The notes under the pieces: generated by a model
What the model was told of the DNA's origin: nothing
What the model saw: the letters and a program-made list of their open reading frames with translations, nothing else
The model's database searches: none
Made by a program: the position numbers and the translations under genes
Assembly (NCBI RefSeq): GCF_003363265.1
Contig: NZ_QRBF01000001.1
Location: forward strand, 1,086,451-1,150,450
Length of the DNA: 64,000 bases
Source: Dyella psychrodurans
Lineage (GTDB): Bacteria > Pseudomonadota > Gammaproteobacteria > Xanthomonadales > Rhodanobacteraceae
Direction of reading: 5' to 3'
Part shown: positions 1 through 64,000 of the stretch, piece by piece
Numbering within the stretch: the stretch's first letter is position 1
Layout of the letters: each line of letters begins with the position of its first letter

Positions 1-1391
1 TGCGCGAGACCGTTCGCATGGCCGCTGGCCTGCGCGCTGACGGCACGCTTGACGCCGAGCACCGCGCACGCGCGCTGAACTGCCTGGCGAAATTCGGTCA
101 GCGTATTGCCGGCATTCCCACGGTTCGCGTGCGTGCCGTGGCCACCAACACCGTGCGCCGCCTGGCCTCGCCGCATGCCTTTCTCACTTCGGCGGAAACG
201 GCATTGGGTCATCCGGTGGAAGTCGTGTCGGGTCGCGAAGAAGGTCGCCTGATCTTTCTTGGTGTTGCGCACGATCTGTCTGCGTCGCGCGAGCCGCGCC
301 TGGTGATCGATATCGGCGGCGGCAGTACCGAATTTATCATCGGCCGCGGTCTGGCGCCGATGCATACGGAAAGCGTGCAGGTCGGTTGCATCGCGTCCAC
401 GCAGCGCTTCTTCCCCGGCGGCAAGCTCACGCGCAAGCGCTGGCAGCGTGCGCGTGGCGAGATCGGCGTCTTGCTTCAGCAATTCTCCGAGGAATATCTC
501 GAAGCCGGTTGGACAGATGCTTACGGTTCCTCCGGCAGCGCCAAGGCGATTGGCGCGGTGGTGCAGGCGATGAAGCTCTCCGATCACGGGGTGACGCCAG
601 CATCGATCGCCACGCTGCGCGACGCCATGCTCGATCAGGGCCAGATCAGCACGCTCAAGCTGCCGAGTCTGGCGGAAGAACGTGCGCCGGTCTTCGCCGG
701 CGCCGTGGTGATCTTCGAGGCGGCCTTCGCGGCGCTGGGCATTCAGCGCCTGCAGGTCTGCGAAAGCTCGATGCGCGAAGGCCTGCTGTGGGACCTGATC
801 GGCCGCGCCGGCGGCAGCGACCCGCGTACGGCCAGCATCGACGCCTTGGCCAACCGCTACGGTGTCGACCGCGCCCAGGCACGGCGCGTCGAATCGACCG
901 CGCTGATGTTGTTCGACCAGGTCGCGGCCAGTTGGAAACTCGACACCGAAGCCCGCGAATGGCTCTCCTGGGCTTCGCGCGTGCATGAGATCGGCCTGGC
1001 GATCGCGCACAGCCAGTATCACCACCACGGCGCGTATATCCTCCGCAATGCCGACCTGGCCGGCTTCTCGCGGGAGGAGCAGCAACTGCTGGCCGCCATC
1101 ATCCAGGCGCATCGCCGCAAACCGGACAAGGCGATCTTCTCCGCCCTGCCCCAGCGCTACCGTCAGCTGGCCAAGCACATCACCGCCCTCCTGCGCCTGG
1201 CCGTGCTGTTCCGCCGCGCACGGCGCGCGGAGTCGATACCGCCTCTGCGCCTTGCAGCGACCACGCAGCGCCTTAGCGTGCAGCTGCCGGCGGCGTGGCT
1301 GGAGCAACACCCACTCACTGAAGCGGACCTGGAGCAGGAAATCGCGCCGATGACCGAGCTGGGCCTTACGCTGGCCCTGTCCACGATCTGA
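1..1391 (+). CDS. ppx: Exopolyphosphatase, Ppx/GppA family (5' end outside window)
   Basis: Hydrolyses terminal phosphate from polyphosphate (or pppGpp in GppA members) in the cytoplasm. The reading frame is open from base 3 (RETVRMAAGLRADGTL), so the true start lies upstream and the ATG at 18 is internal. The phosphate-binding motif of the ASKHA fold is visible as DIGGGSTEF about 100 residues in, followed by a GSSGSAKAIG segment and a C-terminal HD-like helical region (VHEIGLAIAHSQYHHHGAYI). The C-terminal HD-like part argues for the long Ppx form. The next gene starts about 80 bases downstream on the same strand. Family assignment is firm; Ppx versus GppA specificity is inferred. Confidence 0.93.
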   Translation, partial: RETVRMAAGLRADGTLDAEHRARALNCLAKFGQRIAGIPTVRVRAVATNTVRRLASPHAFLTSAETALGHPVEVVSGREEGRLIFLGVAHDLSASREPRLVIDIGGGSTEFIIGRGLAPMHTESVQVGCIASTQRFFPGGKLTRKRWQRARGEIGVLLQQFSEEYLEAGWTDAYGSSGSAKAIGAVVQAMKLSDHGVTPASIATLRDAMLDQGQISTLKLPSLAEERAPVFAGAVVIFEAAFAALGIQRLQVCESSMREGLLWDLIGRAGGSDPRTASIDALANRYGVDRAQARRVESTALMLFDQVAASWKLDTEAREWLSWASRVHEIGLAIAHSQYHHHGAYILRNADLAGFSREEQQLLAAIIQAHRRKPDKAIFSALPQRYRQLAKHITALLRLAVLFRRARRAESIPPLRLAATTQRLSVQLPAAWLEQHPLTEADLEQEIAPMTELGLTLALSTI

Positions 1392-1469
1392 GGCTTATTC
1401 AGGACAAGTGAGCCATATCCGCTCCCGGCCGCGTATCATGCGCGGATATTTCTGCCGCGTCCGACCGAC

Positions 1470-2162
1470 ATGCCCAAGTTCCTGCTGAGAGCTTCGTCTT
1501 TTCTGCTGGCCATCCTGCTCGCCGCTCCGCTCGCCATCGCGCAGACCGCCAAACCCGCTGCGCCGCCAGCGGCAGCACCGGCTGCCGACAATCCCAGCGT
1601 GATCATCCATACGTCGGAAGGGGACATCACGCTGCAGCTGTTCGCCGACAAGTCGCCCAAGAGCGTCGCCAACTTTCTGCGCTACGTGCACGAAGGCTTT
1701 TATGCCGGCACAATTTTTCACCGCGCCATTCCTGGTTATCTGATTCAGGGCGGCCTCTACACCAAGGAACTGCAGCCACGCCGCACGCATTCGCCGGTGC
1801 AGAGCGAAGCGGACAACGGGCTGTCCAACCTTCGCGGCACGATTGCCGTGGCGCGCGGCGCCGATCCGAATTCAGGTACGGCGCAGTTCTTCGTCAATCT
1901 GGTCGACGATCGCCGCCTGGACTACGTCGGCAGCCAAAGTGGCCTGACCTGGGGCTATACCGTCTTCGGCAAGGTCATCAAAGGCATGGATGTGGTGGAT
2001 AAGATCGCCGGCCTGCCCACGCGCGCACTGGGTCCGTTCGCCGCCGATGTTCCCAATCCCCTGGTGGTGATCGAAGGCGTCGACGTGGTGGGCGAAGCAT
2101 CGCCTGCGCCGGCCAGCTCCCCCGCGACACCGGCCGGCGGCGCCAAGCACAAATCTCCATGA
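1470..2162 (+). CDS. Periplasmic peptidyl-prolyl cis-trans isomerase (cyclophilin)
   Basis: Cyclophilin-type prolyl isomerase, predicted exported. Residues 1-25 form a signal peptide (hydrophobic FLLAILLAAPLAIAQ, likely cut after AIA), then an Ala/Pro-rich linker, then the cyclophilin core with FHRAIPGYLIQGG and GTAQFFVNLVDD, the usual substrate-groove blocks. The C-terminal tail is Ala/Pro-rich and ends KHKSP. 230 residues suits PpiA-type proteins with a linker. The stop codon overlaps the lpxH start (ATGA), so the two are translationally coupled, an arrangement joining envelope protein folding and lipid A synthesis. Confidence 0.92.
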   Translation: MPKFLLRASSFLLAILLAAPLAIAQTAKPAAPPAAAPAADNPSVIIHTSEGDITLQLFADKSPKSVANFLRYVHEGFYAGTIFHRAIPGYLIQGGLYTKELQPRRTHSPVQSEADNGLSNLRGTIAVARGADPNSGTAQFFVNLVDDRRLDYVGSQSGLTWGYTVFGKVIKGMDVVDKIAGLPTRALGPFAADVPNPLVVIEGVDVVGEASPAPASSPATPAGGAKHKSP

Positions 2163-2884
2163 GCTCGCTGTTCATCGCCGACCTTCATCTCGACGACAGC
2201 CGTCCGCAGATCACGCAGTTGTTCGAGCAGTATCTGGCCGGCGACGAAGTTCGCGGTGCCGATGCGTTATATATCCTGGGTGATCTCGTCGAGGCTTGGA
2301 TCGGCGACGATGACGACGCCGAACTGCCCCGCCGTATCGCCCTGGCCACGCGCGCGGTACGCGATGCGGGTGTGCCGGTGTATTTCATGGTGGGCAACCG
2401 CGATTTCCTGCTCGGCGAAGCGTTCGCCGAACGCGCAGGTCTCACGTTGCTGGACGACGGCACCGTGCACGACCTTTACGGCACCCCCACCCTGCTCATG
2501 CACGGCGACGTGCTTTGTACCGACGATGTCGCGTATCAGGCAGTGCGGCGCAGCGTGCGCACTCCCGAATGGAAATCACAGGTGCTGGCCATGTCGCTGG
2601 ACGCCCGCCGCGCCTTCGCGGCCAAAGCGCGCCAGGACAGTCGCGCACACACGGGCAGTACTCACGAAACCATCATGGACGTAAACGCCGGTGCGGTTGC
2701 CGAAGCCCTGCGTACGGCAGGTGTCCGACACCTCATTCACGGCCATACGCACCGCCCCGCCATTCACCACTTCGATTTGGACGGCCAGACGGCCGAGCGG
2801 ATCGTCCTCGGTGATTGGTACGAACAGGGCTCGGTATTGCGGGTGACCCCGGAAAAGCGCGAATTGCGGGCATTGCAGAGCTAA
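2159..2884 (+). CDS. lpxH: UDP-2,3-diacylglucosamine diphosphatase LpxH
   Basis: Cleaves the pyrophosphate of UDP-2,3-diacylglucosamine to give lipid X in lipid A biosynthesis, at the inner face of the cytoplasmic membrane. All metallophosphoesterase signatures are present in order: ADLHLD near the N-terminus, GDLVEAW around residue 41, GNRDFLLG around 80, LMHGDVLCTDD around 115 and HGHTHRP around 195. Length 241 matches the LpxH family. The start ATG overlaps the preceding cyclophilin stop by four bases. Confidence 0.95.
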   Translation: MSSLFIADLHLDDSRPQITQLFEQYLAGDEVRGADALYILGDLVEAWIGDDDDAELPRRIALATRAVRDAGVPVYFMVGNRDFLLGEAFAERAGLTLLDDGTVHDLYGTPTLLMHGDVLCTDDVAYQAVRRSVRTPEWKSQVLAMSLDARRAFAAKARQDSRAHTGSTHETIMDVNAGAVAEALRTAGVRHLIHGHTHRPAIHHFDLDGQTAERIVLGDWYEQGSVLRVTPEKRELRALQS

Positions 2885-3161
2885 AGCTAAAGAATGAATC
2901 GCGCCAAGCTGGGCGCGCTGCAAAAAAGCACCTGCTCGTTTGGCCGAGCTCGTCACATTCGGTGCGTCGATCCTGGACACTTCAGCCACGAGGCATTCAC
3001 ACCGCCATCGCATATCGGCTGCGCGCAAAAGAGACGATTCCGTCGAAATTTTAGGAATAGACCTATCGCATTTCGACCCCATGACCGTTTCTCATAGGGC
3101 AATGACGCGCTAGCAAATCAAAGAAAGCGCTCTCACTGCACTTATCGCGGAAGGATCCGTC

Positions 3162-3914
3162 ATGCACTACGCCCACGGGAAATTTGTCTGGTTCGAACAC
3201 CACTCGAACCAACGCACTGAAGCACAAGCGTTTTACCGCGCACTCTTCGGCTGGCATTTTGAAGAGAATCCCATGCCGGATGGCTCGCTTTACACCATGG
3301 CCAAACACGGCGACCACGGCATCGGCGGCCTGCGCGTCTCGGCGCAAGAACGTGGCCATTGGCTGGGTTATGTCTCGGTGCCGGACGTCGACGCCGCCAC
3401 GCACACGGCCGTGAAACACGGCGGTAACGTTCTGACGCAGCCCATGGACTATGGCCCGATGGGGCGCGCCTCCGTGATCGCCGACCCGCAAGGCGCCGTC
3501 TTCGTTCTCTGGAAATCCGCTGGGGGCGACGCGCCCGATGCGCCAATGCCTGCAATAGGGAGTTGGTGCTGGATGGAGTTATTGACCACTCACGACAAGG
3601 CCGCACTCACGTTTTATTCCGCCGTAGCCGGCTACGCGCACGACGTGAAGGACATGGGGCCGATGGGCACCTACTACGTGCTCAAGCACGATGGCGTGCA
3701 ACGCGCCGGTGTGTTCCAACCCAGGGACATCCCGATGGCCATCTGGGTGCCTTACGTCAACGTGCCCGACTGCGATGCCGCGGCTGCCAAGGCCGGGCAG
3801 CTTGGCGCAACGATCACGCTGCCGCCGACGGACATTCCCGCCGTGGGCCGCTTTGCCCTGCTGACCGATCCGACTGGCGCATCGCTTGGCGTCATCGCAT
3901 TCGCGGGCGCGTGA
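3162..3914 (+). CDS. Two-domain VOC (glyoxalase/bleomycin resistance superfamily) protein
   Basis: Two tandem VOC domains. The first begins at GKFVWFEHHSNQRTEAQAFYRALFGW and ends in a VIADPQGAVFVLWK strand; the second begins at GSWCWMELLTTHDKAALTFYSAVAGY and ends TDPTGASLGVIAF. This resembles the CFP-30B-like VOC proteins, metal-dependent or binding proteins whose substrate is usually unknown. The start ATG follows GGAAGGATCCGTC, with GGAAGG as ribosome binding site. The 277 bases before it hold no gene that I can support. Confidence 0.85.
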   Translation: MHYAHGKFVWFEHHSNQRTEAQAFYRALFGWHFEENPMPDGSLYTMAKHGDHGIGGLRVSAQERGHWLGYVSVPDVDAATHTAVKHGGNVLTQPMDYGPMGRASVIADPQGAVFVLWKSAGGDAPDAPMPAIGSWCWMELLTTHDKAALTFYSAVAGYAHDVKDMGPMGTYYVLKHDGVQRAGVFQPRDIPMAIWVPYVNVPDCDAAAAKAGQLGATITLPPTDIPAVGRFALLTDPTGASLGVIAFAGA

Positions 3915-4012
3915 TCTCCCTCACCCCATAGCGAAACAGTTTGCCGGGGCCTGGCGCGGCGAGCGACGCCCGCCGCATACCCCGCGTACTTCACCCTTGT
4001 TCGAGAGCCATC

Positions 4013-4630
4013 ATGAAACTTCACTGTGTTGCTGCTTCCCCCAACGCTCGCAAAGCTATCGCAGTCGCGAAGGAACTGGGCGTTCCACTCGATATCGTTC
4101 CCTTGAACATACCTGCCGGCGATACCAAAAAGCCGGACTATCTCGCACTCAACCCGAACGGCAAATTCCCGACCCTCACCGATGGCGACTTTTCGCTATG
4201 GGAATCCAATGCCATCATGAAATACATCGCTTCGAAAAAGCCCAACACCTTGTGGCCCGACGATGCTCGTGAGCAAGCCGATGTCGATCGTTGGCTGTTC
4301 TGGGAAGCGGCGCACTTTACGCCTGCCTGCAGCCCGCTGGTGTACGAGCGCTTCGTCAAATCCGTCATTTTCAACCGTGGTCCGGCCGACCTGGATGTCA
4401 TCGCCAAAGCGGAAGGCACCTTCCATCAGTATATGAAGGTTCTGGAACATCGACTGGCCGCGCACGACTATCTGGTCGGCAACCATCTCACGTTGGCCGA
4501 TCTGGCCATCGCCCCGATCCTCGATTACGCGGAAATGTGCCAGTACCCCATGGCCGACTATCCTCATACGATGCGATGGTTGAACCGCATGCGCGAGACG
4601 GCGATCTTCGCGAACAGCAAAGCCGCCTGA
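4013..4630 (+). CDS. Glutathione S-transferase family protein
   Basis: Thioredoxin-fold N-terminal domain (MKLHCVAASPNARKAIAVA, then PNGKFPTL with the cis-Pro, then WESNAIMKYIA, the GSH gamma-glutamyl site) followed by an all-helical C-terminal domain with LVGNHLTLADLAIAPIL, the N-capping/hydrophobic-staple motif. I chose the ATG at 4013, preceded by GAGAG; an in-frame ATG at 3941 would add a non-conserved leader. 205 residues is normal. A strong terminator hairpin follows. The substrate cannot be told from sequence. Confidence 0.9.
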   Translation: MKLHCVAASPNARKAIAVAKELGVPLDIVPLNIPAGDTKKPDYLALNPNGKFPTLTDGDFSLWESNAIMKYIASKKPNTLWPDDAREQADVDRWLFWEAAHFTPACSPLVYERFVKSVIFNRGPADLDVIAKAEGTFHQYMKVLEHRLAAHDYLVGNHLTLADLAIAPILDYAEMCQYPMADYPHTMRWLNRMRETAIFANSKAA

Positions 4631-4657
4631 TCAAAAACATCGACTCCACGCAAAACA

Positions 4658-4685
4658 AAACGGCCATCCAATCGGATGGCCGTTT
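4658..4685. terminator. Bidirectional terminator between GST and mdh
   Basis: A perfect 12-bp stem (aaacggccatcc, loop aatc, ggatggccgttt) sits between the convergent GST and mdh genes, with A-rich bases on one side and T-rich on the other, so it can end transcription from both directions. Confidence 0.9.
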
Positions 4686-4712
4686 GCTTCGCACGATGGC
4701 GACAAAGAGGAC

Positions 4713-5699
4713 TTACTTCTTCGCGAACAGATGCTCGACGCCAGCGCGCTCTTCGCGCAGTTCCTTGTCGGTGGCGTCCATGCGGGCGCGCGAGAAGTCG
4801 TTGATCGCCAGACCCTGCACGATCTCGTACTTGCCGTTCTTCACCGTCACCGGGTAGCCGTAGATCACGCCCGGCTCGATGCCGTAGGAGCCATCGGACG
4901 GAATGCCCATCGACACCCAATCGCCCTCGGCCGTACCCAACGCCCAGTTGCGCATGTGATCGATCGCGGCCGAAGCGGCCGACGCCGCGGAGGATGCGCC
5001 GCGCGCCTTGATGATCGCCGCGCCGCGCTGCTGCACGGTCGGGATGAAATCCTTCTCGTACCACGTCTGATCGACCAGGCTCAGCGCTGCCTTGCCGTCG
5101 ACGGTGGCGTGATGCAGATCCGGGTACTGCGTGGAGCTGTGGTTGCCCCAGATGGTGACCTTCTTGATGTCGGTGGTGTGCTTGCCGGTCTTTTCGGCGA
5201 GCTGCGACAACGCACGGTTGTGGTCGAGGCGCACCATCGCGGTGAAGCATTTCGGATCGAGATCCGGCGCGTTCTGCTGTGCGATCAGCGAATTGGTGTT
5301 GGCCGGATTGCCGACCACCAGCACCTTCACGTCGCGCTTGGCGTGATCGTTCAGCGCCTTGCCCTGCGGCGAGAAGATGGCGCCGTTGGCTTCGAGCAGG
5401 TCCTTGCGCTCCATGCCCGGGCCACGCGGACGCGCACCGACCAGCAGCGCGTAATCGACATCCTTGAAGGCGACGTTCACGTCGTCCGTGGCGACCACGC
5501 CAGCCAGCGTCGGGAATGCGCAGTCGTTGAGTTCCATCACCACGCCCTGCAACGCAGGCAGTGCCGGGGTGATTTCGAGCAAATGCAGGATCACCGGCTG
5601 GTCCGGACCGAGCATGTCGCCGGCGGCGATACGGAACAGCAGGGCGTAACCGATCTGGCCGGCAGCGCCGGTCACGGCAACACGAACGGGGGCTTTCAT
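4713..5699 (-). CDS. mdh: Malate dehydrogenase
   Basis: NAD-dependent interconversion of malate and oxaloacetate in the TCA cycle, cytoplasmic. This is the cytoplasmic-type MDH lineage found in Xanthomonadales: Rossmann motif [12 protein letters not shown] near the N-terminus, RKDLLEANG loop, [15 protein letters not shown] and the catalytic-histidine segment [12 protein letters not shown] chose the ATG at 5699 because AAGGAG lies seven bases before it; the ORF extends 13 codons further upstream without support. 328 residues matches the family. An Ala/Ser-rich stretch ([11 protein letters not shown]) near residue 235 is normal in this clade. Confidence 0.96.
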
Positions 5700-5721
5700 C
5701 GTGGCAACTCCTTCAGGTGCA

Positions 5722-5753
5722 CAAAACAAGGCCCGCATCCTCGACGCGGGCCG
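5722..5753 (-). terminator. Terminator after the aminotransferase gene
   Basis: Read on the minus strand, ggcccgc and gcgggcc form a 7-bp stem followed by TTGTTTTGT. It sits between the aminotransferase stop (5763) and the mdh ribosome binding site, separating the two transcripts. Confidence 0.7.
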
Positions 5754-5762
5754 GTAAAGGGA

Positions 5763-6962
5763 TTAGCTCAGTTCAGTAAAAAATTCGGTAATGCGTGCGA
5801 GACCCGGTTCGAGCTGAGCGGTGGGACAGGTGTAGGAAATGCGCATCGCGCGCGGTTCGCCGAAAGCCGATCCCGGCACGCAAGCCACGCCCTTGGCGCC
5901 GAGCAGTGCTGCGCAGAAATCGACGTCGTTCTCGATGCGCGTGCCGCTATGGCTCTTTCCAAAAGCGACCGAGATATCCGGGAACGCATAGAACGCGCCC
6001 TGCGGACGCGGGCAGACCACGCCGGGAATTTTCCCGAGCACGGCGAGCACGATGTCGCGCTTGGCCGCGAATTCCTTGCACTTGGCCTGCGGAACGTCTT
6101 GCGGACCGCCGAACGCGGCAACCGCCGCGGCCGTGATCACTTCCGGCACGCTGGTGATGTGATTGGAATTGAGCGTGGTGACGGCCTTCGCCACCGACTC
6201 CGGCCCCGCGATCAGACCCACGCGCCAGCCCGGCATGCCGTACGTTTTGGACACCGAATCGACGAAGATCAACCGATCGCGCAATTCAGGCCGCGCGAAC
6301 ACGAAATTGTGGTAGCCGATTCCGTCGAACACCATCGAGTTGTAGATGTCGTCGGTGACGATCCAGGTGTCCGGATACTGCACCAGCACCTCGGCAAGCG
6401 CGGCGATTTCTTCGCGCGTATAAACCATGCCGGTCGGATTCGACGGATTGTTGAACAGGAACACCTTGGGCTTGCGCGCCAAGGCATTTTCCAACTGTTC
6501 GGGTGTGAGCTTGTAGTTCTGCGACGGTCCGCAGTGCAAAACGTTGGCTTTGGCGCCCACGATGTCGGCGATGTCGTGGTACGTGGTCCAGTACGGCGCC
6601 GCAAAGCAGATTTCGTCGCCTTCGTTGAGCAGCGCTTCGGCCAGGTTGTACAGCACCTGCTTGGCGCCGATGCCGACCGAAAGATTCATGCGCGTGTAGC
6701 CGGCAAAACCGAGCGCTTCGATGTGCTTGAGGAAGGCGTCCAGCAGCGCATCGGAACCGCGGTTGCTGCCGTACTGGCCGCTGTCATGCGAGAGCGCCTC
6801 GCGGGCCGCGGCATAAACGTGCTCGCCAGGCAGGAAGTTGGGGACACCGATGGAAAAACTGATGATGTCGCGGCCGGCAGCCTTGAGCTGCTTTGCCGTT
6901 TCGGCAATGACCATGATCGCGCTGGGTTTGGCGCGGCCGACACGCTGGGCAAGCTGGGGCAT
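5763..6962 (-). CDS. Aspartate-type pyridoxal-phosphate aminotransferase (class I/II)
   Basis: Fold type I PLP aminotransferase, probably aspartate or broad-specificity, cytoplasmic. Visible blocks: SFSIGVPNFLPGEH near residue 36, SVGIGAKQVLYN, NNPSNPTGMVY, TDDIYNSMVFDG (Asp/Tyr contacting the cofactor), SVSKTYGMPGWRVG with the Schiff-base lysine, and MRISYTC with the carboxylate-binding arginine. 399 residues is the standard length. Together with mdh it would link oxaloacetate and aspartate, but each gene appears to have its own transcript. Confidence 0.92.
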   Translation of the reverse strand: MPQLAQRVGRAKPSAIMVIAETAKQLKAAGRDIISFSIGVPNFLPGEHVYAAAREALSHDSGQYGSNRGSDALLDAFLKHIEALGFAGYTRMNLSVGIGAKQVLYNLAEALLNEGDEICFAAPYWTTYHDIADIVGAKANVLHCGPSQNYKLTPEQLENALARKPKVFLFNNPSNPTGMVYTREEIAALAEVLVQYPDTWIVTDDIYNSMVFDGIGYHNFVFARPELRDRLIFVDSVSKTYGMPGWRVGLIAGPESVAKAVTTLNSNHITSVPEVITAAAVAAFGGPQDVPQAKCKEFAAKRDIVLAVLGKIPGVVCPRPQGAFYAFPDISVAFGKSHSGTRIENDVDFCAALLGAKGVACVPGSAFGEPRAMRISYTCPTAQLEPGLARITEFFTELS

Positions 6963-7166
6963 GGCTTCCTCGGGTGGGGGATGGAAACAGCAAACTCGCG
7001 AATTTTAGCATGCGGCGCTGCGTCATCAGCCTATCTTCACCCCAGGCCGAAAAACTCCTATTGATCCGTCACGTTCCGCTGGCATGATGCGGATGCCGCC
7101 GCATGGCCGGGCGGAGGAACGTCATCCGAACACCAGTCTCGACACAGACTCAAGGAGTAGACGCCT

Positions 7167-7421
7167 ATGTTCCACATCATCTGGTCCATCATCGTTGGTT
7201 TCATCGTCGGCGTTATCGCGCGCTGGATCGTGCCAGGAGCCGAACATTACGGATTCATCATGACCACCGTGGTGGGCATCGTGGGTTCCATCATCGGCGG
7301 TTTCATCGGAACGCTGTTCAATAAACCGGCCCCCGGCCAGAAATTCCACACCGCAGGCTTCCTGATGTCGATCGTGGGTGCCGTCATCCTCTTGTTCTTG
7401 CTGCGTTTTATCGTGCACTGA
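7167..7421 (+). CDS. GlsB/YeaQ/YmgE family small membrane protein
   Basis: 84-residue inner-membrane protein of the transglycosylase-associated family, often induced by stress. Three hydrophobic segments are seen at about residues 2-22, 29-50 and 63-82, with the family pattern GFIVGVIARWIVPG and GIVGSIIGGFIGTLF. The start ATG follows AAGGAGTAGACGCCT. Single-gene transcript ended by a strong hairpin. Biochemical function is unknown in the family. Confidence 0.9.
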   Translation: MFHIIWSIIVGFIVGVIARWIVPGAEHYGFIMTTVVGIVGSIIGGFIGTLFNKPAPGQKFHTAGFLMSIVGAVILLFLLRFIVH

Positions 7422-7439
7422 AAGCGGCACGCATTGCAC

Positions 7440-7475
7440 AAAAAAGCACGGCGGGTCGCCCCGCCGTGCTTTTTT
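7440..7475. terminator. Bidirectional terminator, 16-bp stem
   Basis: A perfect 16-bp inverted repeat (aaaaaagcacggcggg, loop tcgc, then its complement ending tttttt) lies between the convergent YeaQ-like and YidB-like genes. It has an A-run on the left and a T-run on the right, so it should work in both directions. Confidence 0.95.
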
Positions 7476-7506
7476 ATAACTAACGTGTTTTGGCTGACGT
7501 GCGCGC

Positions 7507-7938
7507 TCAGGCGCTTTTGGCGGCAAGCAGCTTTTCGGCCAGCCCGCCCAGCATGGAAAGGTCCAATCCGCCACCCGACGGCGCCTGCCCGTCCGGCGTC
7601 AGGTGATCGACCGCATGGGGCAATACCTGTGCGAGCTGGCCCATCAGCTGACCCGGGTCCACGCCCAGCTTGCCGGCGGCGTTGTTCACCACCGAATCCA
7701 GGCCGGACTTCTGCAACACCTGGTTGAGCTGGTCGCTGGAAATGGCCTGGTTCGCGCCATTGCCGATCCATGACTGGACCGCATCGCCCAGACCGTGCTG
7801 CTGCAGCGTGCTGGCCAGTCCCTGCACACCACCTGCCTGCTGGATCAATTGGCCTGCCACGGACACCAGCGAGGACGCTCCGCCCGCATCGCCCTGACCG
7901 CCGCCAAACAGACTGCCCAGATTGCTGAGTAAGGACAT
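7507..7938 (-). CDS. YidB-family protein (DUF937)
   Basis: 143-residue soluble protein of the YidB/DUF937 family, function unknown. It has the typical Gly/Gln-rich start MSLLSNLGSLFGGG and repeated helical units (GGVQGLASTLQQHGLGDAVQSWIGNGANQAIS), then a C-terminal segment LDLSMLGGLAEKLLAAKSA. Two adjacent ATG codons are possible; the one at 7938 is seven bases from AAAGGAG and is preferred. It ends next to the shared terminator. Confidence 0.88.
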   Translation of the reverse strand: MSLLSNLGSLFGGGQGDAGGASSLVSVAGQLIQQAGGVQGLASTLQQHGLGDAVQSWIGNGANQAISSDQLNQVLQKSGLDSVVNNAAGKLGVDPGQLMGQLAQVLPHAVDHLTPDGQAPSGGGLDLSMLGGLAEKLLAAKSA

Positions 7939-8077
7939 CATTGCACTCCTTTGAAGAGGGGGATCCAACCGCTTGATCTTACGTCCGCGTCGGCTACACG
8001 GTGGTAACAAACTCGTGAAAAAAAGGCCGCCAGGGCGAACCGTGGCGGCCTCTCGTTTTCGCTGCGGAATGCGTCGA

Positions 8078-8587
8078 TCAGCCGCGCTCGTCGAGCACGC
8101 CGTTCCACTCTTTCACGCGATCGGCCTGCTTGGCCAGCAGCGCATCCACGTCGCCTTCCACGGTGACTTTTTCGATCGCGTCGCCCTGCTGGATAGCATT
8201 GACCACGGCCAGGTCTTCGGCGCCGATCACTTCGCCGAACACGCTGTGCTTGCCGTCCAGCCACGGCGTGGCGCCGTGGGTGATGAAGAACTGGCTGCCG
8301 TTGGTGCGCGGGCCGGCATTGGCCATCGACAGCACGCCCGGTTTGTCATGGCGCAACGAGCCGTGGAATTCATCTTCGAACCGGTAGCCAGGACCGCCGC
8401 GGCCGCTACCCTCGGGGCAACCGCCCTGGATCATGAAGTCGGCGATCACGCGATGGAACGAGAGACCATCGTAGTAACCACGGCGCGCCAAGTTGACGAA
8501 GCTCGCCACCGTCACCGGTGTCTTGTCGTCATGCAGGCGCAGGTGGATCGGGCCGCGGTTGGTGGTGATTGTTACGTTGATGGCCAT
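8078..8587 (-). CDS. ppiB: Cytoplasmic peptidyl-prolyl cis-trans isomerase B-type cyclophilin
   Basis: 169-residue cyclophilin without signal peptide. Core motifs: [57 protein letters not shown], covering the active-site Arg, Phe and Gln positions. I chose the ATG at 8587, preceded by AAGGAA with five bases spacing; the open frame continues upstream without similarity. It is the second cyclophilin here, the first (1470) being exported. The C-terminus carries an extra helix ([23 protein letters not shown]) beyond the basic domain. Confidence 0.93.
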
Positions 8588-8678
8588 GGATATTCCTTGT
8601 CTGTACCGAAACGAGGCGCCCGGACAACGGGCACACTGAATCGGTAAGAATACCCCCAGCCTGCCCTCTGCAACAGGA

Positions 8679-10430
8679 TCACTGCAGACCGAGCATCCCT
8701 GGCTGCAGCGCTCCGGCGCCGCGTGGCGTACCGGCCGGCGTCGGGAGATCGGCCGGCCAAGGCTGGCCCTGGTAGAGGTGAGCCCAGAGGCGGTCCAGTG
8801 CCGCATAGCCATAAGGCAGCAGCGGCAGATGCCTGTCGCCGAAGCCCGGAAGCATCAGGAAGGCATCGAAGTGCTGCGCATGCGGTACCTTCCAGTACAG
8901 CGGCCGACACCCTTCGGCGCGCAGCCAGTCGATATAGGGTTCCGACGTAAACGCCGTCGGAAGCAGGCCGTCGTCCGCCCCATGCAGCACCCACAGAGGC
9001 AGATCCTTGCGCGGCAGCCGGGCGGCAAGTGCCTGGACGGACGCATGCAACTCGCGTGCATTCGCGTCGTCGCCGGTCCACAGACGGCGCAAGCATTCGG
9101 AGCCGGCCAGCTGCGGATCGGCACTGTCATTCGTCCCGCCTAACAACCCCACGCCGTTGCCGGGAGGAATACCTGATGCATCCGCCCACCAGCTTGCGCG
9201 CGTTGCCTCGTCGGCGACACCGGGCTTGCCGTCTGCAAGCAGCGCCTCGTAACGATAGCCGCAGGGCATGTCGTCGGCACCACGTCGCAGATAAGCCGAT
9301 GCGTAGGCTGCACCGATGACACGCCAGAGATCGAATGCGGTGGTCGATGCCGCAGTGGCCATCGCCTGATCGGTCCAGCCGGACTTGCGCAAGCGTTCGT
9401 ATGCCTCTGTCGCCTGCGCTTCGGGTGTCGTCGCTTTCAACAAGCCTTGCTCATGCAAACTTGCGCAGCGTTTCACCCACGCGGCATGCGGCGCGCCATG
9501 CGCATCGCGTGCGAACGGTACGGATGCAAAGCGCGCATCCGTCAACGCACAAGGCAACCACACGGCAGCTTCGGTCACATAGTCGTACAGCGCACGCCCT
9601 CGACCGGGCGTATGCACATTAGGCTCAAGCGCCACGACGCCCGCGAGCATGTGCTGATCGTCGATGCCCGCAGCCTGCAGCACCGCACCGCCACCGTTGG
9701 AAAGGCCCGTTGCGATGATCCGCGTGTTCTGCGGCGTGAAAGGCGCCTGATCGGGGAATGCGCGATCCAGCATCGCCAAACCGAATTGCGCGGCCTGCAG
9801 CACATGGCGTCCCCAGTCGGCTTCGGGGTTGTCGCCCGAATGTGCGTGCTTGATCGCAATGCCCTCGCCCTTCGGAGCCGTGGGTTCGAATTCGAGCATG
9901 GCAGTTCCGCGCTTTGCGCGTTCGCCATTCAATGTCACGCCGCTGTCGTCGGAGAAATCGAAATAGCCCGAGCCCGCACCCTTGTCGGTGTAGGCCACGG
10001 CACAACCACGCGGCAACCCCCACGCCCCGGCCAGCGCAATGGCGCCGTAAATGCCACGCGAACCGGATGAGGCCGTCACGACCAGGCAGCGATGCGCCTG
10101 GTCGAAGTTGTCGGGCACCTGCACCAGTACGCGGTGCGGTGCATGTGCCCGGGGAAGTTTTGCGAACGCCTGATATTCGACGCCAGGAATATTCGGAACC
10201 GCGCCGTACACCGCGCCATAACCGCCGAGCGGGCCCAGATCGGCGATCCCTTTCCAACTCGTCTGAATGGCGCGTCGACGCAACTCCTGCTCAGTCGGAT
10301 GCTTCGAGTCTGCGAAAGGCGCGAGCGAGTCTTTCAATCCCGTCAGACCAAGCCCTCCGCTAAGCAGATCGTCGTGATCGCGATGCGTGGTGACGCTGAC
10401 CTCGCCTTGCACGACATGAATTTCCTGCAT
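8679..10430 (-). CDS. 3-hydroxybutyrate oligomer hydrolase family esterase
   Basis: Alpha/beta-hydrolase related to D-(-)-3-hydroxybutyrate oligomer hydrolases, which split the short oligomers released from polyhydroxybutyrate. The serine nucleophile is in [15 protein letters not shown] near residue 246, after an oxyanion region [18 protein letters not shown]. Asp and His candidates are in [11 protein letters not shown] and HAQHFDAF. The 583-residue product starts [17 protein letters not shown] with no signal peptide, unlike many secreted family members, so an intracellular role is inferred. No PHB synthesis gene is in the window. Confidence 0.82.
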
Positions 10431-10607
10431 GAAAAACTCCCTTAAAGACGCCGGTACGAGACGGTTGCAAGGATCGGTATCTCAACACTAGCGCGGCGTG
10501 CGCGGATATTCATCTGCTCGCCAACAACGTTACGAATGTGAGCACACGCGCTTGCGATCGTCACGAACGCCGTGCAAGCTTCCGCGTTTCCACTACGCGG
10601 AACCGTC

Positions 10608-10895
10608 ATGTCCAAGCAAACGAATATCCTGCAGATTCTTCCCGCCACAGGCTGGGTGGCTGTCTATGACGAAAGCGGCGAGGAAAGCGCCGCGAGCCTG
10701 GTCTGTTTCGCCCTGGTGGAAACGCTCGACAACGGCAACAGGCAGCAGGAAGTCCGTCCGATGCACGCCAACGGCAAGCGCATCGCCTTTGCCGACGAAG
10801 CTGCCAACTTCCTGCGCGTCGAAGAGCTGGCCGAATTCACGGGCGACGAAGAGGACGACGAAGAAGAGGAAGCCGAGGACGAAGTCGACGCCTGA
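10608..10895 (+). CDS. Conserved hypothetical protein with acidic tail
   Basis: 95 residues. A folded-looking N-terminal part (QTNILQILPATGWVAVYDE, then SLVCFALVETL) is followed by a highly acidic C-terminus (GDEEDDEEEEAEDEVDA). I chose the ATG at 10608 over one at 10572 because the shorter protein starts at the conserved-looking MSKQTNILQ. No recognised domain. It stands alone before typA with 273 bases of spacer. Coding is supported by composition and the acidic tail; function is unknown. Confidence 0.72.
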   Translation: MSKQTNILQILPATGWVAVYDESGEESAASLVCFALVETLDNGNRQQEVRPMHANGKRIAFADEAANFLRVEELAEFTGDEEDDEEEEAEDEVDA

Positions 10896-11100
10896 TGACC
10901 GTCGCGGCGTTTGCCACAGGCTGCTTGCCTACACGGCGAGCATCCTGAACGGTATTCGTTTGGAGCTCGTCATCCCGGCATAAACCTGATTCGGGGACTT
11001 TCGAGCCAAAACCGCCAAGCCCCGGCCCGCGCTGGGGCCTCGGACAGGCTGCCATCGAGGCTTGGCGTAAGCCGGGCAAGCAAGATGTCACATTACCCCG

Positions 11101-11106
11101 TATAAT
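11101..11106 (+). promoter_or_regulatory. Possible -10 box upstream of typA
   Basis: A perfect TATAAT lies 63 bases before the typA start. No good -35 box is seen at 16-18 bases spacing, so the call rests on the -10 match alone. Confidence 0.35.
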
Positions 11107-11168
11107 CCGTAAGTTAACCCTACCGAAACCTGCGCGGCGGCCCTACGGCTCGCCCAAGTCCTTTATCC

Positions 11169-12998
11169 ATGTCCATCGAAAATCTGCGCAACATCGCCAT
11201 CGTCGCTCACGTCGACCATGGCAAAACCACTCTCGTCGACCAGCTTCTGAAGCAGTCGGGCACCCTGTCCGAGCGCACCGTGCTGGCCGAACGCGTGATG
11301 GACAGCAACGACCAGGAGAAGGAACGCGGCATCACCATCCTGGCCAAGAACACCGCCATCACCTGGCGCGGAAACCGCATCAACATCGTCGACACCCCAG
11401 GCCACGCCGACTTCGGCGGCGAGGTGGAGCGCGTGCTGTCGATGGTGGATACCGTGCTGATCCTCGTCGACGCGATGGACGGCCCGATGCCGCAAACGCG
11501 CTTCGTGACGCAGAAGGCATTCGCGATGGGCTTCAAGCCGATCGTGGTGATCAACAAGATCGACCGTCCGGGCTCCCGTCCGGAATGGGTGGTGGAACAG
11601 GTGTGGGATCTGTTCGACCGCCTCGGCGCCACGCCGGAACAGATGGATTTCCCGATCGTCTATGCCTCGGCGCTAAACGGTTATGCCTCGCTCGACGAGA
11701 ATGCTCGCGAAGGCGACATGACTCCGCTGTACCAGGCCATCATGGATCACGCGCCGAAGCCGGAAGTCGATCCGACCGGCCCCTTCCAGATGCGCATCAG
11801 CCAGCTGGACTACAACAACTTCGTCGGCGTCATCGGCATCGGCCGCATCCAGCGCGGCACGCTGAAGAAGAACATGCCGGTGGCGGTGATCGATCGCCAC
11901 GGCAAGAAGCGTCAGGGCAAGGTGCTGCAGGTGCTGGGCTTCCTCGGCCTTGAGCGCATCGAGCAGGACACCGCCGAAGCGGGTGACATCGTCGCCATCT
12001 CCGGCATCCAGGAACTCACCATTTCCGACACCGTCTGCGCGCTGGACACCCCCGAAGCGCTGCCGGCGCTGACCGTCGACGAACCGACGATCAGCATGAC
12101 CTTCCAGGTGAACAACTCTCCGTTCGCCGGCAACAAGGATTTGTCGGGCGGCAAATTCCTCACCAGCCGCCAGCTGAAGGATCGCCTGGATCGCGAGCAA
12201 GTGCACAACGTGGCGCTGCGCGTCGAGCAGGGCTCGGATGCCGACAAATTCCTCGTTTCCGGACGCGGCGAATTGCACTTGTCGGTGCTGATCGAGAACA
12301 TGCGCCGCGAAGGTTATGAGCTCGCCGTGTCGCGTCCGGAAGTGATCATCAAGGACATCGAAGGCCAGAAGATGGAGCCGATCGAGCAGCTGGTGGTCGA
12401 TGTGGAAGAAAACCACCAGGGCCCGATCATGGAGCGCCTTGGCGTGCGCAAGGGCCAGCTCAAGAACATGGAGCCGGACGGCAAGGGTCGCGTTCGCCTC
12501 GAATACATGATCCCTGCGCGCGGCCTGATCGGCTTCCAGAACCAGTTCAAGACCCTTACCCAGGGTTCGGGCCTGCTGTTCCATGTGTTCGATCACTACG
12601 GTCCGAAGGAAGAAGGCCAGATCGCCAAGCGCCTCAACGGCGTGATGATCGCCAACGCCGCCGGCACCACGCCCGCCTACTCGCTCGGGCCGCTGCAGGA
12701 ACGCGGCAAGCTGTTCGCGGCGGAAGGCGACTCCGTCTATGAAGGCCAGCTGGTGGGCATCCACGCCAAGGACAACGACCTCACCGTCAACGCGATCAAG
12801 CCCAAGCCGCTGACCAACATGCGCGCCTCGGGCAAGGACGATGCGATCCAGCTGACGCCGGCGACCAAGTTCTCGCTGGAACAGGCGCTGGACTTCATCG
12901 ACGATGACGAGTTGGTTGAAGTGACGCCGAGGGAAATCCGTTTGCGCAAGAAGCATCTGACGGAGAATGACCGCAAGAAGGCTTCGCGCAGCGCTTGA
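11169..12998 (+). CDS. typA: Ribosome-associated translational GTPase TypA/BipA
   Basis: Translation-factor GTPase that binds ribosomes and aids 50S assembly and stress or cold adaptation. G1 AHVDHGKTT at residues 13-21, switch with [10 protein letters not shown]3 [15 protein letters not shown]4 NKIDRP, then EF-G-like domains and the BipA C-terminal domain ([34 protein letters not shown]). 609 residues is the family length. A strong terminator follows, so it is the end of its transcript. Confidence 0.97.
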
Positions 12999-13020
12999 TC
13001 GTTGCACGGCGCGATAAACG

Positions 13021-13049
13021 AAAGGCCACCGCAAGGTGGCCTTTTTCTT
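13021..13049 (+). terminator. Terminator after typA
   Basis: A 10-bp stem (aaaggccacc, loop gcaa, ggtggccttt) is followed by TTTCTTTT, 22 bases after the typA stop. Confidence 0.92.
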
Positions 13050-13164
13050 TTCTGCATCTGGTTTTATGAGATGAAAGTAAAGACGGCTGGACGGTCGTTG
13101 ACAGATCCTGCGTCAGCCTGCAGCATCACCGACGCACTAGCGGTGGGCGCCCTTTATTTCCCTC

Positions 13165-14511
13165 ATGATCAGAACGCAAGAACGTCGCGCCTTTCGCAAG
13201 CTTTTATCGTGCCTGCTGATCGCCGGAATACCTCTGGTTTCGCACGCCGATGACGCCCCGTTATTTGTGCCGCAGTGGCTGGGCGCGCAGTACACATTCG
13301 TAGATCAGAATCAGTCGCGTGTGCATTCGCCTTATCGAGGGCCGCTCAGCCTGAATCCGAATGGATCGACGGCGCGCTCGCACACCTTCGGCGCCTATTT
13401 CGGCGTCGCCCTTCCCTGGCACTTTCAGTATTACTTCGACGTGGAGATGTTCAAGGGCGAAGGCGTGAGCAACGCCACCGGCCTGGGTGGACTCACCAAT
13501 GGCGACATCATTCGTTCCGGCGTGGCCAGTCTTGGCAAGCGTCCTTACGTGGCACGCAACTACGTACGCTGGGTATTGCCGCTAGGCGACCAGACCACGT
13601 CGCTGGAGCGCGGACAGGACCAACTGCCCGGCAGCGAGGCCATCGAACACATCGAAGTCAAAGTCGGATTCATGGCGGTCAACGACGACTTCGACAAGAA
13701 TCGCTACGCCAATTCCACGCGCACGCAGTTCATGAACTGGTCGTTGTGGAACAACACCACGTGGGATTTCGCGGCGGATACGCGCGGCTACACCGATGGC
13801 GTCATGGTCGGCTGGATGATGCCCGGATGGGCTCTGCGTTATGGCATCTATCGCATGCCGGTCGAAGCCAACGGGCAAGCGCTGGTGAAATCCCTCAGCG
13901 CATCCAGCGGACAACAACTGGAATTGACCCTGCAACCGCAGCCGGACGGATGGGCGCTGCGTTTCCTGGGTTTCTACAACAAGGGAAACCTGGGCATCTA
14001 CCAGCAAGCGATCGATATCGCCGCGATGACCGGGCAACCGCCCGACATCCACGCCGACGATGCTCCCGGTCGCCACAAGTTCGGTTTTGGCATCAACGGC
14101 GAACTGCCCGTGGCCGACAACGGCGACACCGGTTTCTTCATGCGTGCCGGCTGGAACGACGGACACACGGAGTCTTTCATCTTCGCGGAAGTCGATCGCT
14201 TGCTGAGCGGCGGTTTTCAGCTGTCGGGTACGCACTGGAATCGGCCCGACGATCGCCTTGGCGTGGGTATCGCCATCGATGGTTTGTCGCGCGTCCACGC
14301 CCAGTATCTGGAGATGGGCGGCGATGGCTTTCTACTCGGTGACGGCACGTTGCGCTATGGCCCCGAGCAGATCGCCGAGGTTTATTACAACATCGCGGTG
14401 ATCGATCACCTTTCGATCAGCCCGGACCTGCAGTTCATTCGCGATCCGGGATACAACCGCGATCGCGGGCCAGCGCGTTTCGCAGGGTTACGCGCGCACG
14501 TGCAGTTCTGA
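13165..14511 (+). CDS. Carbohydrate-selective outer-membrane porin, OprB family
   Basis: Outer-membrane beta-barrel for sugar uptake. Signal peptide residues 1-28 (hydrophobic LLSCLLIAGIPLVSHA), then alternating aromatic/hydrophobic strands such as HTFGAYFGVALPWHFQYYFDVEMFKGEG, typical of OprB, and a final phenylalanine (ARFAGLRAHVQF), the BAM recognition signature. 448 residues fits the family. It lies just beyond the two galactosidases, which supports import of galactosides or released sugars. The 166 bases upstream hold no other gene. Confidence 0.87.
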   Translation: MIRTQERRAFRKLLSCLLIAGIPLVSHADDAPLFVPQWLGAQYTFVDQNQSRVHSPYRGPLSLNPNGSTARSHTFGAYFGVALPWHFQYYFDVEMFKGEGVSNATGLGGLTNGDIIRSGVASLGKRPYVARNYVRWVLPLGDQTTSLERGQDQLPGSEAIEHIEVKVGFMAVNDDFDKNRYANSTRTQFMNWSLWNNTTWDFAADTRGYTDGVMVGWMMPGWALRYGIYRMPVEANGQALVKSLSASSGQQLELTLQPQPDGWALRFLGFYNKGNLGIYQQAIDIAAMTGQPPDIHADDAPGRHKFGFGINGELPVADNGDTGFFMRAGWNDGHTESFIFAEVDRLLSGGFQLSGTHWNRPDDRLGVGIAIDGLSRVHAQYLEMGGDGFLLGDGTLRYGPEQIAEVYYNIAVIDHLSISPDLQFIRDPGYNRDRGPARFAGLRAHVQF

Positions 14512-14555
14512 CTATGGCGCCCTTCCCGGTTTGCAGGGAAGGGCGTTGCTCAATC

Positions 14556-16427
14556 TCACCACTTCAAACGATCGCTGCTGCGAATTGCCGTCGGCGTGAC
14601 GCGATGCATGTCGAACACGAGCAATTCGTTGCGTCCGCGAGAAAACCATGACGCCGGGCAATACAAGCGCTGCTGCGGCCCGATGCGCCAGTAGCGGCCG
14701 AGCAGCTTGCCGTTCACCCACACGTAGCCCTTGTCCCAATCGCTCATGTCGATATAGCAATCGCCGAGCTTGTCTAGCATGACGATCGCCTTGAAGAACA
14801 TGCCGGGCCGAATCGTCGAATTCTCATTCATCGGCGGAAGGCCCGCCACGTAGGCTTCGTCGATCGGCAAGCTGTGCGCCTGCCAGCCATGCAACTCCTC
14901 GCCATCGAGCGTCACCGCGCCGACGATGCCTTTGAAGTCGTACATCGCCTGTCCATAACCCACGTGGCCGAAGCTGTCGACAAGAATATCCACCGTCGTG
15001 CCCGCGCCATTGGCCGGCTGCGGAATGTCCACGTAATGCTGCACGTGCAAGCCGGGCTTGTTCACGCGCGAGACGTAATCGAGATACTTGCCGTCGCTGA
15101 ACACCGTGCCGTAATCGCGCAGGCCTTCCATGTTCAGCATTCCGCCGCGGAGCAGCGTCTTGCGATACAGCACCATGCCGTGATCCTGCGCGAACAGGAT
15201 TTCGTTCGGGTCGGGCTTCTTCACTGTGTGCGCAGGCACCGGCAAGTTGTCCCAGATCGACGCAAAGGGACGCGCGATCACCTGGGTGAAAGCCATGGTC
15301 GGTGGCGGGGGCGGTGGCTCGGGAAGGGGATGAGATACGTGCGCGGCAAGCAATGCGCGGAACCTGCGATAGTCAGGCGTCGCTTCGCCACGCTCGTTGA
15401 TCGGCGCACCGTAGTCGTAGCTGGTAATCACCGGTTCGAAATTGGCGTAATCGTCACGCGCATTGGCGCCGGCGGTGAACCCGAAATTGGTGCCGCCATG
15501 CACGACGTACATGTTGAACGAACGCCCTTCGGCCAGAAGCTTGCGCAAGGTCGCCGTGAAATTGCCGATCTGGAAGTCCGGATCGCCCCAATGCGTCAGC
15601 CAGCCGGGATAACCCTCGCCCATCCATACCGGCGCTTCGCCGGCAATCGCCTGCGCGGCCTCGAAGTCGGTGTCGCCATCCAGGCCGAGTGCCGCACCCG
15701 GCACATATGTTTTTTGTTTCTGGATCTGTCCCAAGCCATCGGAAATCGAGAAGGGCCCCTCGATTCCGTGCGCCTGCCACATCGTACGAAGGCGCAACAG
15801 ATAGTCGAGATCGTGACCGAACGAGGCGTACTCGTTTTCGATCTGCATCATCAGGATGGGACCGCCACGGTTTGCCATCAACGGCGCGATCTTTGGCGCG
15901 ATCGCATCCATGTAGCGCTGCACCGCCTGCATATAGCGCGGGTCGTCCTTGGTGCGCACGCGAATGGACGGATCGCGCAGCAGGTACGCCGGCAACCCGC
16001 CCAAATCCCATTCGGCGCACACGTAAGGACCGGGGCGCAGATACACCCACATGCCTTCCTGCTGGCAAAGCCTGATGAAGCGAACGAAATCGCGACGCTC
16101 CGTCGTGAAGTCGAACACGCCGGGCTCGCTCTCCAGGTAGTTCCACATCACATAGATGGCGATGGTATTGAGCCCCATCGCCTTGGCCATGCGAATGCGG
16201 TGCAACCAGTATTCGGCGGGGATGCGCGCCGGATGCATTTCGCCGCTGCGAATCTGGAACGGCGTGCCGTCGAGCAGAAAGTGCTGATGGCTGAGTTCGA
16301 AACGATGCGGCTTTCCGTCAGGAATCGGTTCAGTGCCTGATGGCTTGGCGGTTTCGCCATAGGCAAGCGGAATGCTTGCTGCCAACGGTGTCAAAAGCGC
16401 AAATCGAAGAAAGTCGCGTCGCTGCAT
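14556..16427 (-). CDS. Secreted beta-galactosidase, glycoside hydrolase family 35
   Basis: Removes terminal beta-galactose from oligo- or polysaccharides. N-terminal MQRRDFLRFALLTPLAAS looks like a Tat-type or Sec signal (RRDFLR then hydrophobic run), so a periplasmic or extracellular site is inferred. GH35 blocks: SGEMHPARIPAEYW, RPGPYVCAEWDLGGLP, acid/base Glu about residue 199 in MMQIENEYASFG, nucleophile Glu about residue 271 in MGEGYPGWLTHWG. A galactose-binding-like domain follows (GYVWVNGKLLGRYWRIGPQQ). The ATG at 16427 has GAGGG four bases upstream. It is the last gene of the minus-strand galactoside run, 142 bases after the alpha-galactosidase. Confidence 0.9.
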   Translation of the reverse strand: MQRRDFLRFALLTPLAASIPLAYGETAKPSGTEPIPDGKPHRFELSHQHFLLDGTPFQIRSGEMHPARIPAEYWLHRIRMAKAMGLNTIAIYVMWNYLESEPGVFDFTTERRDFVRFIRLCQQEGMWVYLRPGPYVCAEWDLGGLPAYLLRDPSIRVRTKDDPRYMQAVQRYMDAIAPKIAPLMANRGGPILMMQIENEYASFGHDLDYLLRLRTMWQAHGIEGPFSISDGLGQIQKQKTYVPGAALGLDGDTDFEAAQAIAGEAPVWMGEGYPGWLTHWGDPDFQIGNFTATLRKLLAEGRSFNMYVVHGGTNFGFTAGANARDDYANFEPVITSYDYGAPINERGEATPDYRRFRALLAAHVSHPLPEPPPPPPTMAFTQVIARPFASIWDNLPVPAHTVKKPDPNEILFAQDHGMVLYRKTLLRGGMLNMEGLRDYGTVFSDGKYLDYVSRVNKPGLHVQHYVDIPQPANGAGTTVDILVDSFGHVGYGQAMYDFKGIVGAVTLDGEELHGWQAHSLPIDEAYVAGLPPMNENSTIRPGMFFKAIVMLDKLGDCYIDMSDWDKGYVWVNGKLLGRYWRIGPQQRLYCPASWFSRGRNELLVFDMHRVTPTAIRSSDRLKW

Positions 16428-16569
16428 GGAACCCTCACCCAATCGCCATACCTAACCGTCGACATGCCCTACCCCCTCGCCTACGTGCAGCAGGAGAGGG
16501 AGTGAAGTCAGCACGATGGCGGCGCCCACGATTGCGCAGTCCACCATGCAACGGACGGCGGAGGGTACA

Positions 16570-18627
16570 TCAAGGCGTCAATTCAAGGGTCAATACTTCA
16601 AACGGCGCGAGCGTGACTGTGCTCACATGATCGGCATCCAAATGCCGGGGCACGTCGCCTCCGGTGTTCCACGCATCGCGCACGCTGAATTGACGGGCCG
16701 CACCGGCAGGCAATTCGAGCTGCCGCTGCAGGTCGATCACCGCGGCCTGCGGATGCGCATCGGGGTTGCGCAAGGTAATGATCGACTTGGCCGGCGACCA
16801 CGCCGCCCAACCGTAGACATCGAGCCGGCCCGGATCGCCGCCGACCCAGTGCGAATCCCGCAGCACATCGGCATTGGCACGCGACCACTTGGCTGCATCG
16901 GCCAACGTATCCCAATCCTGCCTGGTCAGCAGCGAGGGCGTGATGTACATCTCCTGCAACTGCGTGCCCGTGGCGAAGTAGGAATGCACTTCGTTGGCGA
17001 AGTCGTGCCCCGGGTCAGTGTTCAGGCGCTTGTTCATCTGCGCGTAGATGATGCCGTGAAGCATCAGCGAGTTGATCGGGAACAGCGGCCCCTGGACCAC
17101 GATGTTTTCGTAAGTCTGCTGGTCGCGATAAGTGATCCACTGTTCGCGCTCCGTGCCTACGCCTGCATGCCAGTCGTCTTCGCCACCGCGCCAGATCGAA
17201 TCGGCATAGCGCAGCCAGAACGGCGAAGCCCACGTGCCGGTGGTGAGATTGATGTAGGTGTCCGGCTTGTCAGCGCGTATGTCCTTGATCAATTCGATGG
17301 CCGCCGCAAAGTCGCTGTCGAAGCGACTGCCCGGAAACACCTTGTCGGCATTGCCGGTACCGTCGAACTTGAACTGGTTGATGCCGTCCTTGTCCACCAG
17401 GTCCATCACCACATCGTGGAAACGCTGGTAATATTTTGGACCGGAGAGCGCCAGCCCACCGTCGATGATTTCGTAACCGGCCGCCGTGCCGTTCTTGACG
17501 CGCTCCTCCTTGGGCTTGCTGTAACCGCCCCACGGCGACAGCCACATCCCCGGCGCCGCATCGTACCTGGCTGCTGCTTCGCGCAGCGGAACAAAGCCAT
17601 GCGGGAAATCCTTGCTGAAACGCCAACTGCCGGAACGATCGTCCCAACCGTCGTCGAACAGGAAGGAATCAAGCTTGACGCCACGCTTGACGCTGAGCTC
17701 CTGACCGAAGGCGTTGATGCGGTCCAGTGCCTGGGTTTCGTTGTACGGCGTGAAATAGCCGATGTCGTACCACGAGTTGTAGTGCAGGAACGGACGATAG
17801 GGATGCGCGCGTTCGCGCTCGACATAAGTCGCAAAATCGCGACGCAGCTGGCCGGCACGAACGACGCCGGCCACGGCGGAATACGTGATCGACTGCCCCT
17901 TACGCAACGGAAGGCTGCGCGCCATCGTCAGCGTAATATGCCCCCATGCATTGCTATCGGAGAGCGGGTCTTCGAAGCCAAGGTACATCTGGCCCGCAAC
18001 CACCGGCGAACCTTTCACCGTGCCGTCCACTTCGGCGTGATCGGCGGTGGAAGGCAGCAAGGAAACGCTGGTCAACGGCTCGTCCTGCTTCAGCGCCGTG
18101 ATCGTGACGATCTCGCGCAAATAGGCCGAACCGTCGCGCTGCACCAGTCGCCAGTCAACACGAAAACGCCCATCGGCATCGTTGAACGTCGCGCTGATTT
18201 CCTTGCCCGGCAAGCGCTCCGCGAGATTCGATGCATGCGCATCCACCGGCAACGCGTGCATCGCCGGCGCAGCGGTCAGATGCATGTCGCTTGACTGGAT
18301 GGTCCGTTTGCCCGGCAGATCCAGGACAAACAGTGCATCCACTTTCAATACCTGATGGTTATCGCGATCGGTGACGGTCAAGCCCGAAAGTTTTCCATCC
18401 AGGACATTCCAGTTGCCGACGATGGCAGCATTGCCGAAGTTGGCCTGTCCATCGTGCGCGGCGTATACCGGCGAACCCGGATCGACGATCGTGGCATCGC
18501 TGGCGCAAGTCACGCCGGCACTTCCCAGCCAGATACCGAACATGCCCAGGGCAAGGCTCTTCATGCGTACACGCGAGCGAGATGGAATACGCGTCTTATC
18601 CAGCGAAAAGCGGTGCCGATGGAGCAT
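16570..18627 (-). CDS. Secreted alpha-galactosidase-like glycoside hydrolase (clan GH-D type)
   Basis: TIM-barrel hydrolase resembling GH36/GH27-type alpha-galactosidases. Signal segment MKSLALGMFGIWLGSAGVTCASD begins 21 residues into the product. An N-terminal beta-sandwich precedes the barrel with FLHYNSWYDIGY, DSFLFDDGWDD, nucleophile candidate Asp in NQFKFDGTGNAD and an Arg/Asp pair in SIWRGGEDDW. A small C-terminal beta domain ends the protein. I chose the ATG at 18627 because AAGAGG lies seven bases before it; an ATG at 18564 would give a shorter signal peptide but has no ribosome site. It follows the sugar kinase gene by 55 bases, probably in one operon. Exact GH family is not certain. 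Confidence 0.82.
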   Translation of the reverse strand: MLHRHRFSLDKTRIPSRSRVRMKSLALGMFGIWLGSAGVTCASDATIVDPGSPVYAAHDGQANFGNAAIVGNWNVLDGKLSGLTVTDRDNHQVLKVDALFVLDLPGKRTIQSSDMHLTAAPAMHALPVDAHASNLAERLPGKEISATFNDADGRFRVDWRLVQRDGSAYLREIVTITALKQDEPLTSVSLLPSTADHAEVDGTVKGSPVVAGQMYLGFEDPLSDSNAWGHITLTMARSLPLRKGQSITYSAVAGVVRAGQLRRDFATYVERERAHPYRPFLHYNSWYDIGYFTPYNETQALDRINAFGQELSVKRGVKLDSFLFDDGWDDRSGSWRFSKDFPHGFVPLREAAARYDAAPGMWLSPWGGYSKPKEERVKNGTAAGYEIIDGGLALSGPKYYQRFHDVVMDLVDKDGINQFKFDGTGNADKVFPGSRFDSDFAAAIELIKDIRADKPDTYINLTTGTWASPFWLRYADSIWRGGEDDWHAGVGTEREQWITYRDQQTYENIVVQGPLFPINSLMLHGIIYAQMNKRLNTDPGHDFANEVHSYFATGTQLQEMYITPSLLTRQDWDTLADAAKWSRANADVLRDSHWVGGDPGRLDVYGWAAWSPAKSIITLRNPDAHPQAAVIDLQRQLELPAGAARQFSVRDAWNTGGDVPRHLDADHVSTVTLAPFEVLTLELTP

Positions 18628-18682
18628 TGAGAACCTCTTGAGCAGGGGGTGGGAGGCGCCCGAAAAGGAACGCACTCCTCGA

Positions 18683-19612
18683 TTACATGAGACGGCGCAC
18701 CTCTACCGCGGCGAGCAGCGCATCCACGCTGCTTCGCTCCACGAAACCCGTTTCTTCCGACTGCGCGTTGGCGACACCGCAGGCCACGCCAAGCCGCAAC
18801 GCATGTTCCAGCGGCATATGCCGTTGCATCGCCACCGCCATGCCGGCGAGGAAACAATCGCCCGAGCCGACGCTGTTTCGCACCTGCGCCGCTTCGAGAC
18901 GCGCGTGCCAGACACCACTGTCGTCTGCCGCGACCGCACCCATCCCGCCCAAGGTCACCACGGGCATGGCTATACCCTGATCGCGAAGCGCGAGAGCAGC
19001 CTCTTTGGCCGCGCCAAGATCCTCGACGGCACGGCCTATCCACTCGCTGATTTCGTCGCGGTTGGGTTTGACGAGAAAAGGCTTCGCAGCGACCGCATGC
19101 CGCATGACATCGCCGCTGGCATCGACCAGGCAGCGCTTGCCCGCGCTTTTGACGTGATCGATCAGTTCCGCATACACGGTCGTCGCAAAACCGCGCGGCA
19201 CGCTACCGGAAAGAATCACCAGTTCGCTGTCTTCGACGCTGCGCCGGAAACTCAGCAACAACGCATCGTGTTCCGCCTGCCCCAGCAACGGCCCCTGCCC
19301 CAGCACTTCGGTGATGGTGCCTTCGGCGTCCTGCAGGGCCAGGCAATGACGCAGCTCGCCAGCGACCTCGACACCATGGAACAGCACGCCGCGTTCGCTC
19401 ATGCGCCGCTGGATCAGATTGCGATGCGGTGCGTCGATCAATCCCACCAGCTGCACGCGCTCGCCGAGCGCCGCAATGGTCTGCGCCACATGCACGCCCT
19501 TGCCGCCCGGATACACCTGTTCCCCGCGTGCGCGGTGAACCTGGCCTGGAATCAGCGCATCGAGATGGATGAAGCGATCGATCGCAGTGTTGAAACCGGC
19601 GACCGTGATCAT
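18683..19612 (-). CDS. PfkB-family 1-phosphofructokinase / tagatose-6-phosphate kinase
   Basis: 309-residue sugar-phosphate kinase of the FruK/LacC type: MITVAGFNTAIDRFIHLD start, YPGGKGVHVAQTIAALG (substrate loop), LSGSVPRGF, VKPNRDEI and the catalytic GSGDCFLAGMAVA in place of the usual GAGD. Together with the SIS protein and class I aldolase it would form 1,6-bisphosphate from tagatose or fructose 6-phosphate. Its ATG overlaps the stop of the upstream kinase (ATGA), showing translational coupling. The open frame extends far upstream of 19612 but that part is the other kinase in a different frame. Confidence 0.88.
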   Translation of the reverse strand: MITVAGFNTAIDRFIHLDALIPGQVHRARGEQVYPGGKGVHVAQTIAALGERVQLVGLIDAPHRNLIQRRMSERGVLFHGVEVAGELRHCLALQDAEGTITEVLGQGPLLGQAEHDALLLSFRRSVEDSELVILSGSVPRGFATTVYAELIDHVKSAGKRCLVDASGDVMRHAVAAKPFLVKPNRDEISEWIGRAVEDLGAAKEAALALRDQGIAMPVVTLGGMGAVAADDSGVWHARLEAAQVRNSVGSGDCFLAGMAVAMQRHMPLEHALRLGVACGVANAQSEETGFVERSSVDALLAAVEVRRLM

Positions 19613-20550
19613 GACTCGCCTGCCACCAACGCAAGCGCTTCGCTTGCCGTCGCCTGGCTGGTCGTACCACCGATGCCTCGCGTCGACAGACTGCCGCACG
19701 CACTGCCCCAGCGCATGCAATCGTGCAACGGCATGTCGCGCAGCCACGCATGCAGGAAGCCTGCATCGAAGGAGTCGCCCGCGCCGGTGCTGTCGATGGC
19801 GTCGACGACATAGGCCGGCACATCGAGCCATTGGTCCTGGTGCAGCGTGGTGCATCCTTCACGACCACGCTTGACGATGGTCTGGGTGCGCCCGTTCTGC
19901 AGGAACGCCAAGGCATCGCGCACATCGCTGCGACCGGTAATGGCCTGCAGTTCCTGTTCGTTCGGCAGAAAGATGTCGACCTCGCGCAAGGCATCGAAGA
20001 GATCGTCTTCCCATCGCTGCTCGGGATCGAAGCCCGGATCGAGCGACGTGGTCAGGCCCGCCGCCGCGGCACGCGCGAACAGATCGCGACAACCCGGGCG
20101 CAATGCCTTTTGCAAATAGTAGGAGGACACGTGCAGATGATCGGCCGCCGCCAGCCACTCGTCCTTGACATCCTCGGCGCGCAATTCGGCGATGGCACCG
20201 GCGAAGGTCACCAAAGCCCGATCCTGCGGCGTCGACAAGGAAGCCGTCACTCCCGTGCGCAACGCACTATCGGGATGCAAGGTCGCCACGTCGATACCCG
20301 CTTCGCGCAACGCCTGCAGACAGAACTGGCCCGATGCATCCACGCCAAGCAGCCCATGGAAAGCGACCCGATTGCCCAGACGCGCAAGCCCCATGGCGCA
20401 GATCATCGACGAACTGCCCGGCGTCATCACGAAATCATCGGCCAGCACTTCTCTGCCCGGCATCGGCAAGGCATGACAGCCCTTGAAAACGAAATCGACG
20501 TTGATCTCGCCGACGACCAGGATGCGTGGCGGACGATCGAGCGAGGTCAC
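19609..20550 (-). CDS. PfkB/ribokinase-family sugar kinase
   Basis: 313 residues. N-terminal PRILVVGEINVDFVFKG, then MTPGSSSMICAMGLARLGNRVAFHGLLGVD, LPNEQELQAITG and catalytic GAGDSFDAGFLHAW. It belongs to the ribokinase/adenosine-kinase-like side of the family rather than FruK, so it probably phosphorylates a free sugar (galactosamine, N-acetylgalactosamine or a ketose are candidates from context). The start is GTG inside the stop of the SIS gene (GTGA overlap) and the stop overlaps the next kinase, so three genes are tightly coupled. Substrate is inferred only. Confidence 0.87.
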   Translation of the reverse strand: MTSLDRPPRILVVGEINVDFVFKGCHALPMPGREVLADDFVMTPGSSSMICAMGLARLGNRVAFHGLLGVDASGQFCLQALREAGIDVATLHPDSALRTGVTASLSTPQDRALVTFAGAIAELRAEDVKDEWLAAADHLHVSSYYLQKALRPGCRDLFARAAAAGLTTSLDPGFDPEQRWEDDLFDALREVDIFLPNEQELQAITGRSDVRDALAFLQNGRTQTIVKRGREGCTTLHQDQWLDVPAYVVDAIDSTGAGDSFDAGFLHAWLRDMPLHDCMRWGSACGSLSTRGIGGTTSQATASEALALVAGES

Positions 20551-21713
20551 TGGCTCACCCCGTGGATGGCGAAGTCTTCAACGACACGCGTCAGCACGCC
20601 TTGCGAAGGTGCGTCAGGTCGGCCACCCAGTGCCAGGCAACGGAAAAAGGCCAGCGATTGCGCAACGACGACACCCGCCAATATCGATGGCATCTCCGTA
20701 TCGGAGCGCGAGACCGATGGCGTGATGCAGACGTCCGTGGCACCAGGCACGTCGGCTGGCACGTCATCGCCGACCACGATCTTCGCCATGCCGAGCTGCT
20801 TGCGCGAAAGCTCGCGCAGCACGTCGCATTCGTACTGACGTACCGCAGGATCGGGGGAAAGCAGCGCCACGATCACGGTCGAAGGCTGGATGAAGGACAT
20901 GGGCCCATGACGCAGCCCGAGGAACGTCTCGGCCAGGGTGACGACCTTGCCGCCGGTCATCTCCAGCATTTTCAGCGCGCCTTCGCGCGCCGCGCCGAAG
21001 GCGGCGCCACTGCCGAGATAAACCGCCGACGTAATATCGCGCTGCGCCAGCGAGGCCAGCGCGTCGGATTGCGTATCGAAAATCCGCTGTACGCCGGATG
21101 CGGCACGAGTTACATCGTTTGCCGTCAACGCCGCGCGCGTGTCGTTGAGCAATCCCATACCGCCCAACAACAGATTGGTGAAACTGCTGGTCATGACCAG
21201 GCTGCGATCGTTGGTGCGCTCATCGAGCACCAGCACGGTGACGCGCGGGTCGTCGCGATAAAGCGTGGCCAGCTTGCCGTTGGCATTGCAGGTGATCACC
21301 AGATGCCGCCACGCCGGCGCGTGCGCCAGCAAGGCGCTCACCACGCCGGCACTTTCCGGGCTGTCGCCGGAACGGGCGAGCGACACCAGCAAACCCGGCC
21401 CCGGCGGCAGTACGCTGGACCCATGCGTGAGCAAGGTGCCGGCGGCAATCGCCTGAACCGGCACTCCGAGGCCCGACTGCAACAAGGGCGCCAGGGTTTC
21501 ACCGATGTACATCGAGCTGCCCGACCCGGTCAGCACCACGTGGCCGGGCTGGGAGCCGAGGGCTTTCGCCAGCCGCTGCCGCGCCGCCGCGCCGCGCAAC
21601 AAATCGAAAGTGCCCTGCCAGGTGGCCGGTTGCTGCAAGATTTCCTGCAAGGTGTCGGCATAACCCGCATCCTGTTGTACTTCGGCCGGCTGCCCCTTGA
21701 GTGCATCCAGCAT
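20547..21713 (-). CDS. agaS: SIS-domain sugar isomerase/deaminase, AgaS-like
   Basis: Double SIS-domain protein resembling AgaS (galactosamine-6-phosphate deaminase/isomerase) and the isomerase half of GlmS. First SIS: VVLTGSGSSMYIGETLAPLL, SLARSGDSPES. Second SIS: VYLGSGAAFGAAREGALKMLEMTGGKV, then the catalytic-loop pattern ETFLGLRHGPMSFI. About 388 residues from the ATG at 21713, close to AgaS length. An ATG at 21749 is also possible; if so, a putative operator lies in the coding part. First gene of the five-gene minus-strand galactoside run. Confidence 0.85.
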   Translation of the reverse strand: MLDALKGQPAEVQQDAGYADTLQEILQQPATWQGTFDLLRGAAARQRLAKALGSQPGHVVLTGSGSSMYIGETLAPLLQSGLGVPVQAIAAGTLLTHGSSVLPPGPGLLVSLARSGDSPESAGVVSALLAHAPAWRHLVITCNANGKLATLYRDDPRVTVLVLDERTNDRSLVMTSSFTNLLLGGMGLLNDTRAALTANDVTRAASGVQRIFDTQSDALASLAQRDITSAVYLGSGAAFGAAREGALKMLEMTGGKVVTLAETFLGLRHGPMSFIQPSTVIVALLSPDPAVRQYECDVLRELSRKQLGMAKIVVGDDVPADVPGATDVCITPSVSRSDTEMPSILAGVVVAQSLAFFRCLALGGRPDAPSQGVLTRVVEDFAIHGVSQ

Positions 21714-21717
21714 CGAT

Positions 21718-21814
21718 TCGTCTTTCGTTTTCTTATGAAGTATTGACATTTTGCTCAATTCGAACGAATGTGAAACCATCCGATGACGCTCTCAGAGTAT
21801 TCGAAATGAAAGAT
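21718..21814. promoter_or_regulatory. Divergent promoter with three CTTTC-type candidate DeoR operators
   Basis: Between the divergent SIS and aldolase genes are CTTTCGTTTTCTT (21722-21734, plus strand), GTTTCACATTCGTTCG (within 21757-21776, minus strand) and CTTTCATTTCGAAT (21799-21812, minus strand, over the aldolase start). These resemble the TTTCRTTTY direct repeats bound by AgaR and related DeoR-family repressors. A TTGACA (21743-21748) may be the aldolase -35 box; its -10 partner is weak. The likely regulator is the DeoR protein encoded at 24198. Confidence 0.55.
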
Positions 21815-22723
21815 CACTTACAACACCTTTCGAAAGCTTCCGAAAAGTTTTCGCGCCTCTCCCTGTCCCACGGCAAACGTACCCGCCTGTGGCGCTTGAT
21901 GTACGGACACGGCCCGCGCAACGGCAGTCTGCTGGTATTGCCGCTGGACCAGGGCCTGGAGCACGGCCCGACCGACTTCTTTCCCAACCCTCCGGCCATC
22001 GATCCGGAGTATCAGTTCCGGCTCGCCGTGGAGGGTAATTTCTCCGCGATCGCATTGGGTGTCGGGCTGGCCGAAAAATACATGGGCGAATGGTGCGGAC
22101 AGGTTCCGCTGATTCTCAAGCTCAACGGCAAGACCAACATTCCCAGCGACGCCGAGGCCACCTCGCCCCTGTTCGCATCCGTCGAAGATGCCGTGCGCCT
22201 CGGCGCCGATGCCGTCGGCTACACCATGTATGTCGGCTCGCCGCGCCAGCACGATGAATTCCGCCAGTTCGAGAAGGTGCGCCAGGATTGCGAGCGCTTC
22301 GGCATGCCGCTGGTGTTGTGGTCGTATCCGCGTGGCGCAGCCATCGATGCCAAGGGCGGCAAGGGCAGCCTGTACGCCCAGGATTACGCCGCACGCGTGG
22401 CACTCGAGCTGGGTGCCGACATCGTCAAGCTGCATGAGCCGGACGACAACCGCACCAACGTCCCGGCACCCTACAACCAGCTGCAGGAAGACGCTTCCGC
22501 CCGCACCCAGCGCGTCGTGCGCTCGGCGGGACGCACGATGGTGCTGTTCTCCGGCGGCGAGAAGAACGACGACGACGCAGCGGTGTTGCGCAAAGTCGAG
22601 TTCTACATGGCTTCGGGCGCGAACGGCGTGATGTTCGGCCGCAACATGTGGCTGCGACCGCTCGACCAGGCCATCGCGCTGGTGCAGCAAGTGCATCAGA
22701 TCATGGCCAAGTATCCGCGCTGA
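21806..22723 (+). CDS. Class I fructose/tagatose-bisphosphate aldolase (FbaB/DhnA type)
   Basis: 305-residue Schiff-base aldolase. Visible: GSLLVLPLDQGLEHGPTDFFPNP at about residue 35-57, KLNGKTNIPSD, VGYTMYVGS, ADIVKLHEPDD (with the Schiff-base lysine region) and MVLFSGGEKND, then GANGVMFGRNMW phosphate loop. Cleaves fructose or tagatose 1,6-bisphosphate to triose phosphates. I start at 21806, where the conserved MKDHLQHLSKASEKF begins; an operator-like repeat covers this start. Divergent from the SIS/kinase genes, it completes the catabolic route. Confidence 0.9.
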   Translation: MKDHLQHLSKASEKFSRLSLSHGKRTRLWRLMYGHGPRNGSLLVLPLDQGLEHGPTDFFPNPPAIDPEYQFRLAVEGNFSAIALGVGLAEKYMGEWCGQVPLILKLNGKTNIPSDAEATSPLFASVEDAVRLGADAVGYTMYVGSPRQHDEFRQFEKVRQDCERFGMPLVLWSYPRGAAIDAKGGKGSLYAQDYAARVALELGADIVKLHEPDDNRTNVPAPYNQLQEDASARTQRVVRSAGRTMVLFSGGEKNDDDAAVLRKVEFYMASGANGVMFGRNMWLRPLDQAIALVQQVHQIMAKYPR

Positions 22724-22810
22724 ACTACAGCCCCCTTACTGTAGTTGCATCGGCGCGGCGCCACTCCCTCTCCCCGGCGGGCCACCCCCAAGCCCCCGCC
22801 GGGGAGAGGG
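22723..22810. repeat. Two intergenic hairpins after the aldolase gene
   Basis: First an 8-bp stem aactacag / ctgtagtt (22723-22730, 22739-22746), then a perfect 16-bp stem CCCTCTCCCCGGCGGG / CCCGCCGGGGAGAGGG (22766-22781, 22795-22810) with a 13-base loop. Neither is followed by a T-run, so an intergenic repeat or mRNA-stabilising structure is as likely as a terminator. Confidence 0.75.
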
Positions 22811-22933
22811 CCAGGGCGTTGGTGCACGATGCAGCGCTTCAATCGCGGCGCGCCTGGATCGACACTATCGCAGGCCCTGCCCTCGTTCCGATCCTTTACC
22901 TTGTTGCCAAGGTGAAGAGGAAAACACCAAGCG

Positions 22934-24205
22934 ATGACGCACAGCAAACGCAAACCGCAAACTACCCGGCACGAGCCCTGGTCGTTCCGTCAGCAGACTC
23001 GCGCCGGCTGCTTCTGCTGCGCGCCGCCTGCCGGCGCGGGCACCATCCAGGCCGGCAGCGGCAAGAATCCGCTGCAGACGGCGCCGGATCGAAGCAAATC
23101 CGATCTGCCTCTCAAGGACTTCAAGCCGCGCAGCATGCTGCGCGTTCCGAAGACGCGCATCGAGCGTCCGCGATTTCCAGTGATCGACGCGCATACGCAT
23201 CTCACCTGGTCGAGCAGGGTCCGCAACGGCGTGTCGGTAGGTGAAGAAATCACCGTGTTCGCCAAGCCCGAAGACCTGCTGCCGGTGATGGATCGCAAGG
23301 GCGTCCGCACGCTGGTCAATCTCACGGGCGGCGTCGGTGCCGGTCTTGAACAGACGATACGCATGTTCGACCAGGCGGCGCCGGGGCGCTTCATCACGCT
23401 CACCGAGCCCTCGTACGAACATTTTCCCGAACCGAACTATCCGCAGTTGCAGGCCGATGCGATGGCGCACGCCCATCGGGTTGGCGCACGCGGCTTGAAG
23501 CTGCTGAAGACGCTGGGCCTGTATTTGCGCGAGCACATCGATGCCGGCCCGCTGGTGGCCGTGGACGACAAGCGCTTCGATCCGATGTGGGAGGCCTGCG
23601 CCGCGTACAACATGCCGGTCTTCCTGCACGTATCCGATCCGGAGGCGTTTTTCCTGCCCACCGACGCATACAACGAGCGCTACGAGGAACTGGCCAAGCA
23701 CCCCGACTGGTCGTTCTACGGCCCCGAGTTTCCCAGCAACGAGGAGATCCTGGCCGCGCGCGATCGCCTGATCGCTCGCCACCCCAAGACCACCTTCGCG
23801 CTCATGCATGTGGGCAACTGGGCGGAAAACCTCGACGCGGTGGCCGATACCCTGGACCGCTTCCCCAATACCCTGGTGGATATCAGCGCCCGCATCGGCG
23901 AACTGGGGCGCCAGCCGCGCACGGCCAAGCGCTTTTTCGACCGCTACCAGGACCGCATCCTGTTCGGCACCGACGCAGTGCCCTCGCCCTATGGCGACGA
24001 TGTGCCCCAGCAGCTGTTCGGCGACGAGCTCTACGAGATCTACTACCGCTTCCTCGAAACCGAGGACGAATACTTCGACTATGCCCCGGCCGAAACGCCT
24101 CCCCAGGGGCGGTGGTCCATCTACGGCCTGGGTCTGACAGACAGTATTCTGCGCAAGATATACCATGACAACGCCGCCAGACTGCTAAGCATCCGATATG
24201 AATGA
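22934..24205 (+). CDS. Amidohydrolase-2 family metal-dependent hydrolase
   Basis: TIM-barrel hydrolase with VIDAHTHLTW (metal-binding His-x-His), VFLHVSD, LMHVGNWAENLD and a terminal metal aspartate in ILFGTDAVPSPYG. The N-terminal ~65 residues are atypical: basic, with CFCC and a GAGTIQAGSGK stretch, possibly an export or lipid-attachment region, or evidence that translation starts later (an internal ATG precedes LRVPKTRIERP). It lies between the aldolase and the DeoR gene and overlaps the latter by eight bases. It could deacetylate or hydrolyse an amino-sugar derivative or a lactone; this is inference from position only. Confidence 0.8.
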   Translation: MTHSKRKPQTTRHEPWSFRQQTRAGCFCCAPPAGAGTIQAGSGKNPLQTAPDRSKSDLPLKDFKPRSMLRVPKTRIERPRFPVIDAHTHLTWSSRVRNGVSVGEEITVFAKPEDLLPVMDRKGVRTLVNLTGGVGAGLEQTIRMFDQAAPGRFITLTEPSYEHFPEPNYPQLQADAMAHAHRVGARGLKLLKTLGLYLREHIDAGPLVAVDDKRFDPMWEACAAYNMPVFLHVSDPEAFFLPTDAYNERYEELAKHPDWSFYGPEFPSNEEILAARDRLIARHPKTTFALMHVGNWAENLDAVADTLDRFPNTLVDISARIGELGRQPRTAKRFFDRYQDRILFGTDAVPSPYGDDVPQQLFGDELYEIYYRFLETEDEYFDYAPAETPPQGRWSIYGLGLTDSILRKIYHDNAARLLSIRYE

Positions 24206-25004
24206 ACCCCGCGCCTCCGTCCCCTCCCAGCGCCTACTGGTCGAGGAGCGTCGACGCCTGATCGTCGAATACGTCGAGAGCAACGGCCGCGCCACGGTCG
24301 AAGAGCTGGCTGCGCGTTTCGGTACATCCTCGGTCACCATCCGCAACGATCTGGAAACGCTGGCGCGCAACGCCATCATCGCGCGCTCGCATGGTGGTGC
24401 GCTGCCGGTCACGCAGGCCACGGCCACCGACATCCCGCTGAACATCAAGGAGACGCGCTCGCATCCGCAGAAAGTGCGCATCGGGCAGGCCGCCGCCAAG
24501 ATGATCCGCGACGGCGAAACGATCATCCTCGACTCCGGCTCCACCACGGTGGAGATCGCCCGTCAGATCCGCCAGATGAAATTCGAATCGCTGACGGTGG
24601 TGACCAATGCGCTCAATATCGCGCTCGAATTGTCCGGCCTGCCGCATGTGCGCGTGATGATGCTCGGCGGCATGCTGCGTCAAACATCGTATTCGCTGGT
24701 GGGACCCGATGCGGAACAAGCCTTGTCGCGCATTTCCGCCGATCGCCTGTTCCTCGGCGTCGACGGTCTCGATCCGGTCGTGGGCGTCACGACACCCGAT
24801 CCGCTGGAAGCGTCGCTCAATGCGCTGATGATTCGCGTATCGCGCGAAACCGTCGCGGTGTTCGACGCCAGCAAGCTCGGCCAGCGCAGCCTCTCGGTCA
24901 TCACGCCCGTGCAAACGCTCAACACGGTGATTACCGACAGCAGTGCAGCGCCTGACATGGTCGAAGCGCTGCAAGAAGCCGGCGTCACGGTGATGCTCGT
25001 CTAG
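24198..25004 (+). CDS. DeoR/GlpR-family transcriptional regulator
   Basis: 268 residues. N-terminal DeoR winged helix (RRRLIVEYVESNGRATVEELAARFGTSSVTIRNDLETL, then RSHGGAL) and a DeoR sensor domain with ILDSGSTTVEIARQI, VVTNALNIA, MLGGMLRQTSYSLVGPDAE and the phosphosugar-binding-like DRLFLGVDGLD. Such proteins respond to phosphorylated sugars. It overlaps the amidohydrolase by eight bases and is likely the AgaR-like repressor of the divergent SIS/kinase and aldolase promoters. It converges on the methyltransferase, 12 bases apart. Confidence 0.92.
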   Translation: MNEPRASVPSQRLLVEERRRLIVEYVESNGRATVEELAARFGTSSVTIRNDLETLARNAIIARSHGGALPVTQATATDIPLNIKETRSHPQKVRIGQAAAKMIRDGETIILDSGSTTVEIARQIRQMKFESLTVVTNALNIALELSGLPHVRVMMLGGMLRQTSYSLVGPDAEQALSRISADRLFLGVDGLDPVVGVTTPDPLEASLNALMIRVSRETVAVFDASKLGQRSLSVITPVQTLNTVITDSSAAPDMVEALQEAGVTVMLV

Positions 25005-25016
25005 CTAAAGCGCGGC

Positions 25017-25634
25017 CTACTTATCACCTTTGTAAAGCTGCGCACGCTCCAGCGCAGCGATGTGCCGCTCCAGTCGCGGCCCCAGGTAACAATGCGATCC
25101 GCATGGCAGCAGCCCCACTTCGCGGAATGCTTGCAGGTACCAGGACGGTGAACGCAGATACAGATCCTGGTGATCGCCGTCCACGTCGTCGCGACGGGTG
25201 AACACTTCGAGAAACGCCACGCCTTCCAGCATTTCGCCGATGCCGATAAGCCCCGCGCGTATTTCCGCCGGGCGCAGGTAATGCAACACATCGGTGCAGA
25301 CGATCAGATCGAAACGCGTATCGAAGCGAAGCTCCGCCAGTTGGTTGAAACGCGCCAGGCCGATATTGCGGCTGCGACCGAAACGGCGCACCACATATTC
25401 GCTGGCGTCCAGGCCGCGATAGTGGACATCCGGCCGTAACGCGCGAAGCGGCGCACGCCACACGCCTTCGCCACAGCCGACGTCGAGCACGCTGCGAATC
25501 GGCCGCCCCAGGTAATACTCCGCCTGCGCCACCACCATGGCCACCTTGCGTTTCAACACCGCCGCCGATGTCACGGCGTGCTTGGGGTCGCGGTACCACT
25601 TGTCGAAATAGGCCTGGTCGTAAGTTTTGCGCAT
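25017..25634 (-). CDS. Class I SAM-dependent methyltransferase
   Basis: 205 residues. SAM-binding motif SVLDVGCGEGVWRAPL near residue 45, then YRGLDASEYVVRR with the acidic ribose contact, and FDLIVCTDVLHYL as motif IV. The N-terminal MRKTYDQAYFDKWYRDPKHAV matches a common group of unassigned Xanthomonadales methyltransferases. GGAG lies seven bases before the ATG. Substrate is unknown, and its neighbours give no hint. Confidence 0.85.
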   Translation of the reverse strand: MRKTYDQAYFDKWYRDPKHAVTSAAVLKRKVAMVVAQAEYYLGRPIRSVLDVGCGEGVWRAPLRALRPDVHYRGLDASEYVVRRFGRSRNIGLARFNQLAELRFDTRFDLIVCTDVLHYLRPAEIRAGLIGIGEMLEGVAFLEVFTRRDDVDGDHQDLYLRSPSWYLQAFREVGLLPCGSHCYLGPRLERHIAALERAQLYKGDK

Positions 25635-25795
25635 GCTTGGGCTCCACCGGACCCTGCATGGTAACCGTGTCTTAACTCTCCGGCCGTAATTTTGTGAATC
25701 ACAGCGGAATATTTGCGTTTTGCAGAGGTGCCCGCGTCAGCGTCTTGCACATCCGGACGTTGAGGCGGTAAGACACACAACAGGGGAACCTCGTC

Positions 25796-27373
25796 ATGCA
25801 AGCAGATGGAAACCAGCACAAGCGCAGGCGACCCGCCCGATGGCTGGGGCTTCTGCTGCTCGCCGCACCGCTCGCCTGCCCCATGCTGGCCCAGGCCCAA
25901 GGCGGCAAACCGCTGACCGCCGATGACATTGCCTGGCTGCGCCGCGACGGCTTCGGCCTGGATACCGCGACTATCCAGCGCTACCAGGAACTGGGCCGTA
26001 CACGCTTTCTCGACGAACAGCTGGCAGGCGGCGACGACCCGCTGCCACCGGCTGTCGCCCCGCTGATCAACAGCTACGAAGTCTTCAACACCTCGCCGGC
26101 CAAACTCGTCGCGGATTACCGCGATGAGCAGCAAAAAGTGAAAGATGTCGACGCCGCCGACGCGAACGCCAAGGAGATGGCGAAGAAAGACTTCCAGAAA
26201 TATCGACGCGACCTCTATAAGCAGAGCGCCGAAGTCGAATTGCTGCGCGCCATCTACGGCCGGAATCAGCTGAAGGAGCAGATGGTGTGGTTCTGGCTCA
26301 ACCACTTCAGCGTCTACGCGCCCAAAGGCGGCGTGGGACTGTTCACCACGGATTACGAGGAAAATGTGATCCGTCCGCATGCGCTCGGCAAGTTCAAGGA
26401 TCTCGTCATGGCCACGCTGGAAAGCCCGGCCATGCAGCTGTACCTGGACAACGCTCATAACGTGCGCGGCAAAACCAACGAAAACTACGCGCGCGAGCTG
26501 ATGGAATTGCACACGCTCGGCGTCAATTCCGGTTACACGCAACAGGATGTTCAGCAGCTCTCCTTGATCCTCACCGGTGCGGGCGTGATTCCGCAGCGCG
26601 GCCCCAACGTGGTCGACGGCATCGATGGAAGCTTCCTCAATCAACGACCGGGCGTGATACGCAACGGCCTGTTCGTGTTTCTGCCCGGACGGCACGATTT
26701 TTCCGACAAGCAGTTCCTTGGGCACGACATCAAGGGCAGCGGGTTCGACGAGATCGCGCAAGCCGTAAATCTGATCGTGCAACAACCGGCCTGCGCAACA
26801 TTCGTATCGCGCCAGATCGCACAGTACTTCGTCTCGGACGATCCGCCCCCGGCGCTGGTCGATGCGATGGCTAAAACGTTCCAGCGCACCGACGGCGATA
26901 TCGCTGCGGTGCTGCGCACCATGTTCCTGTCGAAATACATCACGGTCGGCAATGGCAAGAAGTTCAAGGACCCCACTCAATTCCTTGTTTCCGCCATGCG
27001 CCTTTCCTACGACGGCAAGCCCATCACCGACGCCGATCCCTTGGTGAACTGGCTCAATCAGATGACCGAACTGGTGTACGGCCATATCACGCCGGACGGC
27101 TGGGCATTGGACAGCACAAGCTGGTCCAGCTCGGGACAGATGGCCAAACGCTTCGACGTCGCCCGCGCCATCGGCAGCGGACGCAATCGATTGTTCGCCG
27201 ACGGCGACGGTCAAGTCACGCGTGCCGATCCGCCCATGCTCAACTCCGCGTTGTTCCAACAGACGATCGAACCGACCTTGTCGGACGCCACGCGCGATGC
27301 GCTCGGCAAAGCCACCTCGCAAGTGGAATGGAATACCTTTCTGCTGTCTTCGCCCGATTTCAACTATCGCTGA
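25796..27373 (+). CDS. DUF1800 family protein (first copy)
   Basis: 525-residue exported protein: basic n-region HKRRRPARW then LGLLLLAAPLACPMLAQAQ as signal peptide. The mature protein has the family marks LTADDIAWLRRDGFG, LRAIYGRNQLKEQMVWFWLNHFSVYA, NYARELMELHTLGVNSGYTQQDVQQL and GSGFDEIAQAVNLIV. DUF1800 proteins are almost always paired with DUF1501 proteins, as here (nine bases to the next gene), and the pair is thought to act in the periplasm or at the cell surface, with no established biochemistry. Paralogous to the gene at 28774. Confidence 0.9.
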   Translation: MQADGNQHKRRRPARWLGLLLLAAPLACPMLAQAQGGKPLTADDIAWLRRDGFGLDTATIQRYQELGRTRFLDEQLAGGDDPLPPAVAPLINSYEVFNTSPAKLVADYRDEQQKVKDVDAADANAKEMAKKDFQKYRRDLYKQSAEVELLRAIYGRNQLKEQMVWFWLNHFSVYAPKGGVGLFTTDYEENVIRPHALGKFKDLVMATLESPAMQLYLDNAHNVRGKTNENYARELMELHTLGVNSGYTQQDVQQLSLILTGAGVIPQRGPNVVDGIDGSFLNQRPGVIRNGLFVFLPGRHDFSDKQFLGHDIKGSGFDEIAQAVNLIVQQPACATFVSRQIAQYFVSDDPPPALVDAMAKTFQRTDGDIAAVLRTMFLSKYITVGNGKKFKDPTQFLVSAMRLSYDGKPITDADPLVNWLNQMTELVYGHITPDGWALDSTSWSSSGQMAKRFDVARAIGSGRNRLFADGDGQVTRADPPMLNSALFQQTIEPTLSDATRDALGKATSQVEWNTFLLSSPDFNYR

Positions 27374-27382
27374 GGTGATCTC

Positions 27383-28585
27383 ATGAACCGCCGCGAATTT
27401 CTTCTAGCCGCCGCCACCTCCGCCGTGGCAGCACCTGCGCTCTCATTCTCAGGTCGACTCTTTGCCGCACCAGCAAACTCACCGCGGTTCCTGTTCGTGT
27501 TCCTGCGCGGCGGCTACGACTGCAACAACTTCCTGGTGCCCTACAGCAGCGACTTCTATTACGAGTCGCGCCCGACCATCGCCATCGCCAAGCCCGATGC
27601 CAACAATCCCAATACGACGATACCGCTCGACGCCAATTGGGGCATGAATCCGGTGCTGCGCGACTCGATCTACCCGCTGTGGCAGAAAAAGCAGATCGCA
27701 TTCATTCCGTTCGCCGGCACGGACGATCTCTCCCGCAGTCACTTTGAAACGCAGGACAACATCGAGCGCGGCGATCCATCCGATCAGGGCAGCAACTATC
27801 GTTCGGGCTTCCTTGCACGCCTGTCCGGCCTGCTCACCGGCGTGCCCGCCATCGCGTTCACCAACAGCCTGCCGCTCAGCTTCCAGGGGGCCGGCAAGGA
27901 CGTCCCCAACATCTCGCTCAAGGGCGACACCAAGGCGCACTTCGACGAACGCCAGTCCGCGATTCTCGCAGGCATGTACAAGAACACATCGCTGGCGTCC
28001 GCGGCCGCGGACGGTCTCAGCCTTCGCTCCACCGTGTCGATGGATCTGCAGAACGAGATGGTGGCCGCCAGCCGCGGCGCGCCGAACGCGTCGGGCTTCG
28101 CGCAGGAAACGCAGCGCATCGCCACCTTGATGCGCGATCAATATCGACTCGGCTTTGTCGACGTCGGAGGCTGGGACACGCACGTCAACCAGGGCAATGT
28201 CACGGGTGGCCTTGCCAACAACTTGCGCAATCTCGGCGAGGGTCTCGCCGCTTATGCGGCGGCGCTCGGCAACGAATGGAACAACACGACCGTTGTCGTC
28301 GTATCCGAATTCGGCCGCACGTTCCGCGAAAACGGCGACCGCGGCACCGACCACGGGCACGGCACCGTGCACTGGGTATTGGGCGGCAAAGTCAACGGCG
28401 GCCGCATCGCCGGCGAACAAGTCGCGGTCAACCAGCAGAACCTGTTGCAGAACCGTGACTACAAGGTGCTGAACAATTACCGCGATGTGTACAGCGGCCT
28501 GCTGGCTCGTGTCTGGGGCTTGCGCGGCGATCAACTGCAGACTGTGTTCCCACAGGCGCGACCGCGCGATCTGCAACTGGTCTGA
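27383..28585 (+). CDS. DUF1501 family protein with Tat-like signal
   Basis: 400 residues, starting MNRREFLLAAATSAVAAPAL, a twin-arginine-like signal (NRREFL). The mature protein is sulfatase/alkaline-phosphatase-fold-like: FLFVFLRGGYDCNNFLVPY, PFAGTDDLSRSHFETQDNIE, DVGGWDTHVNQGN and VVVVSEFGRTFRENGDRGTDHGHG, in which Asp/His residues could bind metal. It sits between two DUF1800 genes, nine bases after the first. Export together with the DUF1800 partner is inferred. Confidence 0.92.
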   Translation: MNRREFLLAAATSAVAAPALSFSGRLFAAPANSPRFLFVFLRGGYDCNNFLVPYSSDFYYESRPTIAIAKPDANNPNTTIPLDANWGMNPVLRDSIYPLWQKKQIAFIPFAGTDDLSRSHFETQDNIERGDPSDQGSNYRSGFLARLSGLLTGVPAIAFTNSLPLSFQGAGKDVPNISLKGDTKAHFDERQSAILAGMYKNTSLASAAADGLSLRSTVSMDLQNEMVAASRGAPNASGFAQETQRIATLMRDQYRLGFVDVGGWDTHVNQGNVTGGLANNLRNLGEGLAAYAAALGNEWNNTTVVVVSEFGRTFRENGDRGTDHGHGTVHWVLGGKVNGGRIAGEQVAVNQQNLLQNRDYKVLNNYRDVYSGLLARVWGLRGDQLQTVFPQARPRDLQLV

Positions 28586-28773
28586 CAAGCACAGCGATTA
28601 CCTTTTGACCGTGCGCGACGCGATTCCGAACATTCTCGGATCGGAGTGAAGCGATGTTTCAGCGCCATGCCTGTCGCTTCGTTTGCCCTCGCTCGAACGA
28701 ACCTGCTCTAATCAAAACCAAACCTGTTCAAGCCCTGCGCACCCGACCACCGACCCGCCGTGGAATCCATCGT

Positions 28774-30303
28774 ATGCGTCCATTCGCCGTGACTGCGCTG
28801 TCGTTGACGTTAGCCTTGCTGATGACCCCAGCAGTAAGCAGGGCATCCGGCAAAACCAGCTTCAGCCAGGAAGACGCTGCATGGTTAAGGCGCGACGGCT
28901 TCGGACTGGATACGGCAACCGTGACGAGATATCGCGCGCTCGGCCGCAAGGCGTTATTGGAGAAACAACTCGACGATAGCCTCGGCGATACGCTTCCACC
29001 CGCCATCACCGCGCAACTGGCGTCCTACGAATCGTTCTCCACGCCGCTGGAACAACTGCTCACGTCGATACAACAGCAACAGCAGCAAATCAAAGCCATG
29101 CCCGACGGCCCTGAAAAAGCGGCCGTCAACAAGGCGCTGCAAGCGCACGGGAATCAGATCGGGCTGGAAGCGCAACAGGCCGAGCTGCTGCACGCGATTT
29201 ACGGCCCCAATCAACTGAAGGAACAACTGGTCTGGTTCTGGCTGAACCACTTCAGCGTCTATGCGCCCAAGGGGCGTGTGCGATGGGAACTGGCCGACTA
29301 TGAAGAAAACGTGATCCGTCCGCATGCGCTCGGCAAATTCCGCGATTTGGTCATGGCCACGCTGCAGAGCCCGGCCATGCTTGAGTATCTCGACAATGCA
29401 CAAAACGCCAAGGGGCATGTCAACGAAAATTACGCCCGTGAACTGATGGAACTGCATACGCTTGGCGTCAACTCGGGCTACACGCAGCAGGACGTTCAAC
29501 AACTTGCCCTGATCTTGACGGGGGTCGGCATCGCACCCGTCAACGGCCAACCGGAAAAGTTCGGCCCGAAAATGGCGCCGCTGGTCGTTCGCAACGGACT
29601 GTTCGAATTCAATCCGCAACGGCACGACTTCGGCGACAAGGTATTGCTCGGCAAAACGATTACGGGCAGCGGTTTTGACGAAGTCAGACAAGCCGTTGAC
29701 CTGATTGTGCGCCAACCCGCCTGCGCTCAATTCGTCTCGCGGAAATTGGCGGAGTATTTTGTTTCCGACAATCCACCGCCTGCGCTGGTCGCGAAGATGG
29801 CCGCCACCTTCCGTCGCACGGACGGCGATATCGCGCAGGTCGTTCGCACGATGTTCGAGTCGCGCGAATTGCTTGCCGGCTCGGGAAAGAAGTTCAAGGA
29901 CCCCATGCAATTCGTGGTGTCGTCGGTACGCCTGGCTTACGACGGCACGCCTATCGCCAATGCGCAACCGCTGGTGGGCTGGCTCAACCAGCTCGACGAG
30001 CCGCTGTTTGGCCGCATCACGCCCGACGGCTGGCCGCTCGACAATGAAAGCTGGTCCAGCTCCGGGCAGATGGCCAAACGCTTCGATATTGCGCGAGCCA
30101 TTGGCACCGGCAACAACCAGCTGTTCACGCCCTTGGGCAGCACAGCGCGCGGCGCGGGCTTTCCGATGCTGACAACGCGCCTGTATTACGACGCCATCGA
30201 GCCCACCTTGTCGCAAGCGACACACGACGCGCTGGTCAAGGCAACCTCGCAACAGGAATGGAACACCTTCCTGTTGTCGTCGCCGGATCTCAATTACCGC
30301 TGA
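28774..30303 (+). CDS. DUF1800 family protein (second copy)
   Basis: About 509 residues from the ATG at 28774, which opens a clear signal peptide (MRPFAVTALSLTLALLMTPA). An ATG at 28654 has a stronger ribosome site (GGAG, seven bases) but adds 40 residues of non-protein-like leader. Closely similar to the product at 25796 along its length: AAWLRRDGFGLDTATV, EQLVWFWLNHFSVYAPKG, NENYARELMELHTLGVNSGYTQQDVQQLA, TPDGWPLDNESWSSSGQMAKRFDIARAIG. It therefore arose by duplication around the DUF1501 gene. It ends seven bases from the convergent DUF1579 gene. Confidence 0.9.
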   Translation: MRPFAVTALSLTLALLMTPAVSRASGKTSFSQEDAAWLRRDGFGLDTATVTRYRALGRKALLEKQLDDSLGDTLPPAITAQLASYESFSTPLEQLLTSIQQQQQQIKAMPDGPEKAAVNKALQAHGNQIGLEAQQAELLHAIYGPNQLKEQLVWFWLNHFSVYAPKGRVRWELADYEENVIRPHALGKFRDLVMATLQSPAMLEYLDNAQNAKGHVNENYARELMELHTLGVNSGYTQQDVQQLALILTGVGIAPVNGQPEKFGPKMAPLVVRNGLFEFNPQRHDFGDKVLLGKTITGSGFDEVRQAVDLIVRQPACAQFVSRKLAEYFVSDNPPPALVAKMAATFRRTDGDIAQVVRTMFESRELLAGSGKKFKDPMQFVVSSVRLAYDGTPIANAQPLVGWLNQLDEPLFGRITPDGWPLDNESWSSSGQMAKRFDIARAIGTGNNQLFTPLGSTARGAGFPMLTTRLYYDAIEPTLSQATHDALVKATSQQEWNTFLLSSPDLNYR

Positions 30304-30310
30304 GCAGATT

Positions 30311-30778
30311 TCAACCGACGTGATCCACGCGACGATATTCGCCGCGCATCACCTGCTCCCAGTTCACTCCGCCATCGAAGGAGCTTTCCAGCCTCAGGCG
30401 ATAACTTCCATCGCCGGGAACGTCGTAGGTATGCCTGGTCTGCCCTCGTGACGAAGTTCGAAGGAACACCAACCGGTTTCCGTCCCAATGGCCAAGCGCC
30501 GGCTGCGCCGGCGCGTAACCGTAACTGTCGAACCAATACAGCGCATATTCGCCAGGCTCAGGACCCGCCATGAACACCGCATGCGCTTGCAACGATGAAG
30601 CACCATCGCGTTCCTCGCGATAATCCTGCAACAGCACCTTCCCGCACAGATCGAAATGGGCATTGACGCGTGCGGTCGCCGCGCCACCTTGTCCCCACCG
30701 CGTGGTGGCGATCAGTTCGTCGCCCGCCCAATCGCCGGCCAGCGCGGCGAGCACATCGTTTCCTTCCAGAGACGTCAT
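30311..30778 (-). CDS. DUF1579-like protein
   Basis: 155 residues, predicted beta-barrel resembling DUF1579 lipocalin-like proteins: LAALAGDWAGDELIATTRWG, GKVLLQDYREERDG, YALYWFDSYGY, DGSYRLRLESSFDGGVNWEQVMRGEYRRV. No signal peptide or membrane segment. It lies six bases after the sensor-domain gene on the same strand and is likely cotranscribed with it and PadR. Function unknown; binding of a hydrophobic ligand would be a guess. Confidence 0.8.
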   Translation of the reverse strand: MTSLEGNDVLAALAGDWAGDELIATTRWGQGGAATARVNAHFDLCGKVLLQDYREERDGASSLQAHAVFMAGPEPGEYALYWFDSYGYAPAQPALGHWDGNRLVFLRTSSRGQTRHTYDVPGDGSYRLRLESSFDGGVNWEQVMRGEYRRVDHVG

Positions 30779-30784
30779 GGGCCA

Positions 30785-31717
30785 CTACTCCTTCGTGGCG
30801 TCGGCAACCAACAAGTGCCTTGCAATCTGTCCGTGCAGATAGCCGAGAGCGCGCACCATGTGCAAGGTCACAAACAGCAGCACCACACCCAGGGCACACA
30901 CGAAGAAAGCACCCGGCCACCCGTTGAGCCAATTCACGGAGTTGCAGATCCAGACCGAGGCGTCGCACGTGTTGTTGTAGTCGAAATGGTAAGTTTCCGC
31001 TGCCAGCTTCACGATCGGCGCAGCCGCAAAACCGATCGAGATGCTCAACATCGTGATGGTGAGGGTGAAATAAACGATGCCCAGCGGCAGCATCATCAGC
31101 ATGTAGAACAACGTGCCCCATGTGCGCGGATCGCTGAACATCGTACCGATGCGCTTCCAGAACGACATCCCGTGCGTGGAAAACGACGGCCTGCGCGGCA
31201 TGCGCACGCCAAGCATGGTTTCCACGATGCGCCCTTCCACCAGCGATAGCACCCGCACCGAGCCAAAAAACAGCACGATGAACGGGATGCCGATAATCAG
31301 CACCGCCAATCCAAAAGACAGCGAAATGCCCGTAACCGCCCAGGTGAAATAGAAGATGCCGGTCGCCAACGCCAGCACCATGTAAAACAAGGCACCGTAG
31401 GTTCGCGGATCCGCACCAACACCGAAGAAGCGCCCGAAGGCGGAACGATGCTTCCGCGGCAATGGCGGACGCAGCGCGCGCTGGATCTTGATCTCCTGAT
31501 CGCGATAAATGGCCGCGACTTCTTCCGGAGCGCCATAGCTGCCCACTACTTTGGCGAGCATGTCGGCTTCGCTACGGCCCGGCTGTTCGGCCAGCTCGGC
31601 ACGCAGATGTTCCTCCGCGTCGTACAACGCATCCTGGATCAGTGCAGGATCGGCGCCGCGCAGAGCCGCCCGCAGCTGATCCAGATATTCCGTAATCGTT
31701 CGCGGTGTGTCTGTCAT
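30785..31717 (-). CDS. HAAS/sensor-like multi-span membrane protein
   Basis: 310 residues. A cytoplasmic helical N-terminal domain (ITEYLDQLRAALRGADPALIQDALYDAEEHLRAEL) is typical of HAAS/DUF1700 proteins that accompany PadR regulators. Two repeats follow, each with DPRTYGALFYMVLALATGIFYFTW or DPRTWGTLFYMLMMLPLGIVYF plus hydrophobic spans, as in the Sensor domain found with histidine kinases, and a last span near residue 275. AAGGAG precedes the ATG at 31717, which overlaps the padR stop (ATGA). No kinase domain is attached, so it may be a membrane partner of PadR regulation. Confidence 0.85.
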   Translation of the reverse strand: MTDTPRTITEYLDQLRAALRGADPALIQDALYDAEEHLRAELAEQPGRSEADMLAKVVGSYGAPEEVAAIYRDQEIKIQRALRPPLPRKHRSAFGRFFGVGADPRTYGALFYMVLALATGIFYFTWAVTGISLSFGLAVLIIGIPFIVLFFGSVRVLSLVEGRIVETMLGVRMPRRPSFSTHGMSFWKRIGTMFSDPRTWGTLFYMLMMLPLGIVYFTLTITMLSISIGFAAAPIVKLAAETYHFDYNNTCDASVWICNSVNWLNGWPGAFFVCALGVVLLFVTLHMVRALGYLHGQIARHLLVADATKE

Positions 31718-32079
31718 CGCAACTCTCCTTGCAAAACCATGTCGACCGAATCGCGTGTGGCCTCCCACGCTGCGATCCACTCACGCAGTACTTCACGTCC
31801 AAACTTCGTGATCCGGTAATAGCGGCGCGGCGGTCCGCTCACCGACGGCTCCACCTCGCTACCCAGCAATCCGTTGGCTTCGAGATTTCGCAGCACCGGA
31901 TACAACGCACTCTGCTTGCCGGCCAGCGCCCCTTCCCCAAGCTCCTCCAGCCGCTTGGCAATCTGGTAGCCGTACAACGGCTGCCGCGACTGCCCAAGCA
32001 CGGCCAGCAGCACCAGGGAAACCGTGCCGGTCGAAAGCTCTTTCTGAAACTTCTTGAGTTGGCCCGCGCTATCGTCCAC
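31714..32079 (-). CDS. PadR-family transcriptional regulator
   Basis: 121-residue winged-helix protein: VSLVLLAVLGQSRQPLYGYQIAKRLEEL, GKQSALYPVLRNLEANGLLGSEVEPSVSGPPRRYYRIT is the classic PadR recognition helix and wing. A C-terminal helix follows for dimer formation. Its stop overlaps the start of the sensor-like membrane protein, the usual PadR-HAAS pairing. It probably represses its own operon; no palindrome is obvious just upstream. Confidence 0.92.
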   Translation of the reverse strand: MDDSAGQLKKFQKELSTGTVSLVLLAVLGQSRQPLYGYQIAKRLEELGEGALAGKQSALYPVLRNLEANGLLGSEVEPSVSGPPRRYYRITKFGREVLREWIAAWEATRDSVDMVLQGELR

Positions 32080-32098
32080 GGCTGACCCGCTCTTCCGC

Positions 32099-32383
32099 TT
32101 ATGTTGGAGTGCACTGTAGTGTGAAGTAAATACTAGTGCATGGGCCTGAAGTCATGGCTGGCACGGCCCAGGTGTATGGGCATGACACCAATGTATGTAC
32201 ACGTTGTACAAACATTGGTGTCAGAGGGGGTGCCTTATAACCATAATGGCAATCCATCACCGTCAACGTCGGTGCGCTCGGCGCTACCACATATCCCGAC
32301 TCTGTTGCTTTGAGCGCCATATCTTCAGAAACGCCCCGACGTTTCATGACGTCAACAAACTCCGTGGCCAGCTCTTTTAACAT
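32099..32383 (-). CDS. Possible small gene with C-terminus derived from a palindromic repeat
   Basis: Up to 94 residues. The first ~45 residues (MLKELATEFVDVMKRRGVSE...) look protein-like and the ATG follows a G-rich run. The rest (FVQRVHTLVSCPYTW) is the translation of the palindrome at 32183-32223, so the original gene may have been cut by the repeat. No domain is recognised. Coding status is doubtful. Confidence 0.3.
   Translation of the reverse strand: MLKELATEFVDVMKRRGVSEDMALKATESGYVVAPSAPTLTVMDCHYGYKAPPLTPMFVQRVHTLVSCPYTWAVPAMTSGPCTSIYFTLQCTPT
32183..32223. repeat. Palindromic repeat A at the left edge of the AT-rich island
   Basis: Perfect 12-bp arms TGACACCAATGT and ACATTGGTGTCA with a 17-base centre containing TGTACA-like halves. 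The sequence is closely related to the palindrome at 36996-37034; both are preceded by TGGGCATG. The rest of the 422-base gap between padR and the HEAT gene holds only the doubtful small ORF. Confidence 0.85.
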
Positions 32384-32501
32384 CGCCCCCCTTATGTGTA
32401 GTTACTGGGCTACCACTTGGCGTGGCTTGCTGTATTACTCGGCACAATCGACATCGCCCCGAAGTTGAACAGCACAAAGCTTCAGAACCTCTTGTCCCGC
32501 C

Positions 32502-34091
32502 TTAGAGGCGGCTAATCGATTCCTGAATTGCCTGAAATGTTTGACTGTCCATTTCAGCACGACGACTTTGAAGTAGATCTAAGAGGCGTGTCCGCGTACT
32601 AGATCCTAGGGGCGCATAACGGTTGCTATCCACAACCCAATCGCCTAGCAATGTCACGAACCATAGGAGTTCAGATTCTTTGGAAGGATGGAAATCCAAA
32701 ATCAAGCTCAGCCTATCCCAATGGTTCAGTTCTCGAAGCAGGCCTCGTAGATGATCATGTGTCGTGGATGTTGCCGCATCGGAAGTAACTGTGGCCAACA
32801 AGCGGCGCTTGTCCAACGGAAGTGCACCCTGCCTTACCGCAATAGCAATTGCGCGCTGCACTCGTAAGCCTTTGCTGGTTACGAGTCGCAAGAACTCTTC
32901 GTCGGAAAGCGTCCCTCCTGCTTTGGTAATACCGTTTAAGCAGAGCATCCGAACGATGCCTTTGGGATAAGCAAGCCATCGCTTGAGCCGCACGACGTCT
33001 TCGGCTTGCGCGTTGTCCGCGACCCCTGCCAAGGCACCAAGCGTCGGTCGCTCTATGTCGCCATCGATGACTGAGCGCCAATAGTCGATTGCCTGTTCGC
33101 CGCACCTTTCGCGCAACAGAAAAGCTGCAAAGGACCGCACACCTGCTGATGGGTCACATAGCATTCGGTGGAGCAGCTCTCTGGGCACGTCTGAGTCAAG
33201 TGTTGCCAGCGCACGAAGCGATTCACGCCTAACTACAGGATGGGGCGCCTCTACACCAAAATTAGCTAACGCCTTTGTTCGCGCTTCATCGCAGCGATGC
33301 AACGAGTAACGAAGCGCATGAAACGCGATCCGAGGATTAGGATCCCTGATTGCCGAATCCAATAGATCGATCGATAGCGAGACATTACCCTCGATCGATT
33401 TTTCGTACGCCCATGCCCTGACGGATGTATTCGGGCTATGAAGAAGACTCAGCAACCATGGCAATGAATCCTGCCGCAGCATCCACCCCTCGATGTGCTC
33501 GCTAAACCAATCCTTGGCAACCCGGCCGCGGGATTGGAGTCGGATCGCGAGCGGCCAAACCGCTACAACATCACTATCCGTGCAACGATCAAGAAGTTGG
33601 CTGGCGACCCATTGCGCGGCCTTCCTAACTTCAGGAACCCAGTCCGCGCATCGAATCAGTGCGGCAGCCAAAGTCAATCGCCCCGAATACTTTGGGAGTG
33701 ATTCAAGCACCTCTTGTCGAACTCGCCCATTGCTATGACTGGCAGCAACAAAGAGCAAAGACTGCCTCAGCGATGAGGTCATATTCGACGAGGTGATATC
33801 CGCCACTGCGGTAGATGGCCAATTACGAAACGGCGTGCCGTAGTAAGACCTTAGTCGCTCATCGATATCGAAAAGCCGTTCGGCTGGTAGATCTTCCAGG
33901 AAGGCAAGTACTTGAACCCGGTCTCCCTGGGCATCAGCAGGCAACATAAATCGAAGCGCCTGGTCCAAGAGCACTCCGGGTAAGAAATTCCCGGTATCCA
34001 AGTGCTCGCCCTTCGGCACCTGTGGATCAAGGAATTTAAAGAATCGCTTCCAGTTCATCGATGACACACGCTCTCCCAACGGCGACTCCAA
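32502..34091 (-). CDS. HEAT-repeat protein of unknown function
   Basis: 529 residues (or 518 from an ATG at 34058). The preferred start is TTG at 34091, seven bases after AGGAG. From about residue 110 on there are repeated helical pairs of HEAT/armadillo type (RQEVLESLPKYSGRLTLAAALIRC, SVRAWAYEKSIEG, NPRIAFHALRYSLHRC, HPVVRRESLRALATLDSDVP, GVRSFAAFLLRERC). No signal peptide or membrane span. HEAT proteins are scaffolds or, in some bacterial islands, immunity or defence proteins. It ends a minus-strand group with two small membrane proteins, 15 bases after the zinc-ribbon protein. Codon use is AT-richer than flanking genes. Confidence 0.8.
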   Translation of the reverse strand: MESPLGERVSSMNWKRFFKFLDPQVPKGEHLDTGNFLPGVLLDQALRFMLPADAQGDRVQVLAFLEDLPAERLFDIDERLRSYYGTPFRNWPSTAVADITSSNMTSSLRQSLLFVAASHSNGRVRQEVLESLPKYSGRLTLAAALIRCADWVPEVRKAAQWVASQLLDRCTDSDVVAVWPLAIRLQSRGRVAKDWFSEHIEGWMLRQDSLPWLLSLLHSPNTSVRAWAYEKSIEGNVSLSIDLLDSAIRDPNPRIAFHALRYSLHRCDEARTKALANFGVEAPHPVVRRESLRALATLDSDVPRELLHRMLCDPSAGVRSFAAFLLRERCGEQAIDYWRSVIDGDIERPTLGALAGVADNAQAEDVVRLKRWLAYPKGIVRMLCLNGITKAGGTLSDEEFLRLVTSKGLRVQRAIAIAVRQGALPLDKRRLLATVTSDAATSTTHDHLRGLLRELNHWDRLSLILDFHPSKESELLWFVTLLGDWVVDSNRYAPLGSSTRTRLLDLLQSRRAEMDSQTFQAIQESISRL

Positions 34092-34106
34092 TTCCCGACT
34101 CCTAAG

Positions 34107-34439
34107 TTAGCTATCGGAAGGAATTCCGGAAAGCGGCACACCGCAATGCATGCACCTTCGCGCGAACCCATTGGACCACCAAGAAACAAAGAATAGATGT
34201 CTGCATCGCGGACAGGAGCTATAGCCATAGGCGATACCTGTCAATGCGAAGAGGCCCATGTACGTCAGCGCGACATATTTCAATATTTGCTCAGATCGAA
34301 GCGTGACTGACGCGATTGCCATGAACGGCAGCCACGCGGCGAACATCCCAAACGCAATTCGGCGTCGCAACCGAATACGCCGGAGCCCTTCCTCCACGGC
34401 GGGCGAAATCGCGTCGCCATTTATATATTTTCCGTTCAT
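34107..34439 (-). CDS. Small membrane protein with C-terminal zinc-ribbon-like motif
   Basis: 110 residues from the ATG at 34439, which follows GGGGAG by five bases. Basic segment RRIRLRRRIAFG leads into two hydrophobic spans (about residues 27-47 and 54-71), then a CPRCRHLF ... RRCMHCG pair of Cys-x2-Cys knuckles that could bind zinc. No family recognised. It lies 15 bases before the HEAT-repeat gene and 32 bases after another membrane protein, so the three probably form an operon. Confidence 0.72.
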   Translation of the reverse strand: MNGKYINGDAISPAVEEGLRRIRLRRRIAFGMFAAWLPFMAIASVTLRSEQILKYVALTYMGLFALTGIAYGYSSCPRCRHLFFVSWWSNGFARRCMHCGVPLSGIPSDS

Positions 34440-34471
34440 ACGCGCTCCCCACTTCACGTACTGATCAATGT

Positions 34472-34963
34472 CTATTGAGCCTTTAACCGCTCAATGAAGT
34501 ATTCACGACCTGAAAGGTTGGGGTAAATGACAAGCTTACGCCCCTGATAGAAGTGAAGAATCATCTGCCGACCTTTCGCCTCCATCGACTGGAGTTGGTC
34601 CAGGCCATATTCCACTGTGCTCAGCGGCCACCGTCTTATTTCAATGGTTCGCGCTCTCAGTATCACTCGATAACTACTGAAGTAGGTCGACATGACGAAG
34701 CAGAGGATCGCGATCGCGATGGGGGTGTAAGAAAGTATCTCTAAGTTGCCGGCATAGCGGTGGTTGCGCGGCTCAAACCACTCGTAAACGCCAACGCCTA
34801 GAAAAATTAGCCCCATGATCGGCATGAGAAACTTTGGCGCCACGTAACGGAGAGTGGGATTGCCATCTGCGTCTTCCTCTCTTTCTCGGCCCCAAACAGC
34901 CAGCCACATCAGGAAAGAGAACAAAGCCGATCCGATGGCGCTCAATAGAATTGCTCGTAGCAC
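34472..34963 (-). CDS. Membrane protein with PH-like C-terminal domain
   Basis: 163 residues, GTG start preceded by GGGAGG. Three hydrophobic spans at about residues 3-24, 44-62 and 75-96, followed by a soluble part (SSYRVILRARTIEIRRWPLSTVEYGLDQLQSMEAKGRQMILHFYQGRKLVIYP) whose beta pattern is like bacterial PH domains. First gene of the putative three-gene minus-strand operon in the AT-rich island. Function unknown. Confidence 0.7.
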   Translation of the reverse strand: MLRAILLSAIGSALFSFLMWLAVWGREREEDADGNPTLRYVAPKFLMPIMGLIFLGVGVYEWFEPRNHRYAGNLEILSYTPIAIAILCFVMSTYFSSYRVILRARTIEIRRWPLSTVEYGLDQLQSMEAKGRQMILHFYQGRKLVIYPNLSGREYFIERLKAQ

Positions 34964-35164
34964 TGGTCCCCCTCCCTGTCCTTAACTTGGACACAAAATC
35001 GGCACACAGGCCGTATAACCCGCCGCCGTACGTCGCCTGCCTCTCCCGGTCAAAAGCGGACTGCATGAGATTGCCGTTTGGCCGCCTTGGACGCAATGGC
35101 CACGAGGCGCCCAAGGCAAATATTCCTGTATTCTCGGCAAATTAACAGGATGGGGAGTTATCCA

Positions 35165-35755
35165 ATGACGGTTCGGGAACTTGTTTCGGTTGGGCTGCGA
35201 TTCTTTGCGCTCTGGTTGCTACTCGCCGCGTTCCAGACATTTGAAATGCTGATGTCCGTGCAGAGAACAATGCACGCGGAAGCGAACTTAGTAGGCATTC
35301 GAACAGTCGTGAGCAGCATTGGACTGGGGATTGCTTTACTCGTTGCCACGGCAGCACTGTTATGGATTACGTGTCGCCCGTTGGGGTACGTGATCACGCG
35401 AGGCGCAGTGTCACCTCAGAACATACATTTGACGCCCCACGGCATCGTTACCGCAGGCTGCGCCCTATTGGGCCTTTGGGGACTGAAAGAATCCTTGATT
35501 CCGCTTATAAAAATTTGGGTATTGGGCGCACTTAACAGTCAGCTGTCCGACACATCAATCTTAGGCACGCTCTCAATAGAACAAAAAATCAACGCAACTT
35601 CTCAGCTAGCAGAACTGGGCTTATCTTTGTTCTTTCTCTGCCGCCCTTATCAAATCAGTGCGCTTGTGCTCCGTGCCGGGAGCAAAAAAAACCCACTTGC
35701 GCCTGCCAATGCACCTCTGCATGACACTTCTCATCCTTCTGAATCGCAGGAATAA
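35165..35755 (+). CDS. Multi-span membrane protein, unknown
   Basis: 196 residues from the ATG at 35165, seven bases after GGGGAG; the open frame extends upstream without support. Hydrophobic spans at about residues 9-30, 45-68, 94-112 and 148-162. Last ~30 residues are polar (GSKKNPLAPANAPLHDTSHPSESQE). No known domain. It is divergent from the three-gene group, about 200 bases apart, in AT-rich sequence. Confidence 0.7.
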   Translation: MTVRELVSVGLRFFALWLLLAAFQTFEMLMSVQRTMHAEANLVGIRTVVSSIGLGIALLVATAALLWITCRPLGYVITRGAVSPQNIHLTPHGIVTAGCALLGLWGLKESLIPLIKIWVLGALNSQLSDTSILGTLSIEQKINATSQLAELGLSLFFLCRPYQISALVLRAGSKKNPLAPANAPLHDTSHPSESQE

Positions 35756-35828
35756 GGTCTGAGACAAGGCAAACACAGTCGCCCGTCGAAGCGACTCAAT
35801 AAGAAATTAGTTGAGATCCGTCGAGACC

Positions 35829-35996
35829 ATGGAAGAACAGATCCCCTATAAAAATCGATCTCCCTACGGCTGGTGGATAGCTACGTATGTGCTTAGAGCA
35901 GCGTGGGACGACCAGGAGCCGCCCGCAGACGACAGCAAATGCTGCGCGTGGGAGAACACAATCGTCTTGCAGGCTTCGGATAGCGTTGTCGATTGA
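35829..35996 (+). CDS. Small DUF4288-like protein, perhaps truncated
   Basis: 55 residues from the ATG at 35829. PYGWWIATYVLRAAW ... CCAWENTIVLQASDS resembles the short alpha/beta layout of DUF4288 proteins, where a W-x-x-x-IVL strand is followed by a helix; here a stop comes right after the strand, so the C-terminal helix seems lost. No clear ribosome site. Similarity is judged by eye only. Confidence 0.4.
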   Translation: MEEQIPYKNRSPYGWWIATYVLRAAWDDQEPPADDSKCCAWENTIVLQASDSVVD

Positions 35997-36045
35997 GCAT
36001 GGACCTAAAGTCTAGTCACAAACCATATAAGGGCAGCACCTGCGA

Positions 36046-36729
36046 GTGAATGAAGCGGAATCAACTTCAGCTGCGCTTGAGTCCGATGGATTTGCGATCC
36101 TTTCATCGCTCGTATCTCACGCCGAGTGCGACAAACTCATCGAAGCTATAGCTGCGAACCCCGTTCGCGGGCCTGGTTCGCGAAGCCTGCTCGGCATCGA
36201 ACCTGTCTTACGCACTGGCGTCACGATTAAACGACATTCGTCGATAGAGGCCATTCTCAGTCCTCACTCGCAGCTCGTTCAATGCTCATTGTTCGCCAAA
36301 GAGACGACAACCAACTGGTCTGTTACCCCACACCAAGACTTAAGCATCCCAGTGCGGGAGCGTGTAGATAGTCCAGGCTGGACGGGATGGTCGAGAAAAG
36401 AAGGGGTGTGGTACGTCCAGCCACCTGAGTATGTTTTGGAGCAGCTCGTAGCTGTAAGACTTCAGCTTGATGATCACTCGTCGGAAACAGGGCCGCTTGA
36501 AGTCGTCCCGAAGACCCATTCACAAGGTCGGCTTTCAAACCCGGACATTCTTAAAAGCGCGTTGAGTGGAAAATGTAGTTGCGTTGTTCCACGCGGCGGC
36601 GCAGTAGTCATGCGCCCATTGCTAATCCACTCGTCGGGTAGGAGCCGCTCAGTTCGACCTAGGCGGGTATTGCACTTTCTGTTTGGCCCGCCTCTACCAT
36701 CCAACTTAGCGTGGGCCAACGCGTTCTAG
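36046..36729 (+). CDS. Phytanoyl-CoA dioxygenase (PhyH)-family Fe(II)/2-oxoglutarate oxygenase
   Basis: 227 residues, GTG start. The iron facial triad is visible as His96-x-Asp98 in TPHQDLSIP and distal His195 in PLLIHSSGRS, with an arginine about 11 residues later (RPRRVLHFLFG) for 2-oxoglutarate. LQLDDHSSETGPLEVVPKTHSQG is a typical PhyH core segment. Substrate unknown; such enzymes hydroxylate small molecules in secondary metabolism. Isolated in the AT-rich island and followed by a hairpin. The ribosome site is weak. Confidence 0.82.
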   Translation: MNEAESTSAALESDGFAILSSLVSHAECDKLIEAIAANPVRGPGSRSLLGIEPVLRTGVTIKRHSSIEAILSPHSQLVQCSLFAKETTTNWSVTPHQDLSIPVRERVDSPGWTGWSRKEGVWYVQPPEYVLEQLVAVRLQLDDHSSETGPLEVVPKTHSQGRLSNPDILKSALSGKCSCVVPRGGAVVMRPLLIHSSGRSRSVRPRRVLHFLFGPPLPSNLAWANAF

Positions 36730-36746
36730 AGAGCAGCTCGTCAACG

Positions 36747-36773
36747 GCAGCTTCGATTGGACGAAGCTGCTTT
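36747..36773 (+). terminator. Terminator-like hairpin after the PhyH-like gene
   Basis: A 9-bp stem gcagcttcg / cgaagctgc with a six-base loop is followed by only three T residues, 18 bases after the stop codon. Confidence 0.5.
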
Positions 36774-36809
36774 GACACGTACTGGCATCTCGGTTTGCGA
36801 TTGATCTGA

Positions 36810-36972
36810 CACATACTTTGGTTGTCAAACGGCTAAATTTGCCAAAATTTGAACTTCCTAACCAATTGTTTTTCCTACCCCTGCACATACTTTGCTGTCA
36901 AACAGCAAGCAAAGTATGTGCACAGACGCTCAAACTGCACACACTTTGGTTATCAAAAGTGCACATACTTTG
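36810..36972. repeat. Cluster of five CACATACTTTG 11-mers
   Basis: CACATACTTTG occurs at 36810-36820, 36884-36894 and 36962-36972, inverted at 36910-36920, and with one change (CACACACTTTG) at 36938-36948. Most are followed by TGTCAAA or ATCAAA. The 36884/36910 pair forms an inverted repeat. There is no gene in this 412-base gap. Confidence 0.8.
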
Positions 36973-36976
36973 ATGT

Positions 36977-37034
36977 CATGCCCATGAGTGGGCATGGCAC
37001 CAATGTTTGTACCCGGTGTACAAACATTGGTGCC
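36977..37034. repeat. Composite palindrome B at the right edge of the AT-rich island
   Basis: Hairpin CATGCCCA / TGGGCATG (36977-36984, 36989-36996) directly followed by a perfect 17-bp inverted repeat GGCACCAATGTTTGTAC / GTACAAACATTGGTGCC with a five-base centre (36996-37034). Its core matches palindrome A at 32183-32223. Confidence 0.88.
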
Positions 37035-37141
37035 AGCCAAACTGACGCAGTTGCGACGTTCTGCGCTGATCGGCGCGGCCATTTCACAGGAGCCATCGCC
37101 ACGCGGACAGCACCTGAGAAGCACGGCGGCCACAATCAGCG

Positions 37142-38002
37142 TCAGGCGGCAGGAACCGGCGGAATAGGTCCGGCGTTGAAATCTGCTGAGTGACTGATGT
37201 CCCGCCAACGCTCGGCCTCGCTGGAGCGATGTGCCTCCACCATGGCGTAGTAGTCGCAAGCGCTGGTGCCGATGAGAAGATGTGCAGGTACCTGCCCTGC
37301 ATCGGCAAGGCGCAGCACAATCTGCGCGATGCGCGCGGGATCGATGGGTTCGTTACCCCACAGGCCTTCCATGGACTTGATGGCCGCCCCAACAGAGGGT
37401 TCATAGTCCGGCATGATCGCCGGCCGCTGCTGTGTCGCACGCGTACCCCAGTTTGTTCGAATGGCCGCGGGCTCCAGTGCAACCACCTTGACTCCGAAGG
37501 GTGCCGTCTCTTGCGCCAGACTCTCGGTGAATCCACTGACCGCCCATTTCGCCGCGTGATACGACGCCGAGCCGGCGGTGGCGAGGCGCCCACCCACGGA
37601 GGAGATCTGCATGATCGTTCCGCTACGCTGCGTGCGCATGATCGGCAGCGCAGCACGCGTCAGATTGACGACACCATAGAAGACGGTGTCGACCAGGGTT
37701 TTGAAATCCGCCGAACTGGTTTCCTCAAAGGGGCGAACGTCGCCGTAGCCGGCGTTGTTCACCAGAACATCAAGACGTCCAAAGCGCTCAACCGCCAAGG
37801 CGACGGCCGCCTGCGCCTGGGCTTCATTCGTGACGTCGAGCTGCGTGGTAAAGATGTTCTCCCCGTATTGCTCGCACAACTCAGCGAGCGGGTCCGTGTT
37901 TCGCGCGGTGGCGAGAACCTTGTGGCCGCTCGCGCAGGCCACCTCGACGATGTCACGACCCAAGCCGCTTGCGCTTCCTGTTACCAACCAAACTTTCGAC
38001 AT
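37142..38002 (-). CDS. Short-chain dehydrogenase/reductase
   Basis: 286 residues. NAD(P) motif VTGSASGLGRDIV at residues 7-19, NNAGYGDVRP, catalytic Ser in MQISSVGGR and Tyr/Lys in SASYHAAKWAV. Classical SDR acting on an unknown alcohol or ketone. I chose the ATG at 38002 with GGAG six bases upstream. It follows a truncated tetR gene by 30 bases on the same strand, a remnant of a regulator-enzyme operon. Normal high-GC composition resumes here after the AT-rich island. Confidence 0.9.
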   Translation of the reverse strand: MSKVWLVTGSASGLGRDIVEVACASGHKVLATARNTDPLAELCEQYGENIFTTQLDVTNEAQAQAAVALAVERFGRLDVLVNNAGYGDVRPFEETSSADFKTLVDTVFYGVVNLTRAALPIMRTQRSGTIMQISSVGGRLATAGSASYHAAKWAVSGFTESLAQETAPFGVKVVALEPAAIRTNWGTRATQQRPAIMPDYEPSVGAAIKSMEGLWGNEPIDPARIAQIVLRLADAGQVPAHLLIGTSACDYYAMVEAHRSSEAERWRDISHSADFNAGPIPPVPAA

Positions 38003-38032
38003 GAAATGCTCCACTACAGACTGACTAGGCAG

Positions 38033-38413
38033 TCATTTAATGATGTTTAAAAAAAGCCATTGGCTGATGGCTTTCCAGAAGGTCTCGAAGCCTGCTTCAC
38101 GATAGTGCGCCGCATGTTTGGGCTCGCGAATCATGAAGTCCATTGTGGTGGCGGCCATGGCCTCGACGATGGCGCCAACGAAAGCCAAACTCCTGCTTTT
38201 CAAAACGCCTTGTTGTCGTACTTGATCAATAACACCCAGCGTCGGCGCGACAGCCTTCAATGCGCGCTCTCGCGATGCCGCAGAGATCTCAACGGAAACG
38301 GTAAGCTGTGCCAGGACCTGTTGCTTTTCAGAAAACGCGACACCCCAGTCGCTCCATCGCGTCCAGACGTGATGGAGCTGTTTTTTGGGATCTTTCTCGG
38401 GCAGTTGGGCCAA
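38033..38413 (-). pseudogene. TetR-family regulator lacking its DNA-binding domain
   Basis: 126 residues similar in style to the C-terminal ligand-binding part of TetR proteins (DPKKQLHHVWTRWSDWGVAFSEKQQVLAQLTVSVEISAASRERALKAV). The N-terminal helix-turn-helix, about 70 residues, is absent, and the frame upstream runs into the hydrolase gene. The only start is a TTG, though GGAGG precedes it. It probably marks a deletion junction, so the product cannot bind DNA in the usual way. Confidence 0.75.
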
Positions 38414-38454
38414 TACCTCCGCCTCTCCCCAGGGAGTCGACAGTTCGATCTGTA

Positions 38455-39474
38455 TTACAGGTGATCGGCATCGATGACGGCCTGCGTGAACGCCTGCGGT
38501 GCTTCTTCCGGCAGGTTATGGCCGATGCCACCGGTAATCAGGCGGAACTCATACTTGCCCACAAATTTTTTGGCATACGCCTCTGGCTGCGGGTGCGGTG
38601 CGCCATTCGCATCACCTTCCATGGCGATCGTGGGTACCGTGATGGCAGGGAATTGAGCCAGCTGCTTTTCCTGGGCTTCGTATTTCGCTTCGCCCTTGGC
38701 CAGGTTCAACCGCCAGCGATAGTTATGGACGGTGATGGCAACCTGATCCGGATTGTTCAGCGCGGCCGCACTGCGCTCGAAGGTGGCGTCGTCAAAGCCC
38801 CATTTCGGTGAGGCCTGCTGCCAGATCAATTTGGCGAAGTCATGGCGGTATTTGTCGTAGCCGATTCGGCCACGCTCGGTGGCGAAGTAATACTGATACC
38901 ACCATTGCAGCTCGGCCTTAGGCGGTAGCGGGGTTTCGCCGGATTCCTGGCTGCCGATGAGATAACCGCTCACGGTCACCAACGCCTTCACGCGCTCCGG
39001 CCACAGCGTCGCGACAATGTCCGCCGAGCGCGCACCCCAGTCAAAGCCGCCAAGCACCGCACGCTTGATATGCAACGCATCCATGAAGTCGACAACATCC
39101 CTGGCCACCGCGACGGGCTCGCCGTTGCGCACGGTGCTATCGGACAGGAAGTGGGTGTCGCCGTACCCACGCGTGTAGGGGACAAGCACTCGATAACCCT
39201 TTGCCGCCAGCGCGGGCGCGACCGCTTCATAGCTATGGATGTCATAGGGCCACCCATGCAAAAGAATCACGACTGGACCATTGGCCGGTCCCATCTCCGC
39301 GTAAGCGACGTCCAGAACGCCGGCGTGGACATGCTTCAGCGGCCCCCAGGGGTCCTGTGATGTAACGGGTGTCGTAGCCGGCTGAGGTGATAGGCCTTCG
39401 GCATGTGCAACCGACGTGAGGCCGGCCAAGCTGAGGGTAATGGCGGCCGTGAGTGCCAAGTACGTGTGCTTCAT
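38455..39474 (-). CDS. Exported epoxide-hydrolase-like alpha/beta hydrolase
   Basis: 339 residues with signal peptide MKHTYLALTAAITLSLAGLTSVAHA. Oxyanion motif HGWPYDIHSYE at about 73-83, nucleophile Asp145 in LGGFDWGARSADIV, and catalytic His in GGIGHNLPEEAP near the C-terminus. An aspartate nucleophile places it with epoxide hydrolases and haloalkane dehalogenases rather than esterases; the HGWP motif favours epoxide hydrolase. Periplasmic site inferred. It abuts the truncated tetR gene, 41 bases apart, suggesting a recombination junction. Confidence 0.87.
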   Translation of the reverse strand: MKHTYLALTAAITLSLAGLTSVAHAEGLSPQPATTPVTSQDPWGPLKHVHAGVLDVAYAEMGPANGPVVILLHGWPYDIHSYEAVAPALAAKGYRVLVPYTRGYGDTHFLSDSTVRNGEPVAVARDVVDFMDALHIKRAVLGGFDWGARSADIVATLWPERVKALVTVSGYLIGSQESGETPLPPKAELQWWYQYYFATERGRIGYDKYRHDFAKLIWQQASPKWGFDDATFERSAAALNNPDQVAITVHNYRWRLNLAKGEAKYEAQEKQLAQFPAITVPTIAMEGDANGAPHPQPEAYAKKFVGKYEFRLITGGIGHNLPEEAPQAFTQAVIDADHL

Positions 39475-39696
39475 GGTGATCTCCGGAATGCGTGCGTGGT
39501 TGCAAGGGCAGATTTAAGAAGTGCTTCCCTGTGCACATAGGAAACCGCGGCGACGTATCCCGACTATGTCCGGGAGAGGCCAAAAGCCATCAGAACGTGT
39601 CTCAGGCAGGCTCTGAAACATTTCGATACAAAACTCACAGCCGAAATTACGGACACTACTTGCCTGGACTGCCCCGGAAATGACGGTGCTTCCAGC

Positions 39697-39862
39697 CTAG
39701 GATTGGACTGCCAGCGTTGATGGTCGTACCAGGCCACCCGAGCCTGAGTGGCCAGTTCGACATCCTAGATGCGTGGCCAGGAGCGGGGATGGGTGAGCTC
39801 GGCCTTGTAGAGTCCATTGATGGTCTCGCCCAGCACGTTGCCGTTGCAGACGCGCACGGGCG
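39697..39862 (-). mobile_element. Remnant of an IS3-family transposase (C-terminal end)
   Basis: Translated on the minus strand in the frame CNGNVLGETINGLYKAELTHPRSWPRI (stop) DVELATQARVAWYDHQRWQSNPRLE, this matches the DDE C-terminal end of IS3-group OrfB proteins (usual form ES-NGLYKAE ... VELATLEWVAWFNHRR). It is interrupted by a TAG stop and lacks the rest of the element. A second short similarity (IFVERWSYERS) at about 39948-39998 may be a further fragment. The rest of the 553-base gap holds nothing that I recognise. Confidence 0.7.
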
Positions 39863-40027
39863 TAAAGGACTCCATAGTCTCTACCTAGCCTGCTTCGATA
39901 CCGGCTAGAAGAAGTGAACGGCTGGATCAGGATGCGCGTTGCGCGCATCCTGATCTTTCATATGACCAACGTTCCACAAAAATTGCTCGAACGCTTGAAT
40001 CCCGAGTCAGTGCCGACTCTGACTCGT

Positions 40028-41485
40028 TCAAGCGCGAGCCGGATGCGTTTGACCGAGGCTTTCTACCGGTGCTTTGTGCGGAACGAAAGCCAATACCAGC
40101 CATGCCGTCAGCGCGATCAAGTCCAACCATGCCAGCCAGTCTCCCCATTGCGCATAGAGCGTGTGCGTTTCGTGCAGCGGAAGATCGCCCACCAATTCGG
40201 CATCGGCGCCTTCGCTGGAAGCCTCTGCCACGACACGGCCGCGGTCGTCGCTGAGCGTGAGCCGGCCGGCATGCGCGGCGCGCGCGACGGCGAAGCCGCT
40301 TTCCACGCCGCGCATGATCGCAATGCGACTGTGTAGCCAGCCATCCACCGTAAAATCCGACGCAGGCACCAGCAACAGTTGCGCGCGGCGTGCGGCGTAA
40401 GCGTCGCCAATGTCATGGAAATCCATGTCCTTGCAGATCGCCAACCCGATGCGCGGACCGCCTTGAAGCATGGTGTAGTTGTCGCCCGGTATAAAAGGGT
40501 CCATGCCGGGGAGCAAATGGTGTTTGTTGTAGGTGGCCGGAGATGTGGCGCCAGGTTGAAACACCATCAGCATGTTGCGATGTCCGTGCGGATCGCCGTA
40601 GAAATCAACGCCGGAAGCCACGATCAGATCGCGCTGTTTCGACATTTGAGAAAAGGCGGGAATGCTCGTATCCGCGGCGGCGAATGTCGTTTCCGTATCC
40701 AGCACGATATGTGCGCCGTCGTTGGCGAGACGACCGAATGCTTCCATGTAACGTGCTTCGAGAGCTTGCCCCTTCGGCTCGCTCAATGCCGCATCGGTCG
40801 GCTTTTGCAGCGATACCAGGCCAATGCGCATCGTTCCGGTCGCCGGAGCCTGAAGTCGCCAGCCGCCATACGCCACAGTGCCGGCCACCAAAATAGCCGC
40901 AAGTACGGCCACCGTGACACAACTGCGTTTGGAAGCGTGCGGCGTCGCCTGCAACGCGATGGCCGTGGGCACTAGCAGCAACAGAAAACCGATGCCCCAA
41001 ATGCCGGTTATCGCCGCAATTTGAATGACGGCCAGCGCATCCATTTGCGTGTAGCTGATATTGGAAAACGTGGCGTGCGGCGAAAGCAGATTGGTAACGT
41101 ATTCGATGGCTACCCACATCGTCGGCACCGCCAATGCGGCGGCCAGCGTATGACCGCGCAGCAGCAATCGCCGATACAGCAGCACGCACAGCATCAACAT
41201 GACGCCCGATGCGCTAATCGCATACACATCGAAAAGCCAGGGCAGGCCGATATACGTGTGGAGATAAGTCCAGACGCTAAACGAGCCTGCGGTATACGCG
41301 ACAAAAGCCGACAAGGCGGCCGAACGCGCTCGAACCCGTGGTGCGAGCCATAGCACAGGCAACGGTGCGAGCCATGTCAGCCACCACCGCGGATGTATAC
41401 CGCTACCGAACCACCAGCACAGCGCGGAGAGGGCGGTCGCCGCAAACCAGGTCTGCAGCGCGGAGTAATCATGCTTTGATGCCAT
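40028..41485 (-). CDS. Apolipoprotein N-acyltransferase-like membrane nitrilase
   Basis: 485 residues. N-terminal half has about six hydrophobic spans (residues 12-205); the C-terminal half is a nitrilase domain with triad Glu265 (LDTETTF), Lys321 (YNKHHLLPG) and Cys351 (LAICKDMDFH), the layout of Lnt. A final span lies near residue 460. It differs from housekeeping Lnt in context: it overlaps the upstream tetR gene by 17 bases (GGAGG before the ATG) and sits among detoxification genes, so it is probably an accessory paralogue acting on another acyl or amide substrate. Confidence 0.85.
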   Translation of the reverse strand: MASKHDYSALQTWFAATALSALCWWFGSGIHPRWWLTWLAPLPVLWLAPRVRARSAALSAFVAYTAGSFSVWTYLHTYIGLPWLFDVYAISASGVMLMLCVLLYRRLLLRGHTLAAALAVPTMWVAIEYVTNLLSPHATFSNISYTQMDALAVIQIAAITGIWGIGFLLLLVPTAIALQATPHASKRSCVTVAVLAAILVAGTVAYGGWRLQAPATGTMRIGLVSLQKPTDAALSEPKGQALEARYMEAFGRLANDGAHIVLDTETTFAAADTSIPAFSQMSKQRDLIVASGVDFYGDPHGHRNMLMVFQPGATSPATYNKHHLLPGMDPFIPGDNYTMLQGGPRIGLAICKDMDFHDIGDAYAARRAQLLLVPASDFTVDGWLHSRIAIMRGVESGFAVARAAHAGRLTLSDDRGRVVAEASSEGADAELVGDLPLHETHTLYAQWGDWLAWLDLIALTAWLVLAFVPHKAPVESLGQTHPARA

Positions 41486-42050
41486 CGAGCAACCTCCTCA
41501 AGGATTGCAAGTAGAAGGCGCGAAACTGCGCCTCGTCATAGCTGAAACGTCCGGCGCGATAGAGCGCGATCAAGCCGTGTTGATGCGCCCAGATCGTCAT
41601 CGTGACGTCGTGCGGATCGTCTTGCTTCAACAAGCCTTGGGCCATGCCTTCGATCACGGCGTCAAGTGCGACATTGAAGGTGGGTGAAAGGCGCGCATGA
41701 AAATCTTCCGGGTAACGCCGCGCATCGTCGCGACGCACCGAAAAGGCGTGATCGAATAAATGCGGATGCGTCAGCGCGTAATCCAGATAGGGTTCCATTA
41801 ACGCGTTCAGCCGCTTGAGCACGTCCCGGCTTCGCGCGCGCGATTTCCATTCGTGCGCGACGCTTTGGAAGCTGTCGTCGGAAAGCTTTTTCAGCAGCGC
41901 GTCCCGATTCGGAAAATGGCGATAGATCGCCATGGGCGTAATGCCCACCGCATCGGCTACCCGGCGCATGGTCACCGCGTCGGCGCCTTCGCGTTCAAAC
42001 AGCGCGTGCGCAGCCTTGAGAATCTTTTCGGGGGTCGTCAGGCGGGTCAT
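41469..42050 (-). CDS. TetR-family transcriptional regulator
   Basis: 193 residues from the ATG at 42050. HTH: KILKAAHALFEREGADAVTMRRVADAVGITPMAIYRHFPNRDALLKKL. The ligand-binding domain includes LDYALTHPHLFDHAFSVRRDD. The start has no Shine-Dalgarno sequence and lies inside a perfect palindrome, suggesting a leaderless or near-leaderless autoregulated message. It overlaps the Lnt-like gene and likely controls it. Confidence 0.9.
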   Translation of the reverse strand: MTRLTTPEKILKAAHALFEREGADAVTMRRVADAVGITPMAIYRHFPNRDALLKKLSDDSFQSVAHEWKSRARSRDVLKRLNALMEPYLDYALTHPHLFDHAFSVRRDDARRYPEDFHARLSPTFNVALDAVIEGMAQGLLKQDDPHDVTMTIWAHQHGLIALYRAGRFSYDEAQFRAFYLQSLRRLLDGIKA

Positions 42051-42068
42051 GTATACACTGTATACATG
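42048..42068. promoter_or_regulatory. Palindromic operator over the tetR start codon
   Basis: CATGTATAC-ACT-GTATACATG is a perfect 9-bp inverted repeat with a 3-base centre that includes the tetR initiation codon. Size and place fit a TetR-dimer operator for autorepression. Confidence 0.75.
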
Positions 42069-42289
42069 ATGGCCGCGACGCGGCAATACTTACTAATGGG
42101 CTAGTCGGGTCGGGTCACAAAGCGACCGCTGGGGAAAGGCGAGCCGCGACTTTGGAGGCAGTTTGTTGGCCGCTAGAGGCGGTTTTTTGTTCGCTCGGGC
42201 GTTCCAGGCCAGGTACGCCCCGAATCGGTAGATACGTGAAGGTGCGCGCGCCTTGAGGGGACTGGAAATAACCTCCTTTAAGTAGGGTG

Positions 42290-42318
42290 TTGACAATATG
42301 GTGTATATGCACCATAGT
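42290..42318 (+). promoter_or_regulatory. marR promoter with embedded operator
   Basis: TTGACA (42290-42295) and CATAGT (42313-42318) are 17 bases apart, with ATGGTG-TATATG-CACCAT (42298-42315) filling the spacer as a 6-bp-arm palindrome. The MarR start codon follows eight bases later. A repressor bound here would block RNA polymerase. Confidence 0.7.
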
Positions 42319-42325
42319 TCTGTGC

Positions 42326-42799
42326 ATGAAGACCAAAGCACCCGTTAAGTCCGAGACTCTCACCTCCATGGTCAGCGAGGTAACGGAGTACTGCCTGATG
42401 ACGCGCAGCCGTCGTATTTCGCGCGTTGTGACGAGCATTTATGACGAGGAACTTCGACCGTTCGGCTTGAGTTCCTCGCAGTTTTCTCTGCTCGTACTGA
42501 TTGCCAGGTTGAGCGGCGCAAGCCGCGCCGAAATCGGCCGCGCCAACTTCCAGGAGCGCTCCACATCCACCCGCAATCTGCAATTGGTGCTGGATGAGGG
42601 ATGGGCAGAAGAAGTGATGCCTGAAAAGGGCCGCAGCCGCCCTATCGTGATTTCCAAAGCCGGACGCGATCTGCTTGCCGTGGCCATGCCCGCGTGGCGA
42701 AGCGCACAGGCGCAGGCTCGGCAGTTACTGGGCGATAACGGCGCTTCTGCCATAGTCCAGCTATCCGCCCGCTTGCCGGTTGAAGAACTGGCTGGCTAA
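42326..42799 (+). CDS. MarR-family transcriptional regulator
   Basis: 157 residues from the ATG at 42326, the first codon after the embedded-operator promoter; the short leader has no ribosome site, so leaderless-type translation is possible. Winged helix: LSSSQFSLLVLIARLSGASRAEIGRANFQERSTSTRNLQLVLDEGWAEEV, then KGRSRPIVISKAGRDLL as the wing. It precedes the nitrilase gene by 51 bases and probably regulates itself, nitrilase and the NmrA-like gene in response to a small ligand. Confidence 0.88.
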   Translation: MKTKAPVKSETLTSMVSEVTEYCLMTRSRRISRVVTSIYDEELRPFGLSSSQFSLLVLIARLSGASRAEIGRANFQERSTSTRNLQLVLDEGWAEEVMPEKGRSRPIVISKAGRDLLAVAMPAWRSAQAQARQLLGDNGASAIVQLSARLPVEELAG

Positions 42800-42850
42800 T
42801 TTTTTTCCTGATATTGATGTATCTACAACATACCATTTTCGAGATATCCC

Positions 42851-43846
42851 ATGACCCTCATTAAAGCCGCCGCCGTACAAATCAGCCCCGTCCTCTATAG
42901 CCGCGAGGCGACCGTCGAAAAAGTCGTGCGGAAGATCCACGAACTCGGTCAGAAAGGCGTGCAGTTCGCCACCTTCCCGGAAACCGTGGTGCCTTACTAC
43001 CCGTACTTTGCGGCCGTCCAGACGCCTCTGTCGCAACTGATGGGCGATGAGTATCTGAGACTGCTCGAACAGTCCGTGACAGTACCCTCGCCCACCACCG
43101 ACGCCATTGGCGCGGCTGCCCGGAAAGCCGGCATGGTGGTGTCCATCGGCGTGAATGAGCGCGATGGCGGCACCATCTACAACACGCAGTTGCTGTTCGA
43201 CGCCGATGGCACCTTGATCCAGCGTCGCCGCAAGATCACGCCCACGCATTTCGAGCGCATGATCTGGGGCCAGGGCGACGGATCGGGCCTGCGCGCGGTC
43301 GACAGCAAGGTGGGCCGCATCGGCCAGCTTGCTTGTTTCGAGCACAACAATCCATTGGCGCGCTACGCGCTGATGGCCGATGGCGAACAGATCCATTCGG
43401 CCATGTACCCGGGCTCCGCCTTTGGCGACGGGTTTGCGATGCGGATGGAAATCAACATTCGTCAACACGCGCTGGAATCCGGCGCGTTTGTCGTGAATGC
43501 GACCGCCTGTCTGGATGCCGAACAGCAGGCGCAGATCATGAAGGACACGGGCTGCCAGATCGGCCCGATCTCGGGCGGTTGTTTCACCGCGATCATCGCA
43601 CCCGATGGCACGATTCTGGGTGAACCCCTCCGCTCTGGCGAAGGTGAAGTCATCGCCGATCTCGATTTCTCCCTGATCTATCGCCGCAAGCAGCAAATGG
43701 ACTCGCGCGGTCACTACGCGCGTCCGGAACTGCTGAGCCTCCTGATCGACCGCACGCCGACGTCGCCGATGCAAGAGCGTGGAGCACGCCCCGTTGTCGA
43801 TGTCGCGCGAGCTGCAGATGCCGCGCGCACCATCGAGATCGTGTAA
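42851..43846 (+). CDS. Nitrilase (carbon-nitrogen hydrolase)
   Basis: 331 residues with the catalytic triad Glu44 (FPETVVPYYPYF), Lys128 (RRRKITPTHFERMIWGQGDG) and Cys162 (QLACFEHNNPLARYALMADGEQIH). This layout matches aliphatic/aryl nitrilases of the Nit6803-like branch, which convert nitriles to acids and ammonia; the usual CWEH is CFEH here. Cytoplasmic. It lies 51 bases after marR and 51 bases before the NmrA-like gene, both starts being preceded by a GAGATATC sequence, so a three-gene operon is likely. Confidence 0.92.
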   Translation: MTLIKAAAVQISPVLYSREATVEKVVRKIHELGQKGVQFATFPETVVPYYPYFAAVQTPLSQLMGDEYLRLLEQSVTVPSPTTDAIGAAARKAGMVVSIGVNERDGGTIYNTQLLFDADGTLIQRRRKITPTHFERMIWGQGDGSGLRAVDSKVGRIGQLACFEHNNPLARYALMADGEQIHSAMYPGSAFGDGFAMRMEINIRQHALESGAFVVNATACLDAEQQAQIMKDTGCQIGPISGGCFTAIIAPDGTILGEPLRSGEGEVIADLDFSLIYRRKQQMDSRGHYARPELLSLLIDRTPTSPMQERGARPVVDVARAADAARTIEIV

Positions 43847-43897
43847 CGCGTCGCCACCGAGCCCTCCTCCCACTTTCAAAACTTGTACGAGATATCC

Positions 43898-44815
43898 ATG
43901 ACAACCGCGCATAACGCTCCCATCCTGGTCACCGGCGCAGCCGGCGCCGTCGGCGGCATCGGCCCCAACGTCGTCGCCATGTTGATCGCCAAGGGACACA
44001 AGGTACGCGCTCTTGTTCGTCGCGATGACGAACGCGCGCAAAGTCTCCGCCAGCTCGGCGCCAAAGTCGTCGTTGGCGATCTTACTGATCTGCCATCGCT
44101 GCATCGCGCCATCGAAGGCTGCAAACGCATCTACTTCGGCATGTCGATCTCGCCGGCCTATTTGGAAGCCACGGTGAATTTTGCCGCTGTAGCGCGCCAC
44201 CATGGCGTAGAAGCCATTGTGAACATCTCGCAGATGACCGTGTCGGAGATGGGCATCCATGACACCACGGATAGCCCGCAACACAAGCTGCACTGGCTCG
44301 CGGAACAGGTACTTGAATGGTCGGGACTGCCGGTGGTCACGGTGCGTCCCACCGCCTTCATCGAAGGCTTCTTCCTGCGCCTTGCTGCCAACGGGGTGCG
44401 CGAATCCGACGAACTACTGTTGCCGCTCGGCAAGGCCAAAACCTCGCCCATCGCGGCGTTCGACGTAGCACGCGTGGTAGCCGCGATTCTCGATAACCCA
44501 GCGCCGCACATTGGCCAGATCTACAACCTCACGGGCCCCGAGTCGGCCGGTGTCGATCACTACGCACGTGCATTCTCCGAAGCGCTTGGCCGCACGATTC
44601 GTTACCGCAACGTGCCGGTCGCACCGTGGTCCGAAAAGCTCCGAGAGCTCGGCGTGCCGGCGCATCTGATCGGCCACCTTTCGGTGATGGCCGAGCTGCA
44701 CGCGCAGGGGCGGTACGACCGCATGACCGACGACGTGTTCAAGCTCACCGGCCAGAAACCCATGGGCATGACTGAATGGGTGAAGCGACACGCTACCGAG
44801 TTCACCAGGGCCTGA
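43898..44815 (+). CDS. NmrA/atypical SDR NAD(P)-binding protein
   Basis: 305 residues from the ATG at 43898. Rossmann motif ILVTGAAGAVGGIGPNVV (an expanded glycine motif), KVRALVRRDDERAQSLRQLGAKVVVGDLTDLPSL typical of NmrA-like proteins, and VVTVRPTAFIEGFF. No Tyr-x3-Lys pair is evident, as expected of atypical SDRs. Could be a quinone or NADPH-sensing oxidoreductase. Third gene of the MarR-nitrilase unit. Confidence 0.87.
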   Translation: MTTAHNAPILVTGAAGAVGGIGPNVVAMLIAKGHKVRALVRRDDERAQSLRQLGAKVVVGDLTDLPSLHRAIEGCKRIYFGMSISPAYLEATVNFAAVARHHGVEAIVNISQMTVSEMGIHDTTDSPQHKLHWLAEQVLEWSGLPVVTVRPTAFIEGFFLRLAANGVRESDELLLPLGKAKTSPIAAFDVARVVAAILDNPAPHIGQIYNLTGPESAGVDHYARAFSEALGRTIRYRNVPVAPWSEKLRELGVPAHLIGHLSVMAELHAQGRYDRMTDDVFKLTGQKPMGMTEWVKRHATEFTRA

Positions 44816-44818
44816 CAT

Positions 44819-45170
44819 CGCAGTTCGACGGGCGCCGCCTCTCGTCTTTTCCAGACATCAAACGAGCGGTCGCGACAGCATGAAAGTGCGACCGCGCAGT
44901 CATCTCATTACTCGATTAATCCAGTTATTACCAACGTGAAATTGCCTTCACCCATCAGTTCCATCGCGATCGCGCTCGTCGTCTTGGTGGACGTTCCACA
45001 AAATCATGCTCGCGTAACGCATCAACGATAAGCACCCCTGCCGAGTACGCGGCCGCGCCTCCGGACTTGGCAGAACCACGTTTGAAAAAGGCGCGCACGA
45101 ACCACTACCCAACATCTACCCAGGTCGCAACACGACCACGTAACCCTAAGTACATTTCAGGAGCTCATCC
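44819..45170. other. Intergenic stretch without a supported gene
   Basis: 352 bases between the NmrA-like and azoreductase genes. It contains an 8-bp hairpin (gcggtcgc ... gcgaccgc, about 44870-44900) without a T-run and an AT-rich patch near 44905-44945 that may hold a promoter. A CGTTCCACAAAA...TGCTCG sequence near 44993 is shared with about 39969 and may be a trace of an IS element. No gene is supported. Confidence 0.5.
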
Positions 45171-45809
45171 ATGGCCAAGTTACTATTTGTCATCGCGTCG
45201 CCCCGGGGCGACGAATCGAAGTCGACTCAGGTCGCCAACACCTATGTGGCGACTTTCAGGGAGCTCAATCCGGGATTCGACGTCGATATCCTGGATTTGT
45301 GGAAGGAAAACCTCCCGGCCTTCGACGGCGACAAAAATGCGGCAAAACTAAAGGTGTTGCTGGGCCAGGACCTGAATGCCGCGCAAAAAACGCACTGGGA
45401 TGAGGTCCTGGAAGTGGCCGATCGCTTCATCTCGGCGGATCGCTATGTGTTCTCCGCGCCGATGTGGAACGACGGCATCCCTTACCGTCTCAAGCAATTC
45501 ATCGATATCGTCCATCAACCCGGCATAACGTATCGCCTGTCGCCAGAAAATGGCTATTCCGGCCTCCTCCAGAACAAACACGCCACCCTTGTGCTGACAT
45601 CAGGTGCCTATGCCGGACATTTTCCGTCGCCTAATTTTGGCACCGATCATCAATCGACGTATCTTCGTTCGTGGCTCAACCTGACGGGCGTATCGGAGGT
45701 GGAGGAAGTGCTGTTCCAACCCACATTCCTTACTGCCGACCGGGAGGGTGATTTCGCGCGCGCAAAGAGTCGAGCCGTAGAGCTGGCGAAGAAACATGGA
45801 CGTATTTGA
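45171..45809 (+). CDS. FMN-dependent NADH-azoreductase-like flavodoxin-fold protein
   Basis: 212 residues: LFVIASPRGDESKSTQVANTYVATF (FMN phosphate loop), DILDLWKENLPAFDG, FSAPMWNDGIPYRLKQFIDIV and TLVLTSGAYAG are the AzoR motifs. Reduces quinones or azo compounds with NADH. AGGAG lies seven bases before the ATG. It starts a plus-strand series with cupin, NTF2-like and tautomerase genes, all small detoxification-type proteins. Confidence 0.92.
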   Translation: MAKLLFVIASPRGDESKSTQVANTYVATFRELNPGFDVDILDLWKENLPAFDGDKNAAKLKVLLGQDLNAAQKTHWDEVLEVADRFISADRYVFSAPMWNDGIPYRLKQFIDIVHQPGITYRLSPENGYSGLLQNKHATLVLTSGAYAGHFPSPNFGTDHQSTYLRSWLNLTGVSEVEEVLFQPTFLTADREGDFARAKSRAVELAKKHGRI

Positions 45810-45948
45810 CCCGCTGGGTTCTTGATGACAAACGTCCGGTGTCCCGTCATGCAGCCGAGGACATCGGGCTATCAGGTTGCGAATGAAGGTGGCCCTGGCG
45901 TAATCGACTCCGATAACTCCACCCACGCCGATCAGCGAGGAATATCAC

Positions 45949-46353
45949 GTGAAAGCATCGATCATCGGGGCCGCTGCCCTGCTCACCTTCGCAAGCACCT
46001 TGGCGCCCATCGCGGTACAAGCGCAACAGCTGCAAGGCACGCACCGCAAGGAACTATCCCGCAACCATCTCAGCATACCGGGATGGGAAGAAGTACAGCT
46101 GCGCGTCGATATCGATCCGGGCAAGACGGCTCCGAATCATAAGCACCCTGGCGAAGAAATCATCTACGTCATCGAAGGCACCCTGGAGTATCGGCTCGAA
46201 GGCAAGCCTCCGGTCACGCTGAAGGCCGGCGATGTGTTGTTTGTGCCGGCCGGCGTCGTCCACAGCGCCAGGAACGTCGGCGCGACCAATGCGGCGGAAC
46301 TGGGTACGTACATCGTTCCCATCGGCAAGCCGCTGGTCGAGGTGGTGAAGTAG
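45949..46353 (+). CDS. Exported cupin-domain protein
   Basis: 134 residues, GTG start eight bases after GAGG. Signal peptide MKASIIGAAALLTFASTLAPIAVQA. Cupin motif 1 PNHKHPGEEIIYVIEGTLEYRL and motif 2 AGDVLFVPAGVVHSARN provide the His and Glu metal ligands. Periplasmic metal-binding beta barrel; the substrate is unknown. Follows the azoreductase with 139 bases between. Confidence 0.88.
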   Translation: MKASIIGAAALLTFASTLAPIAVQAQQLQGTHRKELSRNHLSIPGWEEVQLRVDIDPGKTAPNHKHPGEEIIYVIEGTLEYRLEGKPPVTLKAGDVLFVPAGVVHSARNVGATNAAELGTYIVPIGKPLVEVVK

Positions 46354-46428
46354 TCGAGCGAGCTTCATCGCTCCCAGGATTTCATTTGTTATTAGCTGCA
46401 ACACACTCAATCAGATCAAATTTTAGTC

Positions 46429-46866
46429 ATGAAATTCATTAACACCGCACCAATACTTCCGCGCCCCAGTGGACCACCGCCATGGCTTGCAAAGCTCGCG
46501 CCGGATGCAACGCTCGAAGGCGCTGTACTGAAGCGCGCCGTGCATGGCAAGGAAAACATCCTTGCGCTCATTTCGCATGCGCGCACGTTGTATCAATTCC
46601 AGGACTACACCTACTACGGCAACGTGGGCAATCAATTTTTTCTGGAATCTTATCGGTCGAGCGTAAACGACGTTCCCATCGAATGCTCCCTCATCGTCCA
46701 CATGAACGATGCCGGCGAAGCCGATTCCATCCTGATACATCACTATCCGCTCGAAGGCACGCTGGAGTTCTCCCGTCTGATGTGGGAGAAATTCGGCGAT
46801 CGATTCGGCGACCTGTATCTAAGCCAAGCCCAAGCGGACGGCGTAGCCAAAGCATCACGCAAGTAA
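46429..46866 (+). CDS. NTF2/SnoaL-like hypothetical protein
   Basis: 145 residues with the alternating helix and strand pattern of SnoaL-like proteins: ALISHARTLYQFQDYTYYGNVGNQFFLESYRSSVNDVPIECSLIVHMNDAGEADSILIHHYPL. No catalytic set is recognised. It follows the cupin gene by 75 bases. Family assignment is by pattern only. Confidence 0.72.
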   Translation: MKFINTAPILPRPSGPPPWLAKLAPDATLEGAVLKRAVHGKENILALISHARTLYQFQDYTYYGNVGNQFFLESYRSSVNDVPIECSLIVHMNDAGEADSILIHHYPLEGTLEFSRLMWEKFGDRFGDLYLSQAQADGVAKASRK

Positions 46867-46999
46867 TCCCACGTATCGCGCGCAAGGCGGCTTAAGTTGC
46901 TCACTGCCCTGGCGCGCACTCTCCCACGTCAACTTTTATGGCGGCTCCATACCCATGGATGCGCGCCAGACCCCATTACTTAAAATCAGGAGTGGCGCC

Positions 47000-47512
47000 A
47001 TGCCCATGATCGATGCACTCATCCCCGAAAATGCCCTGACCCCCGAAGCGGAACGACGTCTTCTCAAAGAGATGACCGATATTCTGATCCGGGCGGAGGG
47101 ATACGATCCCGGTAACCAGAATGCACAACGGGTGTCCGTGCTTCATCTGCACCGGCCCGCCGCGGTCTTCGTCGGTGGAGAGCCGTCGAAATTCCCGCGC
47201 TACCGGATCATTCCTTCGGCCCCCGAAGGGCAATATACGGACGAAGCACGCGCCACGCTGGTGAGAGAAATCACCGAAGCGGTGGCGCGCGCCGAAAACA
47301 CGCCGTTCAAAGACATCGCTCCGCGAGTGTGGGTATTTCCATCCGAGATTCCGGACGGCGAGTGGGGTGCGAATGGTGTCATCAATAGGTTGCCCGACAT
47401 TCATGCCATGCTCGTCGGCGAGCCCGAGCGGAGCGTCGGCGCAGAGCGACTTGCGCGGAGTCGGCGCGAAAAAGCACGCATCACACTGGAAGCCGCTCTC
47501 GACGCCGCATGA
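47000..47512 (+). CDS. Tautomerase-superfamily protein
   Basis: 170 residues starting MPMIDALIPENALTPEAERRLL, with the N-terminal proline of tautomerases (4-oxalocrotonate tautomerase or malonate semialdehyde decarboxylase type) exposed after Met removal. GNQNAQRVSVLHLHRP and NTPFKDIAPRVWVFPSEIPDGEWGANG suggest a two-unit beta-alpha-beta form. I chose the ATG at 47000, seven bases after AGGAG, because it places Pro at position 2. Cytoplasmic, substrate unknown. Confidence 0.83.
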   Translation: MPMIDALIPENALTPEAERRLLKEMTDILIRAEGYDPGNQNAQRVSVLHLHRPAAVFVGGEPSKFPRYRIIPSAPEGQYTDEARATLVREITEAVARAENTPFKDIAPRVWVFPSEIPDGEWGANGVINRLPDIHAMLVGEPERSVGAERLARSRREKARITLEAALDAA

Positions 47513-48159
47513 CCGCACGACGACCGCGGCGGATAAGGTACGGACTACCCCAGCTCGGCGAGCCCGAAAGCATTGCGCGCAAGGCTCGCGATCACGATTG
47601 TCAAAATCGCAAAGACAAGCCGATGCGGGAAATACGCATCAAGCAGAATGGCCGCTGCTGCCGAAGGCAAGAGTGACCATAAGCGGCGGCGGCTCGCCCA
47701 GACACCCTGCGACATTGCTGATCTCGTATCGATCGCTGCCCTTCTCCCCTCGGTGCAACTTTCTCTCACGCGTGTAACGAAGAGCATCCAGCTATGAAAG
47801 CGGCGCCAGACCATACGCGCAGCTATGCCGGTGGCACTCAATGCAACCGTCGTGCCACGCAAGGTATGTCGAAAAGATTTATACAGTTTCGCGCCAAACC
47901 GTCAGCGTTCAACTTGAACACCATCCTGATGTTCGTATAGTCCCTGAGAGTGGAGTCTTAGGATCGGCGTTGGCCCGGCCAGCCACCATCGACATTGGAT
48001 TGATCCAATGATGAAAATCGTCAGCAATGACGGCGATTTTCTCGGAGTTGCCCCGATACGCCGTTGGCTCGGTAAGTCACCGATACCTTCGTGCATGGGA
48101 TTCCCCCGGCCCGCGGACTAATTATTCGCCGCATTCCTCCAACGGCCCAGGAGTCTCCC
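47513..48159. other. 647-base gap without a supported gene
   Basis: Between the tautomerase and the decarboxylase. Only weak open frames with TTG starts are present; one minus-strand frame (47545-47862) has a hydrophobic end but no ribosome site or conserved pattern. It may contain decayed coding sequence. Confidence 0.5.
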
Positions 48160-49884
48160 ATGGCAAGCAACATCCAACGAATGAAGATTGGCGACTTCCT
48201 TCTTCGCCGTCTTGAAGAGGCCGGCATTCGGCATCTGTTCGGCCTTCCCGGTGACTACAACCTCACCATGCTGCAGCAACTGCACGACGCGGGGAGAATG
48301 AAATGGATCGGCACCACCGGCGAGCTGACTGCCTCTTATGCGGCGGATGGTTATGCACGATTGAACGGATTGGGCGCGCTCCTCGTCACGAACGGGGTCG
48401 GCCCCTTAAGCGCGATCAACGGGGTGGGTGGCGCTTATGCCGAACACGTTCCAGTGATTTGTATCGCCGGCTCGATCCCGCTGAGATCCATCGACCGTGG
48501 TTTGGGGATGCACCACACCATGGCGGATGGGAATTTTGATCACTTTCTCAATGCATACAAGCCGGTGACGGTGGCGCAGGCGCGGATTACGCCACGCAAT
48601 GCGGTCACCGAGATCGATCGCCTTATCCTCACTGCGTGGCGTGAGAAGCTTCCGGTGTACATGGAGTTTCCGTCCGACATCGCCTACCTCGATATCGAAG
48701 TGCCTGAAGCACCGCTTGTGCTCGCCGAACCGCCAAGCGATCCGGAGCGGCTGCGTTCGTGCGTCGCTGCGGTTGCGGAACGTCTGTCTGCGGCAAAGTC
48801 GCCGGCGATCCTGGTCGATACGGACGCGGATCGGTTTGGTGTTGCTTCCGAACTCATGGATCTGGCCAACAAGCTGCAGGCTCCGGTGGCGGTGATCAAC
48901 GCAGCCAAAGGTGTGATCGATGAATCGTTCCCGCATTACGTTGGCATGTACGCCGGCAAGGCCAGCGAGCCGGGTGTGTGCGAGACGATCGAGAGCAGTG
49001 ATTGCCTGCTCGCTATCGCTTACCGACCGATCGAAGTGACCACGGGTGATTTCTCGGCGTCGCTGCCTGCCAACACGATCCATGCCCGCGCACACTCGTT
49101 GGATATTGGCCATGACAATTATCAAGCGGTGACGCTCAAAGAAATACTTCGTGGCGTCATCAATGCCGTTCCCGAGGTCAGTCATCGCGCTCCGCGACAT
49201 GTCGTGGCAGCGGCAATGCCGAGCACAGACATCGACGCCAATGCCAAGCTGACTCAGGCTTTTTACTGGCCTGCCATTCAACGCTATCTGCGACCCGGTG
49301 ATGTTCTGTATGTCGACAACGGCACGTCATTTTCTCTTCTAGGCCTCAAGCTTCCGCCGGGCTGCACGTTCATTGGCTCGATCAACTGGGGTTCGATCGG
49401 CTATTCGGTCGGAGCGTTGCTTGGTGCGCTGACCGCGGCGCCCGAGCGTCGTCATATCCTGTTGATTGGCGACGGTTCATTCCAGGTCACGGCGCAGGAG
49501 CTATCGACCATTCTGCGACACGACTACAAGCCGGTGATCATGTTGATCAACAACGGCGGATACACCATCGAACGCGGTTACCTCGGCAAGACCGAACCGT
49601 ACAACGACGTCGCCAATTGGTCCTACGCCAATTTGCCGAAAGTGCTTCGGCCTGACACTTCGGCGCGATCGTTCGTAGCCAGAACCGGTGCGGATCTGCA
49701 AAAGGCCCTCGATGCACCGAACGACACGTTGATCTTCGTCGAATCGATCATGGATTCCTGCGACGCCCCCGCCCTGGTCACTCGAAGCAGCAACCTGGGA
49801 GCCGAGCTTGACTACGGTCCTACAGGTCCACAACACCGTGAAGGTTTGCAGCTTCGGCCCGCGACATCGCAAATGACGGCATGA
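48160..49884 (+). CDS. Thiamine-diphosphate-dependent 2-oxo acid decarboxylase (indolepyruvate/pyruvate type)
   Basis: 574 residues. N-terminal FGLPGDYNL and activating Glu55 in GTTGELTASYAADGYARL, the His-His pair (118-119) in GLGMHHT typical of non-oxidative decarboxylases, and the ThDP/Mg motif GDGSFQVTAQELSTILRHDYKPVIMLINNGGYTIE. It would decarboxylate pyruvate, phenylpyruvate or indolepyruvate to the aldehyde; indole-3-acetate synthesis is one possibility. AGGAG lies seven bases before the ATG at 48160. Stands alone. Confidence 0.93.
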   Translation: MASNIQRMKIGDFLLRRLEEAGIRHLFGLPGDYNLTMLQQLHDAGRMKWIGTTGELTASYAADGYARLNGLGALLVTNGVGPLSAINGVGGAYAEHVPVICIAGSIPLRSIDRGLGMHHTMADGNFDHFLNAYKPVTVAQARITPRNAVTEIDRLILTAWREKLPVYMEFPSDIAYLDIEVPEAPLVLAEPPSDPERLRSCVAAVAERLSAAKSPAILVDTDADRFGVASELMDLANKLQAPVAVINAAKGVIDESFPHYVGMYAGKASEPGVCETIESSDCLLAIAYRPIEVTTGDFSASLPANTIHARAHSLDIGHDNYQAVTLKEILRGVINAVPEVSHRAPRHVVAAAMPSTDIDANAKLTQAFYWPAIQRYLRPGDVLYVDNGTSFSLLGLKLPPGCTFIGSINWGSIGYSVGALLGALTAAPERRHILLIGDGSFQVTAQELSTILRHDYKPVIMLINNGGYTIERGYLGKTEPYNDVANWSYANLPKVLRPDTSARSFVARTGADLQKALDAPNDTLIFVESIMDSCDAPALVTRSSNLGAELDYGPTGPQHREGLQLRPATSQMTA

Positions 49885-50042
49885 TCGATGCGAAGAGTAT
49901 GCCCCGCGTTGCTGACATCCGTGCAAGATGGCATCACGACGCCCCAAAGCAGCCGCTGGCGTCACGCAGAAGGCACGCCTTGGCTCGTTATTCGGAACTG
50001 CGGGTCGCTATGAGGTGGCGCAGGACAATCTAAACAGGCTAT

Positions 50043-50441
50043 TTATTTCGCCGACGATGTTTCTTTATGGGGGTCTCGTGCGTCCGCCCAGTCGAGGAGA
50101 GATAGAAAGACCGTCCTCAATCCTTTCCCCTGATCGGTCAGGCGATATTCGACCCTTGGGGGAACCTGCGGGTATATCGTCCGTGCAATGATCCCGTCTC
50201 GTTCCAGTTCACGAAGATGCTGTGTGAGCATTTTCTGCGAGGCTTGTGGAATCGCTCGCTCGAGATCCGAAAATCTCATGGTCTCTTCTGCACTCAGATG
50301 GGCCAGGATAGGCATCTTCCAGCGGCCATCGATAGAGCGAAGCACATCCGCCAAACGGGATGCGCAGAGCATTCGGTACCTGCAAAGCTCCGGGTCTTTT
50401 GCGTCTTCCGGATTTTCCACTTTGATTGTCGTGCTTACCAT
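50043..50441 (-). CDS. HxlR-family transcriptional regulator
   Basis: 132 residues: CRYRMLCASRLADVLRSIDGRWKMPILAHLSAEETMRFSDLERAIPQASQKMLTQHLRELERDGIIARTIYPQVPPRVEYRLT is the full HxlR winged helix, with the KW-I-L and VPP-VEY-LT marks. Divergent from an alpha/beta hydrolase gene, 104 bases apart, which it probably controls in response to a reactive compound. Confidence 0.93.
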   Translation of the reverse strand: MVSTTIKVENPEDAKDPELCRYRMLCASRLADVLRSIDGRWKMPILAHLSAEETMRFSDLERAIPQASQKMLTQHLRELERDGIIARTIYPQVPPRVEYRLTDQGKGLRTVFLSLLDWADARDPHKETSSAK

Positions 50442-50545
50442 TTCGTGGGTACCCCACTTAAAAGTGCGTACTTCTCTTCTGTTCGATGGACATCTACGTT
50501 AGCCACTTAGCCGATTCTTTCTATCGGCACAGAATCGAGAAGACA

Positions 50546-51406
50546 ATGAAATTCACACTGGCGATTTTACTCTTGTACGCTTTGAGTGTGCCTAATGCCT
50601 TTGCTCAGGCTATGAAAAGTGGGTTTATCAAAACCTCCGATGGCGTTCGTATCCATTATGTTGAGGCGGGAAAAGGAAGGGCCATCGTCTTTATCCCCGG
50701 ATGGATGATGCCTGCCTGGATTTGGCAGAAGCAAATCGACGAGCTGTCCAAGAAGTATCAGGTGATTGCCGTCGATCCGCGCTCGCAGGGCGACAGCGAC
50801 AAGCCGAACTATGGGCACCTCCCCGAGACTCGCGCCCGCGACTATAAGGAGCTCGTGGATCAGCTCGGGTTAAAGCAGCCAGTACTGGTCGGTTGGTCGA
50901 TGGGATGCGGTGAACTACTGAGCTACGTCGAACAATTCGGTGAGGGTGGAATCAGTGGCTTGGTGTTGGTAGATGGCATGCTTCCGGCGAAGCAGAATCC
51001 AGCCGTGCTTTCGGTGCTGGCGGATTGGACCGACCAGCTTCAGCAGGATCGGCAGAAAGAGGCCGATGTATTCGTGCGAGCCATGTTCACGAAGCCTGAG
51101 CCAGAGAACTACATTCAAAGACTTAAGCAGGCAACGTTGGAGGTTCCGACCGATACCGCGGTCGCGCTTATCTACAACATGATGTCGGTAACGGATTTCT
51201 CCAACGCGCTCACCAAGATCGATCGCCCCATGCTCTTTGCGTATGAGCCAGCGTTGCAGCCAAGTGCGGACTTCCTGGAGGCAAAGCTTGGCGACAAAGT
51301 TCGATTTGAGCGGTTCGACGAGGATGGACACGCGCTGTTTGTCGACGATCCGGTGAAGTTCAATCGCATGATTGACGACTTCGTACAAAGCTTGCCAAAG
51401 CGATGA
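50546..51406 (+). CDS. Exported alpha/beta hydrolase
   Basis: 286 residues. Signal peptide MKFTLAILLLYALSVPNAFAQ. Serine nucleophile in LVGWSMGCGELLSYVEQ, oxyanion region FIPGWMMPAWIW, acid near MLFAYEP and His in DEDGHALFVDDP. Resembles chloroperoxidase/esterase-like hydrolases. I chose the ATG at 50546, which opens the signal peptide. Divergent from the HxlR gene. Confidence 0.88.
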   Translation: MKFTLAILLLYALSVPNAFAQAMKSGFIKTSDGVRIHYVEAGKGRAIVFIPGWMMPAWIWQKQIDELSKKYQVIAVDPRSQGDSDKPNYGHLPETRARDYKELVDQLGLKQPVLVGWSMGCGELLSYVEQFGEGGISGLVLVDGMLPAKQNPAVLSVLADWTDQLQQDRQKEADVFVRAMFTKPEPENYIQRLKQATLEVPTDTAVALIYNMMSVTDFSNALTKIDRPMLFAYEPALQPSADFLEAKLGDKVRFERFDEDGHALFVDDPVKFNRMIDDFVQSLPKR

Positions 51407-51575
51407 GCTCCAACGCGCGCGCAGCCTGCACGGCCGCGCGTGCGTCCATGTTGTTTGAGCGGAAACAGGGCAAGACTCGAAGTCGATGCAACACACTTCC
51501 GCCCAGGCCGTGCATGCAGAATTGCCAGCACGATGAGATCGTTAGCTGTCTACAGCGCAGTAATTCTCAGAAAGA

Positions 51576-52472
51576 TCAGGTTTCAGAAACGCGCAGCTGT
51601 TGAAGATCGGCAATCAACCCGGGTCCGTTCGGATGCCATCCCAGCTTTTGCCGCGTTTGCTCGCTGGATGCGGGAGAATCGCGCCCGGCAAACATGGCGA
51701 GCCATCCGAAAAAGGCTTCAGCTTCGTCTGCTGCGATGGATTTGACCGGCAGGTTGAGGCGTGCACCAATGGTTTGTGCGATATCGCGCATCGATACGCC
51801 CTCTTCCGCAACGGCGTGATACTTCGCGTTCGGCTCGGCTTTTTCAATCGCCAGTCTGTATAGGCGAGCTACATCGAGAACATGTGCTGCTGGCCAGCGG
51901 TTGTGCCCTTCTCCGATATAGGCACATGCACCCTTTTCACGAAATACCGTAATTGCATAGGTGATGAGGCCCTGCTTGACCCGGTCGTGAACTTGCGGAA
52001 GGCGCACCACCGACACATTGACGCCGTCCGCAGCGACAGCGGCAGCCGCTTCTTCTGACGCCGCACGCGGAATGACGTTTGAGGCGATCGTCGCATTGTC
52101 TTCCTTGGCCGGCCGACCGGGCACCGTGTTGGCCAATCCGCTTCCGGAAGTCACAATCAACGGACGGTTAGAGCCAGCGAGAACCGAGCCGAGTGCCTTG
52201 ATCACACGTCGGTCATTTTCGCAATTCGCGACGAATGTCGAGAAATCGTGCTTGAAGGCAAGATGGATGACGCCATCGCATTGGGCGGCACCCTTCTTGA
52301 GGCTATCCAAGTCCTCAAGCGATCCGTGATAAACCTCTGCGCCGGCAGCAGCCAGATCCGCAGCCTTGTCATTCGAACGACAGAGACCGAGCACCTGATG
52401 GCCTGCCTCAATCAACTCGTTGACGACGGGCATACCGATAAATCCCGTAGCACCTGTGACGAATACACGCAT
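51576..52472 (-). CDS. NAD-dependent epimerase/dehydratase-like extended SDR
   Basis: 298 residues from the ATG at 52472, nine bases after GGAG. Rossmann motif VFVTGATGFIGMPVVNELI, DGVIHLAFKHDFSTF and WPAAHVLDVARLYRLAIEK are typical of the YwnB/epimerase-like SDRs often found next to regulators. The catalytic Tyr-x3-Lys is not evident. Divergent from the XRE-type regulator, 93 bases apart. Confidence 0.88.
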   Translation of the reverse strand: MRVFVTGATGFIGMPVVNELIEAGHQVLGLCRSNDKAADLAAAGAEVYHGSLEDLDSLKKGAAQCDGVIHLAFKHDFSTFVANCENDRRVIKALGSVLAGSNRPLIVTSGSGLANTVPGRPAKEDNATIASNVIPRAASEEAAAAVAADGVNVSVVRLPQVHDRVKQGLITYAITVFREKGACAYIGEGHNRWPAAHVLDVARLYRLAIEKAEPNAKYHAVAEEGVSMRDIAQTIGARLNLPVKSIAADEAEAFFGWLAMFAGRDSPASSEQTRQKLGWHPNGPGLIADLQQLRVSET

Positions 52473-52542
52473 GATCAACATCTCCAGAGTTCTGTGGAGA
52501 CAAATCTCCATGCTTGATCTATGCTAGTAAAGTAGTGAGATT

Positions 52543-52567
52543 ATCCTGTTATAACGGTTAATAGGAT
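52543..52567. promoter_or_regulatory. Imperfect palindrome over the XRE-regulator start
   Basis: ATCCTGTTA and TAATAGGAT (9-bp arms, one mismatch, 7-base centre) reach into the start codon of the regulator gene. TCTCCA / TGGAGA near 52480-52500 is a second small inverted repeat on the SDR side. Confidence 0.5.
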
Positions 52568-53411
52568 GAACACGCAGGTCACGCACGAAAACCAGCTCGG
52601 CATCTATCTGAAGAACCGGCGCCTGAGGCTCGATCCGGCCGCATTCGGTTTTTCCGCTGAGCGACGCCGTACGCCAGGGCTGCGTCGCGAGGAAGTGGCG
52701 CAGCGCGCCAACATCAGTTCGACCTGGTACACATGGCTGGAGCAAGGCCGAGGCGGCGCGCCGTCGGCCGATGTGCTCGATCGAATCGCTCATGCCTTGA
52801 TGCTCACCGACGTCGAGCGCGAGCACCTGTTCCTGATCGGGCTCGGTCGCCCGCCGGATGTGCGCTATCAAAAGAATGAAGGCGTCACGCCGCGACTGCA
52901 GCGCGTTCTCGACGCGTTGAACCCCGTACCCGCCATCATCAGGACCGCCACGTGGTACGTCGTTGCGTGGAATCGCGCAGCCACCACGATGATCATGGAC
53001 TATGGATCGTTGCCGCCCGAAGAGCGAAACATCCTGCGCTTCATTTTCCTCGATCCGCGTCCTCGCGCATCGCAGTACGACTGGGAAAGCGTGGCGCGGT
53101 TCGTATTAGGTGCGTTCCGAGTGGATGCAGCCCGCGCGGGAGCCGCGGAGGAAGTGGAACCGCTTGTCGAAGAACTCTGCCGGCTTAGCCCGGAGTTCAG
53201 AGCGATGTGGCGCGAGAATGACGTTCAAGGCCCGCATGGCGAGAGAGTCAAGCACATGCGGCACCCGGTACTCGGCCCGATCTCTTTTGAATATTCGGCT
53301 TTCGCAGTGGACGGCCGACCAGATCTCAGCATGGTGGTCTATAACCCCGCAACGCCTGCGGATGCCGAGCGGATTGCGTCACTGATGGACGCGCAGTCAT
53401 CCGCGAGTTAG
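52566..53411 (+). CDS. XRE-type regulator with MmyB-like ligand-binding domain
   Basis: 281 residues. N-terminal helix-turn-helix (LGIYLKNRRLRLDP ... RTPGLRREEVAQRANISSTWYTWLEQGRGGAPSADVLDRIAHAL) and a C-terminal PAS-like MmyB domain (PAIIRTATWYVVAWNRAATTMIMDYGSLPPEERNILRFIF, then FEYSAFAVDGRPDLSMVVYNP). These regulators commonly control a divergent SDR gene, as here. There is no clear ribosome site, and the start lies in a palindrome. Confidence 0.92.
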   Translation: MNTQVTHENQLGIYLKNRRLRLDPAAFGFSAERRRTPGLRREEVAQRANISSTWYTWLEQGRGGAPSADVLDRIAHALMLTDVEREHLFLIGLGRPPDVRYQKNEGVTPRLQRVLDALNPVPAIIRTATWYVVAWNRAATTMIMDYGSLPPEERNILRFIFLDPRPRASQYDWESVARFVLGAFRVDAARAGAAEEVEPLVEELCRLSPEFRAMWRENDVQGPHGERVKHMRHPVLGPISFEYSAFAVDGRPDLSMVVYNPATPADAERIASLMDAQSSAS

Positions 53412-53565
53412 CGAATGTGCTCCTCCTAGCCGCACCGAACGGTGACATCGCCCGAACTCACCGAGGCATCCATGCCCTCTTCGGAGACTCCTTCCCAGTG
53501 AGGGCGTCCCTGCCTAACCGAGACGCATCACGTACAGGGAGAAAGTCCCACTGAACAATCGGCGA
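53412..53565. other. Short spacer before the small-gene region
   Basis: 154 bases with no supported gene. It separates the XRE-regulator gene from the first small-protein gene and shows no clear terminator. Confidence 0.4.
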
Positions 53566-53760
53566 TCAATACCTTTTCTTCCTGTTCAACAAATCGGAGC
53601 GTTGCGTCGAACGTTCTGAATGCGCCGGTTCGCGTACATAAGCAGAAGTCCTCGAATATCGAACTGCCTCTGTAACAGCCTCCCTACTCTTGGACGCCCC
53701 ATCGGATGCATAGACAGCATGAATCTGCGCCGCTGAAAGCGGCTCACTATTACGGGGCAT
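53566..53760 (-). CDS. Small protein of a local paralogous family (copy 1)
   Basis: 64 residues starting MPRNSEPLSAAQIHAVYASDG, ending in a basic polar tail (SDLLNRKKRY). A second copy at 56227-56421 starts MPHHVEPLSAAQIHSVYSSN and shares a central VxRYSxTS pattern and a basic end. AGGTAGG precedes the ATG. Conservation between the two copies supports coding. No known domain; function unknown. Confidence 0.65.
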   Translation of the reverse strand: MPRNSEPLSAAQIHAVYASDGASKSREAVTEAVRYSRTSAYVREPAHSERSTQRSDLLNRKKRY

Positions 53761-54129
53761 GATCGACCTACCTGAAAAAGACAGTCGCGAAAGTGCGCGA
53801 CGGCACTGGAGAGGGCCCGTGCATAGCAAGAAGCAGGGCAAGACTCAAAGGCGATAGCATGCGGTCGCAGGTGAGATGCTGGGCTCGATACGCTCCCAAC
53901 ATGGTTTGATCATGCGCCCCCGTAGCTTAAATAGCAATTTTTGGAATTCGCTACGGATTCAACAACATCCTAGTTTTTGCAGATAGAAGTCGCGTGCCTG
54001 ATAGCCATCGACAGTGAGACATATGCACGCAACAAACGCATCCGCCGATTAACCATCTACGAAAGCGGGGCGTACCACATAACACTATAAAAGTAACATT
54101 TGATATCGAGCAAAGGAGTATGGTGATGG
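53761..54129. repeat. Duplicated intergenic segment, copy 1
   Basis: Sequence around 53830-53990 (AAGACTCAAAGGCGA, TCGCAGGTGAGATG, GGGCTCGATACGCTCCC, ATCATGCGCC) recurs in diverged form at about 56500-56640 next to the second paralogue, and AGGAGTATGGTG at 54114-54125 recurs at 56702-56713. It holds the divergent promoters of the small genes but no gene that I can support. Confidence 0.6.
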
Positions 54130-54399
54130 TTGAATTTGGTCATTACCCATCCCAGTAGCGTGCACGGATGCGCGTCGTGCATCAAAGTCATGCAAACTCA
54201 TCCATTTGACGGTTTGACGTGTGGACAGTGGACGCTGTTGCGAGAAGTTGCACGAAGCTGCCCGTTGTCGCTAAGCACCATAAGTTGCTTTATCGACCTC
54301 CGCCACCTCGTCGAAAATGACTTCGTCATAGTGAGGCGCGCCAGAGTATTTGCGACGCGTTCCGGCATAGAGGCGCTTTGGTATCACCGCCTCCACTAA
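54130..54399 (+). CDS. Possible small winged-helix-like protein, perhaps frameshifted
   Basis: Up to 89 residues from a TTG start; an ATG at 54126 after AGGAG opens another frame that stops after 11 codons, so a frameshift near the start is suspected. QWTLLREVARSCPLSLSTISCFIDLRHLVENDFVIVRRARVFATRSGIEAL reads like a short winged-helix domain. Unknown function and doubtful integrity. Confidence 0.4.
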   Translation: MNLVITHPSSVHGCASCIKVMQTHPFDGLTCGQWTLLREVARSCPLSLSTISCFIDLRHLVENDFVIVRRARVFATRSGIEALWYHRLH

Positions 54400-54453
54400 T
54401 CCATTCGCCAATGAGTTCGATGACTGGCTGCCGGAACGACGAGAGCAGAAATG

Positions 54454-54482
54454 AAAAAGCCCGGCTCAAGACCGGGCTTTTT
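54454..54482 (-). terminator. Terminator after the cold-shock gene
   Basis: aaaaagcccgg / ccgggcttttt, an 11-bp stem with a 7-base loop, ends the minus-strand csp transcript about 20 bases after its stop; the A-run gives a T-run on the minus strand. Confidence 0.92.
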
Positions 54483-54499
54483 CCACACACCAAATGAAC

Positions 54500-54712
54500 T
54501 CAGATGACTTGCACCTGGTCAGCCTGCAGGCCTCTTTGGCCTTGGGACACGGTGAAGGACACCTTTTGACCTTCCTGGAGGCTCTTGAAGCCCGAGGATT
54601 GAATCGAGCGGAAGTGAACGAACACGTCGTCGCCACCCTTATCTCGACTGATGAAGCCAAAGCCTTTGGCGTCGTTGAACCACTTCACAGTACCGGTTTC
54701 AGCTTGGGACAT
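54500..54712 (-). CDS. cspA: CspA-family cold-shock protein
   Basis: 70-residue OB-fold RNA chaperone: [33 protein letters not shown] contains RNP1 (KGFGFI) and RNP2 (VFVHF). AAGGAG lies eight bases before the ATG at 54712. The upstream ~190 bases have no gene on this strand and may form the long structured leader usual for csp messages. It has its own terminator. Confidence 0.96.
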
Positions 54713-54955
54713 GATTATTTCTCCTTGGAGCAGATGAGGCCGCATCGCGGCAAAAGCTGGTTACAAGGAGGAAGCGGGTACAACGGTGTAGGGAAACTTC
54801 TATCTACAGCATCGGGCCACAATTCAAGGTGACCCTTGAAACTCAGCTCATGCACAGTAATGGTCATTGTCCTAAAAAGCAAATGAAAGTCAGCTTTTTG
54901 TTCAGATTGGCACATAACGCGCATTACTTTTATCGCAAAAAGCGCCGCTGACTCG

Positions 54956-55558
54956 TCAATGGCGAGGTATGTAACCCAACGCGAAGCTTTGAGCCGTCAT
55001 CCACTGACCATCTTCGAATGCCATGAGTGACAACTCACTGCATACGGTAGTTAATACATTGCGCTGCTTAATCCGTTGTTCCAAGGCCGCGCCTAACGCT
55101 ACTGCCTGATCGGGTAGCAATCCTTTCGCCATCGACACCTGAGGCATGAATGGTTGTGCCTCTGAGCGGTCAGATGGAAAGCGTTTCGATACCCGCATTT
55201 CCAGCCTGGAGATGGGGGCCGTAGGCTCCGGTGCCAGATAGACCGTCCTGTGGAAATAGCCAACCCGTGCCAGTGCGATTTCAAAGGGCGCTGTAAACCT
55301 GCAGACCGAAGCCAGGAATTGCAGGCTTTCTTCAGTCCCTCCGCTGGGCGGAGGCCAGTTGGGGTGAATGGCAATATGGGCTCCAAACGAGCGCTCTGGC
55401 GACGTGTTGTAGCGATTGCGTAAGTCACCGAACAGCAAGTCGACTTCTGGAAGACGCAGCGCCAGCAAATGACGGGCGGCGGGAAGGCTATGCATGGCGG
55501 CTTCCGGTGGAGATCGGGCTGGCAGTTGTCTGCTCCACGTATTCGGTGCCGTGGGCAT
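54956..55558 (-). CDS. 2'-5' RNA ligase/2H phosphoesterase-like protein with a degenerate second motif
   Basis: 200 residues. LALRLPEVDLLFGDLRNRY and SFGAHIAIHPNWPPPSG match the start and first His motif of 2H enzymes (usual H-x-T/S; here HIAI). The second motif reads FMPQVSMAKG, with Gln where the second catalytic His is expected. The fold seems kept but activity may be lost or changed. Its N-terminal 20 residues are uncertain; a start further in at an ATG (MHSLPAARHLL) is possible. Confidence 0.65.
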   Translation of the reverse strand: MPTAPNTWSRQLPARSPPEAAMHSLPAARHLLALRLPEVDLLFGDLRNRYNTSPERSFGAHIAIHPNWPPPSGGTEESLQFLASVCRFTAPFEIALARVGYFHRTVYLAPEPTAPISRLEMRVSKRFPSDRSEAQPFMPQVSMAKGLLPDQAVALGAALEQRIKQRNVLTTVCSELSLMAFEDGQWMTAQSFALGYIPRH

Positions 55559-55669
55559 ATGAGTATGGCTTGAGTCGATGAAGTCGCGACGGATGAATAG
55601 TCATCCGCGGCTTCAATTCATCTCTGCCAGAGGGTCCGGACGGCCGGTTTCACACGTTGGGGAGATGCG

Positions 55670-55873
55670 CTAAAGCGTCGCCGATGCGAACTTGACGCCG
55701 AGCGTCGTGAGTCTCCAGTGCCCGCTCTCGCGAACGATAATGCCTTTCTGTTGTAGCCCGAACATTCGCGCTGCCGTCATGTTTTCGCGATCCCAACTGG
55801 TCAGGGCGTGCCTCATGAGCGAACGCACAACACGACGCTCCAAAGCCGTTAGATCCGAGCTATCTATAGCCAT
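55670..55873 (-). CDS. Small winged-helix-like protein
   Basis: 67 residues, ATG start. LTALERRVVRSLMRHALTSWDRENMTAARMFGLQQKGIIVRESGHWRLTTLGVKFA has the helix-helix-wing rhythm of a short winged helix. No family named. It follows the next small gene by 15 bases on the same strand, so the two are likely cotranscribed. Confidence 0.55.
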   Translation of the reverse strand: MAIDSSDLTALERRVVRSLMRHALTSWDRENMTAARMFGLQQKGIIVRESGHWRLTTLGVKFASATL

Positions 55874-55888
55874 TGCCCACTCTTGCCC

Positions 55889-56074
55889 CTACGCATCCTG
55901 TTCGGGAGTCTCGACAATCGTCAGGGTTGGCGGCACGTTGCCGGGCGCCTGAAACAGCTCGACAAGAACCGCGCCACTGCGCAAGGGAGGCACTAGGTGC
56001 AGCCTCGGGACAAGCCGAACGATTTCCGCAGAACCGCTGCGCGTGCCCCCATCATGGGAGTCTTTGATTTTCAT
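55889..56074 (-). CDS. Small hypothetical protein
   Basis: 61 residues from the ATG at 56074, with GGA upstream. MKIKDSHDGGTRSGSAEIVRL, then VPPLRSGAVLVELFQAPGNVPPTLTIVET suggests an all-beta fold. Sits 15 bases before the winged-helix-like gene. Coding is plausible, not certain. Confidence 0.45.
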   Translation of the reverse strand: MKIKDSHDGGTRSGSAEIVRLVPRLHLVPPLRSGAVLVELFQAPGNVPPTLTIVETPEQDA

Positions 56075-56226
56075 GACTGTAATCCAGGAACGAGTTGGCG
56101 TGATGCCAGCTTCATAGACAAGGAATCGGCTGAACTTTGTGTGCTTGCACACGCTTGCGACGGAGTGAGCAACATGCAATGCATGCGTACAAAGAGAGAC
56201 ATGCCACCCTTAGGCTGGATGGATCA

Positions 56227-56421
56227 TCAGTCTTTCTTTTTCTTACTTGTCGATTGTGGAATCGGCGGCGGATGCCCCGGATGATCCGGATCACGTCCCG
56301 AGAAAGAAGTTTTCGAATAGCGAGTCACCTTGATTTCACTCGCCTTACTCCTGGGTTCCACGTTGGAGGAGTAAACACTATGAATCTGTGCCGCCGACAG
56401 CGGCTCAACATGGTGCGGCAT
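56227..56421 (-). CDS. Small protein of a local paralogous family (copy 2)
   Basis: 64 residues, MPHHVEPLSAAQIHSVYSSNVEP start, proline-rich middle (PGHPPPIPQSTS) and Lys-rich end (KKKKD). Paralogue of 53566-53760. AGAGG precedes the ATG. Unknown function. Confidence 0.65.
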   Translation of the reverse strand: MPHHVEPLSAAQIHSVYSSNVEPRSKASEIKVTRYSKTSFSGRDPDHPGHPPPIPQSTSKKKKD

Positions 56422-56673
56422 GATTGATCGGCCTCTAGGTAGCGAAAGAAGCGCTACACAATGGTGATGGAGCGGGTCCTTGCAGGGCGCGAGCAAGGCA
56501 ACAACTCAGAGGCGAGGAAATATTCGCAGGTGAGATGGCGGGTTCGATACGCACCCGGCACCACCTCATCATGCGCCTATATCCGCTAATTAGCAATTCT
56601 CCGCGGACTCCAGCACTGATCCGACAATACCTCGGCGCGCGCTGATTACGGCCTCAAGCGAGCTCCAACGCCT
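56422..56673. repeat. Duplicated intergenic segment, copy 2
   Basis: Diverged copy of 53761-54129: CTCAGAGGCGA, TTCGCAGGTGAGATGG, GGTTCGATACGC and CATCATGCGCC line up in the same order and orientation relative to the minus-strand paralogue. Confidence 0.6.
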
Positions 56674-56880
56674 ATGAGCTCACTGCATGCGTTACCGTTT
56701 AGGAGTATGGTGGGCAAGTTAATCCATCGTGTAGACATTGAATCCATCGATATAGTCGGCCTTTATTTGGTTGCCGGTATTCATTCGATTTTTACGGACG
56801 GCAAGTTCTCCGTCGCCGAGAAAGCCAAAGATTTTCGATCTGGAAAACGTTTGGCGCGCAATGCCTCGCATATGGACTAA
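56674..56880 (+). CDS. Possible small protein divergent from paralogue 2
   Basis: Up to 68 residues. AGGAGTATGGTG at 56702-56713 offers a ribosome site with ATG (56707) too close and GTG (56710) better spaced, so the start is uncertain. GKLIHRVDIESIDIVGLYLVAGIHSIFTDGKF looks partly hydrophobic. No family. Confidence 0.35.
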   Translation: MSSLHALPFRSMVGKLIHRVDIESIDIVGLYLVAGIHSIFTDGKFSVAEKAKDFRSGKRLARNASHMD

Positions 56881-56969
56881 GTACCAGTGAAGTCAAAGGT
56901 CCAAATGAGACCGCTTCTGCAACCGTGTTCGCTTGATCACCATCATCCTGAAATGTGAGGACCTCTCTC

Positions 56970-57233
56970 ATGTCTAATACTCGCCTACGCGACACAAATG
57001 GATCGCCGCTCACCATTCCCAATTCTGCTACGCGCTCCGCTACCAGGGCGACATCTGACAAGGCGCTGACCAGTGAACGCATTGCTTCGGATATTGCGGC
57101 CTTCAACAAGGCCGGCGGCCGTATAGAGGTACTTGGCAACACCCCGTTTCTTCGTAAGCCTGGACCGGCGGAGTCCACGGCAGGCGCACCTGGCGCCACC
57201 TTGCCCGCGAAGATAGATTCGAGTCAGAAGTAG
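56970..57233 (+). CDS. Small hypothetical protein with AFxxAGGRIEVL motif
   Basis: 87 residues from the ATG at 56970, nine bases after GAGG. Thr/Ser-rich N-terminal half, then SERIASDIAAFNKAGGRIEVLGNTPFLRKPGP, a pattern seen in small DNA-binding-like proteins, then a flexible tail. Not assigned to a named family. It sits in the small-gene region near the second paralogue. Confidence 0.55.
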   Translation: MSNTRLRDTNGSPLTIPNSATRSATRATSDKALTSERIASDIAAFNKAGGRIEVLGNTPFLRKPGPAESTAGAPGATLPAKIDSSQK

Positions 57234-57270
57234 ACGTCCAAACGTCGGACATTCGCCAGTGGAGGTCGCT

Positions 57271-57486
57271 GTGCCCCTCATTTCGATCGATGCATGGGCG
57301 GATGGCCCCGATTCCTTGGGCCACTGGCGTGGGTGCTGGCGCTTATTGCGTGATGGCCTGGCGATCAAAGGCCGATTCGGGATCACCGGCGAATGCTTCC
57401 CGAGCGAAGCGCAGGCAGTCTTTGCAGCGCTGCGCCATGGCACCTCAGACAAGCGAAACGTCCACGAGATGGAGAAGCCTTCATGA
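57271..57486 (+). CDS. Small hypothetical protein
   Basis: 71 residues from a GTG at 57271, five bases after GGAGG. PLISIDAWADGPDSLGHWRGCWRLLRDGLAIKGRFGITGECFPSEAQAVFAALRHGTSD has a balanced, protein-like composition. It starts 37 bases after the previous small gene and may be cotranscribed. Unknown function. Confidence 0.5.
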   Translation: MPLISIDAWADGPDSLGHWRGCWRLLRDGLAIKGRFGITGECFPSEAQAVFAALRHGTSDKRNVHEMEKPS

Positions 57487-57730
57487 GGCTTTCCCTTTGA
57501 TTCTCGCCGTTGTGCATGCGGTGCCGAGAACGGAAATCCGCATACCGCACTGAGATCTTGCAGAATGATTTGACGCGCCCTTCTCATCTTGCTTTACCCG
57601 TGCGTTCATTCGAACAAGCAGGTCACGTCCGCCACCTGGGAATCTGGTTCGGCGAGCTCCCTGCCGGCGATATCACGCCGCCTTGCCGATGCTGCGCTAT
57701 CCTTTCGGCTGCACGCCGAGGAGGAGCCCC

Positions 57731-57955
57731 ATGGCAACGACCGGTCATTTATTCGAGCATGCAGGGCATCGCTTCTACTACACGCTGACCATTGATCACC
57801 AAGGCTTGAGTGCCCATGTGACCTGTGATGGGAAGGCGCTTAATCGGTTCCATTCACCCTTTAGCGGGCACGGCGCCAGCCACGACAAGGTGCTGATGAC
57901 ATGTAAACGATTGGTCGAGGTGTCGATCCGGGAGAACCGGATCAAGTGGCACTGA
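57731..57955 (+). CDS. Small hypothetical protein
   Basis: 74 residues from the ATG at 57731, four bases after GAGGAG. TTGHLFEHAGHRFYYTLTIDHQGLSAHVTCDGKALNRFHSPFSGHG suggests a small beta-rich fold. Last gene of the small-gene region, converging on the GH39 gene 58 bases away. Unknown function. Confidence 0.6.
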   Translation: MATTGHLFEHAGHRFYYTLTIDHQGLSAHVTCDGKALNRFHSPFSGHGASHDKVLMTCKRLVEVSIRENRIKWH

Positions 57956-58013
57956 GAACCAGGCGGGCCCACCTTCAAGACGGGTGGCATCCAGCGCCGG
58001 TAGCTAGGAATAT

Positions 58014-59612
58014 TCAATGATTCCAGGTGGAAGCCTGGCGCTTGGCGAGAACTTCCACCAAGACGACATCATTGGATCGCATGGAAATGGGCAAGCTTGC
58101 TATGCCATTCGAACTGATCGCCAGCGCGCGCAGTTCGGGACGATCCGCGGTCGTGACCTGCAGTTGCCGCAACTGGTCGTCACTAAGTGTTGCGGGTGAA
58201 CCCATGCGCAAGTAAGCCGAATAGGCATCGTTGGCATCGTAGCCCGTCCTATAGATGGCCACCTGGTAGTTGCCTGGCTGCATATGCTGAAGATCGAGGC
58301 TCACCATTCGCGCCGGTTGCGATGGAAAAACCTTGGTATAGAACGACCGATCGCTCTGCTCCTGCTTGGGCGAGACGAAATCCCAGACCAGCGCCTTGAG
58401 CACATGGTCGTTCCACGTGACATGACTTTGCGCATCGTCGGTTTTCAGTTCGGTGCGGCCCAGGCGATGCAGGTATTTGTAGGCGAAATAAGCCGGCTTG
58501 CGTATGCCTTGTGGATTCAGCAAGCCAAACCCTCCCTGGAATGGCGCGGTCGGCGGGCCGGGCTCTTCGAACAAATCGCTGAAGGTCCAGTAGCTCATGC
58601 CTTGCGCCATACCTTCACAGGCTTTGAGCTTGCTGAGAATGTACGCAGCACTCACATACGAGTCGTGCACCGGGTCGCGCGGCGTGTAGCTGGTGCTCCA
58701 TTCGGTGAAGTAAAGCGGCAACCCGGGCCTGGCGGAACTGTCGATCTGCGCGCGCACGCGACGCACGTCGCCGACGATCGCATCCGGAGACGGCGACAGC
58801 TTCGTGTCGCTTTCGCCATGCTCGTCGAGGAACCCGCCGTCCACGCCGTAGGTATGTGTGGTGATGAAATCGAGCGGCACGCCGGCCTGCACCGTGTGCC
58901 GTATCAACTCAGGCACCCATGCCGCACCGGCGGTGGCTGGTCCACCCACTCTCAACTGCGGATCCACCTGCTTGATGGTTCGCGCGGTGGCATCGTAAAG
59001 ATCGAAATACGCCTTTTGATCACCGCCCTGCCAGAAACCGGGCAGGTTGGGCTCGTTCCAGACTTCGAAATACCAGGTCCTGATTTCTTGTTGTCCGTAG
59101 CGTCGTTCCAGATGACGGACGAAGGCCTCGACCAAGCCTGTCCATTTGGGAAGTTGCGGACGCGAGGTGTTGCCCTTCCAGTAGAAGATGTGCTGGTCGG
59201 ATGTCTTCATCGCCTCCGGGGTAAATCCCAGCTCGACGAAAGGCCGGATACCTATCGCAAGCAATCTGTCGTAAAGGCGGTCGATCTTCGTCCAATCGTA
59301 GACCGGCTTGCCGTTCACTTCCCGATACGTGCCCAGCACATCGTGAAAAATGGCATGGAAGCGGATATAACGCGGACCCAATTCCTCGCTTACGGTCTCG
59401 AGCTGAGCGAGGCTGTCCTCGCGCATCAGCGTTCCCGGATAGTCCGAGCCGATGGACAATTCGTAGTAGCGATCAAGCGGCGATGACGCACCATCGACGT
59501 CAACAGTGATGTGCCGGACATGTTGATCAGCGTGTGCCGCAGGCGCCATAACGCAAAGAACAATCGCTGCCAACGACACGCGCAACATAAGGTTCATCCG
59601 TCGGGCGCGCAT
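58014..59612 (-). CDS. Secreted glycoside hydrolase family 39-like beta-xylosidase
   Basis: 532 residues with signal peptide (MNLMLRVSLAAIVLCVMAPAAHA after MRARR). GH-A clan barrel: acid/base Glu187 in WYFEVWNEPNLPGFW and nucleophile Glu304 in LYFTEWSTSYTPRDP, with TPEAMKT and HTYGVDGGFLDEHG between. GH39 enzymes release xylose from xylo-oligosaccharides. The start overlaps the GH51 stop (TGATG), so the two hydrolases are translationally coupled. A C-terminal beta domain (about residues 390-520) follows. Confidence 0.88.
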   Translation of the reverse strand: MRARRMNLMLRVSLAAIVLCVMAPAAHADQHVRHITVDVDGASSPLDRYYELSIGSDYPGTLMREDSLAQLETVSEELGPRYIRFHAIFHDVLGTYREVNGKPVYDWTKIDRLYDRLLAIGIRPFVELGFTPEAMKTSDQHIFYWKGNTSRPQLPKWTGLVEAFVRHLERRYGQQEIRTWYFEVWNEPNLPGFWQGGDQKAYFDLYDATARTIKQVDPQLRVGGPATAGAAWVPELIRHTVQAGVPLDFITTHTYGVDGGFLDEHGESDTKLSPSPDAIVGDVRRVRAQIDSSARPGLPLYFTEWSTSYTPRDPVHDSYVSAAYILSKLKACEGMAQGMSYWTFSDLFEEPGPPTAPFQGGFGLLNPQGIRKPAYFAYKYLHRLGRTELKTDDAQSHVTWNDHVLKALVWDFVSPKQEQSDRSFYTKVFPSQPARMVSLDLQHMQPGNYQVAIYRTGYDANDAYSAYLRMGSPATLSDDQLRQLQVTTADRPELRALAISSNGIASLPISMRSNDVVLVEVLAKRQASTWNH

Positions 59613-61174
59613 CAGTGAAGATCCAGCACGACCACGGATTTCGGCGGCAACACAACCGTCACCACTCCGTGCTTGAATGTTGCGCCATCAAAGGCGACTG
59701 GCCTGACCCGATCCGGATGATCGAACGTGTTGATGGCGTTGATCTCCGAGGCAGTCAGCTCGCGCCCCTGCACCGCCGATCCTTTGACGCCCAGGACCGT
59801 CAGGCGAACAGTGTCTGCGTGGTGCGGGTCGAGATTCACCAGCGCCACATGCACGACACCGGCAGCATCGCGTCCCGCCGTGGCGTGGACACCCGGCACC
59901 GAGACATTCCCGTAGCGATACACCGGTGCCTGCACGTCGACCGGCAGATAAGTGGCACCCTGGAACACCTTGTACATGTCGAACACGTAATACGTCGGCG
60001 TCAACACCATCCTCGACTGGTCGGTGAGGATCATCGCCTGCAGCACGTTCACCATTTGCGCGATGTTGGCCATGCGCACGCGGTCTGCATGCGCCTGGAA
60101 GATGTCCAGCGTGACGGCTGCCGAAAGCGCGTCGCGCAGGCTGTTCTGCTGATAGAGCGCGGCGTCGCCCGCGCCGGGGTCCCGATCCATCCAGTTACCC
60201 CATTCGTCGACGACCAGCGCCACGCGTTTCTTGGGATCGTATTTATCCATCACCGCGCTGTGCCTCGCGATGAGATCGTCCATGCGCAAAGCACCCTGCA
60301 GCGTGGACATCCATTCATCCTCGCCGAACTGCGTGGCCGAGCCTTTGTGCGACCAGTCGCCGGTCGGAATGGTGTAGTCGTGCAGACTGATCGCATCGAT
60401 CTGGCTGCCCGCGATCGACATGACGGTATCCGTCCAGCCAACGTCGCCGGCATTCGCGCCACTCGCGACCCTGACGACAGGCGCGTTGCTCGGTGCGTGC
60501 ACGAATGTTGCGTACTGACGGTAGACGTCGGCATAGAACTGCGGACGCATGGACCCGCCGCACCCCCACATCTCGTTACCGATGCCGGCGTAATCGAGCT
60601 TCCATGGCTTGTCGCGTCCGTTCGCGCGCCGCTGCTGCGCCAGGCTCGAATGGCCGTCCGCGGTCATGTATTCGATCCATTGGCTCATCTCACGCGGCGT
60701 ACCCGTGCCGACATTGATGTTGACGTAAGTCTTGGCGCCGATCAGCTCGGCGAAATCCATGAACTCATGCGTACCGAACTGGTTGCTGTCCTCGCCGCCC
60801 CAGGACGCATTCATGCGCACGGGCCGCTTGTCACGCGGGCCAATGCCGTCGCGCCAGTCGTATTGATCGGCAAAGCAGCCGCCGGGCCAGCGAATGACCG
60901 GCACCTTGATCGCCTTCAACGCGTCGACAACGTCCTTGCGATATCCCCTGATATTGGGAATGGAGGAATGTTCCCCGACCCAGATACCACCGTAGATGCC
61001 GCGCCCGAGCTGTTCGGCGAACTGGCCGTAGATTTCCGGATGGATGACCGGCCCGGGCCGATCTGCATGCACGATGACCTGGGCCTCCTGCGCGACATCT
61101 GCGTATCCATGACCCGATGCCAGCACCAGCAAGGTGAAAAGGCCGCCTCTCCACGCCCGAACCTTTCCCTTCAT
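59612..61174 (-). CDS. Secreted alpha-L-arabinofuranosidase, glycoside hydrolase family 51
   Basis: 520 residues from the ATG at 61174, six bases after GGGGAG. N-terminal hydrophobic segment GGLFTLLVLASGHGYA serves as signal. GH51 marks: IYGQFAEQLGRGIYGGIWVG, IRWPGGCFADQYDWRDGIGP, acid/base Glu201 in GIGNEMWGCGG and nucleophile Glu324 in VVDEWGNWMDRD. Removes arabinose side chains from arabinoxylan. Coupled to the GH39 gene, it would debranch the polymer for the xylosidase. Most GH51 enzymes are cytoplasmic, so the signal peptide is notable. Confidence 0.92.
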   Translation of the reverse strand: MKGKVRAWRGGLFTLLVLASGHGYADVAQEAQVIVHADRPGPVIHPEIYGQFAEQLGRGIYGGIWVGEHSSIPNIRGYRKDVVDALKAIKVPVIRWPGGCFADQYDWRDGIGPRDKRPVRMNASWGGEDSNQFGTHEFMDFAELIGAKTYVNINVGTGTPREMSQWIEYMTADGHSSLAQQRRANGRDKPWKLDYAGIGNEMWGCGGSMRPQFYADVYRQYATFVHAPSNAPVVRVASGANAGDVGWTDTVMSIAGSQIDAISLHDYTIPTGDWSHKGSATQFGEDEWMSTLQGALRMDDLIARHSAVMDKYDPKKRVALVVDEWGNWMDRDPGAGDAALYQQNSLRDALSAAVTLDIFQAHADRVRMANIAQMVNVLQAMILTDQSRMVLTPTYYVFDMYKVFQGATYLPVDVQAPVYRYGNVSVPGVHATAGRDAAGVVHVALVNLDPHHADTVRLTVLGVKGSAVQGRELTASEINAINTFDHPDRVRPVAFDGATFKHGVVTVVLPPKSVVVLDLH

Positions 61175-61291
61175 GAGCATCTCCCCACAGTCATAGGGAG
61201 AGTCGAGCAAATTCCGGGTAATGATTTCCAGAGGGAGGCTTTTATGATTTTGATCAGAGCCCCATCAGAGGGAACGATAAAAACGATAAAG

Positions 61292-61318
61292 GAGACGGCA
61301 CAGAGTCCGTGCCGTCTC
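61292..61318 (-). terminator. Terminator after the SDR gene
   Basis: gagacggcac / gtgccgtctc, a 10-bp stem with a 7-base loop. On the minus strand it is followed by CTTTATCGTTTTTATCG, fitting a terminator for the SDR transcript before the GH51 gene. Confidence 0.75.
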
Positions 61319-61341
61319 GTTCTGCCTTGGTTGGGTTTGCC

Positions 61342-62253
61342 TCAACTCGCCGACTGCACGAGTTCTCGCGGGTGAAGCAAATCCTCCAGCCCGATGCGCC
61401 GAAACATCTCCGCACGAACGCGATCGGCGACACCGTTGACGATCTCGCAACCGTCCTGTGAAGGGTCGATATGCGTGCGGAATGGGCGTTTTCCGAATGG
61501 CGTATCCACCACATGCACGATGGCGTCCGCGACAGCACTGACATCGGCATCGGCAGGTTCCAGCGAAGCGAGACCCTTGAGGCTTTGCTCCGGAAGACCG
61601 GCGTAAGGGCCCTGATCGTATTCGGCCGCGCGGGCTTTATCGGAAGGCGAGCCCGAATGAGCGAAATGATGGGTGCCTTTCGTAAACGCTCCCGGCACGA
61701 TGATCGAGGTTTCGATGCCCCAGCGCGATAGCTCGCTGGCGTAGCTGACAGCAAGCGAATCCATCGCGGCCTTCGCGGCAAAGTAAGGTGAAAGATAAGG
61801 TGGCGTACCGCCGCGTGCACTGCTGCTGGAAACCCAGATCACCAGCCCCCGCCCTTGTTTGCGCAACTGCGGAAGTGCGGCGCGATTCACACGCTGCGTG
61901 CTCAGCACGTTGATGTCGTAGAGCTGCGCGAATTGCTCCGGCGTAAAAGCCTCGGCGGGACCAAACGACATATGGCCGGCGTTATGGATGATCACATCAA
62001 GACGCCCGTGCGCCGCGATAATCTCCTGGATGCCCGCTTCGCAGGATGCCTCCGAGGCGACATCCAGTTCGACCGTACGCAGGTCGACAGCATGCTCAGC
62101 CGCATACTGTTGCACGGCGGCAACCTGAGGCGCATTGCGGCCCGTGGTTTCACGCATGCTCGCGTAGACGGTGTGCCCGGCGTGAGCAAGGGCTCGTGCG
62201 GCAAGCGCACCAAAGCCACTGGATGCCCCGGTGATGACGATGACTTGTTTCAT
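61342..62253 (-). CDS. Short-chain dehydrogenase/reductase
   Basis: 303 residues from the ATG at 62253, eight bases after AAGGAA. VIVITGASSGFGALAARALAHAGHTVYASMR cofactor motif, HNAGHMSFGPAEAF, VSSSSARGG with catalytic Ser, and YLSPYFAAKAAMDSLAVSYASEL with Tyr/Lys. Substrate unknown. It follows another SDR on the same strand by 65 bases, and both are divergent from the LysR gene. Confidence 0.92.
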   Translation of the reverse strand: MKQVIVITGASSGFGALAARALAHAGHTVYASMRETTGRNAPQVAAVQQYAAEHAVDLRTVELDVASEASCEAGIQEIIAAHGRLDVIIHNAGHMSFGPAEAFTPEQFAQLYDINVLSTQRVNRAALPQLRKQGRGLVIWVSSSSARGGTPPYLSPYFAAKAAMDSLAVSYASELSRWGIETSIIVPGAFTKGTHHFAHSGSPSDKARAAEYDQGPYAGLPEQSLKGLASLEPADADVSAVADAIVHVVDTPFGKRPFRTHIDPSQDGCEIVNGVADRVRAEMFRRIGLEDLLHPRELVQSAS

Positions 62254-62318
62254 GATTAGGTTTCCTTGCGTTGAACGTTGGAAAATGCGCGACGGTGCGC
62301 GCCGATATCCGCGCGCGA

Positions 62319-63059
62319 TCAGATGATTCCGCCATTGGCGCGCAACACCTGGCCGTTGACCCACCCACCATCCGGGCCTGCCAGGAAAGCGACGGTATTG
62401 GCGATATCGCCGGGCTGTCCCAGCCGCTCCAGAGGCGCCAGCTTGGCCAGACGATCGACCACTTCCTGCGGCTTGCCCTTGAGGAACAGATCCGTCGCAG
62501 TCGGACCCGGCGCAACGGCATTGACGGTGATGTCGCGCCCACGCAACTCTTTGGCGAACACGCTCGTCATCGCTTCGACACCGGCTTTGGTTGCGGCGTA
62601 CACCGCATAGGTCGGCTGCAACAACGCGACTACGCTCGAGGAAAAATTGATGATGCGGCCGCCTGCGCGCAAACGCGTCGCCGCTTCGCGCAGCGTGTTG
62701 AACGTACCTTTCAGATTGACGGCGATCTGGCGATCGAACGAGGCATCATCGGCATCGGCGATGCTGGCAAGGTTCATGATGCCGGCGTTGTTGACCAACA
62801 CATCCACACCGCCAAAAGCGGTCTCCGCGGCATCGAAAAGCCGACGGACATCGGCGGCATCGCTGACATCGGCCTTTGCCGCCAACGCATGCCCACCCGC
62901 CTGCTCGATCGTGCGCACCAGGGCTTCGGCCGGCGCGGCGTTTTCTGCGTAGTTGACGATGACCGTGAAACCGTCGTTCGCCAGGCGTTGTGCGATGGCG
63001 GCGCCGATGCCACGCGAAGCGCCGGTCACCAGGGCGACTTTCTGAGTTTGCTTATTCAT
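62319..63059 (-). CDS. Short-chain dehydrogenase/reductase, 3-oxoacyl-reductase-like
   Basis: 246 residues, classical SDR: VALVTGASRGIGAAIAQRL (residues 8-26), VDVLVNNAGIMN, INFSSSVVALLQPTYAVYAATKAGVEAMT with Ser-Tyr-Lys, and the C-terminal GWVNGQVLRANGGII typical of FabG-like family members. First gene of a minus-strand pair of SDRs and next to the divergent LysR gene, its likely regulator. Confidence 0.94.
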   Translation of the reverse strand: MNKQTQKVALVTGASRGIGAAIAQRLANDGFTVIVNYAENAAPAEALVRTIEQAGGHALAAKADVSDAADVRRLFDAAETAFGGVDVLVNNAGIMNLASIADADDASFDRQIAVNLKGTFNTLREAATRLRAGGRIINFSSSVVALLQPTYAVYAATKAGVEAMTSVFAKELRGRDITVNAVAPGPTATDLFLKGKPQEVVDRLAKLAPLERLGQPGDIANTVAFLAGPDGGWVNGQVLRANGGII

Positions 63060-63177
63060 GAGTTTTCTCCGGGTCCGGCACCGTGCCGGCTTGGAAGAAC
63101 TCTAGGCTTTCAACTTGGATGAATAATCAGTGCTAATCTGGTAACAGAATTCTCCATCGGCGAACAATGAGGTCGAT

Positions 63178-64000
63178 ATGGACCGCCTGGACGTCATGCG
63201 GTTATTCACCCGGATCGTCGAGCGTCAGAGCTTCACCCTGGCCGCCCAGGACCTCGAATGGCCTCGTTCAACGGCCACGCAAGTCATCCAGGATCTGGAA
63301 AAGCGGCTGGGGGTGCGGCTGCTGCAGCGAACCACACGCCACGTAAAAGCCACGCTCGACGGCGAAGCGTATTACCGCCGTTGCATCGCGATTCTGGGCG
63401 ACGTCGAAGATGCCGAGGCGGCCTTCAGCGATGCCAAGCCACGAGGTTTATTGCGGATCGATGTCCATGGCACGCTGACGCGCCATTTCGTGTTGCCGGC
63501 GCTCCCCGCTTTTCTCGTCAGGTATCCGGATCTTCAACTGCATATCGGCGAAGGGGATCGCCTTGTCGATCTGGTCCGTGAAGGCATCGATTGCGTCCTG
63601 CGCGTGGGCGACTTGCACGACAGCGCGATGATAGGGCGGCGCGTTGCATTGCTCGAAGAAGTGACGTGCGCGAGTCCTGCCTATGTGGCGCGTTACGGCA
63701 ACCCGATCAGCATCGACGATCTCACGGGGCACGCCAGCATCGGCTTCGTATCATCGGCCAGCGGCATGGCACTGCCGCTTGAGTTCACCGTCAACGGCAA
63801 TCTGCGAAACGTCGCACTGCCCTCGACGGTGACCGTCACCAGTGCGGAGACCTACGTCGCGGCGGCCAAGCTTGGGCTCGGATTGATCCAGGTGCCTCGC
63901 TACCACGTACAAGCAGATCTGGCTGCGGGAACACTGGTTACTGTTCTTCCCGATTTTCCACCCTCGCCGACGCCGGTATCGCTGCTTTATCCGCACAGCC
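63178..64000 (+). CDS. LysR-family transcriptional regulator (3' end outside window)
   Basis: At least 274 residues; the frame is open to the last base. N-terminal LysR helix-turn-helix MDRLDVMRLFTRIVERQSFTLAAQDLEWPRSTATQVIQDLEKRLGVRLLQRTTRHVKATLDG, then the substrate-binding domain (GLLRIDVHGTLTRHFVLPALPAFLVRYPDL, IDCVLRVGDLHDSAMIGRRV). Divergent from the SDR pair, 118 bases apart; LysR regulators of this kind usually activate or repress the divergent oxidoreductase. Confidence 0.94.
   Translation, partial: MDRLDVMRLFTRIVERQSFTLAAQDLEWPRSTATQVIQDLEKRLGVRLLQRTTRHVKATLDGEAYYRRCIAILGDVEDAEAAFSDAKPRGLLRIDVHGTLTRHFVLPALPAFLVRYPDLQLHIGEGDRLVDLVREGIDCVLRVGDLHDSAMIGRRVALLEEVTCASPAYVARYGNPISIDDLTGHASIGFVSSASGMALPLEFTVNGNLRNVALPSTVTVTSAETYVAAAKLGLGLIQVPRYHVQADLAAGTLVTVLPDFPPSPTPVSLLYPHS

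Follow-up and report, generated by a model that had tools for sequence, protein, structure and literature searches.

The AT-rich island at positions 32177-36984 of the 64,000-nt stretch of DNA analyzed here (the window) is very probably a nonautonomous Tn7-like transposon at an attachment site on the padR side. This island, which we call A, spans 4,808 bp, has no strand assigned to it, and is delimited by profiles of transposon ends together with the lowest GC content in the window. A carries no transposase gene and its own genome encodes only a distant TnsAB (22% identity), elsewhere than in the island, while relatives have tnsAB-tnsC-tniQ and ends spaced from a motif; it is from this combination that we infer a nonautonomous Tn7-like element. 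Given the lack of a transposase gene and of matching 4-mers at its flanks, transposition of A itself stays a proposal.

How does island A differ from its surroundings? In 1-kb steps, GC content is 0.52-0.55 from ~32.0 to 37.0 kb and mostly 0.56-0.64 across the adjoining 10 kb to the left and to the right. As a whole, A has a GC content of 0.526, which no other stretch of equal length in the window matches: a scan in 10-base steps compared 4,958 such segments outside A, and all were higher, with the runner-up, near 53.5 kb, at 0.547. Island genes have GC3 values of 0.53-0.63 vs. 0.73-0.76 for padR and its neighbor. These values bear out the AT-rich island at ~32.1-37.1 kb and the shifted codon use reported in a preliminary description of this DNA. 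The cargo on the minus strand comprises a HEAT-repeat protein (32502-34091; Pfam HEAT_2, 3.1e-14), with DNA 66-67% identical in G014 and G015, a small protein (34107-34457) with no Pfam match above cut-off, and a small membrane-like protein (34472-34963) with subthreshold Pfam matches only; DNA at 34113-35269, and likewise that of the membrane-like protein, is 84% identical in G007. On the plus strand are an open frame for a multispan membrane-like protein (35165-35755; no Pfam match), a 55-aa open frame (35829-35996; a longer frame starts at 35811), likewise with no Pfam match, and a PhyH-family dioxygenase-like protein (36046-36729; Pfam PhyH, 1e-15). Thus, the earlier labels HEAT and PhyH stand, while zinc-ribbon, PH-like, multispan, and DUF4288-like, the last given to the 55-aa frame, had no Pfam match above the curated cut-offs. 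Pfam searches of the island proteins tested found no integrase or transposase, as first described, and no TnsA, TnsB, TnsC, or TniQ/TnsD. NCBIfam gave no match for five of the cargo proteins, and PADLOC, run on six, gave only a HEAT-type match (1.1e-6), which we do not accept as a defense assignment.

What are the palindromes at the island's edges? They lie at 32183-32223 and 36995-37035, within a 48-nt direct repeat (32177-32224 and 36989-37036) that is 90% alike, and are as real and closely related as first reported. With up to three mismatches, GTACAAACATTGGTG has four matches in the window, all inside the two palindromes, a number reached by none of 100 shuffles. Throughout the genome, the half-site with 0-1 mismatch has four matches, only those of the two palindromes; two mismatches add five more places. 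The left end of A (32177-32236, plus strand) combines the terminal repeat TGGGCATGACACC with inverted 19-bp sites that form the 41-bp palindrome, and the right end (36808-36984, plus strand) has 19-bp sites at ~36810, 36882, 36904 (inverted), 36936, and 36960 and finishes in ...GTCATGCCCA; the profiles that recover these ends (E = 3.7e-19 and 2.7e-42, respectively) were built partly from the window's own ends. A terminal inverted repeat (TGGGCATGACAYC...) is common to both ends, and, as in Tn7-like elements, each end, at 32177 and 36984, groups several similar sites with a terminal inverted repeat. The 19-bp sites are putative TnsB sites. Their 177-bp cluster at the right edge (36808-36984) had escaped the preliminary description. 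The left palindrome is A's own left transposon end, and its right counterpart forms the left end of a tandem element, B; the two are parts of two successive elements, not paired attachment sites. The repeat does mark element edges, as its copies border differing DNA in relatives; the suggested role as a recombination or attachment site gives way to that of a transposon end, with an array of transposase-like sites and terminal inverted repeats. Integron cassettes, considered by eye on account of the hairpin and unknown genes, were dropped, since the ends turned out to be site arrays whose termini are inverted and which are linked to tns genes. Rfam gave no match at the gathering threshold in 31500-42500.

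Where do these elements insert? The padR-family regulator gene (31714-32079, minus strand; Pfam PadR, 3.4e-21) is the conserved neighbor of an upstream motif, ACTAGTGCATGGGCCTGAAGTCATG (...GAAGTCATG; 32132-32156, plus strand), a putative TniQ/TnsD target with a single match at up to three mismatches in its own genome. Matches to the padR-side DNA occur in 177 genomes of the 233 in the family, a count that includes the genome of the window. The core of the motif is nearly invariant across 44 distinct loci, which include the window and are mostly best-scoring relatives rather than a random sample. Left ends start 18-22 bp after the motif, with a mode of 20, in 26 of these loci (exactly 20 bp in 14); of the 18 that lack a left end, G001, G002, and G004 still have other element ends, and G008 ends at a contig end. 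Terminal-repeat matches lie within 50 kb of a padR site in 74 of 86 cases, in 46 genomes, compared with four matches for a reversed-pattern control; the other 12 are away from any listed padR site, and in G031 one match is on the padR contig but ~1.6 Mb away. Distance and orientation are fixed beside this conserved chromosomal signal, apart from the orientation in G002, where both sides carry right-end arrays. The same place in relatives holds different DNA or no such end, in agreement with the horizontal acquisition first proposed. Loci without a left end retain the motif and not the palindrome, and this separate motif (32132-32156), next to padR, is likely the attachment signal. The left palindrome does lie ~100 bp upstream of padR, where a PadR operator might be sought; however, in many relatives padR and the motif occur with no palindrome, the half-site (0-1 mismatch) occurs at just two places in the genome rather than in the many copies of REP/BIME repeats, and palindrome copies in relatives border DNA that differs between them. 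That the palindromes are ordinary chromosomal elements of the operator or REP-like kind, and the AT-rich genes unrelated to them, is therefore extremely improbable.

Element B begins immediately beyond A, with TGAG as the spacer. Its left end (LE'; 36989-37047, plus strand; profile E = 1.5e-15) holds the palindrome at 36995-37035, and DNA at 36989-37094 shares 83% identity with the left end that faces padR in G007. The remnant of B (36989-42243, no strand assigned, right border approximate) contains SDR, tetR, and further genes; an end-profile search found no right end of B in the window. Parts of it lie inside end-marked arrays in relatives (39898-42243, 95% identical in G004; 39996-42243, 93% identical in G014). 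The right flank to ~42.2 kb is thus also mobile, which the preliminary description had missed. Its proposed comparison, an empty site with padR next to the SDR/tetR genes, is misleading, because pieces of the SDR/tetR block occur at the site in G001, G004, and G014 (91-95% identical and partly rearranged, with padR flanks 75-81% identical). In a plasmid search with the region, none of the matches listed covers more than 5% of the query, and all fall in the SDR gene portion. A newcomer would insert between the motif and the older element, and therefore arrays would build up, the window's example being A before the B remnant.

Which transposition genes accompany these ends? In six genomes, the same ones that encode a TnsAB of at least 54% identity, fused tnsAB with tnsC and tniQ lies next to the left end at the padR site; right ends were also located in three of them. 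Cargo differs among the six, and the gene set common to all is tnsAB-tnsC-tniQ. The Pfam matches of the fused protein (TnsA-like, 0.0045; rve, 0.001) are both under the curated cut-offs; a TnsAB profile matches the transposase part of the chain named Integrase in 9bw1 (1.7e-40), and D441, D511, and E547, which we take to be the DDE triad, are invariant in five sequences. Matches to TniQ (3.7e-7) and AAA_22 (1.1e-6) were found by Pfam in G035, with homologues in the other five elements. A TniQ profile matches TnsD in 8v32 (2.5e-20), an entry that, like 9bw1, presumably comes from an I-B2 CAST. The AlphaFold model of TniQ is poor (mean pLDDT 53), and Foldseek with this model gave no match at E 0.001, the best being TnsD 8v32 at E 0.48; we draw on neither. 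Of the genomes that carry terminal repeats near padR, 46 in all, 40 have no TnsAB of at least 54% identity. TnsAB matched 39 of 72,556 plasmid records, all below 60% identity and mostly cyanobacterial in name.

These genes also bear on a recombinase-type genomic island, in which the palindrome would be a core site doubled as attL/attR by a tyrosine or serine recombinase since lost. The 48-nt repeat is both direct and palindromic, and the G035 cargo, besides an AbiL-like pair, includes a serine recombinase gene. However, that recombinase is unmatched in the other five elements, while tnsAB-tnsC-tniQ is common to all six; the proteins tested in A include no integrase; where a left end is missing, it is the motif that persists, not the palindrome; and the ends show inverted repeats, site arrays, and 4-mer duplications (below). 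We consider such an island highly improbable.

Did the elements duplicate their target? We counted 17 left-right end pairs, excluding one-ended loci, G104 (several ends, flanks unmatched by eye), and weak or degenerate right ends. Flanking 4-mers are duplicated in 9 of the 17 and unmatched in 8, and an excluded pair, G204 (right-end score 18.6), matches too (ATAC), which would make 10 of 18. No pair has a 5-bp duplication, and with a shifted reading 5 bp would fit in 5 of 17. All Tn7 relatives make a 5-bp target site duplication according to a review (PMC11406308); that of the padR-site elements looks like 4 bp. The flanks of A itself (TGTA and TGAG) share no matching 4-mer. Matching 4-mers surround end pairs in genomes that have no close TnsAB (e.g., G107, G103, G200, G221, and G126); therefore, transposase-less copies between matching duplications exist. 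These copies, and the good preservation of both outer ends of A, argue against a second origin for A, a scar left when one or more complete elements shrank by recombination between repeated ends, so that its left and right ends come from different elements and A is Tn7-like by descent only. This reading agrees with the nonautonomous transposon on ends and site and differs on A's own origin. It draws on A's unmatched flanks, the 8 of 17 unmatched pairs, the lost right end of B, a third left-end site in A that is degenerate by eye compared with relatives, and the tandem ends, which are substrates for recombination. We give it a little under an even chance.

How might a nonautonomous transposon like A have arrived? 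In full-length relatives, the fused TnsA-TnsB transposase would attach to the 19-bp arrays, one at each end, and cut the element out, while a TniQ/TnsD-type protein, the putative binder, would recognize the motif that lies upstream of padR. By connecting transposase and target selector, the TnsC ATPase would direct insertion to a point ~20 bp from the motif, the palindromic end being turned toward padR. A may have been moved with the enzymes of another element or may have lost its own enzyme genes after insertion.

The padR-site elements resemble Tn7, with its glmS attachment site, in their fixed-distance insertion beside a conserved signal and in having arrayed sites at each end, three at one and a larger number at the other. 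However, sequence similarity to Tn7 is low, and TnsA and TnsB are separate in Tn7 and fused in the relatives here. The target lies upstream of a gene rather than at the 3' end of a coding sequence, and the tns genes read toward the target-facing end, an orientation opposite to that in Tn7. Unlike in textbook Tn7, the padR-facing end is a 41-bp palindrome and the duplication looks like 4 bp. The TnsAB-fusion branch (type I-B2 and I-D CASTs, e.g., Tn7744/PmcCAST, and CRISPR-free kin) likewise has fused TnsA-TnsB, TnsC, and TniQ/TnsD of >400 aa. In contrast to the CASTs of that branch, the six elements have one TniQ only, inspection of their open frames revealed no cas genes, duplications look like 4 bp rather than 5 bp, and attachment is on the padR side rather than at a tRNA gene (PMC11406308, accessible part). 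Inverted site arrays at the ends and variable cargo including defense genes, here the AbiL-like pair of G035, recall the cargo-rich Tn7-like transposons of Benler et al. 2021 (PMC8649781), as far as the available text describes them. It is possible, although we lean against it, that the Rhodanobacteraceae harbor a distinct TnsAB-fusion branch, with homing upstream of a regulator, 4-bp duplications, a fully palindromic proximal end, and an array of mostly transposase-less islands mobilized in trans by a few complete members.

In the accessible literature searched (including parts of PMC10293859, PMC8649781, and PMC11406308), we found no padR attachment site or 4-bp duplication for Tn7-like elements; the terms "Tn7-like" and "PadR" led to a paper on Bacillus cereus SJ1. 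The survey of Benler et al. starts from tnsB genes, as its available text describes (PMC8649781), and copies without tnsB, such as A, would therefore be invisible to it. End profiles allow cargo islands to be delimited without a transposase gene, islands that tnsB-seeded surveys would miss. Should the 4-bp duplication be confirmed, strand transfer among Tn7 relatives would have a less uniform geometry than stated, and the TniQ found here would add a new, noncoding attachment motif, its putative target, for site-specific insertion. What had been an anonymous AT-rich block becomes a defined hotspot, in which one 25-bp motif beside padR predicts the location of variable cargo in many genomes of the family.

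Is the AT-rich block next to padR (31714..32079, reverse strand) a mobile element, and where does it begin and end? The GC plot of the window places the block at about 32.0–37.0 kb, where GC falls to 0.52–0.55, and GC at third codon positions is 0.53–0.63 in its genes vs. 0.73–0.76 in padR and its neighbor; the shift in composition and codon use reported in the preliminary description is thus borne out. End profiles derived from 45 left-end and 18 right-end sequences, those of the window among them, placed a left end at 32177–32236 and a right end at 36808–36984, which define the element, island A, as 32177–36984. Its GC, 0.526, is lower than that of all 4,958 equal-length segments outside it. 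Island A is a real, horizontally acquired element, as the early reading had proposed. Among the gene labels first suggested for it, Pfam confirmed HEAT and PhyH and gave no other confident family, and the sole match of defense models to its proteins was HEAT-type. Further GC dips (0.51–0.56 in several 1-kb steps) occur at 50000–57500, where there are no ends of island A's family.

The two related palindromes first noticed at the block's edges (32183–32223 and 36995–37035) lie inside a 48-nt repeat whose two copies are 90% alike. The palindromes exceed chance in a shuffle test, and their half-site, at 0–1 mismatch, occurs nowhere else in the 4.5-Mb genome. They do mark element edges, but they are not one pair around island A. 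The profiles place a second left end, LE′, at 36989–37047, and the right-hand palindrome therefore belongs to a second element in tandem, element B. Beside that palindrome, the right edge holds a run of related 19-bp sites in both orientations (consensus used, TGYACAWACWTTGGTGTCA), the last of which shares the terminal inverted repeat TGGGCATGACAYCAAWGTATGTRC with the left end. The remaining profile matches in the window are sub-matches within these three ends, and the genome's three terminal-repeat matches are all in the window.

How general is the padR site in relatives? Counting the window's own genome, DNA of 30300–32100 was matched in 40 of 61 genomes and that of 31700–32250 in 177 of 233 from the family; among the matches listed, padR-side ones mostly end near 32156–32162 or continue into a left end. 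The proposed target motif upstream of padR (32132–32156, ending GAAGTCATG) is nearly invariant across 44 distinct loci, with conservation dropping right after it, and is unique in its own genome at up to three mismatches. A left end lies 18–22 bp past the motif in 26 of the 44 loci (exactly 20 in 14). Some of the other 18 look element-free; G001, G002, and G004 have different element ends that lie farther along or are inverted. The terminal-repeat pattern gave 86 matches in 53 of the 233 genomes, a reversed-pattern control 4. For 74 of them, from 46 genomes, a padR site is no more than 50 kb away on the same contig. The 12 others are on other contigs or in genomes without a listed padR place; in G031, the match shares a contig with padR at a distance of ∼1.6 Mb. 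That stretch (L178, 10735–10789) is left-end-like (profile E 1.5e-11) and possibly marks another target. The padR-site element of G002 has a right-end array at each border, in inverted orientation (L071, 828–1003, reverse, and 16483–16654, forward). Next to the motif (∼32116–32137), many relatives carry an inverted repeat of type AGTGTGAAGTTCACACT, by eye a candidate PadR operator.

Which machinery could move such elements? In one relative, G035, a left and a right end enclose 21 kb in which Pfam identified TniQ (3.7e-7) in one protein and AAA_22, an AAA ATPase family (1.1e-6), in another; a third protein, 800 aa long, matched TnsA-like (0.0045) and rve (0.001), both below curated cut-offs. 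Over its transposase part, a profile made from five long proteins of this kind matched the chain named Integrase of 9bw1 (1.7e-40), a complex of the I-B2 CAST type in which TnsA and TnsB are fused; the TniQ profile matched TnsD of 8v32/9bw1 (2.5e-20) and TniQ of 8fcu (1.1e-19). TnsAB matches of some kind occur in 32 of the 233 family genomes, and six reach at least 54% identity. Four of these match along the full length (G035, G130, G201, and G123), the G120 copy is interrupted by a contig end, and that of G202 was read in part. In each of the six, a padR site and a left end share a contig and lie no more than ∼12 kb apart. The genes tnsAB, tnsC, and tniQ are common to their elements, with conserved order and reading toward padR; past the padR-side host genes, the elements have just a few pairwise matches. 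Right ends are present in G035, G130, and G123; none was found in the DNA examined from G120, G201, and G202. Cargo in G035 includes an AbiL-like pair (AbiLi, 3.3e-69; AbiLii, 6.1e-13), and the G201 element (L121, ∼6.6–8.4 kb from the padR side) carries two neighboring genes that by eye resemble a Gabija-like pair of ATPase/nuclease and helicase. The window's own genome has a sole TnsAB match, 22% identical, on another contig (C10, 257357–259432) without terminal-repeat matches; it probably belongs to a separate Tn7-like element that uses a different site. In G251, a terminal-repeat-like match (contig C2, 9487, 2 mismatches) lies ∼4 kb from a 33%-identity TnsAB (13369–15660), off the padR contig, and a related lineage may have similar ends at another site.

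Does insertion duplicate the target? With element termini TGGGCA and TGCCCA, an identical 4-mer flanked 9 of 17 left–right end pairs (ATTG, TGTG, GTGG, CTTG, CCAT, TTCT, CTTG, CTTT, and CTTT) vs. 10 of 272 cross pairs, a result not equaled in any of 20,000 permutations. No pair (0/17) had a 5-bp duplication. Shifting the element start one base later gives a 5-bp reading that fits 5 of 17 pairs and fails 4 of the 9 4-mer pairs; ending the element one base earlier fits 1 pair. The flanks did not match in eight pairs, island A's included; loss of an element by recombination between repeated ends would explain why island A's two flanks differ. In G182, which has a right end and in which no left end was found, the DNA past the right end picks up, by eye, the element-free flank of a congener at the 17th position beyond the motif (L190 vs. 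L152). Since left ends most often start after position 20, this again gives an overlap of 4, independent of the pair count. G186 and G199 resemble this junction, with less clear alignment.

Element B has relatives of its own. Its 39898–42243 is 95% identical to G004 and 39996–42243 is 93% identical to G014, while four pieces of 37125–42146 are present, rearranged, in G001 (91–95% identical); the padR flank of these three genomes is just 75–81% identical, despite 91–95% in the B block. In G004 and G014, the block lies within a padR-linked array, and a right end, degenerate in G004, begins ∼60 bp past it. No right end of element B was found in the window, which retains the block and LE′. Over 36989–37094, LE′ and the DNA that follows it share 83% identity with the left end that faces padR in G007. 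This is as expected if element B was already in place when island A inserted between it and the motif.

Island A is of a known class, Tn7-like, and the copy itself is without its own transposase. We found no description of the padR-side attachment site, the apparent 4-bp duplication, or the palindromic proximal end in the literature we searched. In Tn7, the attachment site is bound by TnsD, excision and insertion are carried out by TnsA and TnsB, and TnsC forms the bridge (PMC10293859, PMC11406308). By analogy, TniQ would bind the motif upstream of padR, and the end arrays would be bound by TnsAB. Since no 5-bp duplication was seen, we regard island A not as a plain member but as a variant with the workings of a Tn7 relative.
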